NCBI GenBank assembly: GCA_027658995.1
Contig: JAQDQK010000010.1
Location: forward strand, 1-64,000
Source of the DNA: Propionibacteriaceae bacterium AM104-82
GTDB taxonomy: Bacteria > Actinomycetota > Actinomycetes > Propionibacteriales > Propionibacteriaceae
Direction of reading: 5' to 3'
DNA: 64,000 nucleotides
The notes under the pieces are model-generated. The model was not told where the DNA came from, searched no databases, and was given only the letters and a program-made list of their open reading frames with translations. Numbering within the stretch: position 1 is the stretch's first letter; the number at the start of each line of letters is the position of its first letter. Below are positions 1 to 64,000 of the stretch, in pieces. The position numbers were made by a program, and so were the translations under genes.

Positions 1-130
1 TCAGTGTGTCTGCTTCCTAATCAGGAGCCACCCCTTACACAAACCATCTGACACCCTCGCAGCTCACGGACGACCCGATCGTCGCGCTTGTCGAGACGTC
101 CGAAACCATCAGACCCGCTTCGGTTGCGGA

Positions 131-585
131 CCCTTCGACAAGCTCAGGGAACGACACACCTGCTTCGGTTGCGGACCCTTCGACAAGCTCAGGGAACGAA
201 CCACCAGACCCGCTTCTCCTTCGGACCCTTCGACAAGCTCAGGGAACGACAGACCCGCTTCGGTTGCGGACCCTTCGACAAGCACAGGGAACGAACCACC
301 AGACCCGCTCCGGTCACGGACCCTTCGACAAGCTCAGGGAACGAACCACAAGACCCGCTTCGGTTGCGCACCCTTCGACAAGCTCAGGGAACGAACCACA
401 AGACCCGCTCCGGTCACGGACCCTTCGACAAGCTCAGGGAACGACAGACCCGCTTCGCTTACGGACCCTTCGACAAGCTCAGGGAACGAACAGCCCCGCT
501 CCGGTCGCGGCCCCTTCGACAGGTTCAGGGAACGAACCACCAGACCCGCTCCGCACACGGACCCGCCGACCAACTCAGGCAGCGA
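131..585. repeat. Tandem array of short interspersed repeats (CCCTTCGACAAGCTCAGGGA core)
   Basis: Nine clear copies of the core begin at 131, 176, 226, 271, 321, 371, 421, 466 and 512, with a degenerate tenth near 562. Spacing is 45-50 bp and the linkers are variants of one another (ACGAACCACCAGACCCGCTC and similar), so the array grew by tandem duplication of a 45- or 50-bp unit. Each core has CCCT/AGGG ends able to form a short hairpin. The array lies directly upstream of the sigma-factor gene. Open frames run through it but encode only low-complexity repeats. Positions 1-130 hold nothing I can recognise. Confidence 0.9.
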
Positions 586-641
586 CGCAACCCCGAAGCC
601 GGTTGGCCTCGTCTACCGTGCAGAGACAAGGGGGATTGCCG

Positions 642-1139
642 ATGGCCAGGATGGATGAGGAGTTCGACGCATTCGTGCGCGCCTCGTTCGACCGGCTGAC
701 CCGGACCGGCTATCTCATCTGCGGCGACTGGCACAAGGCCGAGGACGCGGCCCAAGCCACGCTGCTGAGGCTCCACCCGCGCTGGAACCGGGTGGCCCAG
801 AAGGAGGCCTACGCGAGGCGCGCCCTCGTGACCATTCTCATCGACGAGTCCCGCCGACCCTGGCGACGCGAGGCCCCGCAGGACGACATCCGCGACACCA
901 CCGTCTCGGACGAGGCCGGAACCATCGATGAGCGGGTCCACCTCGCCGCTGCCCTCGCGGAACTGACCCCGCGCCGGAGGGCCTGCGTCGTGCTCAGGTT
1001 CTACCTCGATGTCTCCGTTGCCGACACCGCGGCGGCCCTCGGCTGCTCGGAGGGCAACGTCAAGCGCATGACCTCGGAGGCGCTCCACGCCCTCCGCGAC
1101 ATCCTCAACCCGACAGGAGCCAGCCATGGAAGAGCCTGA
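642..1139 (+). CDS. SigE-family (ECF-type) RNA polymerase sigma factor
   Basis: A 165-residue protein of the small actinobacterial SigE/ECF class, which directs RNA polymerase to a limited set of promoters. Region 2 covers about residues 8-70 (FDAFVRASFDRL, then the WHKAEDAAQATLLRL segment) and region 4 about residues 100-155, with LTPRRRACVVLRFYLD followed by the helix-turn-helix around VADTAAALGCSEGNVKR. The frame stays open into the upstream repeat array, but I chose ATG 642 because AAGGGGG lies about 8 nt upstream and homology begins there. The 3' end overlaps the next gene by 14 bp, which suggests translational coupling to a membrane partner that may act as its anti-sigma factor. Target promoters are unknown. 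Confidence 0.85.
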   Translation: MARMDEEFDAFVRASFDRLTRTGYLICGDWHKAEDAAQATLLRLHPRWNRVAQKEAYARRALVTILIDESRRPWRREAPQDDIRDTTVSDEAGTIDERVHLAAALAELTPRRRACVVLRFYLDVSVADTAAALGCSEGNVKRMTSEALHALRDILNPTGASHGRA

Positions 1140-2190
1140 GACCGAGGAACTCCGGTCCCTCATGCGGCGCGCGGCCGACGACCGCAGCATCACCGCCCCG
1201 AATCTGCTGCCGCTCGCAGCGAAGGCCCGGGCGCGACGGCGCATCGGCGGCGTCGCCCTCGTGACCGCCCTCACGGTAGGGGGCGTGGCCTTCGGAGCCG
1301 CCTCCATGCGTCCGGCCACCATGGTCGCCTCCCCCGCCCCCGCGACGCCCGCGCCCACCCAGGAGACCTCCCCGTCCGAGGCGACCAACCGGTTGTCGCC
1401 CGAGGCGGTGACGCAGCGTTGCCAACCGCAACTCGACGCCTACGACGGAGAACCCGGCTACGAGACTCCCTCGTGGGAGAGCGTCGCGTGGGCGATCGCG
1501 CACTCCGACCAGCGCTACTCCACGGGCGACCCGGTGCTCTTCGTCGACCCCGCGGGACGGTCGAGCGGGCGGCTCTGCATCGTGCCGGAGCCCGGCGACA
1601 CGACGTCGGCGATCCCCGATCCCGCGCCGAGCCTCGCCGACCCGCAACGCCTGGCCGCGCTGTGCTCCCAGCAGTTGCGCCGCTACGACGACGCTCCGCT
1701 CGACGAGGGCGCCGGCCGTTCCTACGACTTCAGGACGCCCGACCTCAGGCCGGCGACGCTGGTCAACGCGGCGGAGAAGGACGGCATCGTCACGGCCCTC
1801 CTGCGCCTCGACGAGGCCTACTACTCCTGCGACGTCTCGGGACTCCGGCCCTACGGCATGGCGCAGGCGGCCATGGAGATCCCCACGCCGCGGCCCGGCG
1901 ACGAGTTCTGGGGCATCTCGGCGAGCTATTTCCTGCCCGGAGGCGGCAAGGTGGACGACCCGAGCCTCAAGCCGTATGAGGTCGGCTCCGGGCTCGTCCC
2001 CGTCGAGGGTGCGACCAGCATGCGGGTCGACGGCCAGTACACCGTCGACCTGGTCGACGGCACCTACTCCTTCGTCGTGACGAGGCAGCCCAAGTCCTCG
2101 GGGCGACTGGTCGTCGAGTACCTGGACGCGCGGGGAGAGGTCCTCTTCACATCGGACTCGGAGGGCGGAGGTCCCTACGTCATCCCCTGA
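1126..2190 (+). CDS. Single-pass membrane protein coupled to the sigma factor (possible anti-sigma)
   Basis: 354 residues. An acidic/basic cytosolic N-terminus (about residues 1-40, ending in KARARRR) is followed by one hydrophobic helix (about 41-62), a Pro/Ala/Thr-rich linker, and an extracytoplasmic domain of about 260 residues with several Cys (QRCQPQL, RLCIVPE, ALCSQQ, YSCDVS) that may form disulphides. The start codon lies inside the sigma-factor gene, so the pair is an operon. The topology suits an anti-sigma factor or an envelope sensor, but I see no zinc-binding anti-sigma (HxxxCxxC) motif, so that role is inferred from context only. Confidence 0.6.
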   Translation: MEEPETEELRSLMRRAADDRSITAPNLLPLAAKARARRRIGGVALVTALTVGGVAFGAASMRPATMVASPAPATPAPTQETSPSEATNRLSPEAVTQRCQPQLDAYDGEPGYETPSWESVAWAIAHSDQRYSTGDPVLFVDPAGRSSGRLCIVPEPGDTTSAIPDPAPSLADPQRLAALCSQQLRRYDDAPLDEGAGRSYDFRTPDLRPATLVNAAEKDGIVTALLRLDEAYYSCDVSGLRPYGMAQAAMEIPTPRPGDEFWGISASYFLPGGGKVDDPSLKPYEVGSGLVPVEGATSMRVDGQYTVDLVDGTYSFVVTRQPKSSGRLVVEYLDARGEVLFTSDSEGGGPYVIP

Positions 2191-2193
2191 TCG

Positions 2194-3381
2194 TCAGGGC
2201 CGCTGCCCTAGGACGAAGACCCGGTCCCTGTCCTCGCCGAGGTCGACGTAGGCCTCGATCTCGACCAGCCCCGCCGCCGCGACGGCGGCCCGCACCTGCG
2301 CCGGGTCGTGGCTGACCCATGGCGTCGTGACGTCGTGGCCGAGCCACTGCGCCGTCGTCGACACCTCCGCCCCGCCATGGACGGCGATCGCCAGGACGCC
2401 CTCCTCGTCGAGCAGGTTCGCCAGGTAGCCGACCTGGGCGGCCAACTCGGTGGGCGTGTAGTGGATCAGCGAGTACCAGGCCGTGATGGCGCCCCAACCG
2501 CCCGCCGCGGGAGGCCGCAGCAGGCGGCGCTGGTCGGCGACCGCGAAGCTGATCTCGGGATGGTCGCGCCGGGCGACCTCGACCATCTCGGGCGACAGGT
2601 CGTAGCCCGTGACGTCGCCACCGGCCCGAGCCAGGTAGGCGGTGATGTTGCCGGGGCCTGCACCGACGTCGGCGATGGGCCGCTCGTAGGCCAGGTCGAC
2701 GACCCGGTCGAGCAGCCAGCGTTCGATCGGGCGCTCGTCCAGCCAGGTGCCGTACTGGTCGGCGTAGTCCTCGGCGACGACGGCGTAGGTCGCACGGATC
2801 TGGTCATCGCGCTCGCCCGCGCCCTCGGCGAGGATCTGTTCCCGGTCGACCTCGGCGACCGGACCGGGCACCGTCGGCGGCTCGCCGAGCAGGTGCGCCC
2901 AGCGCGCGTCCTGCTGCCCGGGTCGCCGCGGAAGCTCGACCACCAGGGGAGCCTCCCGCCCGGCCATCCTCGTCAGGCACGCCTCGACGGCGCCGCGGTC
3001 GGCGAACGAGTGCAGTCGGTCGGTGCGCGTCTTCAACTCGCCGGGCGCCTGCGGGCCGCGCAGCAGCAGGACGGTCAGCACGGAACGCTCATCGTCGGCG
3101 AGGCCAAGCACCTCTGCCGCGACCTGCGCGTACTTGATGGTCCGGCGACCGTGATCGGCCCAGGTGGTGCCCGCGAGTCCGTGGTCCTTCAGCCCGCGCA
3201 TCGCGTCCTGGATGGTGCGCTCCTCGTAGTCGACCACCGGTTCGCGGCTGCTCGACTGGTTGCACGCCGTCTTCAGCGCGTTCATTGTCAGCGGGTAACT
3301 GGCCGGGACCGTCACCTCCTTCTCCAGGAGGCACCCGAGCACCCGTTGTTCTTCGGCGGTCAGTTTCGGCAGCGTCGACAC
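2194..3381 (-). CDS. DUF480 (YceH-like) protein fused to a class I SAM methyltransferase
   Basis: 395 residues from GTG 3381. The N-terminal ~190 residues match the YceH/DUF480 winged-helix family: LTAEEQRVLGCLLEKE, then YPLTMNALKTACNQSSSREPV. The C-terminal ~190 residues are a Rossmann methyltransferase, with the SAM loop ADVGAGPGN and acidic strand end VTGYDLSPEMVEVAR. I chose GTG 3381 over the longer frame (to 3423) because a TAGCGT -10 box lies 7 nt upstream (3389-3394), as at other leaderless genes here, and the YceH family begins at this point. Enterobacterial YceH is a single-domain protein of about 215 residues, so this is a fusion. Substrate unknown. It stands alone on the minus strand, divergent from lysC. 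Confidence 0.8.
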   Translation of the reverse strand: MSTLPKLTAEEQRVLGCLLEKEVTVPASYPLTMNALKTACNQSSSREPVVDYEERTIQDAMRGLKDHGLAGTTWADHGRRTIKYAQVAAEVLGLADDERSVLTVLLLRGPQAPGELKTRTDRLHSFADRGAVEACLTRMAGREAPLVVELPRRPGQQDARWAHLLGEPPTVPGPVAEVDREQILAEGAGERDDQIRATYAVVAEDYADQYGTWLDERPIERWLLDRVVDLAYERPIADVGAGPGNITAYLARAGGDVTGYDLSPEMVEVARRDHPEISFAVADQRRLLRPPAAGGWGAITAWYSLIHYTPTELAAQVGYLANLLDEEGVLAIAVHGGAEVSTTAQWLGHDVTTPWVSHDPAQVRAAVAAAGLVEIEAYVDLGEDRDRVFVLGQRP

Positions 3382-3550
3382 ACAGCAGACGCTACACCGC
3401 GAGGCCGCGCCCGGATGCCCCATCGGAACGCCGCTGACCTGCGGCGGCCCCTTTCCATCCTTTGGCGCGCGACCCCTCGCCCGGAAGCGGCCGGGCCCCT
3501 GCCCCGGTCGGGTCGGCTGGACGGAGTCAGCGGCAAACGGCCCGAAGAAC

Positions 3551-3577
3551 TAGACTCGTCAAGGTTTCCCCAGGAGG
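3551..3577 (+). promoter_or_regulatory. Probable lysC -10 box and Shine-Dalgarno
   Basis: TAGACT (3551-3556) fits the actinobacterial -10 consensus, and AGGAGG (3572-3577) lies 6 nt before ATG 3584. No convincing -35 is visible. Confidence 0.5.
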
Positions 3578-3583
3578 TTGTTG

Positions 3584-4858
3584 ATGGGTCGCATCGTTCA
3601 GAAGTTCGGCGGATCGTCGGTTGCGGACGCGGATTCGATCAAGCGCGTGGCGCGCAGGATCGCCCGGACGCGGGCCGACGGGCATGACGTCATCATCGTC
3701 ATCTCGGCGATGGGCGACACCACCGACGAGTTGATGGACCTGGCGTTGAAGGTGTCGCCGCGGCCCAAGTCGCGCGAGTTGGACATGCTGCTGACCACCG
3801 GAGAACGGCAGTCGGCGGCGCTGCTCGCCATGGCGCTCGCCGACCTCGGCGTCGACGCCGTGTCCTACACCGGCTCGCAGGCGGGCGTCATCACCACCCC
3901 GATCCACGGCAACGCCCGCATCATCGACATCACCCCAGGCCGTGTCGAGAAGGCCCTCTCCGAGGGCAATGTCGCGATCGTGGCCGGCTTCCAGGGCGTC
4001 GCACAGACCACCAAGGACGTCACGACGCTCGGCCGCGGCGCCTCCGACACCACCGCGGTCGCGCTGGCCGCGGCGCTCGGCGCCGACTACTGCGAGATCT
4101 ACTCCGACGTCGACGGCGTCTACACGGCCGACCCGCGCATCGTGCCGTCGGCACGTCACATCCGCGAGATCGGCTACGAGGACATGATGGAGATGGCCGC
4201 CTCCGGCGCCAAGATCCTCCACCTGCGGTGCGTCGAGTACGCCCGCCGCGAGGGCGTGCCGGTGCACGTGCGCTCCTCGTTCACCGACCAGCAGGGCACC
4301 TGGGTCAAAAACCAGGACGAGATCACGAAGGACGACACCATGGAAGAAGCCATCATCACCGGCGTCGCGCATGATCGCGGCGAGGCCAAGATCACCGTCG
4401 CGGGGGTTCCCGACAAGGTCGGCGAGGCGGCCCGCATCTTCCGGGCGATCGCCGACGAGGAACTCAACATCGACATGATCGTCCAGAACGTGTCGCGCCT
4501 CAGCGACACCAAGACCGACATCTCCTTCACGCTGCCGATGGCCGACGGCGCCCGCGCGATCGGCGCCCTCGAGGCCATCCAGGCCGAGTTGGGCTTCGAC
4601 GAACTGCTCTACGACGACCAGGTCGGCAAGATCTCCGTCGTCGGCGTCGGCATGCGCTCGCATCCCGGCGTCTCCGCAACGTTCTTCGACGCCCTCGCGA
4701 AGGCCGACGTCAACCTGCAGATGATCTCCACCTCGGAGATCCGGATCTCGGTGATCGTCGGGGCAGATGACGTCGACCGCGCCGTCCGCGCCGCCCACAC
4801 CGCGTTCGGCCTCGACGCCGAGCAGGAGGCGACCGTCTACGCGGGAACCGGACGCTGA
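3584..4858 (+). CDS. lysC: Aspartate kinase
   Basis: 424 residues. Phosphorylates L-aspartate as the first step towards lysine/DAP, threonine and methionine. The N-terminal amino-acid kinase domain (1-~245) carries [11 protein letters not shown], the nucleotide-binding [11 protein letters not shown] and the [13 protein letters not shown] segment. Two C-terminal ACT domains (about 265-420) sense end products. ATG 3584 is preceded by AGGAGG at 6 nt. A second in-frame ATG at 4340 (codon 253, [14 protein letters not shown]) has AAGGA about 7 nt upstream and sits where Corynebacterium lysC starts its separate beta subunit, so an alpha2beta2 enzyme is likely. No asd gene follows; the next gene is an unrelated lipoprotein. 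Confidence 0.95.
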
Positions 4859-4929
4859 TCTGACGACCTGGGTGTGACGTGGTCGCACCCCGCGCTGCCG
4901 TAGGGTGGGCTCGTCTGTTGAGGAGCCCC

Positions 4930-6297
4930 ATGCCACCGTTGAGTCGCCGAACCGTGCTGTCGGTTCTTGCCGTCGCGCCGCTGGCCGCCTGCACCCGCGA
5001 GCCTCAGCCGCCTCAGACGCCGTCCTCCCCAACGCCGACTCCCACCAGTTGGCCGCTGCGCCCGGGCGACGTGACGAAGGTCGATGCCGTCATCTTCGAC
5101 GGCGCCTTCGGGTCCGACTACGTGGAACTGGCGGCCGAGGTGCTGCACACGACCTACCCGGAGGTGACGGCGGTCGTCAGCACCGTCAGCAACGTCTCCG
5201 AGGCCCTCACCCCGCGCTTCGCCGAGGGCGCCACCCCGCCCGACCTGATCGACAATTCGGGCGCCGACCAACTGGCGGTCGCGGAGATGGTGGAGGCCTT
5301 CCTCACCCTCGATGACGTCATCGACGCGAAGAACGCCGACGGCGAGGTCATCAAGGACACGCTGTTCGCCAACGCCCTGACGCCTGGCATCGTCAACGAC
5401 AAGCTCATCGCGCTGCACTACGCGCTGTCGGTCTACGGGCTCTGGTACTCCGGGTCCCGGTTCGCCGCGGAGGGCTGGGCCGTCCCCACCACCTGGGACG
5501 AGATGCTTGAACTTGGCGACAAGGCCCGCGCGTTCGACACCTTCCTGTTCGTCTGGGGCGAGGAGGTCGCGCACTACTACCAGGAGTTGGCCATCAGTTC
5601 GGCCATCAAGGAGGGCGGCGACAAGGTCCGGATCGCGCTGGACAACCTGGAGCCGGACGGCTGGGCCCAGCCCGCCGTGCTCGGCGCGCTCACCCAACTC
5701 GAGACCTGCGTCAAGGAGGGCTTCGTGCTGCACGGAGGCAGCTTCCTCGACGCCCAGGCCGAATGGTCGAAGAACAAGCGCGCCCTGCTGTACCCGTCCG
5801 GTTCCTGGATCGCCAAGGAGATGGCGGGCGAGACCGCCGAGGGCTTCGAGATGAGCGCGGCACCCGTCCCCACCCAGACGTCGTCTCCGACCTTCCCCGC
5901 CACCGCGATCCATTCGACGCCGACCGAGGCGTTCCTGGTGCCTGCTAAGGCCGCCAACCCGGAGGGCGGCAAGGCGCTGCTGCGCGCGATGCTGACCCCC
6001 CAGGTGGCGCAGGAGTTCACCCGCACGAACCTGTTGCCGACGGTGGTGCGCAACTCGATCCCCACGGACCTGCAGTCCTCGGCGCTGACCTCGCAGACCC
6101 GCCTGCTCGCCGACGCGGGCGAGCACGTCTTCTCGTGGCGGTTCGCCGACTACTACGGCCTCGCCCCCGAGCAGGGGAAGCTGTGGAGCCAGTTCCTGTC
6201 GGCCCAGTTGAGCGCCCAGTCGCTCGCTGATCAGTTGCAGGCGATCAGCGACCGGGTCCGCAACGATCCGAGCATCGAACGCTTCACCGCGTCCTGA
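4930..6297 (+). CDS. Orphan sugar ABC transporter substrate-binding lipoprotein (NgcE-like)
   Basis: 455 residues. The N-terminus has a twin-arginine-like signal (SRRTVLSVLAVAPLAAC) with the lipobox cysteine at residue 21, then a Pro/Thr linker and a family-1 solute-binding fold (GLWYSGSRFAAEGWAVPTTWDEMLEL; YPSGSWIAKEM). The general pattern resembles the N-acetylglucosamine/diacetylchitobiose-binding proteins of actinobacteria (NgcE family), but the ligand is not proven. GTTGAGGAG precedes ATG 4930, and TAGGGT at about 4901 is a possible -10. No permease or ATPase is adjacent, so it must work with a distant transporter. It converges with the next gene, leaving a gap of only 6 bp. Confidence 0.75.
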   Translation: MPPLSRRTVLSVLAVAPLAACTREPQPPQTPSSPTPTPTSWPLRPGDVTKVDAVIFDGAFGSDYVELAAEVLHTTYPEVTAVVSTVSNVSEALTPRFAEGATPPDLIDNSGADQLAVAEMVEAFLTLDDVIDAKNADGEVIKDTLFANALTPGIVNDKLIALHYALSVYGLWYSGSRFAAEGWAVPTTWDEMLELGDKARAFDTFLFVWGEEVAHYYQELAISSAIKEGGDKVRIALDNLEPDGWAQPAVLGALTQLETCVKEGFVLHGGSFLDAQAEWSKNKRALLYPSGSWIAKEMAGETAEGFEMSAAPVPTQTSSPTFPATAIHSTPTEAFLVPAKAANPEGGKALLRAMLTPQVAQEFTRTNLLPTVVRNSIPTDLQSSALTSQTRLLADAGEHVFSWRFADYYGLAPEQGKLWSQFLSAQLSAQSLADQLQAISDRVRNDPSIERFTAS

Positions 6298-6303
6298 GCC
6301 CTG

Positions 6304-6906
6304 CTACTTCATCCGCGCCCAGTCGTTGGGCATCGTCTCGGCGAGCACCTGGAACGAGCCGCCCGCCCTGGCACAGATCAGGCCCTCGCCCTCGTTGACA
6401 GGCACGCCCGTGACGGCCGTGATGTTGCCGGGGTGGCCGATCAGGACGGCGACCTCGCCCCAGGGGACGCTGCTCGCGAGGCGTTTCGCGGCGTGCTCGG
6501 TGATCTGCTCCTCACGTCCCTCGGCCTCGCGCAGGTCGCGGAGCAGGTCGTCGACGGTGGCCTCCGACCCGGCGAACGCGACGTCGGCCGTCTCGAGGCA
6601 GTACTGCGCGGGAGAAGACGTGACGGTGACCTCGACGTCGAGCGCGGCGAAGGCCTCCCCCACCTCGGTCGCCACCTGCCGGCCGAGGTCGGACAGCGCG
6701 TCCCCGATCAGGCCGGGGTGGGCGAGGTAGAGGCTGACGCCGCCGGTGCGGAGCATGTCCATCACCACCGACAGCGGCCTGCTGTAGTCGGTCTCGGGCG
6801 CGCCGGTGCCCGGCACCGGTCGGGCCGAGGCGGGCGACTCTTCGTCGCGCACGCATCCCGCCAGGGCGACCAGCGCGAGGGTCCCGAACGCCCTCCTCCG
6901 CATCAT
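6304..6906 (-). CDS. Lipoprotein with degenerate histidine-phosphatase fold
   Basis: 200 residues. The N-terminus MMRRRAFGTLALVALAGC is a lipoprotein signal (Cys 18). The rest follows the layout of a histidine-phosphatase subfamily: LRTGG-strand, SSPAQYCLETADVAF, and VAVLIGHPGNITAVTG near the end. In active enzymes the first motif reads (F/R)RHG and the second carries an Arg before ET. Here the first is LAHPG (Arg lost, His kept) and the second is YCLET (Arg lost), while the late His is kept. This suggests a non-catalytic, possibly binding, protein. ATG 6906 overlaps the stop of the upstream ATPase gene by 4 bp (ATGA), so the two are co-translated. Confidence 0.6.
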   Translation of the reverse strand: MMRRRAFGTLALVALAGCVRDEESPASARPVPGTGAPETDYSRPLSVVMDMLRTGGVSLYLAHPGLIGDALSDLGRQVATEVGEAFAALDVEVTVTSSPAQYCLETADVAFAGSEATVDDLLRDLREAEGREEQITEHAAKRLASSVPWGEVAVLIGHPGNITAVTGVPVNEGEGLICARAGGSFQVLAETMPNDWARMK

Positions 6907-8555
6907 CTGCTCCGGCGGCCCGTTCCGAAGATGCCGCGGATGATCTCGCGCCCTGCGGTGCGGACGAGGTCCTTGAACACCGTCGACTTGGTCACCTGCT
7001 GCACGAGGGAGGGGTTCTCCCGCTCGTACCTGCGACGGGCGGCCTCCTCGGCGCGGGCCTCGCGCTCGATCCGGGCGCGCTCCTTCTCCGCCTCGCGCTG
7101 CTGGCGCTGGAATTCCTTCTCCTGGCGGTCGGCCTCGGCCTGTGCGGCCTTCATCTGCTCGGCGCGGTCCTTCTCGGCCTGCTCGGCCTCTGCCTGCCGC
7201 GCGCCCTCCTCGAGGCGCTTGGTGAGCAGTTCGTAGGCCGACTCGCGGTCGATCGCCTCGCCGTACCTGGCCTTCAGCGGCGACGCGTCGACGATGGCCT
7301 GCACCTGCGGCTCCGGGGTGGCACCCATCTGCGAGGTGGGCGCCCAGATCTTGGTCCACGCAACGGGCGTCGGCGCGCCCTTCTCGCTCATCACCGTCAC
7401 GATCGCCTCGCCGATGCCCAACTGCTGCAGGAGCTGCTCGAGGTCGTAGGCGGAGTTGGGGTAGGTCGCGACGGTGGCCTTGAGGGCCTTCGCGTCGTTG
7501 GGGGTGTGCGCGCGCAACTGGTGCTGGACGCGGGATCCAAGCTGGGCGAGCACATCGTCGGGGACATCCTTGGGGGTCTGGGTGACGAAGAAGACGCCGA
7601 TGCCCTTGGAGCGGATCAGCCGGACGGTCTGGGTGATCGCGTCGAGGAACGCCTTGGAGGCGCCGTTGAACAGCAGGTGGGCCTCGTCGAAGAAGAACAC
7701 CAGTTTTGGCTTGTCGAGGTCACCGACCTCGGGGAGGCTCGAGTACAGGTCGGCGAGCAGCCACATCAGGAAGGTGGAGAACAGCGCGGGCCGCGAGGCG
7801 AGCTTCGGCAGTTCGAGCAGCGAGACGACGCCGCGTCCGTCCGGCGCGACCCGGAGAAGTTCGGACGGGTCGAACTCGGGTTCGCCGAAGAAGACGTCGG
7901 CGCCCTGGTCGGCGATCGTCACGAGCGAGCGGAGGATGACGCCCGCGGTGGCGGTGCTGACGCCGCCGATGCCCTTCAGCTCGGCCTTGCCGTCGTCGGA
8001 GGTGAGGTACTTGAGCAGTTCGACCAGGTCCTTGAGGTCGAGCAGCGCGAGGCCGTTCTTGTCGGCGTAGTGGAACACCAGCCCCAGCGAGGACTCCTGC
8101 ACCTGGTTCAGGCCGAGCACCTTGGACAGCAGGATGGGGCCGAAGGACGAGACGGTCGCCCGGACGGGGATGCCGACGCCCTCGCCGCCGAGCGCGTAGA
8201 ACTCCGTCGGGAACGCCACCGCCTCCCACGGCTGCCCCTGGGCCTGCGTGCGGGCAAGCAGTTTCTCGCTCGGCTGCGGCGCGGTCGCCATGCCGCTCAG
8301 GTCGCCCTTGATGTCTGCGGCAAAAACCGGGACCCCCGCGCTGCTGAGCGCCTCGGCCATCACCTGGAGCGTGACGGTCTTGCCCGTTCCGGTGGCGCCT
8401 GCGACAAGGCCGTGGCGGTTGAACATGCCGAGCGGGATGCGGATCGGCAGGTCGGTGACGGGGCTGCCGCCGTCGATCAGGACACCGAGCGTCGCGGAGT
8501 CGACGTCGAAGGTGTAGCCGGCGCGGATCTGCTCGATATCGGGTGCATCGTTCAC
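6903..8555 (-). CDS. HerA-like P-loop ATPase, DUF853 (YjgR) family
   Basis: 550 residues from GTG 8555, preceded by GGAAGGTAGG. Walker A is GATGTGKT (about 53-60) and Walker B is LVFFFDEAHLLF. SKGIGVFFVTQTPKDVPDDVL and SRVQHQLRAHTP are typical of the HerA/FtsK-like DUF853 family. A highly charged region rich in Glu/Lys/Arg (about 430-515) predicts a coiled coil before a basic C-terminal tail (REIIRGIFGTG). The cellular role of DUF853 proteins is unsettled; DNA translocase or helicase activity is inferred from the fold. The reading frame stays open for hundreds of codons upstream, but that part is an antisense shadow of neighbouring genes. Confidence 0.85.
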   Translation of the reverse strand: MNDAPDIEQIRAGYTFDVDSATLGVLIDGGSPVTDLPIRIPLGMFNRHGLVAGATGTGKTVTLQVMAEALSSAGVPVFAADIKGDLSGMATAPQPSEKLLARTQAQGQPWEAVAFPTEFYALGGEGVGIPVRATVSSFGPILLSKVLGLNQVQESSLGLVFHYADKNGLALLDLKDLVELLKYLTSDDGKAELKGIGGVSTATAGVILRSLVTIADQGADVFFGEPEFDPSELLRVAPDGRGVVSLLELPKLASRPALFSTFLMWLLADLYSSLPEVGDLDKPKLVFFFDEAHLLFNGASKAFLDAITQTVRLIRSKGIGVFFVTQTPKDVPDDVLAQLGSRVQHQLRAHTPNDAKALKATVATYPNSAYDLEQLLQQLGIGEAIVTVMSEKGAPTPVAWTKIWAPTSQMGATPEPQVQAIVDASPLKARYGEAIDRESAYELLTKRLEEGARQAEAEQAEKDRAEQMKAAQAEADRQEKEFQRQQREAEKERARIEREARAEEAARRRYERENPSLVQQVTKSTVFKDLVRTAGREIIRGIFGTGRRSR

Positions 8556-8654
8556 GCGCCTACCTTCCCATATCGGGCGTGACCTGCGCCCACGAACCCG
8601 CCTACTCCTCGGGCCGCGGGGTCGCCGAGGAACCGTTGCGGGTAGTCTGGCCGG

Positions 8655-8948
8655 GTGATCTTCAAGCGAGTAGGCGATTCCCGCCCGTACCCGGACCACG
8701 GCTACACCCAGAAGCAGTGGATCGCCATCGCGCCGCACCAGGTGCGCCTGGACGAGTTGACGACGACGAAGCGCACGCTCGATCTGGAGGCCCTGCTGGA
8801 GGAGGACTCGACCTTCTACGGCGACCTGTTCGCCCATGTCGTGGCCTACCGGGGCGAGTTGTATCTGGAGGACGGGCTCCACCGCGCGCTCCGCGCAGCG
8901 CTGCAACAGCGCCAGACAATGCACGCCCGCGTGCTCGAGTTGAACTAA
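8655..8948 (+). CDS. Conserved actinobacterial small protein (VapB-antitoxin-like annotation)
   Basis: 97 residues, very close to a conserved actinobacterial family often annotated as a VapB-type antitoxin: FKRVGDSRPYPDHGYTQKQW, VRLDELTTTKRTLDLEALL, ending LQQRQTMHARVLELN. No toxin gene is adjacent, so a toxin-antitoxin role is doubtful. GTG 8655 follows TAGTCT (8643-8648) by exactly 6 nt with no Shine-Dalgarno, the signature of a leaderless transcript. It is probably monocistronic, or read through into the LytR_C protein 48 bp downstream. Confidence 0.8.
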   Translation: MIFKRVGDSRPYPDHGYTQKQWIAIAPHQVRLDELTTTKRTLDLEALLEEDSTFYGDLFAHVVAYRGELYLEDGLHRALRAALQQRQTMHARVLELN

Positions 8949-8996
8949 GGTACTCACCACACCGACGTGGTCCGACCAGCGAAGGCAGAGACAAGC

Positions 8997-9524
8997 GTGC
9001 GAATCTTCAGGCTCATTGCGACACCCGTGATCCTCCTGGGGTTGCTTGGGCTGCTCGCCTGGGGAGCGCTCTGGGGCTGGAACTCGCTGACCGCGCCGTT
9101 GCCTTCGCCCTCCCCCACCCCTTGTGTGACGCAGACGTCTGCGGTGGTCACGCCGCCCCAGGTGAGCGTGCGGATCTACAACGGAGGGTTCACTTCCGGC
9201 CAGGCCAGCCGCGTCCAGACGAAGTTCCAGGAACTCGGCTTCAACGTGGTGCGGATCGGCAACACCGAGGAGCGCGTCAAGACGCTGACGGTGCGGGCCA
9301 ACAAGTCCCAGCAGGCGCAGATCGACCTGGTCGCCTCGCAGTTCGTCGAGCCGACCATCGACTACGACGACCGCGTCGACGGCACGGTGGACGTGCTGCT
9401 TCCCACCGACAACCCGGTCTACAACGACAAGGCGCTCAAGGAGGTCGCCGCCGTCGACGGCGCGATCTGCGTCGTCCCGTCGAAGAGCCCTTCGCCGACT
9501 CCCACGCCGACCCCCGAGCCCTAG
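8997..9524 (+). CDS. LytR C-terminal-domain membrane protein
   Basis: 175 residues from GTG 8997; in-frame GTG 8967 is an alternative start, less likely because homology begins at RIFRLIATP. One N-terminal transmembrane helix (about 5-28) is followed by a Pro/Ser linker and an extracytoplasmic LytR_C domain: VSVRIYNGGFTSGQASRVQ, LGFNVVRIGNT and DVLLPTDN. The C-terminus is a Pro/Thr-rich tail. Such proteins are linked to the cell-envelope LytR-CpsA-Psr system, and two such LCP genes lie at the far end of this window. Function beyond envelope association is unknown. Confidence 0.8.
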   Translation: MRIFRLIATPVILLGLLGLLAWGALWGWNSLTAPLPSPSPTPCVTQTSAVVTPPQVSVRIYNGGFTSGQASRVQTKFQELGFNVVRIGNTEERVKTLTVRANKSQQAQIDLVASQFVEPTIDYDDRVDGTVDVLLPTDNPVYNDKALKEVAAVDGAICVVPSKSPSPTPTPTPEP

Positions 9525-9536
9525 CCGCGGCACCCC

Positions 9537-10256
9537 ATGCCAGATCGCTCGCGAGGTCACCGGGAACCCCCGAGGCAGCGATGGCATGGCAGTTCTGAGG
9601 CGTCGCTGCGCGTCTGCCTCTCCGTCGGAGTGATCCTCGTGCTTGGAGCGGCATGGCTCGGCCCCGGCCAGACCACGGTCCTCCGCCTTGACGAGGTCCC
9701 CGCAGACCACTTCGGCACCCTCGCGGCGCGCGCCCCCTGGTGGACCACCCTGTGGTTCGTGGTCAGCGCAATCCTCAGCCCCTGGGCGTGGCGGGTTGCG
9801 GCCATCGTGTGCGCCGTCGGCGTGTTCCTGCCGCTGCGGTTGTCGGCCGACCAGGCGCGGCGACGGGAGGCGGTGCGCCTCCCACTGCTGGTGTGGAGCG
9901 GGCTCGTCCTGGTCGGCTCGACCCTTCCGAACCTGGTCAAGTTGGCCGTGGACCGGCCCCGGCCCGAGTTGGCGTCGGTGGCGGCCTTCGGGTCGTCGTT
10001 CCCCTCGCCGCACGCGGCGGCCGTGACGGTCGCACTGATCGGCGGATGGCTGGTCTTCGCCCCGGTGTGGCGGCTGCACGGCTGGCCGGCCTGGCTCGCG
10101 GTCGCCGTGGTGGCGCTGGTGTGCTTCGCGCGGGTCGCGCTGGCCGTGCACTACGTCACGGACGTCGTCGGGGGCGTCGGGTTGTCGCTGACGTTCCTGG
10201 CGGCCTCGCTGCTGATCGTCAGCGCGGTCGAAGCACGGTCAGCGCGCGCCGCTTGA
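9537..10256 (+). CDS. PAP2-family membrane phosphatase
   Basis: 239 residues with about five transmembrane helices. The three PAP2 motifs are visible: KLAVDRPRP (about 139-147), FPSPHAAA (about 158-165) and RVALAVHYVTDVVGG (about 201-215). Motif two has SPHAA rather than the usual SGHAA, while the catalytic His residues are kept. The likely activity is dephosphorylation of a lipid phosphate such as undecaprenyl pyrophosphate or phosphatidate, on the outer face of the membrane. The last 106 bp, including motif three, overlap the 3' end of the opposite-strand PAP2/DAG-kinase gene. Confidence 0.85.
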   Translation: MPDRSRGHREPPRQRWHGSSEASLRVCLSVGVILVLGAAWLGPGQTTVLRLDEVPADHFGTLAARAPWWTTLWFVVSAILSPWAWRVAAIVCAVGVFLPLRLSADQARRREAVRLPLLVWSGLVLVGSTLPNLVKLAVDRPRPELASVAAFGSSFPSPHAAAVTVALIGGWLVFAPVWRLHGWPAWLAVAVVALVCFARVALAVHYVTDVVGGVGLSLTFLAASLLIVSAVEARSARAA

Positions 10257-11701
10257 CGCTCACCCTCGAGGCGATCGGCCAACTCCCCTACCTCGCCGTC
10301 CCGGGCGATCCTGCGCGGCCCGTCGAGCAGTTCGATGTCGAGGTGCGACGCGGAGGTCACCTGGTAGTAGCGGCTGCCCGCGAGCCTGCCCGCCACCAGC
10401 GAGAAGATCGCGCCCCACCGCTTGATGCCACTCGGCACGTCAAGCAGGCGCAGGTCGACGATGCCGTCGTCGAGTTGGGAGCGCATCGACGGGGCGAAGC
10501 CCTGCGGCTCGTACTGGCCGTTGCCGAGGAACAGGAGGTTGACGTCAAGTTCGGCGCCGTCGACCCGGATGCGCATCGACTCGCGCTTCCTCAGCACGCG
10601 CAGCGAGGCGAGGATGGCCGCCGCGGGCTTGCCGATCCTGCGTTGGTACTTCTCGCGGATCCGGACGAAGTCGGTGTAGGCGCCGACGCTGGCCGTGTTC
10701 ACGAACAGTCCGTCGTTGACGTAGGCCACGTCGACCCGGTTGGCGCTGCCGTCCCGGATCGCCCGGATCGCGGAGCGGAGCGGGTACTGGCCGAGATCCT
10801 TCGCGAAGTGGTTGAAGGTGCCTGCCGGCAGCACCGCGAGCGGCAGGTCCTTCTCCAACGCCACCGCGGCGGCCGTCCGGACGGTGCCGTCGCCGCCCGC
10901 GACCGCCACGATCTCCGCACCGTCGGACTCGCGGCGCATCACGTCCTTCCACTCCTCACCCTTCTCCAGCGCGACGATCCGGGTGGCGGGCAGCTTGCGT
11001 CGCACCACCCTCAGGACGCGCTCCCCCTTGCCGCTGTTGGACTCGGGATTGACGAAGAGGACCACGCCGGCGCCGTCCGGCCGGGCACCCAGGTCGATCT
11101 GTCCGAGGCCCGTACGGTCGACGATCGGATCCTCCGGGACGGGCACCACCTTGGACCCCCACGCGGCGACGGAACTCCCGAGCAGGAAGCCGGCGAGCAC
11201 GTCGGACGGGTAGTGGGCGCCCGTTGCGACCCGCGAGATCCCGACGGCCCCGGCAAGCGTGCTGAGCGGGACGCCGAGGCTCGGCCATTCCGAGGAGGCG
11301 CCCGCGGCGAAGGCGGCCGCCGAGGCGGCGTGCCCGCTCGGGAAGGAGGACGAGGTCGGTCGACGGCGCCCGTTGCGCCCGAAGGGGAGCAGCGAGCGGT
11401 CGGGGCGTTGGCGGTGGATGGTGCGCTTGAAGACCTGGTTGGCGAGCAGGCTGCTGACGCCGAGCGTCGCCATGCCGCGCAGCGCCGCCCTGCGTCCCCG
11501 CGCGCCGCCGGTCAGCGCAAGCAGGCCAGCCATGCCCCACCAGAGCACGCCGTGGTCGGCGATGTTGGTGAGCTTGGGCATGAAGGAGTCAAGCACCGGC
11601 CCGCGTGAGGTGGCGATGGCGTCATAGACGGCGTCGTCGACCTGATTGAGTTCGGTGATGGCGGCCTTCCAGGTGTCCTCGCGCTGCCGTTTCCTCGCCA
11701 T
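10151..11701 (-). CDS. Bifunctional PAP2 phosphatase / diacylglycerol kinase-like protein
   Basis: 516 residues in two parts. The N-terminal PAP2 domain has KRTIHRQRPD (about 91-100), FPSGHAAS (about 120-127) and SRVATGAHYPSDVLAG (about 157-172). The C-terminal lipid-kinase domain (about 210-490) has VVLFVNPESNSGKG, the nucleotide loop VAVAGGDGTVRTAA, and VLPAGTFNHFAKDLG. It is a known actinobacterial architecture thought to interconvert lipid phosphates. GGGAGG lies 5 nt upstream of ATG 11701. The C-terminal ~35 codons (VGELADRLEGERQAARADRAS onward) run antisense through the end of the neighbouring PAP2 gene and look like an extension past the family's normal end. Confidence 0.85.
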   Translation of the reverse strand: MARKRQREDTWKAAITELNQVDDAVYDAIATSRGPVLDSFMPKLTNIADHGVLWWGMAGLLALTGGARGRRAALRGMATLGVSSLLANQVFKRTIHRQRPDRSLLPFGRNGRRRPTSSSFPSGHAASAAAFAAGASSEWPSLGVPLSTLAGAVGISRVATGAHYPSDVLAGFLLGSSVAAWGSKVVPVPEDPIVDRTGLGQIDLGARPDGAGVVLFVNPESNSGKGERVLRVVRRKLPATRIVALEKGEEWKDVMRRESDGAEIVAVAGGDGTVRTAAAVALEKDLPLAVLPAGTFNHFAKDLGQYPLRSAIRAIRDGSANRVDVAYVNDGLFVNTASVGAYTDFVRIREKYQRRIGKPAAAILASLRVLRKRESMRIRVDGAELDVNLLFLGNGQYEPQGFAPSMRSQLDDGIVDLRLLDVPSGIKRWGAIFSLVAGRLAGSRYYQVTSASHLDIELLDGPRRIARDGEVGELADRLEGERQAARADRASTALTISSEAARNVSDNPTPPTTSVT

Positions 11702-11742
11702 GGGGCCTCCCGTCGTCTACAGACAACGCTACCGCCGAACGC

Positions 11743-12762
11743 TCAGGACCGCGGCGGAGCCACCGACTCGCCGCTGGCGCGCATGCAGGGCAGCAGGATC
11801 TGGGGCAGCGGCTGGCCCGGATCGTTGATCCGGTCGATGACGGCATCGACGCCCAGCCTGCTCAGCTCCCGCGCGGGTGAGACGGTGTGCGTCAGGACGG
11901 GATCGGTGAATGCGGCCATCATCGGTGTCGTGCCGACCGAGATAATCGACAAATCCTCGGGCACCCGCACCCCCGCGGCCGCCAACCCCAGGACGATGCC
12001 CGGCGCCGCGTGCTCGTTCATCACAACCAGCGCGGTCACGTCCGGATGCTCGGCCAACAGTCGGTTGGCGAGCCTCCTCCCATCCCACGGGGTCTCCGGG
12101 CACCGCAGCAGCACCGGGGAAGCACCGACCGACCTCATGGTCGTGACGTAAGCGTCGCGGGCGCGCATCGCCCCTGCGAACACGTTGCCCTCGGGGTCCT
12201 CACCCAGCATGAAATCGACGTAGGCGATCCGACGGTGGCCCAAGCCGAGCAGGTCCTTCATCGTGCCGACGATCGAGGCGTCGAAGTCGACATCGACCCA
12301 TGCCATTCCTGTCGGATCGAGCGTGCGGCCGATCAGGGAGAAGGGAAGCCCGCTCTCCATGAGCGCGGGAACGCGGGCGTCATACAACTCGACCTCCATG
12401 AGGATGGCACCCGCGACAAGCCGCGACGCGATCAGCGACTGAACGCTGGAGGCCTGGGTGTCGAAGGGCCAGAGCACCAGCTTGTAGCCGCGCTGCAGCG
12501 CACGTTCAGCCGCACGGGTGATGAACTCCATCGCTGTGCCGCTCAGGTTGCGCTCGAGCGCGGGCGAGAGCAGCGCGAGGATGTCCGTGCGCCCCCTGGC
12601 CAGGGCGCTCGCCGCGTGGTTGCGGGCGTAGCCCAACTCGCGCATGGCGGCCTCGACCTTTGCCTGCGTGTGTGGCGCGACCCGCTTGGTCCCGTTCACG
12701 ACGAACGAGACGGTGGCGATCGACACTCCGGCACGCTCCGCGACGTCCTGCATCGTCGCCAT
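11743..12762 (-). CDS. LacI-family transcriptional repressor of the thu-like operon
   Basis: 339 residues. The N-terminal LacI helix-turn-helix is MATMQDVAERAGVSIATVSFVVNG with hinge KRVAPHTQAKVEAAMRELGYARN; residues ~60-330 form a periplasmic-binding-protein-type effector domain (DILALLSPALERN, PFSLIGR, HRRIAYVDFM, VPEDLSIISVG). It is divergent from the sugar operon, with a 20-bp palindrome and promoter between them, so it most likely represses that operon and perhaps itself until the sugar binds. GGGAAG precedes ATG 12762. Effector unknown; trehalose or a related disaccharide is a guess from the operon content. Confidence 0.9.
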   Translation of the reverse strand: MATMQDVAERAGVSIATVSFVVNGTKRVAPHTQAKVEAAMRELGYARNHAASALARGRTDILALLSPALERNLSGTAMEFITRAAERALQRGYKLVLWPFDTQASSVQSLIASRLVAGAILMEVELYDARVPALMESGLPFSLIGRTLDPTGMAWVDVDFDASIVGTMKDLLGLGHRRIAYVDFMLGEDPEGNVFAGAMRARDAYVTTMRSVGASPVLLRCPETPWDGRRLANRLLAEHPDVTALVVMNEHAAPGIVLGLAAAGVRVPEDLSIISVGTTPMMAAFTDPVLTHTVSPARELSRLGVDAVIDRINDPGQPLPQILLPCMRASGESVAPPRS

Positions 12763-12826
12763 CTGTCACTTCCCTGCTCTCAAGGTTGCTGATCAGGTGA
12801 ATTGTCCCATTTTTCCGCAAAGGGGG

Positions 12827-12855
12827 TTGACTTTGTCTCTTGGTGAACCAATACT
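12827..12855 (+). promoter_or_regulatory. Promoter of module A (TTGACT-N17-AATACT)
   Basis: TTGACT (12827-12832), a 17-bp spacer and AATACT (12850-12855) form a good sigma-70-type promoter reading towards the binding-protein gene. A second small palindrome (TTGGTGAACCAA, 12840-12851) sits inside the spacer and may be an auxiliary operator. Confidence 0.6.
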
Positions 12856-12864
12856 ACTGAAATC

Positions 12865-12884
12865 AGAGTTAAGCGCTTAACTCT
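12865..12884. promoter_or_regulatory. LacI-type operator, perfect 20-bp palindrome
   Basis: AGAGTTAAGCGCTTAACTCT is a perfect inverted repeat with the central CpG typical of LacI/GalR-family operators (AAGCGCTT core). It lies 10 bp after the -10 box, over the expected transcription start, so bound repressor would block initiation. The LacI gene is immediately divergent. Confidence 0.8.
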
Positions 12885-12963
12885 AGGTCCCCACTTCATG
12901 ACCGTCAAAGCTGACGGATCCCCGCGAACATGTACATCCCCGCGATCACAAGGAGTCTTTGCC

Positions 12964-14181
12964 ATGCCCAAAACACGACACATCGTCACGGCCGGCCTCG
13001 CAGCAGCCATGTCACTCACCCTCGTCGCCTGCGGCGGTGGAGGAGGGAACCAGGGGTCGGGCGACCCGTCGACCCTCTCCGTCCTCGATTACTACAACAA
13101 CGAGCCTGACAAGGAGTTCATCCAGAAGGCCCTCGACACCTGCGCAACGAAGATCGGAGTCACGCTGAAGCGCGAGACGGTGCCGGGAGCCGACCTCATC
13201 CAGGGCGTCCTGCAGCGGGCCTCGTCAAAGACGCTGCCCGACGTCCTCATGCTCGACAACCCCGACGTGCAGGAGATCGCCAAGACGGGAGGCCTTACCC
13301 CGCTCAGCGACTACGGGGTCGACACCTCAGGGTTCGCCGAGGGCATTCTGCAGGCGGCGACCTACGAAGGCGAGGTCTACGGCCTCGCGCCCACTGTCAA
13401 CACGCTCGGCCTGTTCTACAACGTCGAGATGCTGGAGGAGGCAGGCGTGACGCCTCCCAAGACATGGGACGAGTTGAAGGCGGCGGCCGCCAAGCTCAAG
13501 CAGGGCGATCGGTACGGAATCGCCTTTTCCGCCATCGCGACCTACGAGGGCTCGTGGCAGTTCCTGCCGTTCATGTGGACCAACGGGGGCGACGAGACCG
13601 ATCTCACCTCCCCTGAGGTCGCGCAGGCCCTGGAACTCTGGGTCGATCTCGTGAAGTCCGGGTCGGCCTCGTCGAGCGTGATCAACTGGAGCCAGGGCGA
13701 CGTCAACGACCAGTTCATCGCGGGCAAGACGGCCATGATGATCAACGGTCCGTGGCAGATCCCCGCCCTCGACGAGTCGGGAGTCAAGTACGACTCGGTG
13801 CTCGTCCCCGTCCGGGAGGAGGGACAGACCCCGATCGCACCGCTGGGCGGCGAGGTGTGGACCGTGCCCGCCACGGGCGACAAGGAGAAGCAGAAGAAGG
13901 CGGCCGAACTGGTCACCTGCCTGTCGGAGAAGGACAACGAACTGCAACTCGCGAAGGAGCGCTTCACCGTTCCGACCCGCACCGACGTCCTGGAGACCTA
14001 CGTCAAGGAGGTGCCGAGCATGAAGACGTTCGCCGACCAGGTCGTCACCGCACGCGCCCGCACCGGCAAGCTCGGCACGGAGTGGCCCGCCGCCGCGACC
14101 GTCATCTACAACGCCATCCAGCTCGGCATCACCGGCAAGGCGAGCCCTCAGGACGCGTTCGCGCAGGCCGAGGCCAAGTAG
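12964..14181 (+). CDS. Sugar ABC transporter substrate-binding lipoprotein (module A)
   Basis: 405 residues. Signal peptide with lipobox LVAC (Cys 23), then a Gly-rich linker and a family-1 extracellular solute-binding protein: YGLAPTVNTLGLFYNVEMLEEAG, PPKTWDELKAAAAKL, and GKTAMMINGPWQIPAL. It captures the sugar outside the cell for the two permeases downstream. AAGGAG (12950-12955) lies 8 nt before ATG 12964. It is the first gene of the LacI-controlled operon. The layout (binding protein, two permeases, ThuA, dehydrogenase) matches the rhizobial thu trehalose/maltitol operon except that no thuK-type ATPase is present. Confidence 0.9.
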   Translation: MPKTRHIVTAGLAAAMSLTLVACGGGGGNQGSGDPSTLSVLDYYNNEPDKEFIQKALDTCATKIGVTLKRETVPGADLIQGVLQRASSKTLPDVLMLDNPDVQEIAKTGGLTPLSDYGVDTSGFAEGILQAATYEGEVYGLAPTVNTLGLFYNVEMLEEAGVTPPKTWDELKAAAAKLKQGDRYGIAFSAIATYEGSWQFLPFMWTNGGDETDLTSPEVAQALELWVDLVKSGSASSSVINWSQGDVNDQFIAGKTAMMINGPWQIPALDESGVKYDSVLVPVREEGQTPIAPLGGEVWTVPATGDKEKQKKAAELVTCLSEKDNELQLAKERFTVPTRTDVLETYVKEVPSMKTFADQVVTARARTGKLGTEWPAAATVIYNAIQLGITGKASPQDAFAQAEAK

Positions 14182-14204
14182 CTCGGCGCCACCCGGAGAA
14201 CTCC

Positions 14205-15119
14205 ATGACTTCCGCAACACATGAGGCCCCCTCGCGCCGCAACAGGCGGCGCGAGGAGCTGGCAAAGGCCATGTTCCTGGCCCCGGCAGCCATCTTCATC
14301 GCCCTGTACTTCGGCTACCCCATCGTCAAGAACGTGGTGATGAGCTTCCAGGAATACAACACCCGCACCTTCTTCACCGGTGAGGCGCCGTGGGTCGCGT
14401 TGGACAACTACTCGACGGTGGTGAACAGCCAGTTGTTCTGGCCCGCCATGCGCAACACGGCCCTGTTCACCCTCGGGTCCATCATCGGGCAGTTCATCAT
14501 CGGCATGGGGCTAGCGCTGTTCTTCCAGCGCCGGTTCCCGCTCAGCGGTTTCCTGCGCGCGATGCTGCTGCTGCCGTGGCTGCTCCCGCTGATCGTGGGC
14601 AGCGCCAGTTGGCGCTCCATCCTGGATCAGGACGGCGGCGTGCTCAACACGCTGCTGCGCGCCGTCGGCCTCGACGGCGTGCCCTGGCTGACAAGCCCCG
14701 ACGTGGCGCTGATCGCGGTCATCCTGGTGAACATCTGGGTGGGCGTGCCCTTCAACGTGACGCTCCTGTACGGCGGGCTTCAGGAGATCCCGACCGAGTT
14801 GTACGAGGCTGGCTCGCTGGACGGTGCCACGGGTTGGAAGGCGTTCTGGCACATCACCGTTCCGAACCTGCGGCCCGTGATCTCGGTCGTGCTGGTGCTC
14901 GGGGTCGTCTACACGCTGAAGGTCCTCGACATCATCCTCGGCCTCACAGACGGCGGCCCCGCCAACGCAACCCAGACGATCGCGGTCCGCTCGTACCAGA
15001 CGTCGTTCATCGACTTCGACTTCGGGATCGGCGCTGCGTACAGCAACATCCTGATCGTCATCTCGCTGGTCTTCGCCGCCATCTATCTGCGCACCAACCG
15101 CAAAGCCGTCGACGAGTAG
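14205..15119 (+). CDS. Sugar ABC transporter permease, MalF/UgpA type (module A)
   Basis: 304 residues with six transmembrane helices. The cytosolic EAA loop, which contacts the ATPase, is ELYEAGSLDGATGWKAFWHI (about 201-220), followed by TVPNLRP. The N-terminus is basic (SRRNRRREEL). ATG 14205 follows the binding-protein gene by 23 bp with CCGGAGAA as ribosome site. It pairs with the next permease to form the membrane channel. Confidence 0.9.
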   Translation: MTSATHEAPSRRNRRREELAKAMFLAPAAIFIALYFGYPIVKNVVMSFQEYNTRTFFTGEAPWVALDNYSTVVNSQLFWPAMRNTALFTLGSIIGQFIIGMGLALFFQRRFPLSGFLRAMLLLPWLLPLIVGSASWRSILDQDGGVLNTLLRAVGLDGVPWLTSPDVALIAVILVNIWVGVPFNVTLLYGGLQEIPTELYEAGSLDGATGWKAFWHITVPNLRPVISVVLVLGVVYTLKVLDIILGLTDGGPANATQTIAVRSYQTSFIDFDFGIGAAYSNILIVISLVFAAIYLRTNRKAVDE

Positions 15120-15128
15120 GAGGCCGCC

Positions 15129-15977
15129 ATGACATCAACATCCATCGAACCCGTCGCCGCCCAGCCCAAGCTCAAGCCGCGACGCCTCATCGATCTGGCC
15201 ATCGGCCTGATCCTCGTCGGCATCATGCTGTTCCCCGTCTACTGGATGATCAACGCATCCCTCCAGCCGTCGGGCAACACGCTCAACGCCGACTTCTTCC
15301 CGACGAATCCGAGCTTCGCGGGGTACGAGAAGGCCATCCACGACCAGGGCAGGAACCTGCTCACCAGCCTGATCATCTCCGCAGGCGTCGTCGTGCTGAG
15401 CCTCGCCATCGCAGCCCCGGCCGCCTACGCCCTGGCACAGTTCAGGTACCGCTGGGCCAACGCCGCGCTGCTGGTGATCCTCATCACGCAGATGATCCCC
15501 GGCATCGTCATCGCCAACGCCCTCTACGCCGCGTACAACGATCTCGGCCTGCTGAACACGCTGATCGGGCTCATCCTGGCCGACTCGACGATGGCCGTCC
15601 CCTTCGCGATCCTCATCCTGAGGGCCTTCATGATCAACATCCAGCCAGCGATCATCGAGGCGGCGCGGGTGGACGGTGCGGGCCACCTGAGGGCGTTCTT
15701 CTCGATCGTGCTTCCGGTCTCGAAGAACTCCCTCATCACCGCAGGCCTGTTCGCATTCCTGTTCGCCTGGAGCGACTTCCTGTTCGCCCTGACGCTGACC
15801 ACCACGGGTGGAATCCGGCCCGTGACGCTCGGCATCTACCAGTACCTCGGCACCCAGGTGTCGAACTGGAGCGCGACGATGGCGACCGCCGTCCTCTCCT
15901 CCATCCCCGCCATCGTCCTGCTCGTCGTCGCCCAGCGCTACATCGCGGCGGGCGCCATGGGCGGGGCCGTCAAGTGA
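15129..15977 (+). CDS. Sugar ABC transporter permease, MalG/UgpE type (module A)
   Basis: 282 residues, six transmembrane helices, with the EAA loop [22 protein letters not shown] (about 177-198) in the position expected for ATPase contact. AGTAGGAGG precedes ATG 15129. It forms a heterodimer with the upstream permease. No ATP-binding subunit is encoded in the operon, so energy coupling must come from a shared MalK/MsmK-type ATPase elsewhere, for instance the one at 44005-45093. Confidence 0.9.
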
Positions 15978-16014
15978 CACGAACCACGCACAACAACCAC
16001 AGAAAGGTCGACGA

Positions 16015-16800
16015 ATGACCACCGACACAGCCTCCGCCCCCATCCGAGTGATCGTCTGGGGTGAGAACCGCCACGAGCAGGTAGAGGAGAAGGTCCGAGC
16101 CATCTACCCCACCGGCATGCACACCACCATCAAGGAGGGCATCGAGGAGTACCTCGGCGATGGCGCCTCCGTCTCGACGGTCACCCTCGACGACCCCGAG
16201 CACGGCCTGACCGAGGAGGTACTTGCCCAGACCGACGTCCTCGTCTGGTGGGGCCACGCGGCGCACGCCGAGGTCAGCGACGAGGTCGTCGAACGCGTGC
16301 ACAGGCACGTCCTGGAGGGCATGGGCCTCCTGGTCCTCCATTCGGGCCACTGGTCGAAGATCTTCGGCAAGCTGATGGGCACGACCTGCACCCTGCGCTG
16401 GCGCTCCAAGGACGACCGGGAGATCGTGTGGACGGTCGATCCGACGCACCCGATCGCCCAGGGCGTGCCGCACCCGTTCATCATCCCGGCGCAGGAGATG
16501 TACGGCGAATACTTCGACGTGCCGATCCCGGACGAACTGGTCTTCCTCTCGACCTTCACCGGCGGCGAGGTCTTCCGCAGCGGCATGACCTACCGGCGCG
16601 GGTTCGGCAGGATCTTCTACTTCAGCCCCGGGGACCAGGACTATCCCGTGTACCACCAGGCAGAGGTGCGCCGCATCATCGCGAACGGGGTCGAGTGGGC
16701 CCGTACCCTGCGCCCCGAGCGGGAGATTCCGGTGCTGCTGCGCTACGAGGAAGAGGACTTCTACAACGGCCGTGGCTACGAGGGGGCGATGAGCAATTGA
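16015..16800 (+). CDS. thuA: ThuA-family protein
   Basis: 261 residues of the ThuA (trehalose utilisation) family, a class I glutamine-amidotransferase-like fold: [13 protein letters not shown] near the N-terminus, [25 protein letters not shown], and [19 protein letters not shown] near the C-terminus. In rhizobia, thuA and thuB are needed for catabolism of trehalose and maltitol through a 3-keto route. AGAAAGG precedes ATG 16015. The stop codon overlaps the start of the following oxidoreductase (TTGA), so the two are co-translated, as for thuA-thuB. Confidence 0.85.
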
Positions 16801-17885
16801 ACGCGCCACAGGACCGACCGCTCCGGGTCGTGCAGGTCGGAGCGGGCGCGATGGGCCGGGCATGGGTCGGAGCCCTGAAGCGGAGCCCCGACACCGAACT
16901 CGTCGGCATCGTCGACCTCGACCCGGAGGTCGCCACCTCCCTACTGCGGGACGAGGGCCTCGACGAAGTCCGTCGCGGTGCCGACCTCGGCGCGCTGCTG
17001 GAGGAACTCCGCCCCGATGCCGTCGTCAACGTCACCGTCCCGAACGCCCACCTTCCCGTGAACGTGCAAGCGCTCAGGGCGGGGGTGCCCGTGCTCTGCG
17101 AGAAACCCGCAGCACCCGACGTCGCCTCCGCGTTCCGGCAGGCGGCGGCGGCCGAGGCCCATGGCCACCTGCTGATGATCAGCCAATCAAGACGCTACTT
17201 CGACGGCTTCGCCGCCCTTATCGGCTCGAGGGACTCCCTCGGCCAGATCGGCAGCTTGAGCATCCAGTTCTCGAAGGCGCCCCACTTCGGCGGCTTCCGC
17301 GAAGAGATGGCGCACGTGCTGTTGGTCGACATGGCGGTGCACCAGTTCGACGCAGCCCGACTGCTGCTTGATCGGGAGCCGATCGCGGTCTATGCGGAGG
17401 AGTACAACCCCGCATGGAGTTGGTTCAGGGCGGACGCGAACGCCTCCGCCATCTTCGAATTCGAAGGCGGCGTCCGGTTCACCTACGTCGGGTCCTGGTG
17501 CAGCCCAGGGCTGGAAACGTCCTGGAACGGCGACTGGCGCCTGAGCGGCAGCGGAGGAACCGCAACCTGGGACGGTGAAGCGGCCGTCACCATCGGCATC
17601 GGCGACGGTGTGGAGGCGGTCGATCTCGCCTCCGCGCCGGAGCAGATCGACGGCTCGCTCGCCGAGTTCGTCGCGGCCCTGCGCTCTGGCGCGACGCCGA
17701 GCACGAACGCCAGATCCAACGTGACGAGCCTCGCCATGGTCGAGGCGGCCGTCAGGTCGTCCGAGACAGGTCAACGCGTGACGATCGCAGATCTGCTGGC
17801 ACAGGGCCTCGAATCCGCGGTTGCCCAGGAGAGCGACCCCGTCACCTTGAGGGTCCTGTCTGCTTGGCGGGACAACGACGGCTAG
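16797..17885 (+). CDS. Gfo/Idh/MocA-family oxidoreductase, ThuB-like (module A)
   Basis: 362 residues from TTG 16797, which overlaps the thuA stop. The NAD(P)-binding motif is [17 protein letters not shown], the EKP motif is [10 protein letters not shown] (about 95-104), and the substrate-domain segment is [19 protein letters not shown]. Members oxidise or epimerise sugars using NAD(P). Its position after thuA argues for a ThuB-like role, oxidising the imported disaccharide to a 3-keto derivative; this is context inference. A strong hairpin follows the stop. Confidence 0.85.
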
Positions 17886-17898
17886 GCGTCGCAACGCG

Positions 17899-17932
17899 AA
17901 CGAACCCCCGGTTTCTCAACCGGGGGTTCGTT
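17899..17932. terminator. Bidirectional intrinsic terminator
   Basis: Perfect 15-bp stem AACGAACCCCCGGTT (17899-17913) and its complement (17918-17932) with a 4-nt loop. It separates the module A operon (plus strand) from the 3' end of tRNA-Ser (minus strand) and can serve both. Confidence 0.8.
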
Positions 17933-17939
17933 CATCTCT

Positions 17940-18027
17940 TGGCGGTGATGGAGGGATTTGAACCCCCGGTAGGTTTCCCTACTCTCGCTTTCGAGGCGAG
18001 CACTTTCGGCCGCTCAGTCACATCACC
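17940..18027 (-). tRNA. tRNA-Ser (CGA)
   Basis: Reading the minus strand, the acceptor GGTGATG (18027-18021) pairs with CATCACC. The anticodon stem-loop is CTCGC-CTCGAAA-GCGAG, giving anticodon CGA. A long variable arm (AGTAGGGAAACCTAC) marks a class II serine tRNA, and the T-arm has GGTTCAAATCC. The body is 85 nt (17943-18027) and CCA is encoded at 17940-17942. Confidence 0.97.
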
Positions 18028-18116
18028 GAGAGCGATTTTACCGAGTCGTGTCCGGTTTGACCAATTCGCCCCGAGCACGGTTAGGGGCCCAGACGGGGCG
18101 CGACTAGAGTGGGCCG

Positions 18117-19292
18117 GTGCGCGACTTTGTGGCCCTGATGAAGATTCCCGGTCTCGCTCTCGTCATTGGGACCCAACTCGCCGCCCGCTTCCCGGCCGGC
18201 ATGTATTCGCTCGGCCTCCTGATGCATGTGGAGCACACCCGGGGTAACTACACGTCCGCGGGCATCGTGCTCGCGGCGTTCTCCGTCGGCATGGCGATCG
18301 CGGGCCCGATCGTCTCCCGCCAACTGAGCCGCTTCGGCACGACCCGGGTGCTGCTGATCACTCTCACGCTGTCGTCGCTGTCGTTCGCGCTGCTCGCCGC
18401 CCTCCCCTTGCCGCTCGCCGGGCAGGCCGCCCTCGCGGCGCTCGGCGGTGCGTCGATGCCGCCCGTCATCCCCGCCGTCCGCACGCTCTACCCGATCATG
18501 GCGCCGCAACGGATGCTGACGGCGCTGTTCAACCTCGACGCGGCGCTGCAGGAGCTCATCTGGGTGTTCGGCCCCGTCCTCATCACGCTGCTGGTGGCCG
18601 CGTTCGGGACGTCGACCGCCCTCCTGGTCGTGGTGGCCATCCAGATTCTCGGCGGGCTGCTGTTCGCGCTCGCCCCGCGGGTCCGACGCCTCGAGATCCC
18701 GGTGGCGACCCGCAAGCTCGGCAGGGTGCTGCAGAACCCGTCCGTGGTGCTGATGATGGTCGCCTCGATGCTGATGATCGGCTCGTTCGCCTCCATCGAG
18801 GCGGCGGTGGTCGCGACCTTCGGCGAGGGATCGATCAACGCGGGCCTCGTGCTCGCCATCTCCTCGATCGGGTCGCTGCTCGGCGGACTACTCGCGGGCA
18901 ACCGCCAGTTGACGCGCTGGTCGCTGACGCTGCGACTGCTCGTCGTGGTCAGCGGCTTCGCGGTGGCGACGGCGACCTCCGGCTTCGTCGGCCTCGCGAT
19001 CGCGCTGTTCGTGGCGGGGCTGGGCATCGCACCTGCGCTTGCCGCCGTGTCGTCGGTGATCGCCCGCGCCGTCGAGTTCTCCGACACCGCCGAGGCGTTC
19101 GGCTGGATCGGCACCGGGCAACTGCTCGGCACCTCGATCGGCTCGGCGCTGGCGGGCATCGCGATCGACGCGAGGGGCGGCCACGGGGGCATCCTGGTCA
19201 GCGTCGCGATCTGCTCGCTCGCCGTCATCGTCGCCGCCGTGTTCCGCAAGGCCCAGCCCGACATGAGGCTGCCCATCGAGGATGAGTTGTAG
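18117..19292 (+). CDS. MFS-type membrane transporter
   Basis: 391 residues, about twelve hydrophobic segments, no signal peptide. The N-half resembles actinobacterial MFS exporters (MKIPGLALVIGTQLAARFPAGM; loop SRQLSRFGTTRVLL). A substrate cannot be read from the sequence; efflux of a drug or metabolite is possible. GTG 18117 follows TAGAGT (18105-18110) by 6 nt with no Shine-Dalgarno, so it is probably leaderless. It is separate from the tRNA gene, which points the other way. Confidence 0.8.
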   Translation: MRDFVALMKIPGLALVIGTQLAARFPAGMYSLGLLMHVEHTRGNYTSAGIVLAAFSVGMAIAGPIVSRQLSRFGTTRVLLITLTLSSLSFALLAALPLPLAGQAALAALGGASMPPVIPAVRTLYPIMAPQRMLTALFNLDAALQELIWVFGPVLITLLVAAFGTSTALLVVVAIQILGGLLFALAPRVRRLEIPVATRKLGRVLQNPSVVLMMVASMLMIGSFASIEAAVVATFGEGSINAGLVLAISSIGSLLGGLLAGNRQLTRWSLTLRLLVVVSGFAVATATSGFVGLAIALFVAGLGIAPALAAVSSVIARAVEFSDTAEAFGWIGTGQLLGTSIGSALAGIAIDARGGHGGILVSVAICSLAVIVAAVFRKAQPDMRLPIEDEL

Positions 19293-19327
19293 GCCCACCG
19301 GCTAGGTTGGCTCCGAGGAAGGGCGGG

Positions 19328-20260
19328 ATGACGATGGACGACGGTTCGGGCGCGCAATGCTGCGCGGGCGGCGTCCCGCGCACATCCCCTACTGAGGCTC
19401 GCACGGTGCTGGCGGCCTCTGGCAGCGCCGAGCACCATCCCGCTGAGGTGCTCGTGGCGGCCGGGTCCTTTGAGATGGGCGACTCGTCCGGCGACGCCAA
19501 CCCGGGCGACGGCGAACTGCCCATCCGACGGGTCGACGTGGCGGCCTTCGGCATCGACTCGACCTCCGTCACCAACGCGGCCTTCGCCGAGTTCGTCGCG
19601 GCCACCGGCTACGTCACCGACGCCGAGGACCTCGGCATCTCCCCCGTCTTCCACCTGGCCGTCCGCGCCGACGACCGCGACGTGCTGGGCGCGGCGACCG
19701 GCACGCCGTGGTGGGCCGTCGTGCGCGGCGCCGACTGGCGCCACCCCGCGGGGCCGCTGTCGTCGCTGGACGGCCTCGACGAGCACCCCGTCGTGCAGGT
19801 CACCTGGCGCGACGCCGCCGCCTACGCCGCCTGGTGCGGCCGCAGGCTGCCTTCCGAGGTCGAATGGGAGTACGCCTCGCGCGGCGGCCTCGACGGCGCC
19901 AAGTACCCCTGGGGCGACCGGGAGGTCGACGAGGGCGGATGGCGGGCCAACATCTGGCAGGGCCGCTTCCCCACCGTCAACACCTGCGACGACGGCTACC
20001 TGACCACGGCCCCCGTGCACACCTTCGAGCCCAACGGCTACGGGCTGTGGCAGACGGTCGGCAACGTGTGGGAGTGGTGCCACGACACGTGGCTGCCCGA
20101 CGCCGACCAGGCCGACCCGGAGGCGCTGCGGGTGATGCGCGGCGGCAGTTACCTGTGCCACATCTCCTACTGCAACCGGTACCGCAACTCGGCGCGCACC
20201 TCGACCACCGCCGACTCGGCCTCCGGCAACGTGGGCTTCCGGACCGCCCGTTCCCTCTGA
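19328..20260 (+). CDS. Formylglycine-generating enzyme (sulfatase maturation, aerobic type)
   Basis: 310 residues. Converts the active-site Cys of sulfatases to C-alpha-formylglycine using O2 and copper. The paired catalytic cysteines are in the conserved GGSYLCHISYCNRYRNSARTS near the C-terminus, equivalent to Cys336/Cys341 of the human enzyme. Other family landmarks are GSFEMGD, PVVQVTWRDAAAYAAWCG, RLPSEVEWEYASRGG and GNVWEWCHD. ATG 19328 follows a G-rich ribosome site. The very N-terminus carries CC residues (GAQCCAGG), as in many bacterial FGEs. No sulfatase gene lies in the window, so its client is elsewhere. Confidence 0.93.
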   Translation: MTMDDGSGAQCCAGGVPRTSPTEARTVLAASGSAEHHPAEVLVAAGSFEMGDSSGDANPGDGELPIRRVDVAAFGIDSTSVTNAAFAEFVAATGYVTDAEDLGISPVFHLAVRADDRDVLGAATGTPWWAVVRGADWRHPAGPLSSLDGLDEHPVVQVTWRDAAAYAAWCGRRLPSEVEWEYASRGGLDGAKYPWGDREVDEGGWRANIWQGRFPTVNTCDDGYLTTAPVHTFEPNGYGLWQTVGNVWEWCHDTWLPDADQADPEALRVMRGGSYLCHISYCNRYRNSARTSTTADSASGNVGFRTARSL

Positions 20261-20374
20261 CGGCTCAGCGGACGGTGTCGTCGAGGATCCCGGCGAAGCG
20301 CAGGTCGGCCATGCCCGGGAGCCCCTCCCAGTCGCCATGGTTGCCAAGCGCGGGCGAGGTCCGCCCGGGTGGGG

Positions 20375-20830
20375 TCAGCGTCGGGCGCGGAAGAACGCGT
20401 CGAGCAGCGCCGAGGACTCGTCGGCCAGGACGCCGGAGGTCACCGTCGGGCGGTGGTTGAGGCGGGGGTCGCGCACGACATCCCACAGCGACGCGACCGC
20501 GCCCGCCTTCTCGTCGAACGCCCCGAACACGAGGTGCTCGATGCGGGACGCCACGATCGCCCCGGCGCACATGGTGCACGGCTCGAGCGTGACGACCAGG
20601 GTGCAGCCACTCAGGCGCCACTCGCCGACGGCCTCCGCGGCGCGGCGGATCGCCACGACCTCGGCGTGCGCCGTCGGGTCGCCGTGCAGTTCACGCTCGT
20701 TGCCCGCGGCCGCGATGACGGCCCCGTCCGGGCCGAGGACCACCGCCCCGATCGGGACGTCACCGTGGCGCGCGGCGGCCTCGGCCTCGCCGAGGGCGAG
20801 CCGCATCGGGTCGTGCCAGCGGGTGCCCAA
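20375..20830 (-). CDS. tadA: tRNA-specific adenosine deaminase (A34 to I34)
   Basis: 151 residues. Deaminates wobble A34 of tRNA-Arg(ACG) to inosine; that tRNA is encoded at 32557. Zinc and catalytic residues are THAEV (His, Glu) and EPCTMCAGA (two Cys), with VPIGAVV and NERE earlier. The longest frame begins at TTG 20830, 2 bp after the stop of the upstream TadA-associated gene; ATG 20806 (MRLALGEAEAAA) is a plausible alternative start. It is co-transcribed with the upstream gene, an arrangement conserved in actinobacteria. Confidence 0.95.
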   Translation of the reverse strand: MGTRWHDPMRLALGEAEAAARHGDVPIGAVVLGPDGAVIAAAGNERELHGDPTAHAEVVAIRRAAEAVGEWRLSGCTLVVTLEPCTMCAGAIVASRIEHLVFGAFDEKAGAVASLWDVVRDPRLNHRPTVTSGVLADESSALLDAFFRARR

Positions 20831-20832
20831 CG

Positions 20833-21408
20833 TCAGTCGTCGAACGCCTCGGCGGCCCGCTCGAACTCGTCTGCGACCTTCAGCCGCTCGGCGATCCGGT
20901 GCAGCAGTTCGTCGGAGTCCTCGTCGTAGTCAGTGGCGATCGCCTCGAGTTCGAAGGCGCGGATGCCGCTTGCCGCGTACATCTCCAGGTCGCCGAGGGG
21001 GGTCGGCTCGTCGTCATCGTCGGGGAGTTCGACGCCGAGGTAGTCGACCACATCGCGGGCGATGGGCCAGTCGTTCGCGGCCGTCACGTCGGAGAGCAGC
21101 ACCTCGACGGTGCGGCCCCGGACGCGGCAGATCACGAAGAACTCGCCGTTGATCGACACCCAGCCGTCGGCGCCGGAGTCGCCGGGAAGTCGGGTGAGCT
21201 GACGGATCAGTTCCTCGAGGTCGTTTGCCAGGTCGAAGTCCATCGGGACGGCGGTCGGCTTGCCGTCCTCGCGGTAGAGCGCGACGACCAGGTCGACGTC
21301 GTCCTCCGACGCATCCTCGATGTCGTCATCGTCGTCGTAGTCGTCGTCGGCGGCGTCCGCGTCGTCCTTCAGATCGAACGGCTCCGCGTCGTCATCGAAC
21401 ACGTCCAC
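20833..21408 (-). CDS. tRNA adenosine deaminase-associated protein
   Basis: 191 residues from GTG 21408, chosen because AAGGAG lies 6 nt upstream; the frame is open to 21501 without homology. A very acidic N-terminus (Asp-rich run, residues ~2-35) precedes the conserved domain: VALYREDGKPTAVPMDFDLANDLEELI, GDSGADGWVSINGEFFVICRVRG, VEVLLSDVTAANDWPIARDVVDYLG. The family is restricted to actinobacteria and is found next to tadA, but its biochemical role is not established. It lies 2 bp upstream of tadA. Confidence 0.9.
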   Translation of the reverse strand: MDVFDDDAEPFDLKDDADAADDDYDDDDDIEDASEDDVDLVVALYREDGKPTAVPMDFDLANDLEELIRQLTRLPGDSGADGWVSINGEFFVICRVRGRTVEVLLSDVTAANDWPIARDVVDYLGVELPDDDDEPTPLGDLEMYAASGIRAFELEAIATDYDEDSDELLHRIAERLKVADEFERAAEAFDD

Positions 21409-21527
21409 GGCTGGCTCCTTCCACCCGACAATTCCAGTGAGGCTCCATCCTTGCACGACACCCCTGAAGACACACCTCCTACCCCCCAACCATTCGCGCA
21501 CTTGCCCGGATGTGGGAAGGTTGGGTC

Positions 21528-22169
21528 GTGGAAGTACGCGTCGTTCAGCACCCCCTCGTCGATCACAAGCTCACGCTGCTGCGCAGCAAGAGCACCCCGC
21601 AGCCGGTGTTCCGGAAACTGGTCGACGAACTCGTCACCCTGCTCGCCTACGAGGCGACCTTCGGCGTCCGCGTCAACGACGTGGAGATCGAGACCCCCAT
21701 CACGAAGACCAACGGCACCCGCCTCGCGCAGCCTGCCCCGCTCGTGGTGCCGATCCTGCGCGCAGGGCTCGGCATGCTCGACGGCATGCTCCGGCTCGTC
21801 CCGACGGCGGAGGTCGGCTTCGTCGGCATGATCCGCGACGAGGAGACGCTGCAGCCGATGACCTACGCCGAGCGGCTCCCCAACGACCTGTCCGGTCGCC
21901 AGTGCTACGTGCTCGACCCGATGCTCGCCACCGGCGGCTCGCTGGGCGGCGCCGTCCAGTTCCTGGTCGACCGGGGCGCCGACGACATCACCTGCATCTG
22001 CCTGCTCGCCGCCCCGGAGGGCATCGCGAAGCTGCAGGGCCTGCTGGCGGACCTTCATGTGCCCTGCTCGCTGGTGGTCGCTGCCGTCGACGAGCGGCTC
22101 GACGAGAACGGTTACATCGTTCCCGGCCTCGGTGACGCGGGCGACCGCCTCTACGGGCTGGCCGAGTAA
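21528..22169 (+). CDS. upp: Uracil phosphoribosyltransferase
   Basis: 213 residues. Salvages uracil by PRPP-dependent conversion to UMP. The PRPP loop is [12 protein letters not shown], with [14 protein letters not shown] before it and the uracil-binding C-terminal [18 protein letters not shown] 21528 ([15 protein letters not shown]) is preferred over ATG 21510 because GGGAAGG sits 7 nt upstream and the product then has the usual length. It converges on the squalene-cyclase-like gene with a 4-bp gap. Confidence 0.96.
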
Positions 22170-22173
22170 CCCC

Positions 22174-23124
22174 TCACCGCGCCGCGTCCCACCAGTCGAG
22201 GACGCGCGTCGCGTGGAACGTCAGCCACTTCGACGGCTCACCGCCCTCGACGTCGACCTCGAACCACACCTCGCCCGGGTGCCTGCGCGCCTGCAGCCAG
22301 GTGCCGTCGGGCTGCCGGTCGGCACGCAGCACCTCGACGGCGTCGGCCAACCGCGGATCCGGGTCGACGCCATCGTGCAGCGACGCGGCCCGGAAGTAGT
22401 CCAGTGCGGTCAGCGCGTTGTAGAAGGCGCGGAACGGGTAGGCGAACTTGTCGACCCACGGAGCGATCAGTTCGCCGTCGGAGCGCCGCCACAGCAACCG
22501 CCGCTCGAGCAGGTACTCCTGGCCGCGGAGCCGCGAGTCGCGCAGCGTGTCGTCGCCGGTGCGCCGCTCGTAGTCGAGCATCCCCTTCAACGTGTTGAGG
22601 GTCGACTGGACCGAGGATCGCGTCGACCCCTCGACCCACTCGCAGTTCCAGCCGCCGTCGTCCATCTGGTGGGCCGGGAACCAGTCGCGCAGCGCCTCGA
22701 CGTCGGCGCCGAGCCACGCGCCGTTGGCGAGCGTGAAGGCGTTGATGCACGCGTCGACCTCGCCTCCCCAGTAAGGAAGGTCGTCATACTCCCAGCGGCA
22801 GTTGGCGTCGAGCAGTTCAGCGGTGCCCGACAGGTGCGCTGCGTCGACGCCGTACTCGCGCAGCGTGTTCAGCGACCAGGTGGTGGCCGTCCACGGCTGC
22901 CCCTCCTCGTGTTCACCGAAGCCGAACCCCGCCGGGAAGAACGCGCCGCCGGCCCACTGCCCGTCCTCGTCCTGCAGCGCGAGCAGGCGCGCCCCGAAGC
23001 CCTCGCTCGCGACGCGGTCGCGCGTCGACTGCCAACGTTCCTGCGGTGCGCCGAGCAGGTCGCGCTCGACCTGCCAAGCCAGCGCGGGGTCGGAGTCGAG
23101 TAGCCAGGCCTTGAGATCGTCCAT
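22174..23124 (-). CDS. Squalene-cyclase-like (alpha/alpha toroid) protein
   Basis: 316 residues, shorter than true squalene-hopene cyclases (about 630) and without their catalytic DXDD motif. Repeated helical segments with QW-like signatures are seen (GQWAGG, GGWNCEW, GTWLQ), as in prenyltransferase/terpene cyclase toroids. The substrate is unknown; the fold may be used for binding rather than cyclisation. ATG 23124 follows TAGGCT (minus strand, 23136-23131) by 6 nt, consistent with a leaderless mRNA, divergent from the also leaderless YwiC-like gene. Confidence 0.7.
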   Translation of the reverse strand: MDDLKAWLLDSDPALAWQVERDLLGAPQERWQSTRDRVASEGFGARLLALQDEDGQWAGGAFFPAGFGFGEHEEGQPWTATTWSLNTLREYGVDAAHLSGTAELLDANCRWEYDDLPYWGGEVDACINAFTLANGAWLGADVEALRDWFPAHQMDDGGWNCEWVEGSTRSSVQSTLNTLKGMLDYERRTGDDTLRDSRLRGQEYLLERRLLWRRSDGELIAPWVDKFAYPFRAFYNALTALDYFRAASLHDGVDPDPRLADAVEVLRADRQPDGTWLQARRHPGEVWFEVDVEGGEPSKWLTFHATRVLDWWDAAR

Positions 23125-23188
23125 GTCAGCAGCCTAAAGACGGGGGCCGACATCCGGACCACATTGGGTGATCAGATAGCGTGGCCGT

Positions 23189-23947
23189 GTGGCGAAGTCG
23201 ACCGGGTGGGTGCCCCAGCAGCACGGCGCGTGGGCCATGATCGTGGTCCCGTACCTTGCGGGGCTTGCCATGGCGTACCGCGTCCGGCCCCTCGACCTCG
23301 GAGACCTGTTCCTCGGCCTCACGTGGCTGGTCGGCTACTTCGCGTTCAATGCCGCGACGCTGACGCTCAAGTCGCCCGCCAAGCGGCGCTCCCGCTACTA
23401 CCCTCCCCTGGCCGTCTACGCCGCATGTGCCGGGGCTTTCGGGATCGCGACGCTTGTCGTCAAGGGTTGGCCCCTGCTGTGGTGGGTGCCGCCGTACGCG
23501 GTGGTGCTCGGCACCTCGCTGTGGTTGGCGGCGAGCAAACGGGAGCGCAGCCTCGCCTCCGGCGTGCTCACCGTGGTCGCGTCGTGCGGCCTGATGGGCG
23601 TGCTGAGGCTGTGGCCGGGCGCGCCCGCGCTGACCGCGACGGAGGCGTCGGTGATGGTCGCGGTGACGCTGTATTTCGTGGGGACGGTGCTGCACGTCAA
23701 GGCCCTGATCCGGGAGCGCAACGACCCCTCGTCTGCGACCAGGTCGGTGATCTACCACGCGGTCCTTGCCGCGGCGGTGATCGTCGCCGTGGTGCTCGGC
23801 TGGCTCGGCTGGCCGTGGATCGTGTGGGCTCTCGCCCTGGTCGTCCGGGCGTGGTGGATGCCGCGCGCCAAGCGGACGCCCGCCCAGATCGGCGTGCTGG
23901 AGATCGTCATGTCGGTGGCGCTGCTCGCGCTCGCCCTGACCGCGTGA
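23189..23947 (+). CDS. YwiC-like integral membrane protein
   Basis: 252 residues with about eight transmembrane helices. The family hallmark near the N-terminus is WVPQQHGAWAMIVVPYLAGL; LKSPAKRRSRYYPPL and TLYFVGTVLHVKALIRER are also family-like. YwiC-like proteins have no settled function, though the motif pattern is reminiscent of UbiA-type membrane enzymes. GTG 23189 lies 6 nt after TAGCGT (23177-23182) with no Shine-Dalgarno. Confidence 0.8.
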   Translation: MAKSTGWVPQQHGAWAMIVVPYLAGLAMAYRVRPLDLGDLFLGLTWLVGYFAFNAATLTLKSPAKRRSRYYPPLAVYAACAGAFGIATLVVKGWPLLWWVPPYAVVLGTSLWLAASKRERSLASGVLTVVASCGLMGVLRLWPGAPALTATEASVMVAVTLYFVGTVLHVKALIRERNDPSSATRSVIYHAVLAAAVIVAVVLGWLGWPWIVWALALVVRAWWMPRAKRTPAQIGVLEIVMSVALLALALTA

Positions 23948-24001
23948 CCCCAAGGCCGTACCGACCGCCCTTGGGGTGAGGCGACATACCGCCTGGATAA
24001 C

Positions 24002-24046
24002 GATGCTTGCGAACCGGCTCGCATGGAGCATCGTGCGTGGTAGTTT
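24002..24046 (+). promoter_or_regulatory. Candidate operator and leaderless promoter of module B
   Basis: An interrupted inverted repeat (GATGCTTGCGA at 24002-24012; TCGCA-TGG-AGCATC at 24019-24032) overlaps the -35 region. TAGTTT (24041-24046) is the -10, 6 nt before ATG 24053. No regulator gene is encoded in the module, so the binding protein is unknown; the ROK or LacI regulators in this window are candidates. Confidence 0.5.
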
Positions 24047-24052
24047 CCGTTT

Positions 24053-25573
24053 ATGGTCGATGGTGACACAAAATCGACGCTGCTTGAGATGAGCGGCATC
24101 GTGAAGCATTTCCCGGGGGCGAAGGCGCTTGACGGTGTGGATCTGGAGGTCCGGTCGGGCGAGGTTCACTGCCTGCTCGGCCAGAACGGTGCGGGCAAGT
24201 CAACGCTGATCAAGGTGCTCTCCGGGGCGCACCAACCAGACGCGGGCACCATCGCCCTTGAGGGTGTGGAGGTGCGGATCGCCAGCCCCGTCAAGGCGCT
24301 CGGCCTCGGCATCGCCACCATGTACCAGGAACTCGACGTCGTCGACGGGCTCACCGTCGCCGAGAACGTCTTCCTCGGCCACGAACTCTCCACCGTCGGC
24401 TTCTCCAAGCGCCGCGAGGCGATCGTCAAGACCCGCGAGATCCTCGCGCTGCTCGGCCACCCCGAGCTCCGACCGACCCGCGAGGTGGGCACGCTGTCGG
24501 CAGCAGGCCGCCAGATCGTCTCGATGGCCCGCGCCCTGTCGCACAAGGCGAAGATCATCGTGATGGATGAGCCCTCGGCGGTGCTGGACTCGGAGGAGGT
24601 CGACAACCTTTTCCGCGTGGTCGCGGCCCTGAAGGAGCAGGGCGTCGCGATCGTCTACATCTCCCACCGTCTCGACGAGATCCGCAGGATCGGCGACCGG
24701 ATCACCGTCCTCAAGGGCGGCAGGACCGTCGGCCAGAACCTGCCCGTCGAGTCGACCCCGTCGATCGAGGTCATCCGGCTGATGACCGGGCGCAACGTCG
24801 AGCACGCCATCCCGCGCCGCGAGACGAGGGCCGACGAGGGCGCCCCGTTGATGAGCGTCGAGGGCCTCGGGCTGCGCGGCGTCTTCGAGGAGGTCTCGTT
24901 CGACGTGAGGCCGGGCGAGATCGTCGGACTGGCGGGACTCGTCGGCTCCGGCCGATCCGAGATCCTCGAGACGATCTACGGGGCACGGAAGGCCACAAGC
25001 GGCCGGGTGCTTGTCGAGGGGCGACCTGTGCGGCCGGGCTCGGTGCCTGCGGTCGTGCGCTCCGACGTCGGCCTCTGTCCCGAGGAGCGCAAGAGCCAGG
25101 GCCTGATCCTCGACGAGGCGATCTTCCGCAACATCACGCTGTCGACCTTCCAACGCTTCGCCAGGCTGGGCCTGCTCAACGAGCAGGCGGAGCGGCGGGC
25201 GAGCGAGGAGCAGGCGAAGGCGCTTGACCTGCGCCCCGTCAACGTCCGGCGCAGGGCGCGCACGCTCTCCGGCGGCAACCAACAGAAGCTGATCCTCGCC
25301 CGCTGGCTGGAGCACGGCTGCCGGGTGCTGCTGCTCGACGAGCCGACCCGCGGCGTCGACGTCGGCGCCCGCACCGAGATCTACCAACTCATCAACCGAC
25401 TGGCCGACGCCGGCACGGCCATCGTGGTGGTCTCCAGCGAACTGCCCGAAGTCATCGGCCTGTCCGACCGACTCCTCGTCATCGCCGACGGGAAGGTCGT
25501 GGCGGAGAAGCCTGCAACCGAACTCACCGAAGAGGACATCCTCGACCTCGTCATGGAAGGAAGTGCGGCATGA
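24053..25573 (+). CDS. Sugar ABC transporter ATP-binding protein, RbsA/MglA type (module B)
   Basis: 506 residues with two ATPase halves. Half one has Walker A LLGQNGAGKST (about 43-53), signature LSAAGRQIVSMARAL and Walker B IIVMDEPSA. Half two lacks a canonical Walker A (GLVGSGRSEILE) but has signature LSGGNQQKLILARWL and Walker B VLLLDEPTRGVDVG. This is the standard form for ribose/galactose/xylose importers. ATG 24053 appears leaderless. The stop overlaps the permease start by 4 bp. Confidence 0.93.
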   Translation: MVDGDTKSTLLEMSGIVKHFPGAKALDGVDLEVRSGEVHCLLGQNGAGKSTLIKVLSGAHQPDAGTIALEGVEVRIASPVKALGLGIATMYQELDVVDGLTVAENVFLGHELSTVGFSKRREAIVKTREILALLGHPELRPTREVGTLSAAGRQIVSMARALSHKAKIIVMDEPSAVLDSEEVDNLFRVVAALKEQGVAIVYISHRLDEIRRIGDRITVLKGGRTVGQNLPVESTPSIEVIRLMTGRNVEHAIPRRETRADEGAPLMSVEGLGLRGVFEEVSFDVRPGEIVGLAGLVGSGRSEILETIYGARKATSGRVLVEGRPVRPGSVPAVVRSDVGLCPEERKSQGLILDEAIFRNITLSTFQRFARLGLLNEQAERRASEEQAKALDLRPVNVRRRARTLSGGNQQKLILARWLEHGCRVLLLDEPTRGVDVGARTEIYQLINRLADAGTAIVVVSSELPEVIGLSDRLLVIADGKVVAEKPATELTEEDILDLVMEGSAA

Positions 25574-26592
25574 GCGACGCCCCGTCGGCGGCCGAGACCA
25601 CCCAGGCCTCCGCCCCTCCCCGCGCCAGACAACCCCTCACGTCGGGCTCCTGGTTCCGCAACATCGGCCTCGTGGTGGCGCTCGTCCTGCTGATCATCGT
25701 CGGCATCGCGACCTCCGGCGAGCGGTTCGCCAACGTCGACAACGTGCTGACCATCCTCCGCCTCGCCTCCGCGATGGGAGTGCTGGCGATCGGCATGACG
25801 TTTGTGATCACCACCGGCGGCATCGACCTGTCCGTCGGGGCCGTGCTTGGGTTGGCGACCATCTGGTCGACAACGGTCGCGACGCAGACGATGGCCGAAT
25901 CGTCCACCTGGCTGATCATCCCCTTCACCGCCATGATGGTTGGCCTCGGCTGCGGGGTCGTCAACGGCATCCTGGTCGCCTACGGACGGATCGTGGCGTT
26001 CATCGCGACCCTCGCCATGATGGTCTCCGCCCGCGGCGTCGCCGAGATCATCTCCAACAGGCAGACCCAGATCGTCGACGTCGCCGACTTCAAGACGGCG
26101 ATGCGCGGCTCCTTCCTCGGCGTGCCCAACCTGGTGTGGATCTTCCTGGTGGTCGCCATCATCGGCTGGTTCCTGCTCAACCGCACGACCTTTGGTCGCC
26201 GCACCATCGCGGTCGGCGGCAACCCCGAGGCGGCGCGCCTCGCGGGCATCAACGTCAAGCGTCACCTCGTCTACGTCTACTCGCTGTGCGGCCTGACCGC
26301 CGGCATCGCGGCCTTCATGATGGTCGGCCGCACCAACTCCGGGTCCTCGACCACCGGCTACCTCTACGAACTCGACGCCATCGCGGCGGTCGTCGTCGGC
26401 GGAACCCTGCTTGCGGGCGGGCGCGGCACCATCGTCGGCACCACGCTCGGCGTCCTGCTCTTCACAACACTGACCAATGTTTTCGTCCAGAACAACATGT
26501 CCACCTCCGCCCAGGCGATCGCCAAGGGCGTCATCATCGTCGCCGCCGTGCTTCTGCAACAGCGGTTCGCGGCGCGCGAGAAGACCGCCTAG
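25570..26592 (+). CDS. Sugar ABC transporter permease, RbsC type (module B)
   Basis: 340 residues with eight to ten hydrophobic helices. Family landmarks are MTFVITTGGIDLSVGAVLGL (about 77-96), TTFGRRTIAVGGNPEAARLAGINV and DAIAAVVVGGTLLAGGRGTI. It probably forms a homodimeric channel with the RbsA-type ATPase. The start overlaps the ATPase stop (ATGA). Confidence 0.93.
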   Translation: MSDAPSAAETTQASAPPRARQPLTSGSWFRNIGLVVALVLLIIVGIATSGERFANVDNVLTILRLASAMGVLAIGMTFVITTGGIDLSVGAVLGLATIWSTTVATQTMAESSTWLIIPFTAMMVGLGCGVVNGILVAYGRIVAFIATLAMMVSARGVAEIISNRQTQIVDVADFKTAMRGSFLGVPNLVWIFLVVAIIGWFLLNRTTFGRRTIAVGGNPEAARLAGINVKRHLVYVYSLCGLTAGIAAFMMVGRTNSGSSTTGYLYELDAIAAVVVGGTLLAGGRGTIVGTTLGVLLFTTLTNVFVQNNMSTSAQAIAKGVIIVAAVLLQQRFAAREKTA

Positions 26593-26640
26593 CCAACCGG
26601 CCAGGCGACCAACCCGACGGACCCGTTCAAAGGAGAATCG

Positions 26641-27711
26641 ATGTCCAAGATGTCAAAGATGCCTCGCATCACCCTTGCCTTGCTGAGCGCCGCGGCGCTC
26701 GGCATCGGGCTGACGGCCTGCACCTCGAACGAGAAGCCCGCCGAGCAGACCCCCGCCAACAACCAGACCGACGCCCCCGCGAACAACGCGACGGGCAACC
26801 CGAACGACGCCGAGGGCGAGAAGGTGGTCATCGGCTTCTCCGCCCCCGCCGCCGACCACGGCTGGATGGGCGCCATCACCAAGGCCGCCGTCGCCGAGGC
26901 GAAGGCGCATCCCGACATCGAACTGAAGCTCGCGGAGGGCACCAACGACGTGTCGCTGCAGATCTCCCAGATCGAGGGCTTCATCAACGACAAGGTCGAC
27001 GCGATCGTGCTGCTGCCCTTCGACGGTGACGCACTGACGGAGATCTCGCTAGAGGCCATGAAGGCGGGCATCCCCGTCATCAACGTCGACCGCGAATTCT
27101 CCAGCCCGTTCGCCGCCCGCAGCACCATCCTGGGCGACAACTACGGCATGGGCGTCAGCGCAGGCACCTACATCTGCGAGCAGCTCGACGGCAAGAAGGA
27201 CGCGATCGTCGCCGAGATCGCTGGCATCGACAACCTGCCGCTGACGCAGGACCGCTCCAAGGGCTTCGCCGACGCGCTCGGCGACTGCGGGCTGAAGGTG
27301 TCGAACCGGGTCGCCGCCGACTTCACCGTCGCAGGCGGCGAGTCCGCCACGGCGAACCTGCTGCAGTCGGCGCCCAAGATCGACGCCATCTGGAACCATG
27401 ACGACGACCAGGGCGTCGGCGTGCTCGCGGCCATCGACGCCGCAGGACGCAACGAGTTCTTCATGGTCGGCGGGGCAGGCTCGAAGAACGTGATGCAGCA
27501 CATCAAGGACGGCGACACCGTCCTCCGGGCGACCGTCATCTACCCGTCGACGCAGGCCGCCGACGGTATCCGTCTCGCCCGCCTCGTGGCGCAGAACAAG
27601 TCCATGGGCGACCTCGTGTCGCACACGGTGCCGCGCAAGGTCCAGCTGTACGCGCCCACCGTCACCAAGGACAACGTCGACGAGTACATCGGCGACGCGT
27701 TCGAGTCCTGA
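26641..27711 (+). CDS. Sugar ABC transporter substrate-binding lipoprotein, RbsB type (module B)
   Basis: 356 residues. Lipobox LTAC (Cys 27), an Asn/Ala/Pro linker, then a periplasmic-binding-protein-type fold: VVIGFSAPAADHGWMGAITKAAVAEA, ISQIEGFINDKVDAIVLLPFDGDAL, IPVINVDREFSSPFAARSTILGDN, and the DAIWNHDDDQGVGVLAAIDAAGR segment. The ligand is a monosaccharide or small sugar. AAAGGAGAA precedes ATG 26641. A strong hairpin follows the stop, before the oxidoreductase gene. Confidence 0.92.
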   Translation: MSKMSKMPRITLALLSAAALGIGLTACTSNEKPAEQTPANNQTDAPANNATGNPNDAEGEKVVIGFSAPAADHGWMGAITKAAVAEAKAHPDIELKLAEGTNDVSLQISQIEGFINDKVDAIVLLPFDGDALTEISLEAMKAGIPVINVDREFSSPFAARSTILGDNYGMGVSAGTYICEQLDGKKDAIVAEIAGIDNLPLTQDRSKGFADALGDCGLKVSNRVAADFTVAGGESATANLLQSAPKIDAIWNHDDDQGVGVLAAIDAAGRNEFFMVGGAGSKNVMQHIKDGDTVLRATVIYPSTQAADGIRLARLVAQNKSMGDLVSHTVPRKVQLYAPTVTKDNVDEYIGDAFES

Positions 27712-27722
27712 TCCATCGACCC

Positions 27723-27753
27723 GCCGGGCCGACCTCACACAGGTCGGCCCGGC
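27723..27753 (+). terminator. Intercistronic hairpin in module B
   Basis: Perfect 13-bp GC-rich stem (27723-27735 with 27741-27753), loop CACAC, no T tract. It may be a partial terminator or an mRNA-stabilising element that raises binding-protein levels relative to the downstream enzymes. Confidence 0.55.
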
Positions 27754-27793
27754 ACCACACATCCGAACTACAACTCCAGGAGAAGACCCAGAC

Positions 27794-28957
27794 ATGACGC
27801 AGGAACTCGGCGTGGCGATGATCGGCTACGCGTTCATGGGAGCCGCCCACTCGCAGGCCTGGCGCGTCGCTCCCCACTTCTTCGACCTCCCCGTCACCCC
27901 CGTGATGCGGGTGGTCGCGGGCCGCAACAAGGAGGGGGTCGAGGCGGCCGCAGCGAAACTCGGCTGGGAGGAGGCGAGCACCGACTGGCGCTCGCTGCTC
28001 GAGCGCGACGACATCGGCCTGTTCGACATCTGCACCCCCGGCGACTCGCACAAGGAGATCGCGCTCGCGGCGCTGGCCGCGGGCAAGCACGTGCTGTGCG
28101 AGAAGCCGCTCGCCAACTCCGTTGAGGAGGCGGAGGTGATGACGGCGGCGGCCACCAAGGCGTTCGAGGAGCACGGCACCCTCGCGATGGTCGGCTTCAC
28201 GTACCGGCGGCTGCCCGCGATGCAACTGGCCCGCAAGCTGATCGCCGACGGGCGGATCGGCGAGATCCGCCACGTCCGGGCCCAGTACCTGCAGGACTGG
28301 ATCTCCGACCCCAACGCCCCGCTGTCGTGGCGGCTCGACAAGGAGAAGGCGGGCTCCGGTGCGCTTGGCGACATCGGCGCCCACATCGTCGACCTCACGC
28401 AGTTCATCACCGGCCAGCAGATCACCGAGGTGTCGGGATCGCTCAGGACGTTCGTCACCGAGCGCCCGAAGCCCGCCAGCTTCTCCGGGCTGTCGGGCGA
28501 GGCGAGCGACGAGATGGGCCCCGTCACCGTCGACGACGCCGCGACGTTCCTTGCGAACCTGTCGGGCGGCGCGATCGGCGTCTACGAGGCGACCCGGTTC
28601 GCCTACGGCCGCAAGAACGCGATCCGGATCGAGATCAACGGGTCACTCGGATCGCTCGCCTACGACTTCGAGGACATGAACGTCCTGCACTTCTTCGACG
28701 CGACCGAGCCCGCGGAGACCGCCGGCTTCCGTCGGATCGTCGTGACCGAACCGGAGCACGCCTACATCGCGCACTGGTGGCCCGCAGGCCACGGCCTCGG
28801 CTACGAGCACGCGTTCTCGCACCAGGTCGTCGACCTGATGGACGCCATCGCCGCGGGCAAGGAGCCCTCCCCCACGTTCGCGGACGGCCTGCAGGTGCAG
28901 CGCGTGCTCGACGCCGTCGAACGCAGTTCCGAGTCCAGGTCCTGGACGTCGGTCTGA
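27794..28957 (+). CDS. Gfo/Idh/MocA-family oxidoreductase (module B)
   Basis: 387 residues. The nucleotide-binding turn is [17 protein letters not shown], a variant of GxGxxG in which the first position is GYAFMG. The catalytic-lysine motif is [16 protein letters not shown] (about 96-111), and the substrate-domain helix is [20 protein letters not shown]. It likely oxidises the sugar imported by the preceding ABC system, probably after uptake without phosphorylation since no kinase is present. CCAGGAGAAGA precedes ATG 27794. The downstream isomerase/epimerase would act on the keto product. Confidence 0.88.
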
Positions 28958-28991
28958 TCCCCACATTCCACGAAAACAGAAGGAGCCAAAG

Positions 28992-29996
28992 ATGCCTCGA
29001 CCCATCACCTTGTTCACCGGCCAGTGGGCTGATCTCCCGTTCGAGGAGGTGGCCAAGCTCGCCGGCGACTGGGGTTACGACGGTCTCGAGATCGCGTGCT
29101 GGGGCGACCACCTCGACCCGTGGCGCTGGGAGGACGACGACTACATCGCGGGCAAGAAGGAGGTGCTCGAACGCAACGGCCTGCAGGTGTTCACGATCTC
29201 GAACCACCTCAAGGGCCAGGCGGTCTGCGACGATCCGATCGACCAGCGGCACCGCGACATGCTGCCCGACGTCGTCTGGGGAGACGGCGACCCCGAGGGC
29301 GTGCGGCAGCGCGCCGCCGAGGAGATGAAGAACACCGCGCGGCTCGCCGCGAAGCTCGGCGCGAAGACCGTGACGGGCTTCACGGGGTCGTCGATCTGGA
29401 AGTACGTCGCGATGTTCCCGCCGGCGTCGCAGGAGTTGGTCGACGCCGGGTACCAGGACTTCGCGGACCGCTGGAACCCGATCCTCGACGTCTTCGCCGA
29501 GGTCGGCGTCCGGTTCGCTCACGAGGTGCACCCGTCCGAGATCGCCTACGACTACTGGACGACGGTGCGGGCGCTCGAGGCGATCGGCCACCGGGAGGCG
29601 TTCGGCCTGAACTGGGACCCGAGCCACATGGTGTGGCAGGACCTCGATCCGGTGGGCTTCCTGTGGGACTTCAAGGACAAGATCTACCACGTGCACTGCA
29701 AGGACACGAAGAAGCGGATGAACAACGGCCGCAACGGCCGGTTGTCGTCGCACCTGGCATGGGCCGACCCGCGCCGCGGCTGGGACTTCATCTCGACCGG
29801 CCACGGCGACGTGCCGTGGGAGGACGCGTTCCGGATGCTCAACGCGATCGGCTACGACGGCCCGCTCTCGGTCGAGTGGGAGGACGCGGGCATGGACCGC
29901 CTGGTCGGCGCCCCCGAGGCGTTGGGCTTCGTCCGGAGCTTCGCGTTCGACCCGCCGGAGGCGGCCTTCGACGCGGCATTCTCGACGAAGGAGTAA
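28992..29996 (+). CDS. Sugar phosphate isomerase/epimerase-like TIM-barrel protein (module B)
   Basis: 334 residues of the xylose-isomerase-like TIM-barrel superfamily (AP endonuclease 2 fold). Metal-ligand positions are visible: [14 protein letters not shown] (Glu), [12 protein letters not shown] (Asp, His), [11 protein letters not shown] (His) and [12 protein letters not shown] (Glu). Such proteins next to Gfo/Idh oxidoreductases act on keto-sugars as isomerases, epimerases or beta-eliminating lyases. AGAAGGAGCC lies before ATG 28992, 34 bp after the oxidoreductase. The exact reaction cannot be read from the sequence. Confidence 0.85.
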
Positions 29997-30009
29997 CCGA
30001 GTTCGACGC

Positions 30010-30044
30010 GACGCGCGCCGGGGCATCGCGCCTCGGCGCGCGTC
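30010..30044 (+). terminator. GC-rich hairpin after module B
   Basis: GACGCGCGCCG (30010-30020) pairs perfectly with 30034-30044, and the stem can extend inward by about four pairs. It starts 14 bp after the last stop codon of module B. There is no T tract, so efficiency is uncertain. Confidence 0.55.
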
Positions 30045-30051
30045 ACGTCGC

Positions 30052-30360
30052 TGGTTGAGCCGGGCAAAGGCGCGGAGCGCCGCAGCCCGCGTCGTGAACC
30101 GCGTTGGTTGAGCCGGGCAAAGGGCGCGGAGCGCCGCAGCCCGCGTCGTGAACCGCGTTGGTTGAGCCGGGCAAAGGCGCGGAGCGCCGCAACCCGCGTC
30201 GAAACCTCCGCACCTTCGGACCAACCCGCACCAGGACTCTGCGCACGTCACGACGATTTCGACGCAGCAGCGGGCGACTCCGTCGCCGCGGCTGGCTCAA
30301 TCAACGGCCGCTGGTTGAGCCGGGCAAAGGCGCGGAGCGCCGTAGCCCGCGTCGAAACCC
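30052..30360. repeat. Interspersed repeat family, four copies (TTGAGCCGGGCAAAGGCGCG)
   Basis: Copies begin at about 30052, 30105, 30159 and 30312. Each is about 45 bp: TGGTTGAGCCGGGCAAAGG, then GCGCGGAGCGCC (a small hairpin), then GCAGCCCGCGTCGAAACC or a variant. The first three are head-to-tail at 53-54 bp spacing and the fourth is 153 bp further. They fill the 368-bp gap between module B and the HIT gene. I see no gene in this stretch. Confidence 0.9.
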
Positions 30361-30364
30361 CCGG

Positions 30365-30775
30365 TCACCCCGCCAGTGCGGCCCTCAGCAGGTCGCCGTA
30401 CCGGGCGGCCTCGCCTTCGGCGTACTTGACGCGCGGCCAGAAGAAGCCGCGCAGGCCGTCCTTCTTCCGCCGCGGCACGACGTGCACGTGCAGGTGCGGA
30501 ACCGACTGGCTGACGACGGTGTTGACGGCCGTGAAACTGCCGTCGGCCTGCAGCGCCGTGACCATCGCGTCGGCCACCTGCTGCACCCTGAGGAACAGCG
30601 GGCCGATCAGCTCCGCCGGGGCGTCGGTGAGCGTCTCGACGTGCGCGACCGGGGCGAGCAGCACGTGTCCCTTGAACACGGGCCGGTGGTCGAGGAAGGC
30701 GATCACCGTGTCGTCCCGATAGACGACCTCCGCGTCGAGTCGCCCCGCCACGATGTCGCAGATGATGTCGCTCAT
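30365..30775 (-). CDS. HIT-family nucleotide hydrolase
   Basis: 136 residues. The histidine triad is SVPHLHVHVVPRR (HxHxH), with VIAFLDHRPVFKGHVLLAPVAH earlier. Family members hydrolyse adenylylated or dinucleoside polyphosphate substrates. ATG 30775 lies 11 bp after the menB stop, so the two are probably one transcript. The frame remains open upstream into menB without homology. Confidence 0.92.
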   Translation of the reverse strand: MSDIICDIVAGRLDAEVVYRDDTVIAFLDHRPVFKGHVLLAPVAHVETLTDAPAELIGPLFLRVQQVADAMVTALQADGSFTAVNTVVSQSVPHLHVHVVPRRKKDGLRGFFWPRVKYAEGEAARYGDLLRAALAG

Positions 30776-30786
30776 GGCCGTCCCGC

Positions 30787-31686
<900 letters not shown>

Positions 31687-31710
31687 GGGGGCGAGCCTAT
31701 CGCCAGGGCG

Positions 31711-32445
31711 TCAGTAGTAGCTGGGGTGGCGGACGGCCTCGCCGACACGGTCCGGGAAGTCCGTGATCAGCGCGTCGACGCCGAGGCCGGCGAGGTGCAC
31801 GGCCTCCTCGTCCTTGTTGACGGTCCACGTCGCGATCTTGACGCCCGCCTCGTGCGCGAGCCAGACGTAGTTGGGCTGCTGCAGCGCGAAGTGGTCGGGG
31901 TTGATCCAGCCGGCGCCGAACCAGTTGGCGTACTTCCACGGGTCGTACAGCCCGTCGCTGAGCAGCAGCGCCAGGTGCTCGGGGCCGACCGAGCCGCGGA
32001 GGTTGGCGAGCGCGAAGTGGTTGAACGACGAGTAGATCACCCGGTCGGCCATCCCCATCTCCTGGACTGCGCGCAGCACGTCGTTCTCGAGGCCCGGGTA
32101 GAGCACCACGTTGTTCTTCAACTCGATGTTCAGCGTGACGCCCGTCGGGCGGAGGAGTTCGAGGGCCTCGTGCAGCGTCGGGATCTTGACGTTGCGACGC
32201 CCGGCGAAGCCGTTGGTGAAGTCGCAGCGGCGCAGTTCCTCCATCGTCAGATGCTCGACGCGGCCGATGCCGTTGGAGGTGCGGTTGATGGTCTCGTCGT
32301 GGATCAGGACGAGATGCCCGTCTGCCGTGCGCTGCACGTCGACCTCGATGCCGTCGGCGCCCATGCCGATGGCCACCTCGATGGCGGGCAGGGTGTTTTC
32401 CGGTGCGTAGGCGCAGGCACCGCGGTGGGCCCAGATTGCTGTCAC
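31711..32445 (-). CDS. Glycerophosphodiester phosphodiesterase
   Basis: 244 residues from GTG 32445, with GGAAGG about 8 nt upstream. GDPD hallmarks: IWAHRGACAYAPENTLPAIEVAIGMGADGIEVDVQ (His, Arg, Glu, Asp), LVLIHDETINRTSNGIG and VTLNIELKN. Hydrolyses glycerophosphodiesters to glycerol 3-phosphate and an alcohol. There is no signal peptide, so it is cytosolic. The frame stays open to 32640 across the tRNA-Arg gene, which I do not accept as coding. Confidence 0.92.
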   Translation of the reverse strand: MTAIWAHRGACAYAPENTLPAIEVAIGMGADGIEVDVQRTADGHLVLIHDETINRTSNGIGRVEHLTMEELRRCDFTNGFAGRRNVKIPTLHEALELLRPTGVTLNIELKNNVVLYPGLENDVLRAVQEMGMADRVIYSSFNHFALANLRGSVGPEHLALLLSDGLYDPWKYANWFGAGWINPDHFALQQPNYVWLAHEAGVKIATWTVNKDEEAVHLAGLGVDALITDFPDRVGEAVRHPSYY

Positions 32446-32556
32446 GCCCCCATCCTTCCACGACAACCGGCGACGCGCATCGCCCCTCGTCCGACGCATC
32501 TGCGTGCCTCGTTTTGCCGATCGGTTCGCACCTGCGTATAGTTGGTGACTGCCCAA

Positions 32557-32632
32557 GCGCTCGTGGCTCAACGGATAGAGCATCTGACTACGGATCAGAA
32601 GGTTGGGGGTTCGAGTCCCTCCGAGCGCGCCA
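32557..32632 (+). tRNA. tRNA-Arg (ACG)
   Basis: Acceptor GCGCTCG (32557-32563) pairs with CGAGCGC (32622-32628). The D-arm is GCTC-AACGGATA-GAGC, and the anticodon stem-loop TCTGA-CTACGGA-TCAGA gives anticodon ACG. The T-arm carries GGTTCGAGTCC. CCA is encoded at 32630-32632. The wobble A is the substrate of TadA, encoded at 20375. Confidence 0.97.
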
Positions 32633-32670
32633 AGCGTCACAGCAGGCCAGAGGCCCGTTGAAGTGAATCA

Positions 32671-32698
32671 GGGGTTCCCGTCCGGGAGCCCCTTTTTT
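32671..32698 (+). terminator. Rho-independent terminator after tRNA-Arg
   Basis: GGGGTTCCCG and CGGGAGCCCC form a 10-bp hairpin (one G-T pair) followed by TTTTTT (32693-32698). It ends the tRNA transcript. Confidence 0.85.
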
Positions 32699-32784
32699 GC
32701 ACCCTCGACGCTGGCCCTGAGGGGCCGAAACGGCTTGACCGGGGTCGCCGTGGACGGCGAGGGGCGCGTCGCTAGCATCTCGCC

Positions 32785-33408
32785 ATGAATGAACACGCCC
32801 CGTATTCGGGGAGTGGGGAGCACGACGGCGTGCGCCCCCGAGCAGGCTCGCTGAGCCCGTACCTCCTGATCGTGACGGCCCTCGTCGCCGCGTTCGCCGC
32901 CGCCTTGGCGATGTACCTCGTGATGCGGCCCGGACTCCTCGCGGCCCAAGCGGCCGCAGAACCTACCCCGGCGCCCGCCGCGACGCCGTCACCGTCCCCC
33001 ACCGCGCAGGTCGAGCCGACACCATCGCCCACACCTTCCCCCTCGCCCTCGGCCGACTGGGTCACGCTCAACGCCACGCTGCAATCGCCGGGCGAAGCGT
33101 GGCGACTGATGGAAGCACCTGCAGGGTTCCGGGTAATGGCCGCAGCGATACTTGAAGTCGAAGACCAGGGGTGCTGGCCCGAGATCTCGGTCACCGCGTA
33201 TCACCCGGACGGCTACGCCTTCGGCACGGAGGGCTATAGCAACTGCGGCGGCGGGGCCGGCTACGTCTGGGCCGCCATCGGCAACTACTGGGTTCCCATC
33301 TTCGCCACGCAGGACATCCTCGCCTGCGGCGACCTCCGGCGGGCGGGCATGCCCCAGAACACGGGGGTGCTGGACTGCATCAACGGGGACGAGACCGAAT
33401 ACTACTGA
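32785..33408 (+). CDS. Single-pass membrane protein with Pro/Ser/Thr linker
   Basis: 207 residues, not recognised. A cytosolic N-terminus (1-~24) precedes one transmembrane helix (about 25-50: LLIVTALVAAFAAALAMYLVM), a Pro/Thr/Ser-rich extracytoplasmic linker (about 58-90) and a C-terminal domain of about 115 residues with five Cys (GCWPEIS, YSNCGGG, LACGDLR, LDCING). The arrangement suggests an envelope-anchored, disulphide-stabilised domain. ATG 32785 lies 6 nt after TAGCAT (32773-32778) with no Shine-Dalgarno. The protein ends in TEYY. Confidence 0.65.
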   Translation: MNEHAPYSGSGEHDGVRPRAGSLSPYLLIVTALVAAFAAALAMYLVMRPGLLAAQAAAEPTPAPAATPSPSPTAQVEPTPSPTPSPSPSADWVTLNATLQSPGEAWRLMEAPAGFRVMAAAILEVEDQGCWPEISVTAYHPDGYAFGTEGYSNCGGGAGYVWAAIGNYWVPIFATQDILACGDLRRAGMPQNTGVLDCINGDETEYY

Positions 33409-33420
33409 GCGCCCGCTCGC

Positions 33421-33530
33421 AACATGCTCACGCTCGCGTAGGTCGGCGGTTGAGCATGTTTGGTTGCTCGTTTCCGATTCGAACGTTCAAACCGTTTGCA
33501 ATCACCAACGAGCAACCAAACATGCTCAAC
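33421..33530. repeat. Long inverted repeat with competing arms between convergent genes
   Basis: A perfect 24-bp inverted repeat (33449-33472 and 33507-33530) encloses a 34-bp spacer. The first ten bases of an extra arm, AACATGCTCA (33421-33430), can also pair with TGAGCATGTT (33451-33460), so two mutually exclusive hairpins are possible. The spacer contains the palindrome GAACGTTC. It sits between the convergent genes ending at 33408 and 33557 and is distinctly AT-richer than its surroundings. It may be a bidirectional terminator or a small palindromic repeat element. Confidence 0.8.
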
Positions 33531-33556
33531 GCCAGACCCTCGCCGCGCCCCGACGG

Positions 33557-34381
33557 CTACCTCGCGATGCTGGTCCGGGGAGGGCCGAACTGCCAGCCGC
33601 CGGAGCGGGACGGGGTGAACAGGTCGACGGCGGAGCCGACGTGAGGGCCGCCCTCGCCGTCGCACACGTCGCAGCCGAACGCGTCGAGGAGCATCGCCCG
33701 GTGCTGCTGCCAGATCATCGCGGCGCTGATGGCGCTGCTCGTCCACGGGCCGCCGTAGACCTTGCATACCCCGTCGGCGCCGCAGCGCATCGGGCATCCG
33801 GTCAGTGCGGGCACGATCCGCACCGCGACAGGGTCGGACCCTCCGACGTTGACGCCGTGCCGGGTCGGGAGTGGAACCATTCCGTGCTCGTCCCACCGGA
33901 GTACGACGCTCTGGCCGTGGTACGCGGCGAAGTACAGTACCGACTCCTCCCGGTCCTCGCGCACGACCGCGCCGCCCTCGACCCACTGCCGAGCCGGGGA
34001 GGTCGACACGCTCGGGCACCAGCGCCAGCCCTCCAACCGTTCGCGCAGTATCAGCAGCGAGGCAGCGTCGTCGTCGCGGGTCGTCAGACGGTCGAACGAG
34101 TGCGTTCCCGACACGATGTAGACTGGCTCGGCGACGCCGAACAGATCCTCCGGCGTGCTGGTCGGCTCCCCCGGCGCTGGGACGAGGTCGACAGGGGTCG
34201 ACTCCACCCGGTCGGGCCAGATCCTGACAACGGTTCGCCGGTACGACTCGACCGTGGGCGTGCGGGGCGAACAGCGCAGCACCCCGCCCTGGGCACTCTG
34301 GAACCGGCTGGGCGGCTGGTTCGGGTAGATCTGGTCGACCGGGAAGGCGCCTTCGCCGGGGTGGATCGGTAGGGGTGTCAT
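33557..34381 (-). CDS. Hypothetical protein, cytosolic, Cys/Trp-containing
   Basis: 274 residues, not recognised. ATG 34381 has AAGGAG 7 nt upstream. No signal peptide or membrane helix is seen. Features include VYIVSGTHSFDRLTTRDDD, an acidic/aromatic middle (VLYFAAYHGQSVVLRWDEHG) and a Cys cluster near the C-terminus (GCPMRCGADGVCK ... GCDVCDGEGG) that could bind metal. The nearest neighbours are unrelated membrane proteins. A function should not be assigned. Confidence 0.6.
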   Translation of the reverse strand: MTPLPIHPGEGAFPVDQIYPNQPPSRFQSAQGGVLRCSPRTPTVESYRRTVVRIWPDRVESTPVDLVPAPGEPTSTPEDLFGVAEPVYIVSGTHSFDRLTTRDDDAASLLILRERLEGWRWCPSVSTSPARQWVEGGAVVREDREESVLYFAAYHGQSVVLRWDEHGMVPLPTRHGVNVGGSDPVAVRIVPALTGCPMRCGADGVCKVYGGPWTSSAISAAMIWQQHRAMLLDAFGCDVCDGEGGPHVGSAVDLFTPSRSGGWQFGPPRTSIAR

Positions 34382-34586
34382 GACGGACTCCTTCGTCGAG
34401 CCCCGCCATCGCGAGGCCGCCTGACCCAGCGGTTGCAGGGGCTGGTCTTCCTCGGGGAGCACCGGAGCGGCACCGGTTGCCGCGCGACCACCCCGAGGAG
34501 TTGCGGCCGCGACTCTTGACCTGGAACCAGTATCTCCCACCCCGAAGCACGGCCCACTCGGACCCTCCTCTTGCGACACTGATGCG

Positions 34587-35429
34587 GTGAGCCTCACCGA
34601 TCCTGCCCCCATCGCGAGGGGACCGCGCCCGACGCCCGGCCCCGGCACCGTCGTCTTCGGCATCCTCCTCCTCGCGGTCGCCGGCTTCTGCCTCGGCTTC
34701 GCGTTGACCAACCTCACTCAGGCAAGGGACACTTCGACCCCGCCGGAGATGATCGCGAGCATGGTGATCGGGATGCTCGCCATGATCCTCGGCAACGGAT
34801 TCTGGTGGAGCCGCGTGATCCGACGGCGGGAGATGGGCCTCGGCTACGCCGCGGCGTCGACGTTCCTGCCCGCCGCGCTCGGCGTCTGGCTCTCGTCCAA
34901 GGCGCACCCGGCGGCGCCCACAACCCCGATCGTCCTCGGCCTCGCAGGCTTCGGCCTGTTGATGCTGCTCGCGGGATTCGCCGGGGCGTCGGCCCGCAGG
35001 CGGCGGGAACGCGTCGAGCAGGTGATGATGGAGACCGGCTTCGAGACGCTTGCCACCGTCAGCAACCGCGGCTACGACAGCATCGAGGGGCCGACCCTCA
35101 CGGTGGTCACGTTCACCTACCGCGACCACCTCGGCACCCAGCGCTGGGTGCAGAAGCCGATGCGCCTCACGCCGCGCGATGCCATCGAGGAGGGCCACGC
35201 CACACGGCTGTGGTTCGACCCCTCCCGCCCCGACGACGCAAGCAGGATCTCGTCGAACTGGCCAGGAAGAAGTCCTTCCGCTCCTGAGCCGACGCTGCCA
35301 CGACGCGCCGGGTCCCGGAGGGCGTCGAGCCGCCCGGAGAACGTTCGGCGACGCCTGGCTGAACACTGGGCGCAGTCCGGCCGAGGGCGTTTCCACGCGG
35401 CACCGCCGCACGGGAAACTGGAGGCGTGA
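34587..35429 (+). CDS. DUF3592-like membrane protein with frameshifted C-terminus
   Basis: 280 residues as read. About four transmembrane helices (residues ~22-140) are followed by a cytosolic domain: TVSNRGYDSIEGPTLTVVTFTYRDHLGTQRWVQK. It is a tandem paralogue of the next gene. After ATC 35247-35249 the frame departs from the paralogue; restoring one base there (ATC-GTC-GTC-GAA) gives IVVELARKKSFRS and a stop at 35287, matching the paralogue ending IVVDLARDRSTAS. As it stands the protein carries about 59 extra low-complexity residues and runs 4 bp into the next gene. GTG 34587 has a weak leaderless-type box GACACT 6 nt upstream. Confidence 0.7.
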   Translation: MSLTDPAPIARGPRPTPGPGTVVFGILLLAVAGFCLGFALTNLTQARDTSTPPEMIASMVIGMLAMILGNGFWWSRVIRRREMGLGYAAASTFLPAALGVWLSSKAHPAAPTTPIVLGLAGFGLLMLLAGFAGASARRRRERVEQVMMETGFETLATVSNRGYDSIEGPTLTVVTFTYRDHLGTQRWVQKPMRLTPRDAIEEGHATRLWFDPSRPDDASRISSNWPGRSPSAPEPTLPRRAGSRRASSRPENVRRRLAEHWAQSGRGRFHAAPPHGKLEA

Positions 35430-36133
35430 GCCTCACCGATCCAACCCCTCTTGACGAGGTTGAGGCGCCTCCGCCCGGCGTCGGTTCGGTGGTTGCGGCC
35501 GTCCTGCTCATCGCCGTCGGCGGCTTCGGTTGCGGCTACGGGTGGGGAGGCATCGGCCTCCTCGACGGGGTGCGCGACCCGTCCATCGAAGTCCAGGCAA
35601 GCGTCGCGGTCGGGATGATCGCCTGGGTTCTCGGCAACTGCTCCTGGCTGGGCCGCATCATCAAGCGGCGCGACATGGGCCTCGGGATCGGCGCCGCCGC
35701 GTTCCTGATGGCCGCGGCGGGCGGCCTCTGGGCGATCGAGCGGACCGCGCCCGGCAACGCCGTCCTCCTCACGCTCGCCGCCGGCTCGGCCAGCCTCGGC
35801 GCGCTGTGCGCGGTGGGAGGCATCGTCGCTGCACGTGCACGCGAGCGGGCGCGAGGCGTCGAGGACCACATCGTCAGGCACGGCTGGGAGACGACGGCCG
35901 TCATCAGCAACCGTGGCTACGAGTCGCTGGAAGGGATGACGCTCACGGTGGTCACCTTCACATTCCGCGACCACCATGGCACCCAGCGCTGGGTGCAGAA
36001 GTCGATGCGGCAGAGCCCCCGTTACGCAGTTCAGGAGGGTCAGGAGACCCGGCTGTGGTTCGACCCCGAGCGCCCGCACGACGCGAGCCGGATCGTCGTT
36101 GACCTGGCACGCGATCGCTCCACAGCATCCTGA
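35426..36133 (+). CDS. DUF3592-like membrane protein (intact paralogue)
   Basis: 235 residues, closely similar to the preceding gene in order and motifs: start MSLTDPTP, four predicted helices, then VISNRGYESLEGMTLTVVTFTFRDHHGTQRWVQKSMR and LWFDPERPHDASRIVVDLARD. The cytosolic C-terminal domain is DUF3592-like; function unknown. GTG 35426 has GGAGGC just upstream. The pair arose by tandem duplication and has diverged substantially in the membrane part. Confidence 0.75.
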   Translation: MSLTDPTPLDEVEAPPPGVGSVVAAVLLIAVGGFGCGYGWGGIGLLDGVRDPSIEVQASVAVGMIAWVLGNCSWLGRIIKRRDMGLGIGAAAFLMAAAGGLWAIERTAPGNAVLLTLAAGSASLGALCAVGGIVAARARERARGVEDHIVRHGWETTAVISNRGYESLEGMTLTVVTFTFRDHHGTQRWVQKSMRQSPRYAVQEGQETRLWFDPERPHDASRIVVDLARDRSTAS

Positions 36134-36153
36134 CCGGCACCTACACTTCCTGC

Positions 36154-36618
36154 ATGTCCGGGTTCCAGATCAGACGCGCCGCCGACCACGAACTCGAGCG
36201 GGTCGTGAGGCTGCGCTGGCTCTGGACCCACGAACGCGGCCAGGACGCGGGCGACGAGCAGCGCTACATGCGCGCCGCGGCCGCCTGGGCGCGCGAGCAT
36301 CGCGACACCCACCTGCCCCACATCGCCGTCGACGCCGACGACACCGTGATCGGGATGGCCTGGCTGGCGCTCACGCCGCGGGTCGCGACCACCACCAGCC
36401 TGACCCGTGTCTCGGGCGATCTGCAGTCGTGTTACGTGCTCCCCCACTGGAGGGGGAAGGGAGTGGGGAGCGCGCTCGTGCGGTCCGTGCTCGACACTGC
36501 CCGCACCGTCGGGGCCGAGCACGTCACGGTGCACGCCACCGAGGACGGCGCCCAGCTCTACGCTCGCAACGGGTTCGTCGAGCACCCGCTCTTGCTCTGG
36601 TCCGACCTGCGGGACTGA
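36154..36618 (+). CDS. GNAT-family N-acetyltransferase
   Basis: 154 residues. The acetyl-CoA pyrophosphate loop is YVLPHWRGKGVGSALV (about 93-108), then the C-terminal VHATEDGAQLYARNGFVEH. Acceptor unknown. ATG 36154 lies exactly 6 nt after TACACT (36142-36147) with no Shine-Dalgarno, indicating a leaderless mRNA. Confidence 0.88.
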   Translation: MSGFQIRRAADHELERVVRLRWLWTHERGQDAGDEQRYMRAAAAWAREHRDTHLPHIAVDADDTVIGMAWLALTPRVATTTSLTRVSGDLQSCYVLPHWRGKGVGSALVRSVLDTARTVGAEHVTVHATEDGAQLYARNGFVEHPLLLWSDLRD

Positions 36619-36717
36619 CCCGCAGCGGGTGGCATCGGGCGCGTCGGGCCTGAGAAACCCTCCGGAGGTCGCCCTCCCCGGAGCCGCTGCCGTAGCCTTC
36701 CCGCAAGGGGGCACCGC

Positions 36718-37344
36718 ATGACCGTTTCCATCTCGCAGGCCTATTCCGACGACGTGCACGAGTGCGCGCTTCTCCTGAGCCGGGCGCTCGGCGAGGACGA
36801 CGTGCTCAAGGCGATCATCCGCGGGGAGAACCGCCTCTCGCGCCTCATCGAGTTCTACTCGGCGCTGCTTCGCTCCGGGCCGCTGCAGCACGGCACGGTC
36901 GACATCGCACGCGTCGACGGGGGCGCCATCGCGGGGGTCGCCATCTGGAAGGCGCCCAACCCGCCGGAGAGCCACCCGATCCAGCGCTTCCGCGAGGCCA
37001 TGGCGGTCGGCTGGCGGCACCTCGCGGACGTCCGGGCGCTCGACCACGAGTTCGACGCCCACCGCCCCGAGGAGCCCCACTGGTACCTCACCGACATCGC
37101 CGTCGCGCCGGGCCATCAGGGGCTTGGCATCGGGTCGGCATTGCTGGCGGACCGGCTCACCAAGATCGACGCGGGGCGCGTTCCCGCCTACCTGGAGGCC
37201 ACCACCGAGGCGAGTCGCAGGCTGTACGAGCGCTACGGCTTCCGCTTCGTCGACACCATCAACCCGGCAGGCCCGTCGGCGTTCGCGATGCTGCGCCAGG
37301 CGAGCGCTCTGTCGCCCGAGCCACTGGTTGACGAGGAGCGATGA
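36718..37344 (+). CDS. GNAT-family N-acetyltransferase
   Basis: 208 residues. Motif A is LTDIAVAPGHQGLGIGSALLADRL (about 123-146), followed by YLEATTEASRRLYERYGFRFVD. The N-terminal part (AYSDDVHECALLLSRAL; FYSALLRSGPL) is like actinobacterial acetyltransferases of unknown acceptor. AAGGGGG lies upstream of ATG 36718. It is 52 bp upstream of the ROK regulator but functionally unconnected as far as can be seen. Confidence 0.88.
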   Translation: MTVSISQAYSDDVHECALLLSRALGEDDVLKAIIRGENRLSRLIEFYSALLRSGPLQHGTVDIARVDGGAIAGVAIWKAPNPPESHPIQRFREAMAVGWRHLADVRALDHEFDAHRPEEPHWYLTDIAVAPGHQGLGIGSALLADRLTKIDAGRVPAYLEATTEASRRLYERYGFRFVDTINPAGPSAFAMLRQASALSPEPLVDEER

Positions 37345-37357
37345 CTCCACCCGGCGA

Positions 37358-37379
37358 CGCGATGGTTACCATGGTCGCG
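37358..37379. promoter_or_regulatory. Candidate operator before the ROK gene
   Basis: CGCGATGGTTACCATGG followed by TCGCG contains the inner palindrome ATGGTTACCAT and outer CGCGA/TCGCG arms. It lies 18 bp before ATG 37397 and could be an autoregulatory site. The evidence is symmetry only. Confidence 0.3.
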
Positions 37380-37396
37380 TTCACCAGGGAGGACCC

Positions 37397-38596
37397 ATGC
37401 GACCAGGCGCCAGCCTCTCGCACGTCAGCCAGTACAACGAGAACGCCGTCATCCACGCGCTCCGAGTGCTCGGCCCGACGAGCCAGACCGACATCGCCGC
37501 ACAGACCGGCCTGTCGATCCCTGCCGTCTCCTCGATCGTGCGCAATCTCAGGCAACTGGGCTACCTGACCGAACTGCGCACCGAGTCCGTCGGTCGCGGC
37601 CGCCCGCGCGTCATCGTCGACCTGGAACCGACGGCCAACTACGCCGTCGGCCTGCACATCGACCCCGCCATCATGTCGGCTGTCGTGCTCGACCTGCGCG
37701 GCCAGGTGGTGCTTGACGGCACCAGCGAGTCCATCGACCCTAACGACCCGAGCAGTTCGCTCGACGAGGCCGCCCACCTCATCAACCAACTGGTCGACGC
37801 GTCCGGCATCGACCGGACGAAACTGCTGGGCGCCTGCGCGGCGGTGCCCGGCCCCCTCGACGACCGCACCGGATCCATCACCGACACCGTCTGGCTGCCC
37901 GGCTGGGCCGGCATGGCGATCGGCGACGCGCTCACCCGCAGGCTCGGCACCACCGTCCCCGTCGTCAAGGACACCTTCGCCGCGGTCACCGGGGAGGCCT
38001 GGGTGCGGGGCGGGTCGATGATCGACTCGACCGTGGTGTTCGTCTACCTCGGAACCGGCACCGGCCTCGGGCTGTCCCTCAACGGCGAACCGGTGCGCGG
38101 CGCATCGGGCAACGCGGGCGAGATCGGCCGGATGCTCGTCTCGCTCGGCCGCGACGAACTGCGCGGCATGGACAACGACCCGTTCATCCTCGTGCAGGAG
38201 GCCCACGAACAGGGCATCCTCGACTCCCCTCCCCCGACGCGCTGGGAACTGCGCCAACTCGAGGAGCAGTTCCGCGAACTGTGCCGACTGGCCCTCGACG
38301 GCAACGCGCCGGCCGAGGCGATCCTGCGCAACGCGGGGCGGCGCATCGCCGAGATGGTGGTCATGACGGCGGAGGTCTTCGACGCCGACACGGTCGTCTA
38401 CGGCGGCCCCAACTGGGTCCATGTCCGGCCCTTCTACGAGGACGCGGCGATCGCAGCGCTGGCCCGTCCGTCGGCCCGCGGGCCACACCCCGTCGAGGTG
38501 CTGTCTACCGCGATGGGCGCCGAGGTCGGCGCGATCGGCGCCGCCTGCGCGGTCCTGGACGCGAGGTTCGTTCCTCGCCTCCCCAGCCGTCGCTGA
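37397..38596 (+). CDS. ROK-family transcriptional regulator (module C)
   Basis: 399 residues. An N-terminal winged HTH (NENAVIHALRVLGPTSQTDIAAQTGLSIPAVSSIVRNLRQLGYL) is followed by a ROK sugar-kinase-like domain (ACAAVPGPLDDRTGSI, VFVYLGTGTGLGLSLNGEPVRGASGNAGEIG). The usual ROK zinc signature (GH...CxCGxxGCxE) is absent, and the segment after NAGEIG is replaced by MLVSLGRDELRG. The ATP-site DxGGT motif is also missing, so it is a sensor rather than a kinase. GGGAGG precedes ATG 37397. It is directly upstream of, and codirectional with, the module C operon it probably controls. Confidence 0.88.
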   Translation: MRPGASLSHVSQYNENAVIHALRVLGPTSQTDIAAQTGLSIPAVSSIVRNLRQLGYLTELRTESVGRGRPRVIVDLEPTANYAVGLHIDPAIMSAVVLDLRGQVVLDGTSESIDPNDPSSSLDEAAHLINQLVDASGIDRTKLLGACAAVPGPLDDRTGSITDTVWLPGWAGMAIGDALTRRLGTTVPVVKDTFAAVTGEAWVRGGSMIDSTVVFVYLGTGTGLGLSLNGEPVRGASGNAGEIGRMLVSLGRDELRGMDNDPFILVQEAHEQGILDSPPPTRWELRQLEEQFRELCRLALDGNAPAEAILRNAGRRIAEMVVMTAEVFDADTVVYGGPNWVHVRPFYEDAAIAALARPSARGPHPVEVLSTAMGAEVGAIGAACAVLDARFVPRLPSRR

Positions 38597-38645
38597 ACGG
38601 CTTGTTCTTACAAAGATAACGATTTGGTCACAGTCTCGTAACTAC

Positions 38646-38675
38646 TTGACACCTAATTTTTCTTTAGCGCAGAAT
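38646..38675 (+). promoter_or_regulatory. Promoter of module C
   Basis: TTGACA (38646-38651), an 18-bp spacer and CAGAAT (38670-38675), in a markedly AT-rich 80-bp stretch, point at the module C operon 44 bp downstream. Confidence 0.55.
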
Positions 38676-38718
38676 AATGTCCGTTGCGACGTTGCACCGA
38701 CGAACTCAGCGGAGAGAA

Positions 38719-39627
38719 ATGATCACCATCGCCAACGCACCCGTCTCGTACGGAGTCTTCGGACTGTCCAGGCCCGACCTGGTCGCCCTCCCCACCGGGG
38801 AGGAACTCCTCGCCCTCGTCAGCGAGGCCGGCTACGACGGCGTCGACCTGGGCGCGCACGGCCTGTTCGGCACCGGCGAGCGGCTGATCGGGAACCTGAA
38901 CCGCCACGGCCTCGGCCTGGCAGGCGGCTGGGTCGACTACCCGTTCACCGGCCCTGACGCCGAGTTCGACGCGGCCTTCGAGGCGGCGCTGCCCGTCCTC
39001 GACGACTTCGCCCTGGTCGCCGCGCAGCAGCAGGGCCACGGCCCGCTTCCCACCATCGCCGACGCGGGCGACGCCGCCCGCAAGGCGCGGCCCGGCGGGG
39101 CCCCCGAACTGCAACTCTCCGGCGCCGCATGGGACCTGTTCGTCGCCCGCCTGGAGCGCGTCGCCGCGCACGTCCGCTCGCTCGGCCTCGAGCCGACCTT
39201 CCATCACCACGCGGTGACCTACATCGAGACCCCCGCCGAGATCGACGCCTTCCTGCGCGACACCACCATGGACCTGACCTTCGACACCGGCCACCTGCTG
39301 CTCGGCGGCGGCGACCCGGCCGCCGACTTCAAGCGCTGGGCCCAGCGGATCAACCACCTGCACCTCAAGGACGTCAACCTCACGGTGCTCGAGGAGGCGA
39401 AGGGCTCCGACGACCCGGTGCGCGACGTCTGGGAAAAGCGCGTCTTCGTGGCGCTCGGCGAGGGCGACCTCGACCTGGACGGCATCGTCGGCGACATCAC
39501 CGGCAGCGGCTTCGACGGCTGGCTGGTCGTCGAGCAGGACGTGGTGCTGCTGCAGCAGGCCGACGTCGACCGCGCCGTCGCCGACCAGATCGCCAACCGC
39601 GAGGCCATCCGGCGGTGGTTCGCGTGA
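38719..39627 (+). CDS. IolE-like sugar isomerase/epimerase-family TIM-barrel protein (module C)
   Basis: 302 residues from ATG 38719 (GGAGAG upstream). The opening IANAPVSYGVFGLS resembles IolE-type 2-keto-inositol dehydratases. Metal-site segments are LEPTFHHHAVTYIETPAEI (His, Glu), LTFDTGHLLLGGGDP (Asp, His), INHLHLKDV (His) and GWLVVEQDVV (Glu). It probably isomerises, epimerises or dehydrates a keto-sugar made by the adjacent oxidoreductase. It overlaps the next gene by 4 bp (GTGA). Confidence 0.85.
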   Translation: MITIANAPVSYGVFGLSRPDLVALPTGEELLALVSEAGYDGVDLGAHGLFGTGERLIGNLNRHGLGLAGGWVDYPFTGPDAEFDAAFEAALPVLDDFALVAAQQQGHGPLPTIADAGDAARKARPGGAPELQLSGAAWDLFVARLERVAAHVRSLGLEPTFHHHAVTYIETPAEIDAFLRDTTMDLTFDTGHLLLGGGDPAADFKRWAQRINHLHLKDVNLTVLEEAKGSDDPVRDVWEKRVFVALGEGDLDLDGIVGDITGSGFDGWLVVEQDVVLLQQADVDRAVADQIANREAIRRWFA

Positions 39628-40781
39628 CCCGCCTCGCCGTCGTCGGCCTCGGGGGCATCTCCCAGTCCGTGCACCTGCCCGTCATCCAGCGCAACCGCGC
39701 CGACGTCGACCTGGTCGCCCTCGTCGAACTGTCCCGCGCGCGCCTCGACACCATCGCCGATCGGTACGGCGTGCCAGCCGCGGGCCGATTCACCAGCCTC
39801 GACGCCCTCGTGGCGGCCATCGACAGCGGCGACCTCGCCGTCGACGCCGCCATCATCGCCACCGGCGGCGGCCATACCGACGAGGCGCTCGCCCTGGTGC
39901 GCGCCGGGGTCAAGGTCCTCGTCGAGAAGCCACTCGGCTGGAGCGGGCGCGACCTGGACACGCTCGAGAACGGCCTCGCCGAGATCGGCCGCTCCCCCGA
40001 GGAGTGGCTGCGGATCGGCTACATGAAGGAGCACGACCCCGCGGTCGCCGCCGCGAAGGCGCTGCTCGCAGACGTCACGCCCCGCGAGGTGCGCGTCGAG
40101 GTCCTGCACCCCGCCGACGGCGCCCAACTGCAGTTCGCACACCTCGAGGCCGCCTCCGACGACGTCGACCAGGCGACCCTCGCGGCGCTGACGACCCGCT
40201 CGCAGCGCTCGATCGACGAGGCCATCCCCACCGGGGACGACACGCTGCGCAAGCTGTGGACCAACGTCCTGCTCGGCTCGATCGTGCACGACATCGCCCT
40301 GACCAGACACCTCGGGCTCGGCCTGACCGACGTCATCCACGCCCGCAGGGTGGGCGACCAGTTCCCCGGGTCGGTGTTTGCCGCGGGCGCCACCGGCAAC
40401 GGGGTCGCCTGGAACCTCGGCTGGCACTTCATCGCCGACTACCCCGAGTACCGCGAGACGATCACCGTCCACCACGACAAGGGGACGATCGAGCTTCGCT
40501 TCGCCACCCCCTACGTCCTCAATGCCCCGACCGTGCTGCGCGTCAGCACGGGCGACGACCAGTTGAACAGCCAGGTCTCCGAGCAGACCTGGCCCCAGGA
40601 AGAGGCCTTCGAGCGCGAGCTACGCAGCCTCCTCACCTTGGCCAGCGGCGGAACACCGGACGGATCGAGCATCCGCGCCGCCCGCCAGGACCTGGCCAGC
40701 GCGCAGGCCTTGTGGAGGGCCTGTGCGACCTCCGCCGGTATCGACGCCGAGACCGGCTCTGCGGCCGCACACCCCGCCTAA
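39624..40781 (+). CDS. Gfo/Idh/MocA-family oxidoreductase (module C)
   Basis: 385 residues from GTG 39624. The nucleotide-binding region is LAVVGLGGISQSVHLPVIQ, the EKP motif is VKVLVEKPLGW (about 93-103), and the second domain includes LLGSIVHDIALTRHLGLGLTD. It resembles sugar dehydrogenases that act on non-phosphorylated substrates. The overlap with the upstream isomerase-like gene implies consecutive steps. Together with the alpha-mannosidase downstream, the substrate is probably mannose or a mannose-derived sugar; this is inference. Confidence 0.87.
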   Translation: MTRLAVVGLGGISQSVHLPVIQRNRADVDLVALVELSRARLDTIADRYGVPAAGRFTSLDALVAAIDSGDLAVDAAIIATGGGHTDEALALVRAGVKVLVEKPLGWSGRDLDTLENGLAEIGRSPEEWLRIGYMKEHDPAVAAAKALLADVTPREVRVEVLHPADGAQLQFAHLEAASDDVDQATLAALTTRSQRSIDEAIPTGDDTLRKLWTNVLLGSIVHDIALTRHLGLGLTDVIHARRVGDQFPGSVFAAGATGNGVAWNLGWHFIADYPEYRETITVHHDKGTIELRFATPYVLNAPTVLRVSTGDDQLNSQVSEQTWPQEEAFERELRSLLTLASGGTPDGSSIRAARQDLASAQALWRACATSAGIDAETGSAAAHPA

Positions 40782-40823
40782 CCCTGGCGGAAGCGGCCCA
40801 GGAACACACCTGAAAGGAATCCG

Positions 40824-42236
40824 ATGAAGTCGATCATCGCCAAGGCGACCAAGACCGTCGCACTCATTGGCGCCGTCGCGCTCTCCGTGACGGCCTGTTC
40901 GCCATCGTCCGGGGGCGAGTCCCCCGCCGCAGACGGTGGCAAGAAGACCCTGTCGATCATGGTCAACGCCATCGCCGGCGGCAAGAACGCGGCCGAGGCC
41001 GAATGGATCGAGTCGTACGTCATCCCCAAGTTCGTCGAGGCGCAGAAGGCCAAGGGCGTCGAGGTTGACGTCAAGTTCGAGCCCCAGGGCGTCGACGACG
41101 AGGACTACAAGACCAAGATCGCCCTCGACCTCAGCTCCAAGAAGGGCGCCGACGTGCTCGGCATCGACGGCATCTGGACGGGCGAGTTCGCCCAGGCCGG
41201 CTACATCAAGCCGCTGAACCAGGTCGCGAAGGACGCCGACGGCTGGGACGGCTGGGCGCAGATGACCGACGCGGTGCAGCAGGCGCTGTCCTTCGACGGC
41301 GAGCGCTACGGCGTCCCGCAGGGCTCCGACGGCCGCGTCATCTACTACAACAAGACGCTGTTCGAGAAGGCCGGACTGCCTGCCGACTGGCAGCCCACCT
41401 CCTGGGACGAGATCCTCGAGGCCGGCCGCGCGCTGAAGAAGGTCGACGGCGTCACGCCGATCCAGCTCAACGCGGGCACCGCGATGGGTGAGGCCACCAG
41501 CATGCAGGGCTACCTGCCGATGCTGATGGGCACCAACCAGAAGCTGTGGGCCGACGGCAAGTGGTACGGCGACACGCAGGGCATGCGCGACGTGCTCGGC
41601 CTGTACAAGACCATCTACATCGACGAGGGCCTCGGCGACCCGATCCTGCAGCAGGAGGCCTCCGGCCGCGACACCTCGTTCGCCGAGTTCGCCGCAGGCA
41701 AGATCGGCATCCTGTTCGAGGGCGACTACTTCTGGCGCTCCGTGATCAACCCCGCCGAGGGCGTCGGCACCGCGCCGATGGCCGACCGCGACACCGTCGT
41801 CGGCTACGCCAAGATCCCGGCCATGAAGCCCGGCTCCGGCATCAACGGCCAGGACTTCGTCTCGATGTCCGGCGGCACCGGACGCGTGCTGAACCCGAAC
41901 TCCAAGAACCCCGACCTCGCGTGGGAGCTCCTGGCGTTCATGAACTCGCCCGAGGCCTTCGAGGCCCGCGCGGCTGGCACCCTGTCGATCTCGCCCCGCA
42001 AGGACGTCAACGACAAGCTGCTCGCCTCCGACAAGATGCTGACCTTCGTCAACAACGAGGTCCTTCCCATCACCGCCTACCGCCCCGGCCTCGCCGAGTA
42101 CCCGGAGGTCTCCGCGAAGCTGCAGCAGGCGACCCTCGACGTCGTCTCCGGCACCTCCCCCGAGGACGCCGCCAAGTCTTTCGCCGATGCGCTGCCGAGC
42201 ATCGTGGGTGGCGAAGACAACATCGCTCAGGGCTGA
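40824..42236 (+). CDS. Sugar ABC transporter substrate-binding lipoprotein (module C)
   Basis: 470 residues. Lipobox VTAC (Cys 25), then a family-1 solute-binding protein: VLGIDGIWTGEFAQAGYIKPL, VPQGSDGRVIYYNKTLFEKAGLP, SWDEILEAGRAL, GKIGILFEGDYFWRSV. The size suits oligosaccharide binding. TGAAAGGAA precedes ATG 40824. It is followed after 6 bp by the first permease. Confidence 0.92.
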   Translation: MKSIIAKATKTVALIGAVALSVTACSPSSGGESPAADGGKKTLSIMVNAIAGGKNAAEAEWIESYVIPKFVEAQKAKGVEVDVKFEPQGVDDEDYKTKIALDLSSKKGADVLGIDGIWTGEFAQAGYIKPLNQVAKDADGWDGWAQMTDAVQQALSFDGERYGVPQGSDGRVIYYNKTLFEKAGLPADWQPTSWDEILEAGRALKKVDGVTPIQLNAGTAMGEATSMQGYLPMLMGTNQKLWADGKWYGDTQGMRDVLGLYKTIYIDEGLGDPILQQEASGRDTSFAEFAAGKIGILFEGDYFWRSVINPAEGVGTAPMADRDTVVGYAKIPAMKPGSGINGQDFVSMSGGTGRVLNPNSKNPDLAWELLAFMNSPEAFEARAAGTLSISPRKDVNDKLLASDKMLTFVNNEVLPITAYRPGLAEYPEVSAKLQQATLDVVSGTSPEDAAKSFADALPSIVGGEDNIAQG

Positions 42237-42242
42237 TCACCC

Positions 42243-43163
42243 GTGAGCACCTCCACCGCACCGGCGTCGGGAACCAGGCGTTCCCGGCGTCGGGCGGAGG
42301 ACGTGGCCGGCCTGGGCACGAAGCGCGCGCTCGTCTTCGTGACCCCGGCCCTCCTCGTCATCGCCTTGTTCCTGCTCTTCCCCGCGCTCTGGACTGTCTA
42401 CCTCGGCATGACCAACTTCCGGTTGACCGGCCTCGCGGCCGCCAACACCGAGTTCGTCGGCCTTGACAACTACACCCAGGCCCTCGGCGACAAGAGCTTC
42501 TGGAACTCGCTCTGGCTGACCGTGATCTTCGTCGGATTCTCCGGCGTCCTCGGCCAGACGCTGCTCGGCTTCACGCTTGCCTGGTCGACCCGCCGCATCG
42601 TCGGCTGGGCCCGCACGCTGTTGGAGTCCGTCGTCCTCGCCGCCTGGGTGATCCCCGGCTCGGTGCACGCGTTCCTGTGGATCGCGCTGCTCGACCGCCG
42701 CGGCGGCACCCTCAACGCCCTGCTCGGCACCGACGGCAAGGCGTGGCTCATCGAACACCCGATGACCATCATCATCATCTTCAACATCTGGGTCGGCACC
42801 GCCTTCTCGATGCAGCTGTTCTCCTCCGCGCTCTCGGCGGTCCCGCCGTCGCAGATGGAGAGCGCCCGGATGGCGGGCGCCTCGGGATGGGAGCAGTTGC
42901 GCGACGTCGTGCTGCCCAACATCCGCGGCCACGTGCTGACCAACACCCTGATGATCACGCTGTGGACGTTCAACACGTTCACGCCCTACCTGCTCACGGC
43001 GGGCGGCCCCAACGGCAAGACCGAGATCCTTTCGGTCTACATCTACAAGACGGCGATCCCGGGCGGCCAGCTCGGCTTCGGCGCCGCCCTGTCGATGATC
43101 ATGCTGCTGATCAACCTGGGCATTGCCCTGCTGTACATGCGCATCGGAAGGAGCAAGAAGTGA
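42243..43163 (+). CDS. Sugar ABC transporter permease, MalF/UgpA type (module C)
   Basis: 306 residues, six transmembrane helices after a basic N-terminus (GTRRSRRRAEDVAGL). The EAA loop is SQMESARMAGASGWEQLRDVVLP (about 202-224). GTG 42243 lies 6 bp after the binding-protein stop, whose last codons provide the ribosome site. It overlaps the next permease by 4 bp (GTGA). Confidence 0.92.
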   Translation: MSTSTAPASGTRRSRRRAEDVAGLGTKRALVFVTPALLVIALFLLFPALWTVYLGMTNFRLTGLAAANTEFVGLDNYTQALGDKSFWNSLWLTVIFVGFSGVLGQTLLGFTLAWSTRRIVGWARTLLESVVLAAWVIPGSVHAFLWIALLDRRGGTLNALLGTDGKAWLIEHPMTIIIIFNIWVGTAFSMQLFSSALSAVPPSQMESARMAGASGWEQLRDVVLPNIRGHVLTNTLMITLWTFNTFTPYLLTAGGPNGKTEILSVYIYKTAIPGGQLGFGAALSMIMLLINLGIALLYMRIGRSKK

Positions 43164-44008
43164 GCACGAATCCTCCGAGCTTCGGCCGCCAACTGCGCAA
43201 GGTGCTCGGCCGCACCCTCTTCATCGTCCTGCTCGTCGTGATCGGCATCTTCTTCGCGCTGCCGATGGCCTGGCTCGTGGTCGCCCCGTTCGACGCGAAC
43301 CCGACGATGGCCGTCAAGTGGCCCGAGTGGACGCTCGGCAACTTCCAGCGTCTCGCCCAGAACCCCTATGCGCTGGGCTCGATCGGCAACTCGCTGATCC
43401 TGGCGATCGGCACCATGCTGATCACGGTGCTGCTCGCGACGGTGGCAAGCTACGCGCTGTCGCGCGTGCGGATCCCCGGCCGCGACGGGCTGCTGTACGG
43501 CATGCTGCTGCTGAGCTCGATCGTCACCGGCACCGCCGCGATGGTTCCGACGTTCCAGTTGATGAACGCCATCAACCTGATCAACACCCACACCGGCGTG
43601 ATGCTGGTGCTGGCGGGCGGCCTGCTGCCGACCGTCGTGTTCATCCTGAAGGACTTCATGGACTCGGTCCCGAAGTCCTACGAGGAGTCGGCACGGCTCT
43701 ACGGCGCGAAGCCGTACCAGATCCTGAGCCACGTCGTGGTCCCCGTCGCACGGCCCGGCATCGCGTTCGTCGCGATCTGGACCATCGTGCAGGTGTGGGG
43801 CAACTTCCTGGTGCCTTTCCTGCTGCTGCGCGACCCGACCACCCAGCCGGCCGCGGTCATGATGTACACGTTCTACACGGAGTCCGGCCAAGCCGACCTG
43901 CGACTGATCTCCGCGTTCTCGCTGATCTTCGCGCTGCCCGTCATCCTCATCTACTTCTTCGTCAACCGTAAGTTCGGATTCCGCTTCTACGGAGGTATCA
44001 AGTCATGA
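43160..44008 (+). CDS. Sugar ABC transporter permease, MalG/UgpE type (module C)
   Basis: 282 residues from GTG 43160, with GGAAGGAG about 8 nt upstream inside the previous gene. Six helices; the EAA loop is KSYEESARLYGAKPYQILSHVVVPVARPG (about 174-202, last part shown). It overlaps the ATPase gene by 4 bp (ATGA), so the complex is stoichiometrically translated. Confidence 0.92.
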   Translation: MSTNPPSFGRQLRKVLGRTLFIVLLVVIGIFFALPMAWLVVAPFDANPTMAVKWPEWTLGNFQRLAQNPYALGSIGNSLILAIGTMLITVLLATVASYALSRVRIPGRDGLLYGMLLLSSIVTGTAAMVPTFQLMNAINLINTHTGVMLVLAGGLLPTVVFILKDFMDSVPKSYEESARLYGAKPYQILSHVVVPVARPGIAFVAIWTIVQVWGNFLVPFLLLRDPTTQPAAVMMYTFYTESGQADLRLISAFSLIFALPVILIYFFVNRKFGFRFYGGIKS

Positions 44009-45093
44009 CCTCGACCATCACCACCACTGCGCTCGTCAAGCAGTACCCCAACGGGGTGCGCGGCGTCGACGGTGTCGACATCGAGATCGCGGAGGGCGAG
44101 TTCTTCGCGCTGCTGGGCCCCTCCGGCTGCGGCAAGACCACTCTGCTGCGCTCCATCGCGGGCCTGGAGACCATCACCGAGGGCACGCTGCAGATCGGCG
44201 GCGAGGAGATGACCCATCGCGAGCCGGGCGAGCGCGGCGTGGCCATGGTCTTCCAGGACTATGCCCTGTTCCCGCACATGGACGTCTCCGACAACATCGC
44301 CTACCCGCTGCGGATCCGCAAGGTCGCGAAGGACGAGCGCAAGGCCGTCGCCGCCGACACCGCGGGCAAGCTTTCGCTTGAGCACCTGCTCGAGCGCCGC
44401 CCCGGGCAGCTCTCCGGCGGTCAGCAGCAGCGCGTCGCGCTCGCCCGCGCCATCGCCACCCGCCCCCAGGTGCTGCTGCTCGACGAGCCGCTGTCCAACC
44501 TGGACGCCCGACTGCGCCTCGAGGCGCGTTCGTTCCTGAAGGAACTGCAGCGCGAACTGGGCGTCACGTCGGTGTTCGTGACCCACGACCAGTCGGAGGC
44601 GCTCGCGCTCGCCGACCGGATGGCGGTCATGAAGGAGGGCAAGATCCAGCAGATCGGCACGCCCCGCGAGGTGTTCCACGCGCCGGCCAACACCTTCGTC
44701 GCCTCGTTCATCGGGTCGCACCCCATGAACCTGATCGACGGCGTGGTGGAGAGCCGACGCGTCCGGGTGCTGGGCACCCAACTCGACGTCCAGCCCGACA
44801 CCGCCCCGCAACTGCGCGAGGGCCAGAAGGTCGTCGTCGGCGCCCGCCCCGAGTACATCACCTGGTCGCCGACCCCGGTCGACGGCGCGGTGGAGGCCGA
44901 GGTCAGCACGATCGAGAACCTCGGCGCGTCCGCCCTGCTGACCGCCCGCGTGGGCGACGACCGGCTTCAGGCCGTCGTCGACGAGGAGCCGCTTCCCGAG
45001 CCCGGCCAGCGCGCCTGGTTCTCGATCCCCGTCTCCAAGACCATGGTCTTCGACACCGAGTCCGGCCTGCGGATCGGCGGCGACGAACTATGA
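44005..45093 (+). CDS. Sugar ABC transporter ATPase, MalK/MsmK/UgpC type (module C)
   Basis: 362 residues. Walker A GPSGCGKTT (about 37-45), Q-loop VFQDYALFPHM, signature LSGGQQQRVALARAIA, Walker B VLLLDEPLSNLD and H-loop VFVTHDQSEAL. A C-terminal TOBE/MalK-type regulatory domain spans about 235-362 (GARPEYITWSP; AEVSTIENLG). MalK-type ATPases of this kind often serve several importers. It is the only CUT1-type ATPase in the window, while two CUT1-type importers (modules A and D) lack one. It overlaps the GH38 gene by 4 bp. Confidence 0.93.
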   Translation: MTSTITTTALVKQYPNGVRGVDGVDIEIAEGEFFALLGPSGCGKTTLLRSIAGLETITEGTLQIGGEEMTHREPGERGVAMVFQDYALFPHMDVSDNIAYPLRIRKVAKDERKAVAADTAGKLSLEHLLERRPGQLSGGQQQRVALARAIATRPQVLLLDEPLSNLDARLRLEARSFLKELQRELGVTSVFVTHDQSEALALADRMAVMKEGKIQQIGTPREVFHAPANTFVASFIGSHPMNLIDGVVESRRVRVLGTQLDVQPDTAPQLREGQKVVVGARPEYITWSPTPVDGAVEAEVSTIENLGASALLTARVGDDRLQAVVDEEPLPEPGQRAWFSIPVSKTMVFDTESGLRIGGDEL

Positions 45094-47744
45094 CGACCCC
45101 CAAGGCGATGTGGATCGTCCCCCACACCCACTGGGACCGTGAGTGGTACGAACCCCACGACGTCTTCCGAGCCCGCCTCGTGGCGATGCTCGACGGCCTG
45201 CTCTCCCTGCTCGAGCGTGAACCCGGATACAAGTTCACGCTCGACGGGCAGAGCGCCGCCATCGACGACTACCTGGAGATCCGCCCGGAGGAGGCCGACC
45301 GGGTCCGCGCCGCCGTGGCGCGCGGGCAACTGGCGCTCGGCCCGTTCCAGATCCTGCTCGACGAGTTCTGCTGCGACGGCGAGACCATCGTGCGCAACCT
45401 GGAGCACGGGATCGCCTCGGCCCGCCGCCTCGGCCGCGAGATGCGCGTCGGCTACCTGCCCGACATGTTCGGCCACGCGGCCCAGACCCCGCAGATCCTG
45501 CGCGGCTTCGGCATCGCGGACGCGTCGCTGTGGCGCGGCGTGCCCGCCTCCGTCGACAAGCACGCCTTCTCGTGGGAGGGACTGGACGGCAGCGCCGTGC
45601 GGGTCGAGTACCTGTGGGACGGCTACGGCAGCGCGCTGAAGCTGTTCGAGCCCCTCGAGAAGCTCCCCGAGTTGATCGACGCCTACCTCGACGAGAACGC
45701 GTCCTGGTTCGACGGTGAGGCCGTCGCAGGCTGGTACGGCACCGATCACATGGCGCCGCGGGCCGACCTTGTCCAGATCCTGCGCGGCTACGGGGGCGAC
45801 GTCGAGCTGAGGCTCGGCACCGTCGACGAGGTGATCGCCTCGCGCGACCACTCCCCCGAGGCGCTCGCCAAGCTGCCGGTGGTGCGCGGCGAACTGCGCT
45901 CGCACGCCCGCGGGAACCTGCTGCCCGGCATCTTCTCCATCCGCACCAACCTCAAGGCCGCGATGGCCGCCGCCGAGCGGGGCATGGCCACGGCCGAACG
46001 CCTCGACGCTTGGGTCGGCGGGGTGTCGCGCACCGCCTTCTTCGAGCGCGGCTGGGGCCTCATCGTCGAATCGACGGCGCACGACTCGGTGACCGGATGC
46101 GGCGTCGACTCCACGGCTGACGAGGTCGAGTCGCGGCTCCGGGTCGCGGCCCAGACTGCCGACGGCGTCATCGACATCACCTCCCCTGGGCTGGCCAGCC
46201 ACGCCCCGGTCGGCTCGGTCGCCGCGTTCAACCAGAGCGGCTTCCCGCGCCAGGTGCAGGCCGAGTTGGTCGTCGAGGGCGCCCCGTCGTCCCCGTCGGT
46301 CCAGCTCCTCGAGGAACTGCCGACCGTGATCGGCGACGAGACCATCGCGTCGCGCGACCTGCCGAAGGTGGTGCGCCGCATCCACGGCCAGGAACTGTTC
46401 GGCAAGCACATCCGCTCGTGGTCCTGGGAGGGCGACGACCTGGAGTTCGTGGTGGCCGACATCACCGACGGCGACTTCGACCTCGCCGACTTCGTGGCGG
46501 TCCTCAACGACAAGATGGCCTCCTCCGATGATGACCATCCGTTCCGCGTCATCACCCGGGTCCCGCAGACCAGCCGTGTGCTGGTCGCCCGGCCCGCGGC
46601 GGGCATGTCCGCCGTCGCGCTCGGCCCCGACTCTTCCGTCGCCCCCGAGGCGCCGGTCGTGGTCTCGGCCGACCGGCTCTCCAACGGCCTCGTCGAGGCC
46701 GTCGTCGCGGAGAGTGGCACCGTCACGGTCACGGACCTGCGCACCGGGGTCACCCTCCCCGACGCGCTCCGACTCGTCGACGACGGCGACCGCGGCGACT
46801 CGTACAACTACGGCCCCGTCGAGGGCCCCGTCGACGCGCCCGCTTCCGTCGAGATCACCGTCGCGGAGCAGGGTCCGCTGCGCGGGCGCATCATCGTGCG
46901 GCGCACCTACCTGCTGCCCGTGGAGGTCGACGCGTCCGACCGGTCGCGGCGCTCCGCCGAGACCCGCGAGCAGGTCGTGGACACGCTCGTCGAGTTGCGC
47001 GCGGGCGAGCCGTTCCTGCGCGTCACCGTCTCGCTGACCAACCAGGTCGGCGACCACCGGTTGCGCGTCATGGTGCCGACCCTGCGGCAGGGCGTCACGG
47101 AGTCGGCGTCGGCCGGCCAGTACGGCCTGACGGTGCGCGGCCGCACCGCGGAGGGCGGCTGGGGCGAGTTCCCGCTGCCGACCTTCCCCGCGACCCGGTT
47201 CGTCACCGCGGGCGACGTCGGCGTCCTCGTCGACAAGCTTGTCGAGTACGAGGTGGTCGACGGCGAGGGCACCGACGACATCGCGCTGACGGTGCTGCGC
47301 AGCGTCGGGATGATGAGCGTCAACGTGCATCCGCTGCGCGACGAGCCAGCCGGCTCGCAGTTGCCCGTCCCGGGCGCGCAGTACCTGGGCAGGCACGTCG
47401 AGTGCTCGTTCGCGATCGACCTCGACCCCGATCGCCTCGTCGAACACAGCGACGTCTTCCGCCTTGACCCGGTGACCGTTCCGGGCCGCGGCGGGGAGCC
47501 GGCCGAGCCTGCCGTGGCGTTCGAGACGACCGGTCAGGTCGCGCTCGAGTCGCTGCGTCGGGTCCCCGGCGGCGTCGAGGCGCGGTTGGTCAACTACGCC
47601 CCGGTCGCCCGGCCGCTCGCCGTCGAGGCAGAAGGAGACTGGGTGCTCACGGACCTGTCGGGCGCGGTCGTCTCGGGTCCGGTCGACCTGGCCGCGCTCG
47701 AGGTCGGCGCAGGACAGATCATCACGCTACGGAGGGAGTCCTGA
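45090..47744 (+). CDS. Alpha-mannosidase, glycoside hydrolase family 38
   Basis: 884 residues, cytosolic (no signal peptide). The N-terminal catalytic domain has the zinc motif PHTHWDREWYEP (about 10-21), the nucleophile segment YLPDMFGHAAQTPQILRGFG (about 126-145) and WYGTDHMAPRADL. The middle helical domain holds RGWGLIVESTAHDSVTGCGVDSTADEV, which includes the conserved HDSVTG. C-terminal beta domains follow. It hydrolyses alpha-mannosides taken up by the preceding importer; mannosylglycerate-type or glycan-derived substrates are both possible. Overlaps on both sides (4 bp upstream, 1 bp downstream) place it firmly in the operon. Confidence 0.93.
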   Translation: MTTPKAMWIVPHTHWDREWYEPHDVFRARLVAMLDGLLSLLEREPGYKFTLDGQSAAIDDYLEIRPEEADRVRAAVARGQLALGPFQILLDEFCCDGETIVRNLEHGIASARRLGREMRVGYLPDMFGHAAQTPQILRGFGIADASLWRGVPASVDKHAFSWEGLDGSAVRVEYLWDGYGSALKLFEPLEKLPELIDAYLDENASWFDGEAVAGWYGTDHMAPRADLVQILRGYGGDVELRLGTVDEVIASRDHSPEALAKLPVVRGELRSHARGNLLPGIFSIRTNLKAAMAAAERGMATAERLDAWVGGVSRTAFFERGWGLIVESTAHDSVTGCGVDSTADEVESRLRVAAQTADGVIDITSPGLASHAPVGSVAAFNQSGFPRQVQAELVVEGAPSSPSVQLLEELPTVIGDETIASRDLPKVVRRIHGQELFGKHIRSWSWEGDDLEFVVADITDGDFDLADFVAVLNDKMASSDDDHPFRVITRVPQTSRVLVARPAAGMSAVALGPDSSVAPEAPVVVSADRLSNGLVEAVVAESGTVTVTDLRTGVTLPDALRLVDDGDRGDSYNYGPVEGPVDAPASVEITVAEQGPLRGRIIVRRTYLLPVEVDASDRSRRSAETREQVVDTLVELRAGEPFLRVTVSLTNQVGDHRLRVMVPTLRQGVTESASAGQYGLTVRGRTAEGGWGEFPLPTFPATRFVTAGDVGVLVDKLVEYEVVDGEGTDDIALTVLRSVGMMSVNVHPLRDEPAGSQLPVPGAQYLGRHVECSFAIDLDPDRLVEHSDVFRLDPVTVPGRGGEPAEPAVAFETTGQVALESLRRVPGGVEARLVNYAPVARPLAVEAEGDWVLTDLSGAVVSGPVDLAALEVGAGQIITLRRES

Positions 47745-49003
47745 TGCGACACACCGAGTCGCGACACGTCACGCTCGCGGACCAGGCGTCCGACCGCTAT
47801 CCGCGGTTCGGTTTCGACCTGCCGGAGGGCGTGACCAGCTTCGAGGTGACGCTCGAGGTGGAGGGCGGCCCGGACGCCCGGATCGACCTCGGCTGCGAGG
47901 GGCCGACGGCCTGGCGCGGCTGGTCGGGCGGCGCACGGCGCACGTTCGTGGTCGCGGAGGACGACGCGACCCCCGGCTACCTGCCGGGCGACGTGGTCCC
48001 CGGCCGCTGGGACGTCATCCTCGGCCTGCACACGCTGCCCGCGGCGGGCGCGGACGTGAAGGTCACCGTCGAGATGCCCGCGATCAACCGGCCCGACCAC
48101 GGGCCCGTCGAGGAACCCGTCGGACGGGAGGCCCGCGGCAGCGACCGCGACCTGCCCGCGCCGGCAGGCATGCGGTGGTACGCGGGCGACACGCACGCGC
48201 ACACGCTGCACTCCGACGGGGCGCTCAGCCTCTGGGAGTTGGCCAACGAGGGGGTGCGCTCCGGCCTGGACTTCCTGTGCGTCACCGACCACAACACCAC
48301 CAGCCACCACGCGCACCTCGGGCCCGTCGGGCGCCGCCACGGCATCACGCTGGTGCCGGGCCAGGAGGTGACCACCGCTCGCGGTCACTCCAACGCGTTC
48401 GGAGACATCGGCTTCGTCGACTTCCGCCTTCCCGCCCAGGAGTGGGCCGACGTGGTCGCGGAGCGGGGCGGCCTCATGTCGATCAACCACCCGGTCTCGG
48501 GCGACTGCTCGTGGCTGCACGAGATGCAGCGCGAGCCAGGCGGGGTCGAGTTGTACCACTCGACCTGGTACGAGGAGCCGATCTCCACGTCGGCGCTCGC
48601 CTGGTTCCGTCGCTGGCGGCGCGACGTCGTCCTGCTCGGCGGCGGCGACTTCCACAAGCGGGACACGCCGCTCAGGCCCGGCCTGCCGACCACCTGGGTC
48701 GCGGCCGAGGAGGACAGCGCCGGGGCGATCCTGGACGCGATGCGCGCAGGTCGCACCACCGTCACGGCGGGCGCGCATTTCGTCAGCCCGGACGAGGCGC
48801 GTCCCTCGCTGGACACCGCGCCGATCCTGATCCGGCAGGGCGACGACCTGCTCGCCCTCGCGGCAAAGGGCCTGATTCTGGTCTCCGGCTCGGGTCGCCG
48901 ACTGGTGCTCGACTCCGACGCCCAGAGCGTCGCTGCACCCCTCGAGGACGGGCCGTACCGTCTCGAGGACTCGCAACGAGCGGTCCTGGCCCTTTCGGCC
49001 TGA
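47744..49003 (+). CDS. CehA/McbA-type PHP-domain metallohydrolase (module C)
   Basis: 419 residues. The N-terminal ~140 residues form a beta-rich domain and the C-terminal domain is PHP-type: YAGDTHAHTLHSDGALS (HxH), LDFLCVTDHNTTSHHAH (DH), VPGQEVTTARGHSNAFG (E, H), SINHPVSGDCSW, and LGGGDFHKRDTP (DxH). Characterised CehA/McbA-family members hydrolyse esters and phosphoesters. Association with a GH38 gene suggests removal of an ester or phosphodiester substituent from a mannoside, which is inference. The start overlaps the GH38 stop by 1 bp. Confidence 0.85.
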   Translation: MRHTESRHVTLADQASDRYPRFGFDLPEGVTSFEVTLEVEGGPDARIDLGCEGPTAWRGWSGGARRTFVVAEDDATPGYLPGDVVPGRWDVILGLHTLPAAGADVKVTVEMPAINRPDHGPVEEPVGREARGSDRDLPAPAGMRWYAGDTHAHTLHSDGALSLWELANEGVRSGLDFLCVTDHNTTSHHAHLGPVGRRHGITLVPGQEVTTARGHSNAFGDIGFVDFRLPAQEWADVVAERGGLMSINHPVSGDCSWLHEMQREPGGVELYHSTWYEEPISTSALAWFRRWRRDVVLLGGGDFHKRDTPLRPGLPTTWVAAEEDSAGAILDAMRAGRTTVTAGAHFVSPDEARPSLDTAPILIRQGDDLLALAAKGLILVSGSGRRLVLDSDAQSVAAPLEDGPYRLEDSQRAVLALSA

Positions 49004-49065
49004 CCCTCCGCAAGCCGCCGCCGGCGGTTGGGGGCACAAACCACCTCCGGCGGCCTCACAGAAGA

Positions 49066-49100
49066 GACGGCGCTCCGCGTTCATCCCGCGGGGCGCCGTC
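49066..49100. terminator. Bidirectional terminator between modules C and D
   Basis: A 14-bp stem (49066-49079 with 49087-49100, one G-T pair), loop of 7, followed by CTTCTTTCC on the plus strand and preceded by GAAGA, giving TCTTC on the minus strand. It lies between the convergent ends of modules C and D. Confidence 0.8.
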
Positions 49101-49114
49101 CTTCTTTCCGCCGA

Positions 49115-50221
49115 TCACACGCCGGTAATCTCGCTGATCTTCACCTTGCGGTCCTCCCGGAGCGACAAGGTGCACGCATCGGCCGTAGCGATAGCCGCTG
49201 TCGCTGCTGACCCGTCCGACAGGGCCGCAAACTCCTCGCTGGGCGAAGCGCCATTCATCAGCCCATGAAAGTAGGTCAATTCATCCTCGATGATCCCCCT
49301 GAGCCACAGGGGAGGCCGCTTCTCGGGCGTACCGTACTGGACGGCACCGTCTGTCGAGGATCCCGCGTAGATCGCCGTCCGGTTGGCATCCTCTTCCTCG
49401 TTGCGGTGAAGCAGGAACTGTTCAGTCCTTCCCCCTACGCGCAGCGTGACCCCAGCCTCCTGCAGGTCGATCCGGATGGCGCCGAGGGAACCCTGGATGA
49501 GTACATAGTGCTCCGGCCAGCGGAACGCCGACCCGTACTCGATCGCTGCGAACCGGTTGTCCGGGAACTGCAGCGTGATGATGAGCATGTCATCCTCGTC
49601 GCCGAAGTCCTCACCGCTGTGGGCCACGTTCCCGCCGACCATTGTGGCCTGTGTAGCGGGTCCGAGCAGGGACTGCACGAAGTCCAACTCGTGAATGTGG
49701 TGGTAGAGATGGCCGCCCGACAGCTCTCGCATCTTCTTCCAGCTAATCGCCTGCTGCACATCCTCCCAGCCATTACGGATTGCTCGGACGAACAACACCT
49801 CACCGATTGCCCCCTCGTTGATGAGTTGCTTGGAACGTCGGATGCCCGCCATGAAGTTCATGACGTGGCCGGCCATGAAGTTGACGCCTGCCTCCCGGGC
49901 CGTGCTCACCATCTCGGCGCACTGATCGTATTTGAGCGCGATTGGCTTCTCGCAGAAGACATCCTTGCCTGCACGCGCAGCCGCCAACACCGGGGCATAG
50001 TGCTCCCCGTTCGGGGATGCCACGATCACCGCATCGATGTCCTGCCTGGCGACCAGTGCCTCCACGCTGGGCTCCGAGTCAGCGCCGATCTCGGCAGCGA
50101 CAGCCGCGGCATTCGCCGGGTCGTAGATCGCCACTACCTCAGCGTCTGGGAGTTCACTGAGGAAGCGCGCCTGTTCGGCACCGAAGTAGCCTGTCCCGAT
50201 CACGCCGTACTTGATGGTCAC
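49115..50221 (-). CDS. nanX: NanX/NanOx-like Gfo/Idh oxidoreductase (2,7-anhydro-sialic acid to sialic acid)
   Basis: 368 residues from GTG 50221, with AAGGAG 6 nt upstream. The sequence follows the pattern I know for E. coli NanX (YjhC) and Ruminococcus gnavus NanOx: YGVIGTGYFGAEQARFL, DVFCEKPIALKYDQC, GVNFMAGHVMNF, NGWEDVQQAISWKKMRELSG, GHLYHHIHELD, EDDMLIITLQFP, RWPEHYVLI and the C-terminal DRKVKISEI. Those enzymes convert 2,7-anhydro-Neu5Ac to Neu5Ac through an NAD-dependent redox cycle. The cluster carries the matching downstream genes (lyase, NanE, NanK). It is the last gene of the importer operon. Substrate is inferred from family resemblance. Confidence 0.8.
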   Translation of the reverse strand: MTIKYGVIGTGYFGAEQARFLSELPDAEVVAIYDPANAAAVAAEIGADSEPSVEALVARQDIDAVIVASPNGEHYAPVLAAARAGKDVFCEKPIALKYDQCAEMVSTAREAGVNFMAGHVMNFMAGIRRSKQLINEGAIGEVLFVRAIRNGWEDVQQAISWKKMRELSGGHLYHHIHELDFVQSLLGPATQATMVGGNVAHSGEDFGDEDDMLIITLQFPDNRFAAIEYGSAFRWPEHYVLIQGSLGAIRIDLQEAGVTLRVGGRTEQFLLHRNEEEDANRTAIYAGSSTDGAVQYGTPEKRPPLWLRGIIEDELTYFHGLMNGASPSEEFAALSDGSAATAAIATADACTLSLREDRKVKISEITGV

Positions 50222-50235
50222 GTTATTCTCCTTGA

Positions 50236-51072
50236 TCATTTGACCGACCCCTCGGAGAGGCCGGCAGCAATGTACTTCTGGATGAGGGTGAAGATGATTA
50301 CCGACGGAAGTACCACGCAGGTAGCAGCGGCCATGAGTGCGCCCCAATCGAGCACCTCAGTTCCGGTGAGCGAGTACAGGGCCACCGCCACAGGCATCTT
50401 CGATGATTCATTGATGAAGAGCAGAGCGTAGAGAAACTCGTTGAAAGAGTTGATGAAGGTATAGATGGTGGTCGCAACGATCCCTGGCGTCACGATCGGG
50501 GATGCGATCCTCAGGAAGATCCTGAATCGTCCTGCGCCATCAACTGCCGCCGCCTCTTCGATTCCGATGGGCACCGTCTGATAGAAGCCGACGAGCATCC
50601 ACAGCGCATACGGCACGGAGAACGACAGATACACCAGGATCAACCCTACGTAGGAATTGACCAGTCCGGTCTTGACCATCATCACCGTATAGGGAACCGC
50701 GAGCAAGATCGGCGGAAACATGTAGCTGGTGATCAGTACCCGCGTCATCTTTCGGCCGAAGTTGGGAAAGTACCGGACGATGCCGTACGCACCGAGACAA
50801 CTGATCACGATCGTGATGGCGGTCGACACGGTTGAGATAATCAGCGAATTCTTGAGATTTGTCAGGAACCCCATTTCGCCGAGCACCTTCGAGTAGTTCT
50901 CGAGCGTAAACTGCTGAGGGATGAGGGTAGTGGGATGCGAAGCTAGATCGGCTCCAGTCTTAAACGAAGAGATCACGATCCACAACAGAGGAAACACGAA
51001 CACGACACTCACCAACGTCAGGAAGGCGTAGATGAGGAAGGTCAGAACTTTGGACTTACCAACGGTGTTCAT
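50236..51072 (-). CDS. Sugar ABC transporter permease, MalG type (module D)
   Basis: 278 residues, six helices. The EAA loop is IGIEEAAAVDGAGRFRIFLRIASP (about 170-193). Codon usage is less GC-rich than in module C, as in the rest of this operon. It lies 3 bp after the upstream permease and 14 bp before nanX. Probably imports 2,7-anhydro-sialic acid or sialic acid with its partner. Confidence 0.9.
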   Translation of the reverse strand: MNTVGKSKVLTFLIYAFLTLVSVVFVFPLLWIVISSFKTGADLASHPTTLIPQQFTLENYSKVLGEMGFLTNLKNSLIISTVSTAITIVISCLGAYGIVRYFPNFGRKMTRVLITSYMFPPILLAVPYTVMMVKTGLVNSYVGLILVYLSFSVPYALWMLVGFYQTVPIGIEEAAAVDGAGRFRIFLRIASPIVTPGIVATTIYTFINSFNEFLYALLFINESSKMPVAVALYSLTGTEVLDWGALMAAATCVVLPSVIIFTLIQKYIAAGLSEGSVK

Positions 51073-51075
51073 CGG

Positions 51076-52014
51076 TTACGAATCCTCCTTTTCCCAGCGT
51101 GAGATAAGGCGGAACAGTCCGATCGCCACAAGCATCAGGAACACAAGGAGCAGGATCGTCACCGCCGAGGCCAGCCCCAGTTGTTTCAAGCCCCACCCGA
51201 CGCGGTGCGCATAGATGGGAATGGTGGTGGTGATATCACCCGGGCCGCCTCCAGTGATTAGGAACAACAGATCGAAGTTATTGAACACCCAGATCGTGCG
51301 CAATACGACCAGCAGTCCGATCACCGTGCGAATGTGATGGAGTGTGATGTGCTGAAATCGCTGCCATGTGGAAGCCCCATCCATGGTTGCGGCCTCCATC
51401 TGCTCCATCGGGATAGTCTTGAGGGCCGACAGGATATTGACCATGAACAGGGGCGCTCCGAACCAGATGTTGATTCCGAGGACCGTCCAGAACGCTGTGG
51501 TCGGGTTCGAAAGCAGCGCGACGCGACCTTCGGTAATGTGCAGATCCTGCAACATGTTGGGGATGAAACCGCTCACATCGTTGAGCAACCACTTCCACCC
51601 GAATGCGATGATGATGGCCGGAAATGCCCAAGGGACGATAAGAAGGGTTCTGTAGAGCCCGGAGAGATGGCGCACCTTGTCGAGGGCGAGCGCCAGTAGT
51701 AAGCCGAGACCGAGCTGCCCCACGATGGACGCGGAGGTCCATTTTATTGACGTGAGGAAGGCGCCCCAAAACCGGCCATCTGTCAGTAGTTTCGCGAAGT
51801 TGTCGAAGGCAACGAAATCGTAGGCCGACTTGATGAGGTTTCTATTCGTCATCGAGTAGAAGATGCTCGACCCGAGGGGGTAGACCAACAAGATGACGAC
51901 CACCAGGATCGCTGGGGCCACGAAGGCGATGCCAGCCCAGTCAAGACGGGGCCGAGGTTGGCGCTGGCCGACCCGACTCCCGTCTCGACTGCGCTTGCTC
52001 TGAATAACAGACAT
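51076..52014 (-). CDS. Sugar ABC transporter permease, MalF type (module D)
   Basis: 312 residues, six helices after a basic N-terminus (SKRSRDGSRVGQRQPRPRLDW). The EAA loop is EQMEAATMDGASTWQRFQHITL (about 206-227). It lies 11 bp after the binding-protein gene. No ATPase is encoded in this operon, so it needs a shared one. Confidence 0.9.
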   Translation of the reverse strand: MSVIQSKRSRDGSRVGQRQPRPRLDWAGIAFVAPAILVVVILLVYPLGSSIFYSMTNRNLIKSAYDFVAFDNFAKLLTDGRFWGAFLTSIKWTSASIVGQLGLGLLLALALDKVRHLSGLYRTLLIVPWAFPAIIIAFGWKWLLNDVSGFIPNMLQDLHITEGRVALLSNPTTAFWTVLGINIWFGAPLFMVNILSALKTIPMEQMEAATMDGASTWQRFQHITLHHIRTVIGLLVVLRTIWVFNNFDLLFLITGGGPGDITTTIPIYAHRVGWGLKQLGLASAVTILLLVFLMLVAIGLFRLISRWEKEDS

Positions 52015-52025
52015 GGGTCGATCCG

Positions 52026-53380
52026 CTACGCGCCTGCTGCTTCGAACATCTCGTTGAGTTGCTTCTCAGCCGAGGCGGCTGCCTCCTCAACGGGGGTCCC
52101 GTTCAGCACGATATCCTGCAGCATCGACTCAACCACCCCCTGGTTCACCAGAATTCCCGCCTGAATGTTGGGCCCATCGTTCATGCCGATGGCGGTGGCC
52201 ATGGGGATGACCTCATTGATCACCTCGTAGCTCTTCATGTTTGCCTTGATGGTGGGATCAGCGAGGAATGCCGGGTTCTCGACGATGTCCTTCAGAACCG
52301 GCATCATGCCGACCGGCACAGAGTGCAGGAACCGGATGTAGTCATCGTCCTGATAGAGCGTCTCGAGGAACGCCTTCGCCTCCTCCTGATGCTCAGAGTT
52401 CTTCCAGATGACCATCGGCTGGTAGCTCGACTCCGCCCCGTAGATCGGATCGTCCGCACTCATTCGCGGGAGGGGCGCGGCCTCGATCTCAGGGAGGAGG
52501 TCCGGGGAAGTCGCCGCGACGCCAGAGATCTGAAACCCACTGTTGAAGTCGAATGCGGTCTTGCCCTGGTAATAGAGCGTGGCCTGGTCAAGAACATTGA
52601 AGTTGATCGACCCCTCCGGCGAGACGGCCTTGTACATATCCACCCAGTACTTGATTCCGTCGATGGCAGCCGGGCTCGTCAGGTTGGCCTTGCCGTCCTT
52701 CAGCAGGTTGTCACCGGCGGATCGCACGTAGTAGTTCAGGAACCGAACACCCATCGTGTCATTGGAACCGAACGGGACAGACAGCCCGTACAACTGCGGT
52801 GTGGCGACCTTCTCCGCCGTAGCTCGCAGTTCTTCCCAGGTCTTGGGGACCTCAAGGCCGTTCTCCTTGAGCACATCCTTCCGGTACCACATCACCTGAG
52901 CGTGGGAGTAGAGAGGAACCGAGTAGGAGACGCCGTCCTTCTGCCCCTCCAGCAACGCAGCCTCATAGAACCGGTCACGCCCGATTGAGTCGATCACATC
53001 GTCGACAGGAGCCAGGGCCTCAGCATCAATCATCTCGACGACGTGGTAGGGAAGGGCTGAGGAGATGTCGGGCACCTGGCCCGACGCAAGACCTGTGGTC
53101 CACTTGGTGTAGAACTCGGCCCAGGAGAAGTTCTCGATCGTGATGGACACTTCCGGGTTGTCCTTCATGAACCGGTCGGCCATCTCCTTGAGGTACTCGG
53201 CGCGAGGACCCTGGGTGTAGCTCGACCAGAACACGAGGTCGCCAGCCATCACACCGTCGCCCGCCTGGGATTCCGGTGTTTTTTCACTCTCGCCGCTGCC
53301 GCCACACGCGGCCAGCAGGTTGCCGCTGTCATGCCCGCGACTGCGATCATGAAGCGCTTGTAGAAGTTGGAACGGCCCAT
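52026..53380 (-). pseudogene. Solute-binding lipoprotein of module D, frameshifted in the signal peptide
   Basis: The mature part is intact: lipobox LLAACGGSG, then a family-1 solute-binding protein (LVFWSSYTQGPRAEYLKEMADRF, YSVPLYSHAQVMWYRKDVL, PKTWEELRATAEKV, TAFDFNSGFQISG). The natural start is ATG 53380, 7 nt after AAGGAG, giving MGRSNFYKRFMIAVAGMTAA, a proper signal-peptide start. Between 53321 and 53318 the frame shifts by one missing (or two extra) bases before LLAAC. Reading instead from ATG 53399 keeps the frame open (457 residues) but replaces the hydrophobic core with a polar segment and uses the ribosome site as coding. So export would fail unless this is a sequencing error or is corrected in expression. 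Confidence 0.75.
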
Positions 53381-53406
53381 CGTTGGACTCCTTCATCATT
53401 AGTTCA

Positions 53407-53457
53407 GACGTCTGACGTCTTATTACCTAGTCTTGTATGTGGCCACGCTGATGTCAA
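53407..53457 (-). promoter_or_regulatory. Promoter and GntR operator of the module D importer operon
   Basis: On the minus strand TTGACA (53457-53452), a 17-bp spacer and AAGACT (53434-53429) form a promoter. Just downstream, GACGTCTGACGTC (53407-53419) is a perfect 13-bp palindrome containing the shared module D motif ACGTCTGACGT (53408-53418). Its position over the start region fits repression by the GntR protein. Confidence 0.65.
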
Positions 53458-53466
53458 TGGGCTGCC

Positions 53467-54387
53467 TCAGGAAATGCGCGAGGCGGTCACCCGCTCGGCG
53501 ATGCGGCGAGTGACCTCACCCTCCAACGCCTTGACCGGGAAGGCCATGGCGTTCGAGTCAATGAGGCCGAGTGAGACCATTGCGGTCTTGAAGGCACCGA
53601 TCCCGGAAGCGTCTGACGAACGCCCTACGGGCTCGAAGACAATCTCGAATCCTTCGCAGATCTCGTCCTGAATCTTCCTGGCCTCAGCCCAGGCCCCGCG
53701 ACGTGCCGCCTCCCACAGCGCGGAGTACCGGGCAGGATCGACATTGGCATAGCCCGGCACGGCGCCGTCGGCACCCAGCAGCAGCATCCCGTCGACGACA
53801 CATTCGTGACCGGTGAGCACCGCCAGCGGATGTCCCGCGGCTTCGTTCGCGGCCACAAGCCTTCGGAAGGCAACATCGTTGCCGGAGGAGTCCTTCACCC
53901 CGACAATGACACCCTCACGGCCCAGCTCGATCAGCATGGCATGGTCGAGCTTGATCCCGTTGAGCCTGACCGGAACGTCGTAGGCGAAGAGCGGAACGTC
54001 CACCGCCTGCGCCACCGCACGAAAATGATCCGCGATCTCCGAGGTGTCATTCATTGCATAGAAGGGGCAGGTCACCACAAGTGCATCCACCCCCAGCGCT
54101 TCCAGTCGGCGCGCTTGGTCGATGACCCGCTCACACGTGGAGTCGATCGCGCCAGCAAGTACGGGGACCCGTCCACCCACCTTCGCGACCACATGGCGCA
54201 CCAACGCCTCTCGCTGCCCATCGCTGAGGTATGCCACCTCACCGGAAGACCCGAGCACGAACAGCCCGTGCATGCCCTTCCCGATCAAGTTGTCAGTCAC
54301 CCGATCAAGGCTCGGGTAGTCAATCTGGCCATCAGCCGTGAACGGCGTGACCACCGGCGGAATCATGCCTGTGAATCTGCTACGCAT
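53467..54387 (-). CDS. nanA: DHDPS/NAL-family lyase, probable N-acetylneuraminate lyase
   Basis: 306 residues. Class I aldolase of the DapA/NanA family: IPPVVTPFTADGQIDYPSLDRVTDNLI, the pyruvate-binding LGSSGEVAYLS, tyrosine motif FAYDVPVRLNG and the Schiff-base lysine in VIVGVKDSSGND. Local sequence alone does not separate NAL from DapA or related aldolases. The flanking nanX, nanE and nanK genes make cleavage of sialic acid to pyruvate and N-acetylmannosamine the best call. It is the first gene of a short minus-strand unit, divergent from the GntR gene, and upstream of the importer. Confidence 0.75.
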   Translation of the reverse strand: MRSRFTGMIPPVVTPFTADGQIDYPSLDRVTDNLIGKGMHGLFVLGSSGEVAYLSDGQREALVRHVVAKVGGRVPVLAGAIDSTCERVIDQARRLEALGVDALVVTCPFYAMNDTSEIADHFRAVAQAVDVPLFAYDVPVRLNGIKLDHAMLIELGREGVIVGVKDSSGNDVAFRRLVAANEAAGHPLAVLTGHECVVDGMLLLGADGAVPGYANVDPARYSALWEAARRGAWAEARKIQDEICEGFEIVFEPVGRSSDASGIGAFKTAMVSLGLIDSNAMAFPVKALEGEVTRRIAERVTASRIS

Positions 54388-54413
54388 CGGTAACTGTCCT
54401 CCTCAAGTTGGTT

Positions 54414-54436
54414 ATCAGATGTCCAATGTCTGACGT
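54414..54436. promoter_or_regulatory. GntR operator in the nanA-gntR divergent promoter
   Basis: ATGTCTGACGT (54426-54436) matches the module D consensus AYRTCTGACRT. A second, degenerate copy (ACATCTGATAA on the minus strand) lies at 54414-54424. The sites fall between nanA and the leaderless gntR, whose -10 box TAGTGT is at 54444-54449, so the regulator probably controls both genes. Confidence 0.65.
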
Positions 54437-54455
54437 ATGGCGGTAGTGTAACATC

Positions 54456-55253
54456 GTGCTCACCAACGTGCACCACCCCGCTGAGGGGATGAGCAGCAAG
54501 GCAGGGGACATGAAGCAGGACGCCGCCACACTTGCCCATTTCGCGCGACCCGCGAGTCAGGCCGCCAACGCAATCGGAGCCATCAAGGACTACATCCTCC
54601 AGAGCAACCTTCAGCCCGGAGACGCCTTGCCAACTGAGGCGCAGATGTGCGAATCGCTCGGAATCTCGCGTTCATCGGTGCGGGAGGCAATCCGGACGCT
54701 GTCAGCACTCGACATCGTCGAGGTGCGGCACGGGTACGGCATGTTCGTCGGCCGCGTCTCGATGCAGCCGATGGTCGAGTCGCTGGTCTTTCGGGGCATC
54801 TTGAATCAAGGCGACGACTTCCGAGTGCTGAACGAGATCGTCGAGGTTCGGCAGGCACTCGACCTTGCCTTCGCGCCGGCAGTCGTCGCCGCCTGGGATG
54901 GGCGTCGCGACGAAGCTCTCCACGCCGCAGTGGCTGAGATGCGAGACCTCGCTCTGAACGGAGAACCATTCCCGGAGCAGGACCGCTTCTTCCACTCCAA
55001 CCTGCTGGCCCCCCTCGGCAACGTCTTGTTCGTGCAACTGACCGAGGCGTTCTGGGATATCCACACACTGACCGCTCCCCGGCTCGGAGTACTTCACCCC
55101 GAGGACATCTCGATAACGGCCCAGGCGCACGGTGACATGCTTGCAGCCGCTGAGGCGGGCAAGGTCGATGCGTACCAGAGTGCGGTGCGTGAGCACTACG
55201 CGCCTCTGATCCGCAACCTAGCGATCGCGCGCGAGGCGCGGCGGTCGGGCTAA
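54456..55253 (+). CDS. GntR-family (FadR subfamily, FCD domain) regulator of module D
   Basis: 265 residues from GTG 54456. Winged HTH: AIKDYILQSNLQPGDALPTEAQMCESLGISRSSVREAIRTLSALDIVEVRHGYGMFVG. The C-terminal FCD effector domain contains EIVEVRQALDLAFAPAVV, the metal-site type DRFFHSNLLAPLGN and HGDMLAAAEAGKVDAYQSAVREHY. GTG 54456 lies 6 nt after TAGTGT, so it looks leaderless; ATG 54489 or 54510 are alternative starts. Three matching operators occur at module D transcription units. It converges with nanE with a 3-bp overlap. Confidence 0.88.
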   Translation: MLTNVHHPAEGMSSKAGDMKQDAATLAHFARPASQAANAIGAIKDYILQSNLQPGDALPTEAQMCESLGISRSSVREAIRTLSALDIVEVRHGYGMFVGRVSMQPMVESLVFRGILNQGDDFRVLNEIVEVRQALDLAFAPAVVAAWDGRRDEALHAAVAEMRDLALNGEPFPEQDRFFHSNLLAPLGNVLFVQLTEAFWDIHTLTAPRLGVLHPEDISITAQAHGDMLAAAEAGKVDAYQSAVREHYAPLIRNLAIAREARRSG

Positions 55254-55927
55254 CCAGTCAGGCGCTCCGCGAACCATGTGGTGATCGTGCTCGGGTGTGT
55301 GATCGCGGTCCCGACCACAACAGCGAAAGCACCAGCCTTTAGGGCGTCAGCGGCTTCCTCCGGGGTGTGGATTCGCCCCTCTGCCACGACGCGGGCGGCG
55401 GGGATGGCAGCCACGATGTCACGAACGAGGCTCAGGTCTGGGCCCTCCGTCTTCGGCCGCGCATCGGTGTACCCCGCAAGGGTGGTTCCGATGAGATCCG
55501 CACCAGCCTCGTGGGCGGCGCACGCCGAGTCGACGCTGTCACAATCCGCCATGATGATCACCTCGTGAGACTCCCTCAGCCTGGCAACGGTCTGCGCGAA
55601 GCTCAGGCCATCCGGGCGCCGCCGAAGCGTCCCATCGAGCGCCACAATATCCGCCCCGGCGTCTGCCGCCTCCCGGGCCAGCTTGAGCGTCGGGGTGATG
55701 AAGACACCGGTCTTTCCTTCCTTGACCAGGCCAATGACGGGCACATCGACGGCCCTCACCGTCGCACGGATGTCTTCGAGCCCTTGGACCCGCACAGCGC
55801 CGGCTCCCCCATTGACCACCGACTCGGCCATCCTCGCCATGATGTCCGGCTGTCGGAGCGGCTCCCCCGGGTAGGCCTGGCACGAAACGATCAGGGCGCC
55901 CTTCATTCCGTCGATCGAAAAACTCAT
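55250..55927 (-). CDS. nanE: N-acetylmannosamine-6-phosphate 2-epimerase
   Basis: 225 residues, TIM barrel. Converts ManNAc-6-P to GlcNAc-6-P. Family motifs: KGALIVSCQAYPGEPLRQPDIMARMAESVVNGGAGAVRVQG (start region), VPVIGLVKEGKTGVFITPTL, ADIVALDGTLRRRPDG, IIMADCDSVDSACAAHEAGADLIGTTLAGYT and VVAEGRIHTPEEAADALKAGAFAVVVGTAITHP. ATG 55927 overlaps the nanK stop by 4 bp (ATGA), so the two are translated together. Confidence 0.95.
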   Translation of the reverse strand: MSFSIDGMKGALIVSCQAYPGEPLRQPDIMARMAESVVNGGAGAVRVQGLEDIRATVRAVDVPVIGLVKEGKTGVFITPTLKLAREAADAGADIVALDGTLRRRPDGLSFAQTVARLRESHEVIIMADCDSVDSACAAHEAGADLIGTTLAGYTDARPKTEGPDLSLVRDIVAAIPAARVVAEGRIHTPEEAADALKAGAFAVVVGTAITHPSTITTWFAERLTG

Positions 55928-56835
55928 CGGGAGTCCTCCTGGTCCGCGAACACCTTGGCGCCGATCAGCGCGGCGTTCGGCAAGTTTGAGATTGCAATGG
56001 GCATATCGCGCGCTGCATCCATCGCGGCGGCGTCAAATCCTCGCCTCAGGGCATCCCGCCAAGGTTCGGCAGCATGCGTCACGGACCCTGACAGCGAGAC
56101 AACTTCCGGGTCGCACGCGTTGACGAGACCCGCAAGAGCCCGCCCAAGCGCATGTCCAGCGACTGCCAGCACATGGCGCGCCACAGAACTTCCAGGCTCT
56201 TCACGCCGTGCCAGTTCGGAGATTTGAGAACCAGAAAGGCGACGGCCGGTCAGCGAAGCAAATCTGCCGACGATGGCGGAGCCTGAAGCGACCGACTCGA
56301 GATGGCCTCGTCGTCCACAACTGCACAGCAGGCCACTAGCTGCCGCCGAGTCGATATGTCCAACATGTCCGGCCATGTTCCTGGCACCGAACATGACTCG
56401 ACCACCCACGACCAGCCCGCCGCCGACACCGGTCCCCACCCCTACAAGCAGAAGACTGCCGACTTCCCCGCCGAGCGAGGCATATTCTCCGAGGGCGTGC
56501 GCGTGCACATCGTTCACCACGTGCACCGGAAGCGAAAGCCGATCTCCGAGCTCTTCACGGAGCCGGGTGCCTGCCCACCCTGGGAGCAGGTCGGTCGCCG
56601 AAGCGATGGAACCGGATACCGGGTCGACCACTCCCGCCGACGCGACTGCCAACCGCACGTCTCGACCAGCCGGGGTGGCCCGTCTCACCAAGGCAACGGC
56701 GGCCTCGAGGATAGCCTCTGGCCCTTCAGCCGAAGGTGTCGGCACGGACACCACGCCCATGGCGTCCAGACCGCTGATCACGCCGCAGGCCATCTTTGTC
56801 CCGCCGATGTCCAGGGCCATCGTCACGCATTCCAT
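55924..56835 (-). CDS. nanK: ROK-family kinase, probable N-acetylmannosamine kinase
   Basis: 303 residues from ATG 56835. ATP-site ALDIGGTKMACGV, then ASAGVVDPVSGSIASATDLLPGWAGTRL, VHVVNDVHAHALGEY, and LLLVGVGTGVGGGLV. The zinc signature is GHVGHID...CSCGRRGHLE, with His in place of the third Cys as in many actinobacterial members. Phosphorylates ManNAc before NanE acts. The frame is open to 56895, but that would run through the operator. It heads a two-gene unit with nanE. Confidence 0.88.
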   Translation of the reverse strand: MECVTMALDIGGTKMACGVISGLDAMGVVSVPTPSAEGPEAILEAAVALVRRATPAGRDVRLAVASAGVVDPVSGSIASATDLLPGWAGTRLREELGDRLSLPVHVVNDVHAHALGEYASLGGEVGSLLLVGVGTGVGGGLVVGGRVMFGARNMAGHVGHIDSAAASGLLCSCGRRGHLESVASGSAIVGRFASLTGRRLSGSQISELARREEPGSSVARHVLAVAGHALGRALAGLVNACDPEVVSLSGSVTHAAEPWRDALRRGFDAAAMDAARDMPIAISNLPNAALIGAKVFADQEDSR

Positions 56836-56854
56836 GAGACCACCAATCCATCGA

Positions 56855-56865
56855 ACATCTGACAT
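56855..56865. promoter_or_regulatory. GntR operator between nanK and the FAH-family gene
   Basis: ACATCTGACAT is a symmetrical 11-mer (central T) matching the module D consensus. It lies 20 bp before nanK and 10 bp before the FAH-family gene, whose likely -10 box CATCAT (56863-56868) it overlaps, so both directions can be controlled. Confidence 0.65.
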
Positions 56866-56874
56866 CATAGAACC

Positions 56875-57699
56875 ATGCCCAAGGCCCTGTCGCAACTCTC
56901 CCGATCACTCCGCCGCTACGCCCGGTTCCAGACCGACATCGGGCCCCGGAATGCGCTGGTTGACCTCTCCACACCTGACCCCGTGCTGGTGCCGCTCGAC
57001 GGCGACCCCCTGGCCGGCGCCTCACCCTCCGGAGAGCCACCGATCGCCCTTGCCGAGGCGACCCTGCTCGCGCCTGTCGACCGGGGCGCAACCATCATCG
57101 GAATCGGAGACAACTACGGGTCTCAGGCCGCGTGGTCCGAGCCGCTGCACTTCCTCAAGGCGACCAGCAGCCTCACAGGCACCGGTCACGCAGTGATCGT
57201 GCCGCGGGGAGCGGCCCCTGTGTGCGTCGAGGGCGAACTGGCGGTCGTCATCGGCGCAGAGACCCGCAACATTGATGCAGCAGCGGTCGAGTCGGTGATT
57301 TTCGGGTACACAATCGCCAACGATGTCGGCTCCCGCAGCTGGCAGGCCGCCGATCCACAGTGGACCCGAGCGAAAGGCGCAGACACGTTCTGCCCGCTTG
57401 GGCCTTGGATCACGACAGGACTGCCGTTGCGGGAAGCAGCCTCTCTGAGCCTCCGCACCTGGTTCGACGACGAGATTCGCCAGGACGGAAGCACCTCCGA
57501 CCTGATCCGTTCCGTCCCGCAACTGGTTTCGTGGCTCAGTGGGTTCATGACACTGATGCCAGGTGATGTCATCCTCACGGGGACACCGTCCGGTGCGGGA
57601 GAGGCCCCCATCGGAACATCTGTCCGCATCGCCATCGAAGGGCTCGGGGAACTCACGAACACCATCTCAGCCTCATCCGTCGTGTCGCATTCCTGCTAG
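56875..57699 (+). CDS. Fumarylacetoacetate hydrolase-family protein in the module D regulon
   Basis: 274 residues. FAH-fold hallmarks: IIGIGDNYGSQ, HFLKATSSLTG, APVCVEGELAVVIGAETRNI (first Glu pair), FGYTIANDVGSRSWQ, KGADTFCPLGPWI and the C-terminal LMPGDVILTGTPSGAG. Members hydrolyse or decarboxylate acylpyruvates and keto acids using Mg2+ or Ca2+. It is divergent from nanK and shares its operator. FAH proteins are not part of textbook sialic-acid catabolism; it might process a keto-acid side product. CATCAT lies 6 nt before ATG 56875, suggesting a leaderless mRNA. Confidence 0.85.
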   Translation: MPKALSQLSRSLRRYARFQTDIGPRNALVDLSTPDPVLVPLDGDPLAGASPSGEPPIALAEATLLAPVDRGATIIGIGDNYGSQAAWSEPLHFLKATSSLTGTGHAVIVPRGAAPVCVEGELAVVIGAETRNIDAAAVESVIFGYTIANDVGSRSWQAADPQWTRAKGADTFCPLGPWITTGLPLREAASLSLRTWFDDEIRQDGSTSDLIRSVPQLVSWLSGFMTLMPGDVILTGTPSGAGEAPIGTSVRIAIEGLGELTNTISASSVVSHSC

Positions 57700-57731
57700 A
57701 AACCGGCGGGATCCTGGTGAAGACTAGGGGC

Positions 57732-59222
57732 ATGTTCACCGATCGGGACGCCTGCCAGCGGGCCATCCAGGCCAAGGACGCCCGCTTCGACGGGCGCTTC
57801 TATACCGGCGTGCTGACGACCGGCATCTATTGCCGGCCCTCCTGTCCAGCGCGCACGCCGCACCCGCACAACGTGGAGTTCTTCCCCACCGCCGCCGCGG
57901 CGCAGCAGGCCGGGTTCCGGGCGTGCAAGCGGTGTCTGCCGGGTGCTACCCCGGGCTCTCCCGAATGGGACGTCCGCGGCGACGCGCTCGCACGGGCCGT
58001 GCGACTCATCGACGACGGTGTCGTGGACCGCGAGGGGGTCCCAGGGCTCGCGGCGCGTCTCGGCTATTCGACGCGGCAGGTGCAGCGACTGCTCGCCGAC
58101 GGCGCTGGTGCCGGCCCGCTCGCGCTGGCCAGGGCGCGTCGCGCGCAGACCGCCAGGACCCTTTTGGAGGCGACCGAACTCTCGCACGCCGACATCGCCT
58201 TCGCTGCCGGCTTTGCGAGCGTCCGGTCCTTCAACGCCACCATGTTGGAGGTCTACGACACCACGCCCAGGGAGCTGCGGACCCGCTCCACCCGGCGGCG
58301 CGGCACCGACGTCGGCGGGCTGACGTTCGTCGACCTCGACCTGGCCGTGCGTCAACCGTTCTGCCCGTGCAACGTGTTCGGACACCTGATCGCCACCGCG
58401 ATCGAAGGGATCGAGTCCTTCGCCGACGGCGTCTATCATCGGACGCTGCGCCTCCCCGTCGGCTACGGCGTCGCCTCCCTCGCGCCTACATCGTCTGGCG
58501 TCAGTGCCAGGATCGGGCTGACAGATCTCGCGCAACTGCCGACGGCCGTCACCCGGATCCGCCGACTCCTCGACCTGGACGCCGATCCGGTCGCCGTCGA
58601 CGCGTTCCTGTCGGAGGATCCGCACTTCGCGCCACTCGTGGCCGCGCATCCGGGCAGGCGGATCCCGCGAGGTGTCGACGGCGACGAGATGGCATTTCGG
58701 ATCCTGCTCGGCCAGCAGGTCTCGACCGCTGCGGCGCGCACGCACGGTGCCCGCCTCGTGCAAGCCGTCGGCGACCCCGTCGAGACCCCGCTGCCCGGCC
58801 TGACCCACCTGTTCCCCACCCCGGAGCGCGTCCTGGAGGCGCCCCCGGACGCGATGGCCTTCCCGCAGTCGCGGCGCGACACGCTCGCACGGGTCGCCGC
58901 AGCGCTCGCGGACGGCTCACTCGACCTCGGCGTCGGGGCCGACCGCGACGCCGCCCGCTCCGCCCTGCTCGCGCTCAAGGGAGTCGGGCCGTGGACCGTC
59001 GAGATGATCGCCATGCGCGGCCTGGGCGACCCGGACGCGTTCCCGGCAAGCGACCTCGGGCTGATCCGCGCCGCCGCCGAGCTCGGTTTCGACGACCTCG
59101 CAGGCCAGTCCCAGGCCTGGCGCCCTTGGCGCTCCTATGCCACCCAGCACCTGTGGGCGCTGACTCCGCACGCCGTCAACTCGATCCCCGGTCGCCCGGG
59201 CTGCTCCCAGGAGGAAGCATGA
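57732..59222 (+). CDS. Ada-type regulator fused to AlkA 3-methyladenine DNA glycosylase
   Basis: 496 residues from ATG 57732 (in-frame GTG 57717 is possible). Three parts: an Ada zinc domain with [15 protein letters not shown] and [10 protein letters not shown] (four Cys; the first accepts methyl groups from phosphotriesters), an AraC-type HTH (about 90-195: [34 protein letters not shown]), and an AlkA glycosylase domain (about 205-480) with the helix-hairpin-helix [33 protein letters not shown]. The HhH Asp is in ASDLG. Excises alkylated bases and probably induces itself and ogt. It overlaps ogt by 4 bp. Confidence 0.93.
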
Positions 59223-59719
59223 GCTATCGCACCATCTCGTCGCCGATCGGCGAACTGACCGTCGTCGAACGCGACGGCTCCCTCGTCGGGCTGTACATGA
59301 CCGACCACAAGCCCGCACCACACCTCGAAACCTTTGGCGAGCGCGACGACGACACGTTGCCCCAACTCGACGCCCAACTCGGCGAGTACTTCGCGGGCAA
59401 GCGGACGGACTTCGACCTGCCGCTGGCCCCGACCGGCACCGACTTCCAGCGGAAAGTGTGGGCCGCGCTGCGGACGATCCCCTACGGCGAGACCTGGAGT
59501 TACGGGAGGTTGGCGGAGGCGGTCGGACAGCCGGGGGCGGCCCGCGCGGTCGGCCTGGCCAACGGTCGGAACCCGATCAGCATCGTGGTTCCGTGCCACC
59601 GGGTGGTCGGATCGTCGGGGAAGCTGACCGGCTACGCGGGCGGCGTCGAGCGCAAGGCGTTCCTGCTCGATCTGGAGCGTGGCAGCGGGGAGCAGCCGTC
59701 GCTGGTGGATCAACGGTAG
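59219..59719 (+). CDS. ogt: Methylated-DNA-protein cysteine methyltransferase
   Basis: 166 residues. The acceptor cysteine is in [23 protein letters not shown] (about 121-143), preceded by [31 protein letters not shown]. Suicidally transfers O6-alkyl groups from guanine. ATG 59219 overlaps the Ada/AlkA stop (ATGA), giving an adaptive-response operon. The 3' end overlaps the convergent ACT-domain gene by 10 bp. Confidence 0.95.
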
Positions 59720-60138
59720 AGCCCGAGCCAGCGGAGCAGGGCGTACCTGCCTCCGCGCGGGGCGGCGGACAGCCCTCGCAGGACCGCCAGCGCCTCGTCG
59801 GCTCGGCCGGCAGGCACCAGCGCGTGGTCGTGGTAGAAGCCGGCGAGCATGTTGCACGGCACCCCTGCGTCGGCGAGCGCCCGCGAGACGGCGGCCGTCA
59901 GGCCGACCGCCTCGAGCGAGGAATGCACCTCGAGAGTCAGCCACGCATAGCTGCCCTCGTATGACAGGCCCTCCCGATCGGCGACCGCGCGTTCGAGGAT
60001 CAGCGTGCCGGCCTCCCGTTCGACGATCCGGGCCTCGGCCTCGACGGGGCGCGAGGTCGTCACGTAGACGAACTCCCCCGGTCGCCGCGTCGGGCGGAGG
60101 TCGTTCAGAAGTGTGTCGAGATCGCTCTGGCCAGCCAC
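59710..60138 (-). CDS. ACT-domain-containing protein
   Basis: 142 residues of the tandem-ACT-like family seen beside unrelated genes: [30 protein letters not shown], then [52 protein letters not shown] in the C-terminal half. Likely binds an amino acid; no enzyme domain is attached. GTG 60138 lies exactly 6 nt after TAGGGT (minus strand, 60150-60145) without a Shine-Dalgarno, so it is leaderless. It is divergent from the membrane protein at 60188, 49 bp away. Confidence 0.85.
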
Positions 60139-60187
60139 GCCTTCACCCTACGGGCACTGGTCGGCACCAGACCTGTACGCTCTCCTC

Positions 60188-61414
60188 GTGGACAGCATGA
60201 CTTCCGGGACATCGCCTCGGAGCGCGAAAGCGGGCATTTGGGTTCGATCCCTATTGTTCGGCATAGTGGCGACGCTGTGCACTCGCAGCCTGTTTGCAGT
60301 TATTTACGATTTCGGCCCTCTATTCTCGGACCTTCCGCTCCACGTCCAATTGCTCATCGACAGCAAGGCGAAGGATCTGCAACTGGGCTACAGCTCCTAC
60401 TATGCGCTGCTCGATATCATCTCGGGGCAATCGCTTGGCATCGCTGATCTGCGGACAGCTACCGTAACGCTTCTTGCGACCGCGACAGGGCTTCGCGGGG
60501 CAGTGGCCTACTTGGTAATGGAACTGGCCGGGGCACGGTTCTGGCTCGCGGGAGTCATCTCGTCGGCCATCATCGTCATGGCACCACTCGCGCTCCCCGG
60601 CGGCGGCGATCTCGTTTATCTGGGGAAGTTCTCGCCTTCGATTTGGCACAATAGTACGACGATTGTGGCTTTGCCGTTTTGCTTAGCCCTATTTCTCTTC
60701 CTGGACCGATATCTGACGGGCTCCCACCCACGACCCTGGCTGCATTTCGCGGTGCCTGCTACCATCCTGCTCTGCGCGGCCGCAAAGCCCAACTACGTGC
60801 TCGCAGTCGCCCCCGCTGTGGCTCTGTGGATGTCCTGGAAGGTAGCTTCGACATCCAGACCAGACCGGCCTCGTGAGGTCCGCCGACTTGCCCTTCCAGC
60901 AGCGGTGATCGGAGTGACCTCAATCGTGGTATTGGGCTTCATGTTCTGGAGCACCTTTGGGGGCAGCGGCATCGCGATCCAGGGAAAGACTGTTTCGCTC
61001 GGCGTGCGGCCCGGGGTGGTGTGGTCAATGCTGACACCCAATCAAATCTGGTCGCTCATTGCCTCTTTCATTGCACCGGCTGCAGCCACAATCGCAGTAC
61101 GTCGACAGCGCGAGATTGGCCCCACTCTCCCTCTAGCATGGCTAACCAGCGCGATAGCAGTCACCCAGTTTGTCGTCTTCGCAGAAGTCCTGAGCGACGG
61201 GAAGGTACTCGGTCACGCGAACTGGATCTGGGGGGCGCATATGAGCACCTTCGTTCTCTACATTGTCTGCACAGCGAGTCTTGTGAAGCACTGGAAGATG
61301 GCGACCTCAGCCAAGTGGGTGGCGGTGTCGCTAGCGATACTGCAGACCGTCATAGGTGTTCTGTTCTTGTTTCTTGTCGTCAGCGGCATAGCTCCGACTC
61401 ACGTTCGATTCTAG
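60188..61414 (+). CDS. Polytopic membrane protein of unknown function, lower GC
   Basis: 408 residues from GTG 60188, which follows TACGCT (60176-60181) by 6 nt. About nine to ten transmembrane helices. The first outer loop (VIYDFGPLFSDLPLHVQLLI), followed by helices and KPNYVLAVAPAVALWMSWK, resembles GT-C-type glycosyltransferases or polymer-biosynthesis membrane proteins, but I see no diagnostic motif. Codon use is clearly less GC-biased than in its neighbours (many A/T third positions), which suggests acquisition by transfer. It lies next to tRNA-Ser(GCT), a common insertion site, though no integrase is present. Confidence 0.65.
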   Translation: MDSMTSGTSPRSAKAGIWVRSLLFGIVATLCTRSLFAVIYDFGPLFSDLPLHVQLLIDSKAKDLQLGYSSYYALLDIISGQSLGIADLRTATVTLLATATGLRGAVAYLVMELAGARFWLAGVISSAIIVMAPLALPGGGDLVYLGKFSPSIWHNSTTIVALPFCLALFLFLDRYLTGSHPRPWLHFAVPATILLCAAAKPNYVLAVAPAVALWMSWKVASTSRPDRPREVRRLALPAAVIGVTSIVVLGFMFWSTFGGSGIAIQGKTVSLGVRPGVVWSMLTPNQIWSLIASFIAPAAATIAVRRQREIGPTLPLAWLTSAIAVTQFVVFAEVLSDGKVLGHANWIWGAHMSTFVLYIVCTASLVKHWKMATSAKWVAVSLAILQTVIGVLFLFLVVSGIAPTHVRF

Positions 61415-61422
61415 GCAAACGA

Positions 61423-61454
61423 CAGCGGCGCTCCAGAGCAAACTGGAGCGCCGC
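61423..61454. terminator. Hairpin between the membrane-protein gene and tRNA-Ser
   Basis: Perfect 13-bp stem AGCGGCGCTCCAG (61423-61435) and its complement (61442-61454), loop of 6. It lies just downstream of both the plus-strand gene and the minus-strand tRNA. On the minus strand it is followed by GTCGTTTG. Confidence 0.7.
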
Positions 61455-61463
61455 TATCGACCA

Positions 61464-61558
61464 CTGGCGGAGGTGGCGGGATTTGAACCCGCGATGGGGT
61501 TGAAGCCCCAAACCCGCTTAGCAGGCGGGCGCCATAGACCGTACTAGGCGACACCTCC
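61464..61558 (-). tRNA. tRNA-Ser (GCT)
   Basis: Minus strand: acceptor GGAGGTG (61558-61552) pairs with CACCTCC. The anticodon stem-loop CCCGC-CTGCTAA-GCGGG gives anticodon GCT. A long variable arm (TTGGGGCTTCAACCCCA) and T-arm GGTTCAAATCC confirm a class II serine tRNA. The body is 92 nt (61467-61558), with CCA encoded at 61464-61466. Confidence 0.97.
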
Positions 61559-61633
61559 AGTGCCGGTCCAGAGTAGCCGAGCGGACTACGCATGGGCAAA
61601 CGGGTCGGGTTACTCTGGAGCGCAGGAGGTTAC

Positions 61634-63532
61634 ATGAACGACGCCGGAAGACCACGCCGCGCCGCAGAGCCGGACGACGTGCCACAGACGCCCGTCGGCC
61701 CGTCGCGCGCCGCTGAGGACGTCGACCGGACGGTCATCCGCAACGAACCGTTCAGCCTCCCTGAGGACACCTTCCGTTCTCCGGGCAGTTCGGCCGCGCG
61801 CAGGCCACCAGCCCCGGCACGGACAACCGCTCCGACCGACTCCTGGTTCCGGCCCGCCGCACCCAGCGAACCCGAAGGTTCGGTCTCGCCCGAGGAGCCT
61901 GCCGCACCCGACACCGGCAGGACGGCTACCTCCGCCGCCCCCGGGGCCGCCGCACGCGCAGCGGCGCCCGACCCCGATGACGAGCACCCCCGCAGGCACC
62001 TGCGCAGTTCGCTGCTGCTGACCCTCGCCTCGGCCGTGCTTCCGGGTTCGGGACTGCTGGGCGCCCCGCAGCGCGGCCTGAAGATCCTCGGCGGCGCCAC
62101 CGCGCTGGCGAGCATCGCCGCCGCCGCGTTCGTCGGCTACTTCGCGCTCACCGATCTGCCGCGCGTGGCGCGCATCGCGGGCAACGAGGCCTTCCTGAAC
62201 CGGGCGACCTGGGCGCTGGTCCTGATCGCCGCCGTCTGGGTGGGGCTGATCGCCCTGACCCAGATCGTCACCCGACCGGAAGGGCTCCGGGGCGGCAAGC
62301 GGATCCTCGGCGCCGTCGTCGTCACGGCGCTCGCCTTCGGGGTCGCGGCGCCCACCGCCGTCGCCGCCAGGTACTCGCGCGACACATCCATGGCCCTGGA
62401 CGCGATCCTGAAGAACAAGGACGACATCAAGGCCAACAATCAGCCGACCATCGGCACCGGCGCCGACCCGTGGGCCGACCAGGCTCGCGTCAACATCCTG
62501 CTGCTCGGCGGCGACGGCGACGCCGGTCGCGCCGAGCAGGTCGCGAAGTACTCGATCCGGACCGACACCATCATGGTCGCCTCCATCGACACCAGGACCG
62601 GCGACACAACGCTCATCCAGATCCCGCGCAACGTGCAGTACACGCCCTTCCCCAAGGGCTCCGAGATGGCCGAGTCATTCCCTGACGGCTTCCGCGGCGA
62701 CGGCGACGCGGGCGAGTGGTACATCAACACCATCTGGCAGCACGTCGAACTCGACTACCCCGATCTGATGGCGGGCAGCACCTACCGCGGCGCGGACGCG
62801 CTCAAGCAGGGCGTCGAGGGCGTCACCGGGCTGGAGATCAACCAGTTCGTGCTCCTCAACATCGATGGCCTTTCCGCCCTGATCGATGCGATGGGTGGCG
62901 TCACCGTCAACATCAACGAGAAGCTCGCGATCGGCGGCGACACCGCCAAGAACGTCAAGCCGAAGAGCTACCTTGAGCCTGGCCCCGACCAGCACCTCAA
63001 CGGTTACAACGCCATGTGGTACGCCCGGAGCCGCTACAACACCAACGACTACAACCGGATGGCGCGACAGTCGTGCCTGATCGACGCGATCGTCGACCAG
63101 GCCAACCCGCAGACGCTGCTGACCAACTTCGAGCCCATCATCAAGGCCTCCGCCGACATGCTCGCCACCGACATCACCGACGACCAGTTGGGCGCCTACA
63201 TCGACCTCGCGTTCCGGGTGAAGGACAAGGGCACCATCAAGCGTCTTGTGTTCTCCAACGGCAAGAACGGGTACAGCTACAACGATCCCGACTTCACGAA
63301 GATGCGCGCGGTGGTCGCCGACGCCATCGCGGCGGCACCCTCGGCCAAGCCCACCACCGCGAAGCCGAAGCCGACGACCACCGGCAAGGCGCCCGCGAGC
63401 CCGACCGCGAAGGCGACCACCGAGGCCTCGCAGGGCGGCACGCCCGACTCGCCCAAGTCGACGAAGCCGAGCGAATCCCCCGAGGGCGTCCAGGACGTCG
63501 GCGACGCCTGCGCCTGGCAAGGCGAGGGCTGA
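61634..63532 (+). CDS. LytR-CpsA-Psr family cell-wall glycopolymer ligase
   Basis: 632 residues from ATG 61634, with AGGAGG 4 nt upstream. A long Pro/Ala-rich cytosolic region (1-~125) precedes three hydrophobic helices (about 130-260), then the extracytoplasmic LCP domain: VNILLLGGDGDAGR, IRTDTIMVASIDTRTGDTTLIQIPRNV (the conserved Arg/Asp pattern), INQFVLLNIDGLSALIDAMGGVTVNI, LNGYNAMWYARSRYNTNDYNRMARQ. A Thr/Pro/Lys-rich tail follows. LCP enzymes transfer polyprenyl-linked glycopolymers to peptidoglycan. The N-terminal multi-helix region is longer than the single anchor of classical LytR. Confidence 0.92.
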   Translation: MNDAGRPRRAAEPDDVPQTPVGPSRAAEDVDRTVIRNEPFSLPEDTFRSPGSSAARRPPAPARTTAPTDSWFRPAAPSEPEGSVSPEEPAAPDTGRTATSAAPGAAARAAAPDPDDEHPRRHLRSSLLLTLASAVLPGSGLLGAPQRGLKILGGATALASIAAAAFVGYFALTDLPRVARIAGNEAFLNRATWALVLIAAVWVGLIALTQIVTRPEGLRGGKRILGAVVVTALAFGVAAPTAVAARYSRDTSMALDAILKNKDDIKANNQPTIGTGADPWADQARVNILLLGGDGDAGRAEQVAKYSIRTDTIMVASIDTRTGDTTLIQIPRNVQYTPFPKGSEMAESFPDGFRGDGDAGEWYINTIWQHVELDYPDLMAGSTYRGADALKQGVEGVTGLEINQFVLLNIDGLSALIDAMGGVTVNINEKLAIGGDTAKNVKPKSYLEPGPDQHLNGYNAMWYARSRYNTNDYNRMARQSCLIDAIVDQANPQTLLTNFEPIIKASADMLATDITDDQLGAYIDLAFRVKDKGTIKRLVFSNGKNGYSYNDPDFTKMRAVVADAIAAAPSAKPTTAKPKPTTTGKAPASPTAKATTEASQGGTPDSPKSTKPSESPEGVQDVGDACAWQGEG

Positions 63533-63596
63533 TCGTTCCACCCCATTGCGTCGCCCGGTGGGAACCCCCGGATAAGCTTGCGCCCGGGAGGCGCGA

Positions 63597-64000
63597 ATGG
63601 ACGACGAGGCGATGTCTGAGGGGGGCCGAAACGACGCCGCGGAACCGTGGCTGGACGCCGACGGCTCTGAGCCGACCGTCGTGCGCAAGGGCGCCTTCGA
63701 CCCGGATGGCGCGACCGAGCGGCCGCACGACTGGGGCCCTCTGCCGACCGTCCCCGCCCAGATCCCCAAGGACGCCAAGCCAGCCACCAGGCCACGCGAC
63801 ACGCGTCAGGACTGGCCGCTGCTGCGGCGCTCGCTGCTGCTGACCGTCGCGTCGACGATTCTGCCCGGATCGGGGCTGTTGGGGGCGCGCGTGCCGCGGC
63901 TCAGGCTGGTGGGTCTCATCGCCTCCGTGGTCAGTCTCGCGGCCGTCCTCTGGCTCGGCATCTGGGCCCTGACCGACCTCCCGTCGCTCGCCCGGTTCGC
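63597..64000 (+). CDS. Second LytR-CpsA-Psr family protein, cut by the window end
   Basis: The first 134 residues are visible from ATG 63597, with GGGAGGCG about 5 nt upstream. The acidic N-terminus leads into SLLLTVASTILPGSGLLGARV and WALTDLPSLARF, which match the membrane region of the preceding LCP protein (SLLLTLASAVLPGSGLLGAP; FALTDLPRVARI). So this is a tandem paralogue 64 bp downstream, and its catalytic domain should lie beyond 64000. Confidence 0.85.
   Translation, partial: MDDEAMSEGGRNDAAEPWLDADGSEPTVVRKGAFDPDGATERPHDWGPLPTVPAQIPKDAKPATRPRDTRQDWPLLRRSLLLTVASTILPGSGLLGARVPRLRLVGLIASVVSLAAVLWLGIWALTDLPSLARF

What the first reader, a model, noticed from the sequence alone, without database searches (positions are those of the whole stretch)
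49115..57699. A probable 2,7-anhydro-sialic acid utilisation cluster in a high-GC actinobacterium
The oxidoreductase at 49115-50221 carries the sequence pattern of NanX (YjhC) and NanOx, which convert 2,7-anhydro-Neu5Ac to Neu5Ac. Around it are a CUT1-type importer, a NanA-like lyase, NanK and NanE and a GntR regulator. This is the full route from scavenged 2,7-anhydro-sialic acid to GlcNAc-6-P, known best from gut Firmicutes and E. coli. No sialidase is in the window, so the organism may live on products released by other bacteria.
Basis: partly seen in the sequence, partly recalled or inferred. Interest (0 to 1): 0.82.

Follow-up and report, generated by a model that had tools for sequence, protein, structure and literature searches.

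The report
Anhydro-sialic-acid cluster with extra FAH-family gene
A Tessaracoccus-like bacterium carries an acquired gene cluster for eating an unusual form of sialic acid, of a kind already described in a few related bacteria, but with one extra, unexplained enzyme gene that seems to share the cluster's genetic switch.

Summary
The protein at 49115-50221 is a NanOx: 58% identical to R. gnavus NanOx and 54% to E. coli YjhC, far above any other solved relative, with all five mutagenised catalytic residues kept. It sits in a 2,7-anhydro-Neu5Ac to GlcNAc-6-P gene set (ST7-like ABC importer, NanA, NanK, NanE, GntR). Such clusters are in print for Actinobacteria (Beutenbergia, Ruania). The host looks like Tessaracoccus; the cluster has low GC3, as if acquired, and is a mosaic of Tessaracoccus-type NanA/GntR and an importer-NanOx module also found in Mobiluncus and Beutenbergia relatives. 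Corrections: the binding-protein gene is frame-shifted in its signal peptide as sequenced, and 'no sialidase' cannot be judged because the genome is not held. New here: the last gene (56875-57699), an FAH-family protein, shares the low GC3 and an operator-like site with nanK. It, one 78% homologue and a nan-linked copy in a second genome of the genus keep the family's metal site but lack the lid His-Glu dyad. I propose a dedicated alpha-keto-acid step in sialic acid catabolism; that function is inferred, and a chance neighbour is not excluded.

The parts
49115..50221 (-). NanOx: NAD+-dependent 2,7-anhydro-Neu5Ac / Neu5Ac2en to Neu5Ac oxidoreductase
   Evidence: 483 bits to 6z3b, 445 to 6o15, next 86; 211/366 and 196/363 identities; five catalytic residues kept
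50236..51072 (-). ABC permease 2 (CUT1 type, GlcU/MalG-like)
   Evidence: PF00528; 75% to the Mobiluncus permease next to its NanOx
51076..52014 (-). ABC permease 1 (CUT1 type)
   Evidence: PF00528; 67% to Mobiluncus L001
52026..53380 (-). Solute-binding protein (SBP_bac_1, ST7-like), frame-shifted inside the signal-peptide region as sequenced
   Evidence: PF01547; 62-69% to SBPs beside NanOx in L001 and L018-L022, 58% in Lachnospiraceae L002; signal peptide and mature part in different frames
53407..53419 (.). Operator-like site upstream of the SBP gene
   Evidence: PWM built from relatives only scores 19.0, top in the 64-kb window; pattern match
53467..54387 (-). NanA-type N-acetylneuraminate lyase (DHDPS family)
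   Evidence: PF00701; best PDB 5c54/5c55, 260 bits; 68-75% to the same gene in nan loci L060-L063; below NCBIfam cut-offs
54411..54438 (.). Operator-like tandem sites between nanA and the GntR gene
   Evidence: PWM 13.2-14.6; pattern matches
54456..55253 (+). GntR/FCD-family regulator (NanR-like by context)
   Evidence: PF00392 + PF07729; 66-71% to the GntR gene of nan loci L060-L063
55250..55927 (-). NanE, ManNAc-6-P 2-epimerase
   Evidence: NF002231 280.5 bits, cut-off 189; PF04131
55924..56835 (-). NanK-like ROK-family kinase (start moved from 56895 by my reading of the sequence)
   Evidence: PF00480; NF003461 139.5 bits, below cut-off 283
56854..56866 (.). Operator-like site in the 39-bp gap between nanK and the FAH-family gene
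   Evidence: PWM 18.9; pattern match ACATCTGACATC
56875..57699 (+). FAH-superfamily protein lacking the lid His-Glu dyad; proposed sialic-acid-linked alpha-keto-acid enzyme

Best explanation
This is a probably horizontally acquired sialic-acid catabolic island in a Tessaracoccus-like actinobacterium. A CUT1-type binding-protein importer of the ST7 kind takes up 2,7-anhydro-Neu5Ac. NanOx converts it to Neu5Ac through a C4-keto intermediate with NAD+ recycled. NanA cleaves Neu5Ac to ManNAc and pyruvate. NanK and NanE give GlcNAc-6-P. A NanR-like GntR regulator binds at three gaps, one of which lies between nanK and a divergently transcribed FAH-family gene. Shown by sequence: the gene families, the kept NanOx catalytic residues, the low GC3, the mosaic resemblance, the operator-like sites, the frame shift in the SBP gene and the missing lid dyad of the FAH protein. 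Inferred: the importer's substrate, the activity of every enzyme, the regulation, and that the FAH protein acts in the same pathway.
For: NanOx: PDB scores, residues and tree. Pathway genes. Same SBP-permease-permease-NanOx cassette in Mobiluncus (L001), G662 (L022), four loci of the family of G779 (L018-L021), G434 (L026) and a Lachnospiraceae contig (L002); it runs on into NanA and a ROK kinase in L018-L021 and NanE in L019-L021. Host: aspartokinase 93% to Tessaracoccus flavescens (one gene). Island: GC3 0.67-0.80 in 9 of 9 cluster genes vs 0.86-0.96 in 30 of 31 other genes that I picked. Operator: a PWM from six relatives, window unused, puts its 8 best window hits in three cluster gaps. 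ST7 SatXYZ of R. gnavus is specific for 2,7-anhydro-Neu5Ac and is modelled with a multitask ATPase (PMC10955332, passages).
Against: The SBP gene is frame-shifted at its signal peptide as sequenced, so uptake could be broken, or this is a contig error. No ATPase gene in the cluster. The lyase scores higher for dapA than for nanA in NCBIfam, all below cut-off, and the kinase is below the nanK cut-offs. Three cassette loci (L001, L002, L026) show no NanA, ROK or NanE match at 1e-5 in the 19-21 kb read, and L022 shows no NanA match. NagA, NagB and sialidase could not be sought in the genome. In 20 simulated 64-kb sequences the PWM gives 0-12 hits of score 14 or more (mean 3.25), with single scores up to 19.3, so the placing of the hits and not their number carries the weight. 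The pattern (3 matches vs 0.20 expected) was written after I had seen the sites.
Confidence: 0.87

Rival explanations
1. The FAH-family gene is a chance neighbour (hitchhiker on the island), with an ordinary activity such as oxaloacetate tautomerase or decarboxylase, or none.
For: A core FAH-family homologue is present in 179 of 197 genomes of the family of G002. No FAH match at 1e-5 in the 14 NanOx loci read, and none of 60 bits or more in 19 of the 20 nanE loci fetched. The 39-bp gap means that the operator-like site may serve nanK alone.
Against: Two nan-linked copies, both without the dyad, while 13 of 13 other distinct FAH genes read from loci (16 rows, three re-fetched) and 117 of 118 other database homologues keep it. 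In G424 it starts 11 bp after the GntR gene on the same strand. Conserved at 78% with P0122, metal site intact, so not simple decay. Same low GC3 as the cluster.
Confidence: 0.5
2. The FAH-family protein is a clean-up or shunt enzyme for NanOx's leaked 4-keto intermediates: open-chain 4-keto-Neu5Ac is a 2,4-dioxo acid, the substrate type of acylpyruvate hydrolases, so cleavage would give pyruvate plus N-acetylmannosaminate.
Against: The His-Glu lid dyad proposed to activate the hydrolytic water in FAHD1 (PMC8398924, passages) is absent. The second nan-linked copy lies in G424, which is not among the 5 of 198 genomes with a NanOx match and shows none in locus L060.
Confidence: 0.12
3. The island is a decaying remnant: the frame-shifted SBP shows that anhydro-sialic acid uptake has been lost.
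For: Signal peptide and mature SBP in different frames.
Against: The other eight genes are open and align over most of their length to relatives. The protein set holds this sequence from one contig only, so a small assembly error is possible and to my mind likelier.
Confidence: 0.2
4. The oxidoreductase is another Gfo/Idh/MocA enzyme (inositol or glucose-fructose type).
For: Weak NCBIfam hit to inositol 2-dehydrogenase, 117 bits against a cut-off of 355; no NanOx model is among the families listed there.
Confidence: 0.02

Closest known systems
nan clusters with nanOx and ST7 transporter of Beutenbergia cavernae and Ruania albidiflava (Li & Huang 2022, PMC8754123, passages)
   Same: SBP-permease-permease-NanOx beside NanA, NanK, NanE and a GntR/FadR-type regulator in an actinobacterium
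   Different: Gene order split into blocks here; NanA and GntR closer to loci L060-L063 (68-75%, 66-71%) than to L018-L021 (53-57%, 50-53%); extra FAH-family gene; frame-shifted SBP
R. gnavus Nan cluster (RgNanOx, SatXYZ/SAT2)
   Same: NanOx with the same catalytic set; ABC importer modelled with a multitask ATPase
   Different: R. gnavus also has an IT-sialidase (PMC10955332, passages); none among this window's scanned ORFs
E. coli yjhBC (NanX transporter, NanY/YjhC)
   Same: NanOx enzyme, 54% identical
   Different: MFS transporter instead of ABC; NanR operator of GGTATA repeats (PMC8012715, start of abstract in a search listing)
Other nan clusters of the genus of G403 (L060-L063 and others; records labelled Tessaracoccus and Arachnia)
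   Same: NanA and GntR closest to L060-L063; same operator-like motif; G424 also has a dyad-less FAH gene
   Different: L060-L063 carry other transport genes (read by eye as the ST3 kind, not scanned) and no NanOx at the locus
FAH superfamily (FAHD1, Cg1458, HpcE, L-2,4-diketo-3-deoxyrhamnonate hydrolase)
   Same: Fold and metal-site residues
   Different: Lid His/Glu replaced by Gln/Trp and lid shortened

Membership tests
NanOx (2,7-anhydro-Neu5Ac oxidoreductase) | Sequence in the RgNanOx/YjhC group, apart from other Gfo/Idh/MocA enzymes | tested here: met
   483 and 445 bits vs next 86; 44-row tree with one long-branched outgroup
NanOx (2,7-anhydro-Neu5Ac oxidoreductase) | K93, K163, H175, H176, H178 (RgNanOx) whose alanine mutants lost activity (PMC7535918, passages) | tested here: met
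   All five kept in 43 of 43 NanOx rows; outgroup has R, G, D at three
NanOx (2,7-anhydro-Neu5Ac oxidoreductase) | Converts 2,7-anhydro-Neu5Ac to Neu5Ac with NAD+ | not testable with these tools
   Needs enzyme assay
Canonical sialic acid catabolism cluster | nanA-, nanK- and nanE-like genes within 10 ORFs (criterion of PMC8754123) | tested here: met
   Within 53467-56835
Canonical sialic acid catabolism cluster | NanA and NanK above NCBIfam equivalog cut-offs | tested here: not met
   NanA 107.7 vs 281 and 90.4 vs 382 (dapA 149.8 vs 206 is higher); NanK 139.5 vs 283 and 132.3 vs 450. PMC8754123 cites actinobacterial NanA as the most divergent supercluster, so I call them NanA-like and NanK-like by context
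ST7 anhydro-sialic acid ABC transporter | SBP_bac_1 (PF01547) protein with permeases, linked to NanOx | tested here: met
   PF01547 and PF00528; SBP 58% and permeases 46-57% to the cassette beside NanOx in Lachnospiraceae L002
ST7 anhydro-sialic acid ABC transporter | Direct sequence match to R. gnavus SatXYZ | not tested
   That sequence was not fetched
ST7 anhydro-sialic acid ABC transporter | Intact exported SBP gene | tested here: not met
   Frame shift in the signal-peptide region as sequenced
ST7 anhydro-sialic acid ABC transporter | Specific uptake of 2,7-anhydro-Neu5Ac | not testable with these tools
   Needs binding or growth assay
FAH superfamily | FAA_hydrolase domain and metal-binding E-x-E...D with Lys and Gln | tested here: met
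Acylpyruvate hydrolase / oxaloacetate decarboxylase type FAH (FAHD1-like) | Lid His-Glu dyad | tested here: not met
   Q/W in window, P/W in P0122, D/Q in L060

The most novel reading that the evidence does not exclude
The dyad-less FAH-family protein is an unrecognised enzyme of actinobacterial sialic acid catabolism. With the hydrolytic lid reduced and the metal site kept, it would bind the alpha-keto acid end of the nine-carbon sugar and speed ring opening or keto-enol exchange, giving NanA the open form that it prefers. In E. coli the metalloprotein YhcH does this; its family (DUF386) was not found in 20 of 22 actinobacterial genomes searched, each of which holds a NanE or NanOx match. Support is thin: three sequences (window, P0122, G424), two of them with known nan linkage, and no proof that the two lines share an origin.
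Probability: 0.2. Interest if true: 0.62.

Novelty: new variant of a known kind. Interest (0 to 1): 0.38.

Why it matters
The main finding adds a Tessaracoccus-like member to a small published set of actinobacterial anhydro-sialic acid clusters and suggests assembly by module exchange (nan genes of one type plus an importer-NanOx module of another). The FAH-family gene is a concrete, testable candidate for an unassigned step. Most of the genomes searched lack YhcH, so how these bacteria open the Neu5Ac ring for NanA is open, and a possibly co-regulated metalloenzyme with an altered active site is a reasonable place to look.

Tried and rejected
Rejected: inositol or glucose-fructose oxidoreductase. 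Weakened: 4-keto clean-up hydrolase role for the FAH protein, because the dyad is gone and G424 has no NanOx match. Not established: that the window and G424 FAH proteins form one clade. In the 49-row tree they group with 91/85 support on long branches with a warning; with either left out, the other falls at the base of the family. Both depart from the core family at 18 of 118 core-conserved columns (7.5 expected if independent), but only 4 of the 18 have the same state and 3 of those are gaps. Two of the eight core loci gave no frame in the script (L033, L035) and were left out of that tree. Led nowhere: the FAH search of 396 genomes of the order of G779 at E 1e-69 gave no match (the tool notes that an empty answer without a control shows nothing). 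The profile search of 195 genomes of the family of G002 put only the G424 copy (458 bits) above the core homologues (306 bits and less), and that copy was itself in the profile. The class search found NanOx in 1 of 394 genomes and the order search in 7 of 396, with at most 5 candidates scored per genome, so these are lower bounds. Paper searches for sialic acid with 'fumarylacetoacetate hydrolase' and nanA, and with 'FAH family' and Neu5Ac, returned 0 papers each; only the open-licence PMC library was searched. The listing showed no paper titled for a Corynebacterium NanR operator; I did not look further.


Full report
What was checked first. The nine genes between 49115 and 57699 all have family matches: a Gfo/Idh/MocA oxidoreductase, two CUT1-type permeases, an SBP_bac_1 binding protein, a DHDPS-family lyase, a GntR/FCD regulator, NanE, a ROK kinase and an FAA_hydrolase.

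The oxidoreductase. Its best solved relatives are R. gnavus NanOx (6z3b, 483 bits) and E. coli YjhC (6o15, 445 bits). The next chain scores 86 bits. It is identical to them at 211 of 366 and 196 of 363 aligned residues. All five residues whose alanine mutants lost activity in RgNanOx (K93, K163, H175, H176, H178; PMC7535918, passages) are kept, as in 43 of 43 NanOx rows, whereas a Gfo/Idh protein elsewhere in this window (27794-28954) differs at three. The tree had that one outgroup, on a very long branch, so the scores and residues carry more weight than the tree.

The rest of the route. The lyase's best PDB matches are 5c54/5c55, named dihydrodipicolinate synthase/N-acetylneuraminate lyase, at 260 bits against 124 for the next protein (I recall that these are from Corynebacterium glutamicum, the call does not say). 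NanE passes its NCBIfam cut-off. The lyase (best NCBIfam family dapA) and the kinase do not pass theirs and rest on context. The cassette SBP-permease-permease-NanOx recurs in Mobiluncus (L001), G662 (L022), four loci of the family of G779 (L018-L021), G434 (L026) and a Lachnospiraceae contig (L002). In L018-L021 it runs on into NanA and a ROK kinase, with NanE in L019-L021 (L018 starts at a contig end); L001, L002 and L026 show no NanA, ROK or NanE match at 1e-5 in the stretch read. G779 has the chromosome length that one search gives for Beutenbergia cavernae DSM 12333 (4,669,183), and G846's contig that of Ruania gallistercoris; the family name is my inference. The R. gnavus importer of this type is specific for 2,7-anhydro-Neu5Ac and is modelled with a multitask ATPase (PMC10955332, passages), which fits the missing ATPase here.

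A defect in the sequence. The ORF start at 53399 is probably not the natural one. An ATG at 53380 behind AAGGAG opens MGRSNFYKRFMIAVAGMTAAT, a typical signal peptide, but that frame is not the frame of LLAACGGSG and the mature protein. Either the contig has a small error or the gene is damaged. I cannot tell which.

Host and origin. The aspartokinase at 3584-4855 is 93% identical to that of Tessaracoccus flavescens, and most named hits among the 120 listed are Tessaracoccus or Arachnia; only this one gene was used to place the host. GC3 is 0.67-0.80 in 9 of 9 cluster genes and 0.86-0.96 in 30 of 31 other genes that I picked from the candidates, leaving out doubtful ORFs and a few short ones (one of those, 32785-33408, has 0.84); the exception is 60113-61414 at 0.68. 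The cluster, FAH gene included, therefore looks acquired. It is a mosaic. NanA is 68-75% and GntR 66-71% identical to those of four loci of the genus of G403 (L060-L063) that carry other transport genes, against 53-57% and 50-53% in L018-L021. The genus of G403 includes records labelled Tessaracoccus and Arachnia. NanOx matches at E 1e-100 occur in 5 of 198 genomes of the family of G002, 7 of 396 of the order of G001, 1 of 394 of the class of G002 and 4 of 24 of the family of G779. NanE occurs in 22 of 39 genomes of the genus of G403.

Regulation. A weight matrix built from 22 twelve-base strings (both strands, overlapping) in the GntR-SBP gaps of six relatives, without the window, puts its eight best window hits in three gaps: upstream of SBP, between nanA and GntR, and in the 39-bp gap between nanK (start moved to 56835 by my reading) and the FAH gene. 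The pattern AYRTCTGAYRTM has three matches in the window, those three, against 0.20 expected, but I wrote it after seeing the sites. The same matrix finds sites of score 13 or more within about 200 bp of the GntR match in 19 of the 20 loci L060-L079; the twentieth (L064) shows no GntR match. Control: 20 simulated 64-kb sequences gave 0-12 hits of 14 or more (mean 3.25) and single scores up to 19.3, so only the placing is informative.

What the FAH protein may do. Three readings were weighed. A chance neighbour cannot be excluded and I hold it at 0.5: 19 of the 20 nanE loci and all 14 NanOx loci read lack the gene. Hydrolysis of leaked 4-keto intermediates is chemically attractive but is weakened by the loss of the dyad and by G424. 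The boldest reading is a sialic-acid-specific alpha-keto-acid enzyme, for instance one that opens the Neu5Ac ring, as the metalloprotein YhcH does in E. coli (PMC8141875, passages). DUF386/YhcH was found in 2 of 22 actinobacterial genomes searched, in both far from NanE on the same contig. I give that reading 0.2.

Novelty. The survey of 7,180 actinobacterial genomes reports five nan clusters with nanOx, all in free-living species, two with ST7 transporters, and a 66.67% nan-positive rate in Tessaracoccus (PMC8754123, passages). The cluster without the FAH gene is a new member of that kind. The FAH gene makes it a variant. I saw only passages of that paper, not its supplements or figures, so I cannot say whether this very locus was included. 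Two searches of open-licence papers found no paper with FAH-family terms and sialic acid terms together.

Limits. No whole genome is held for the window. Forty ORFs of the window were scanned against Pfam and no sialidase, NagA or NagB family appeared, but this says nothing about the rest of the genome. In 12 NanOx-bearing relatives, 11 have a PF13088 match; that family also matched 5 of 14 control genomes, E. coli among them, so it is not proof of a sialidase, and whether any is an IT-sialidase was not tested.

Noticed in passing
window 40824-49003: CUT1-type ABC importer with MalK-like ATPase, a GH38 alpha-mannosidase (NCBIfam mannosylglycerate hydrolase 325 bits, cut-off 1138) and a PHP-domain protein in one run on the + strand, ending about 110 bp before the nan island.
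   Followed up: partly
window 53300-53399: Signal peptide and mature part of the binding protein lie in different frames: contig error or gene damage.
   Followed up: partly
window 60113-61558: An ORF without Pfam match and with low GC3 (0.68) beside tRNA-Ser(gct): a second possible acquired piece.
   Followed up: no
L026 7815-10189 (G434): Two NanOx genes in tandem (60% and 56% to the window's) behind one ST7-like importer: possible division of labour between anhydro substrates.
   Followed up: no
L075 and L079: NanOx a few kb from a GntR gene, NanA and NanE in genomes of the genus of G403; in L075 two ORFs between NanOx and GntR look by eye like gatA and gatC, and the transport genes like the ST3 kind (no family scan run).
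   Followed up: no
L001, L018-L022, L060-L079: A shared operator-like motif (GAYRTC-N-GAYRTC type, often in tandem) beside nan GntR genes across several actinobacterial genomes.
   Followed up: partly
G436:C106:23539-25154: Two FAH-family genes in tandem, on another contig than that genome's NanOx and NanE.
   Followed up: no
22 actinobacterial genomes with NanE or NanOx matches: YhcH/DUF386 not found in 20 of 22, although NanA prefers the open form of Neu5Ac.
   Followed up: partly
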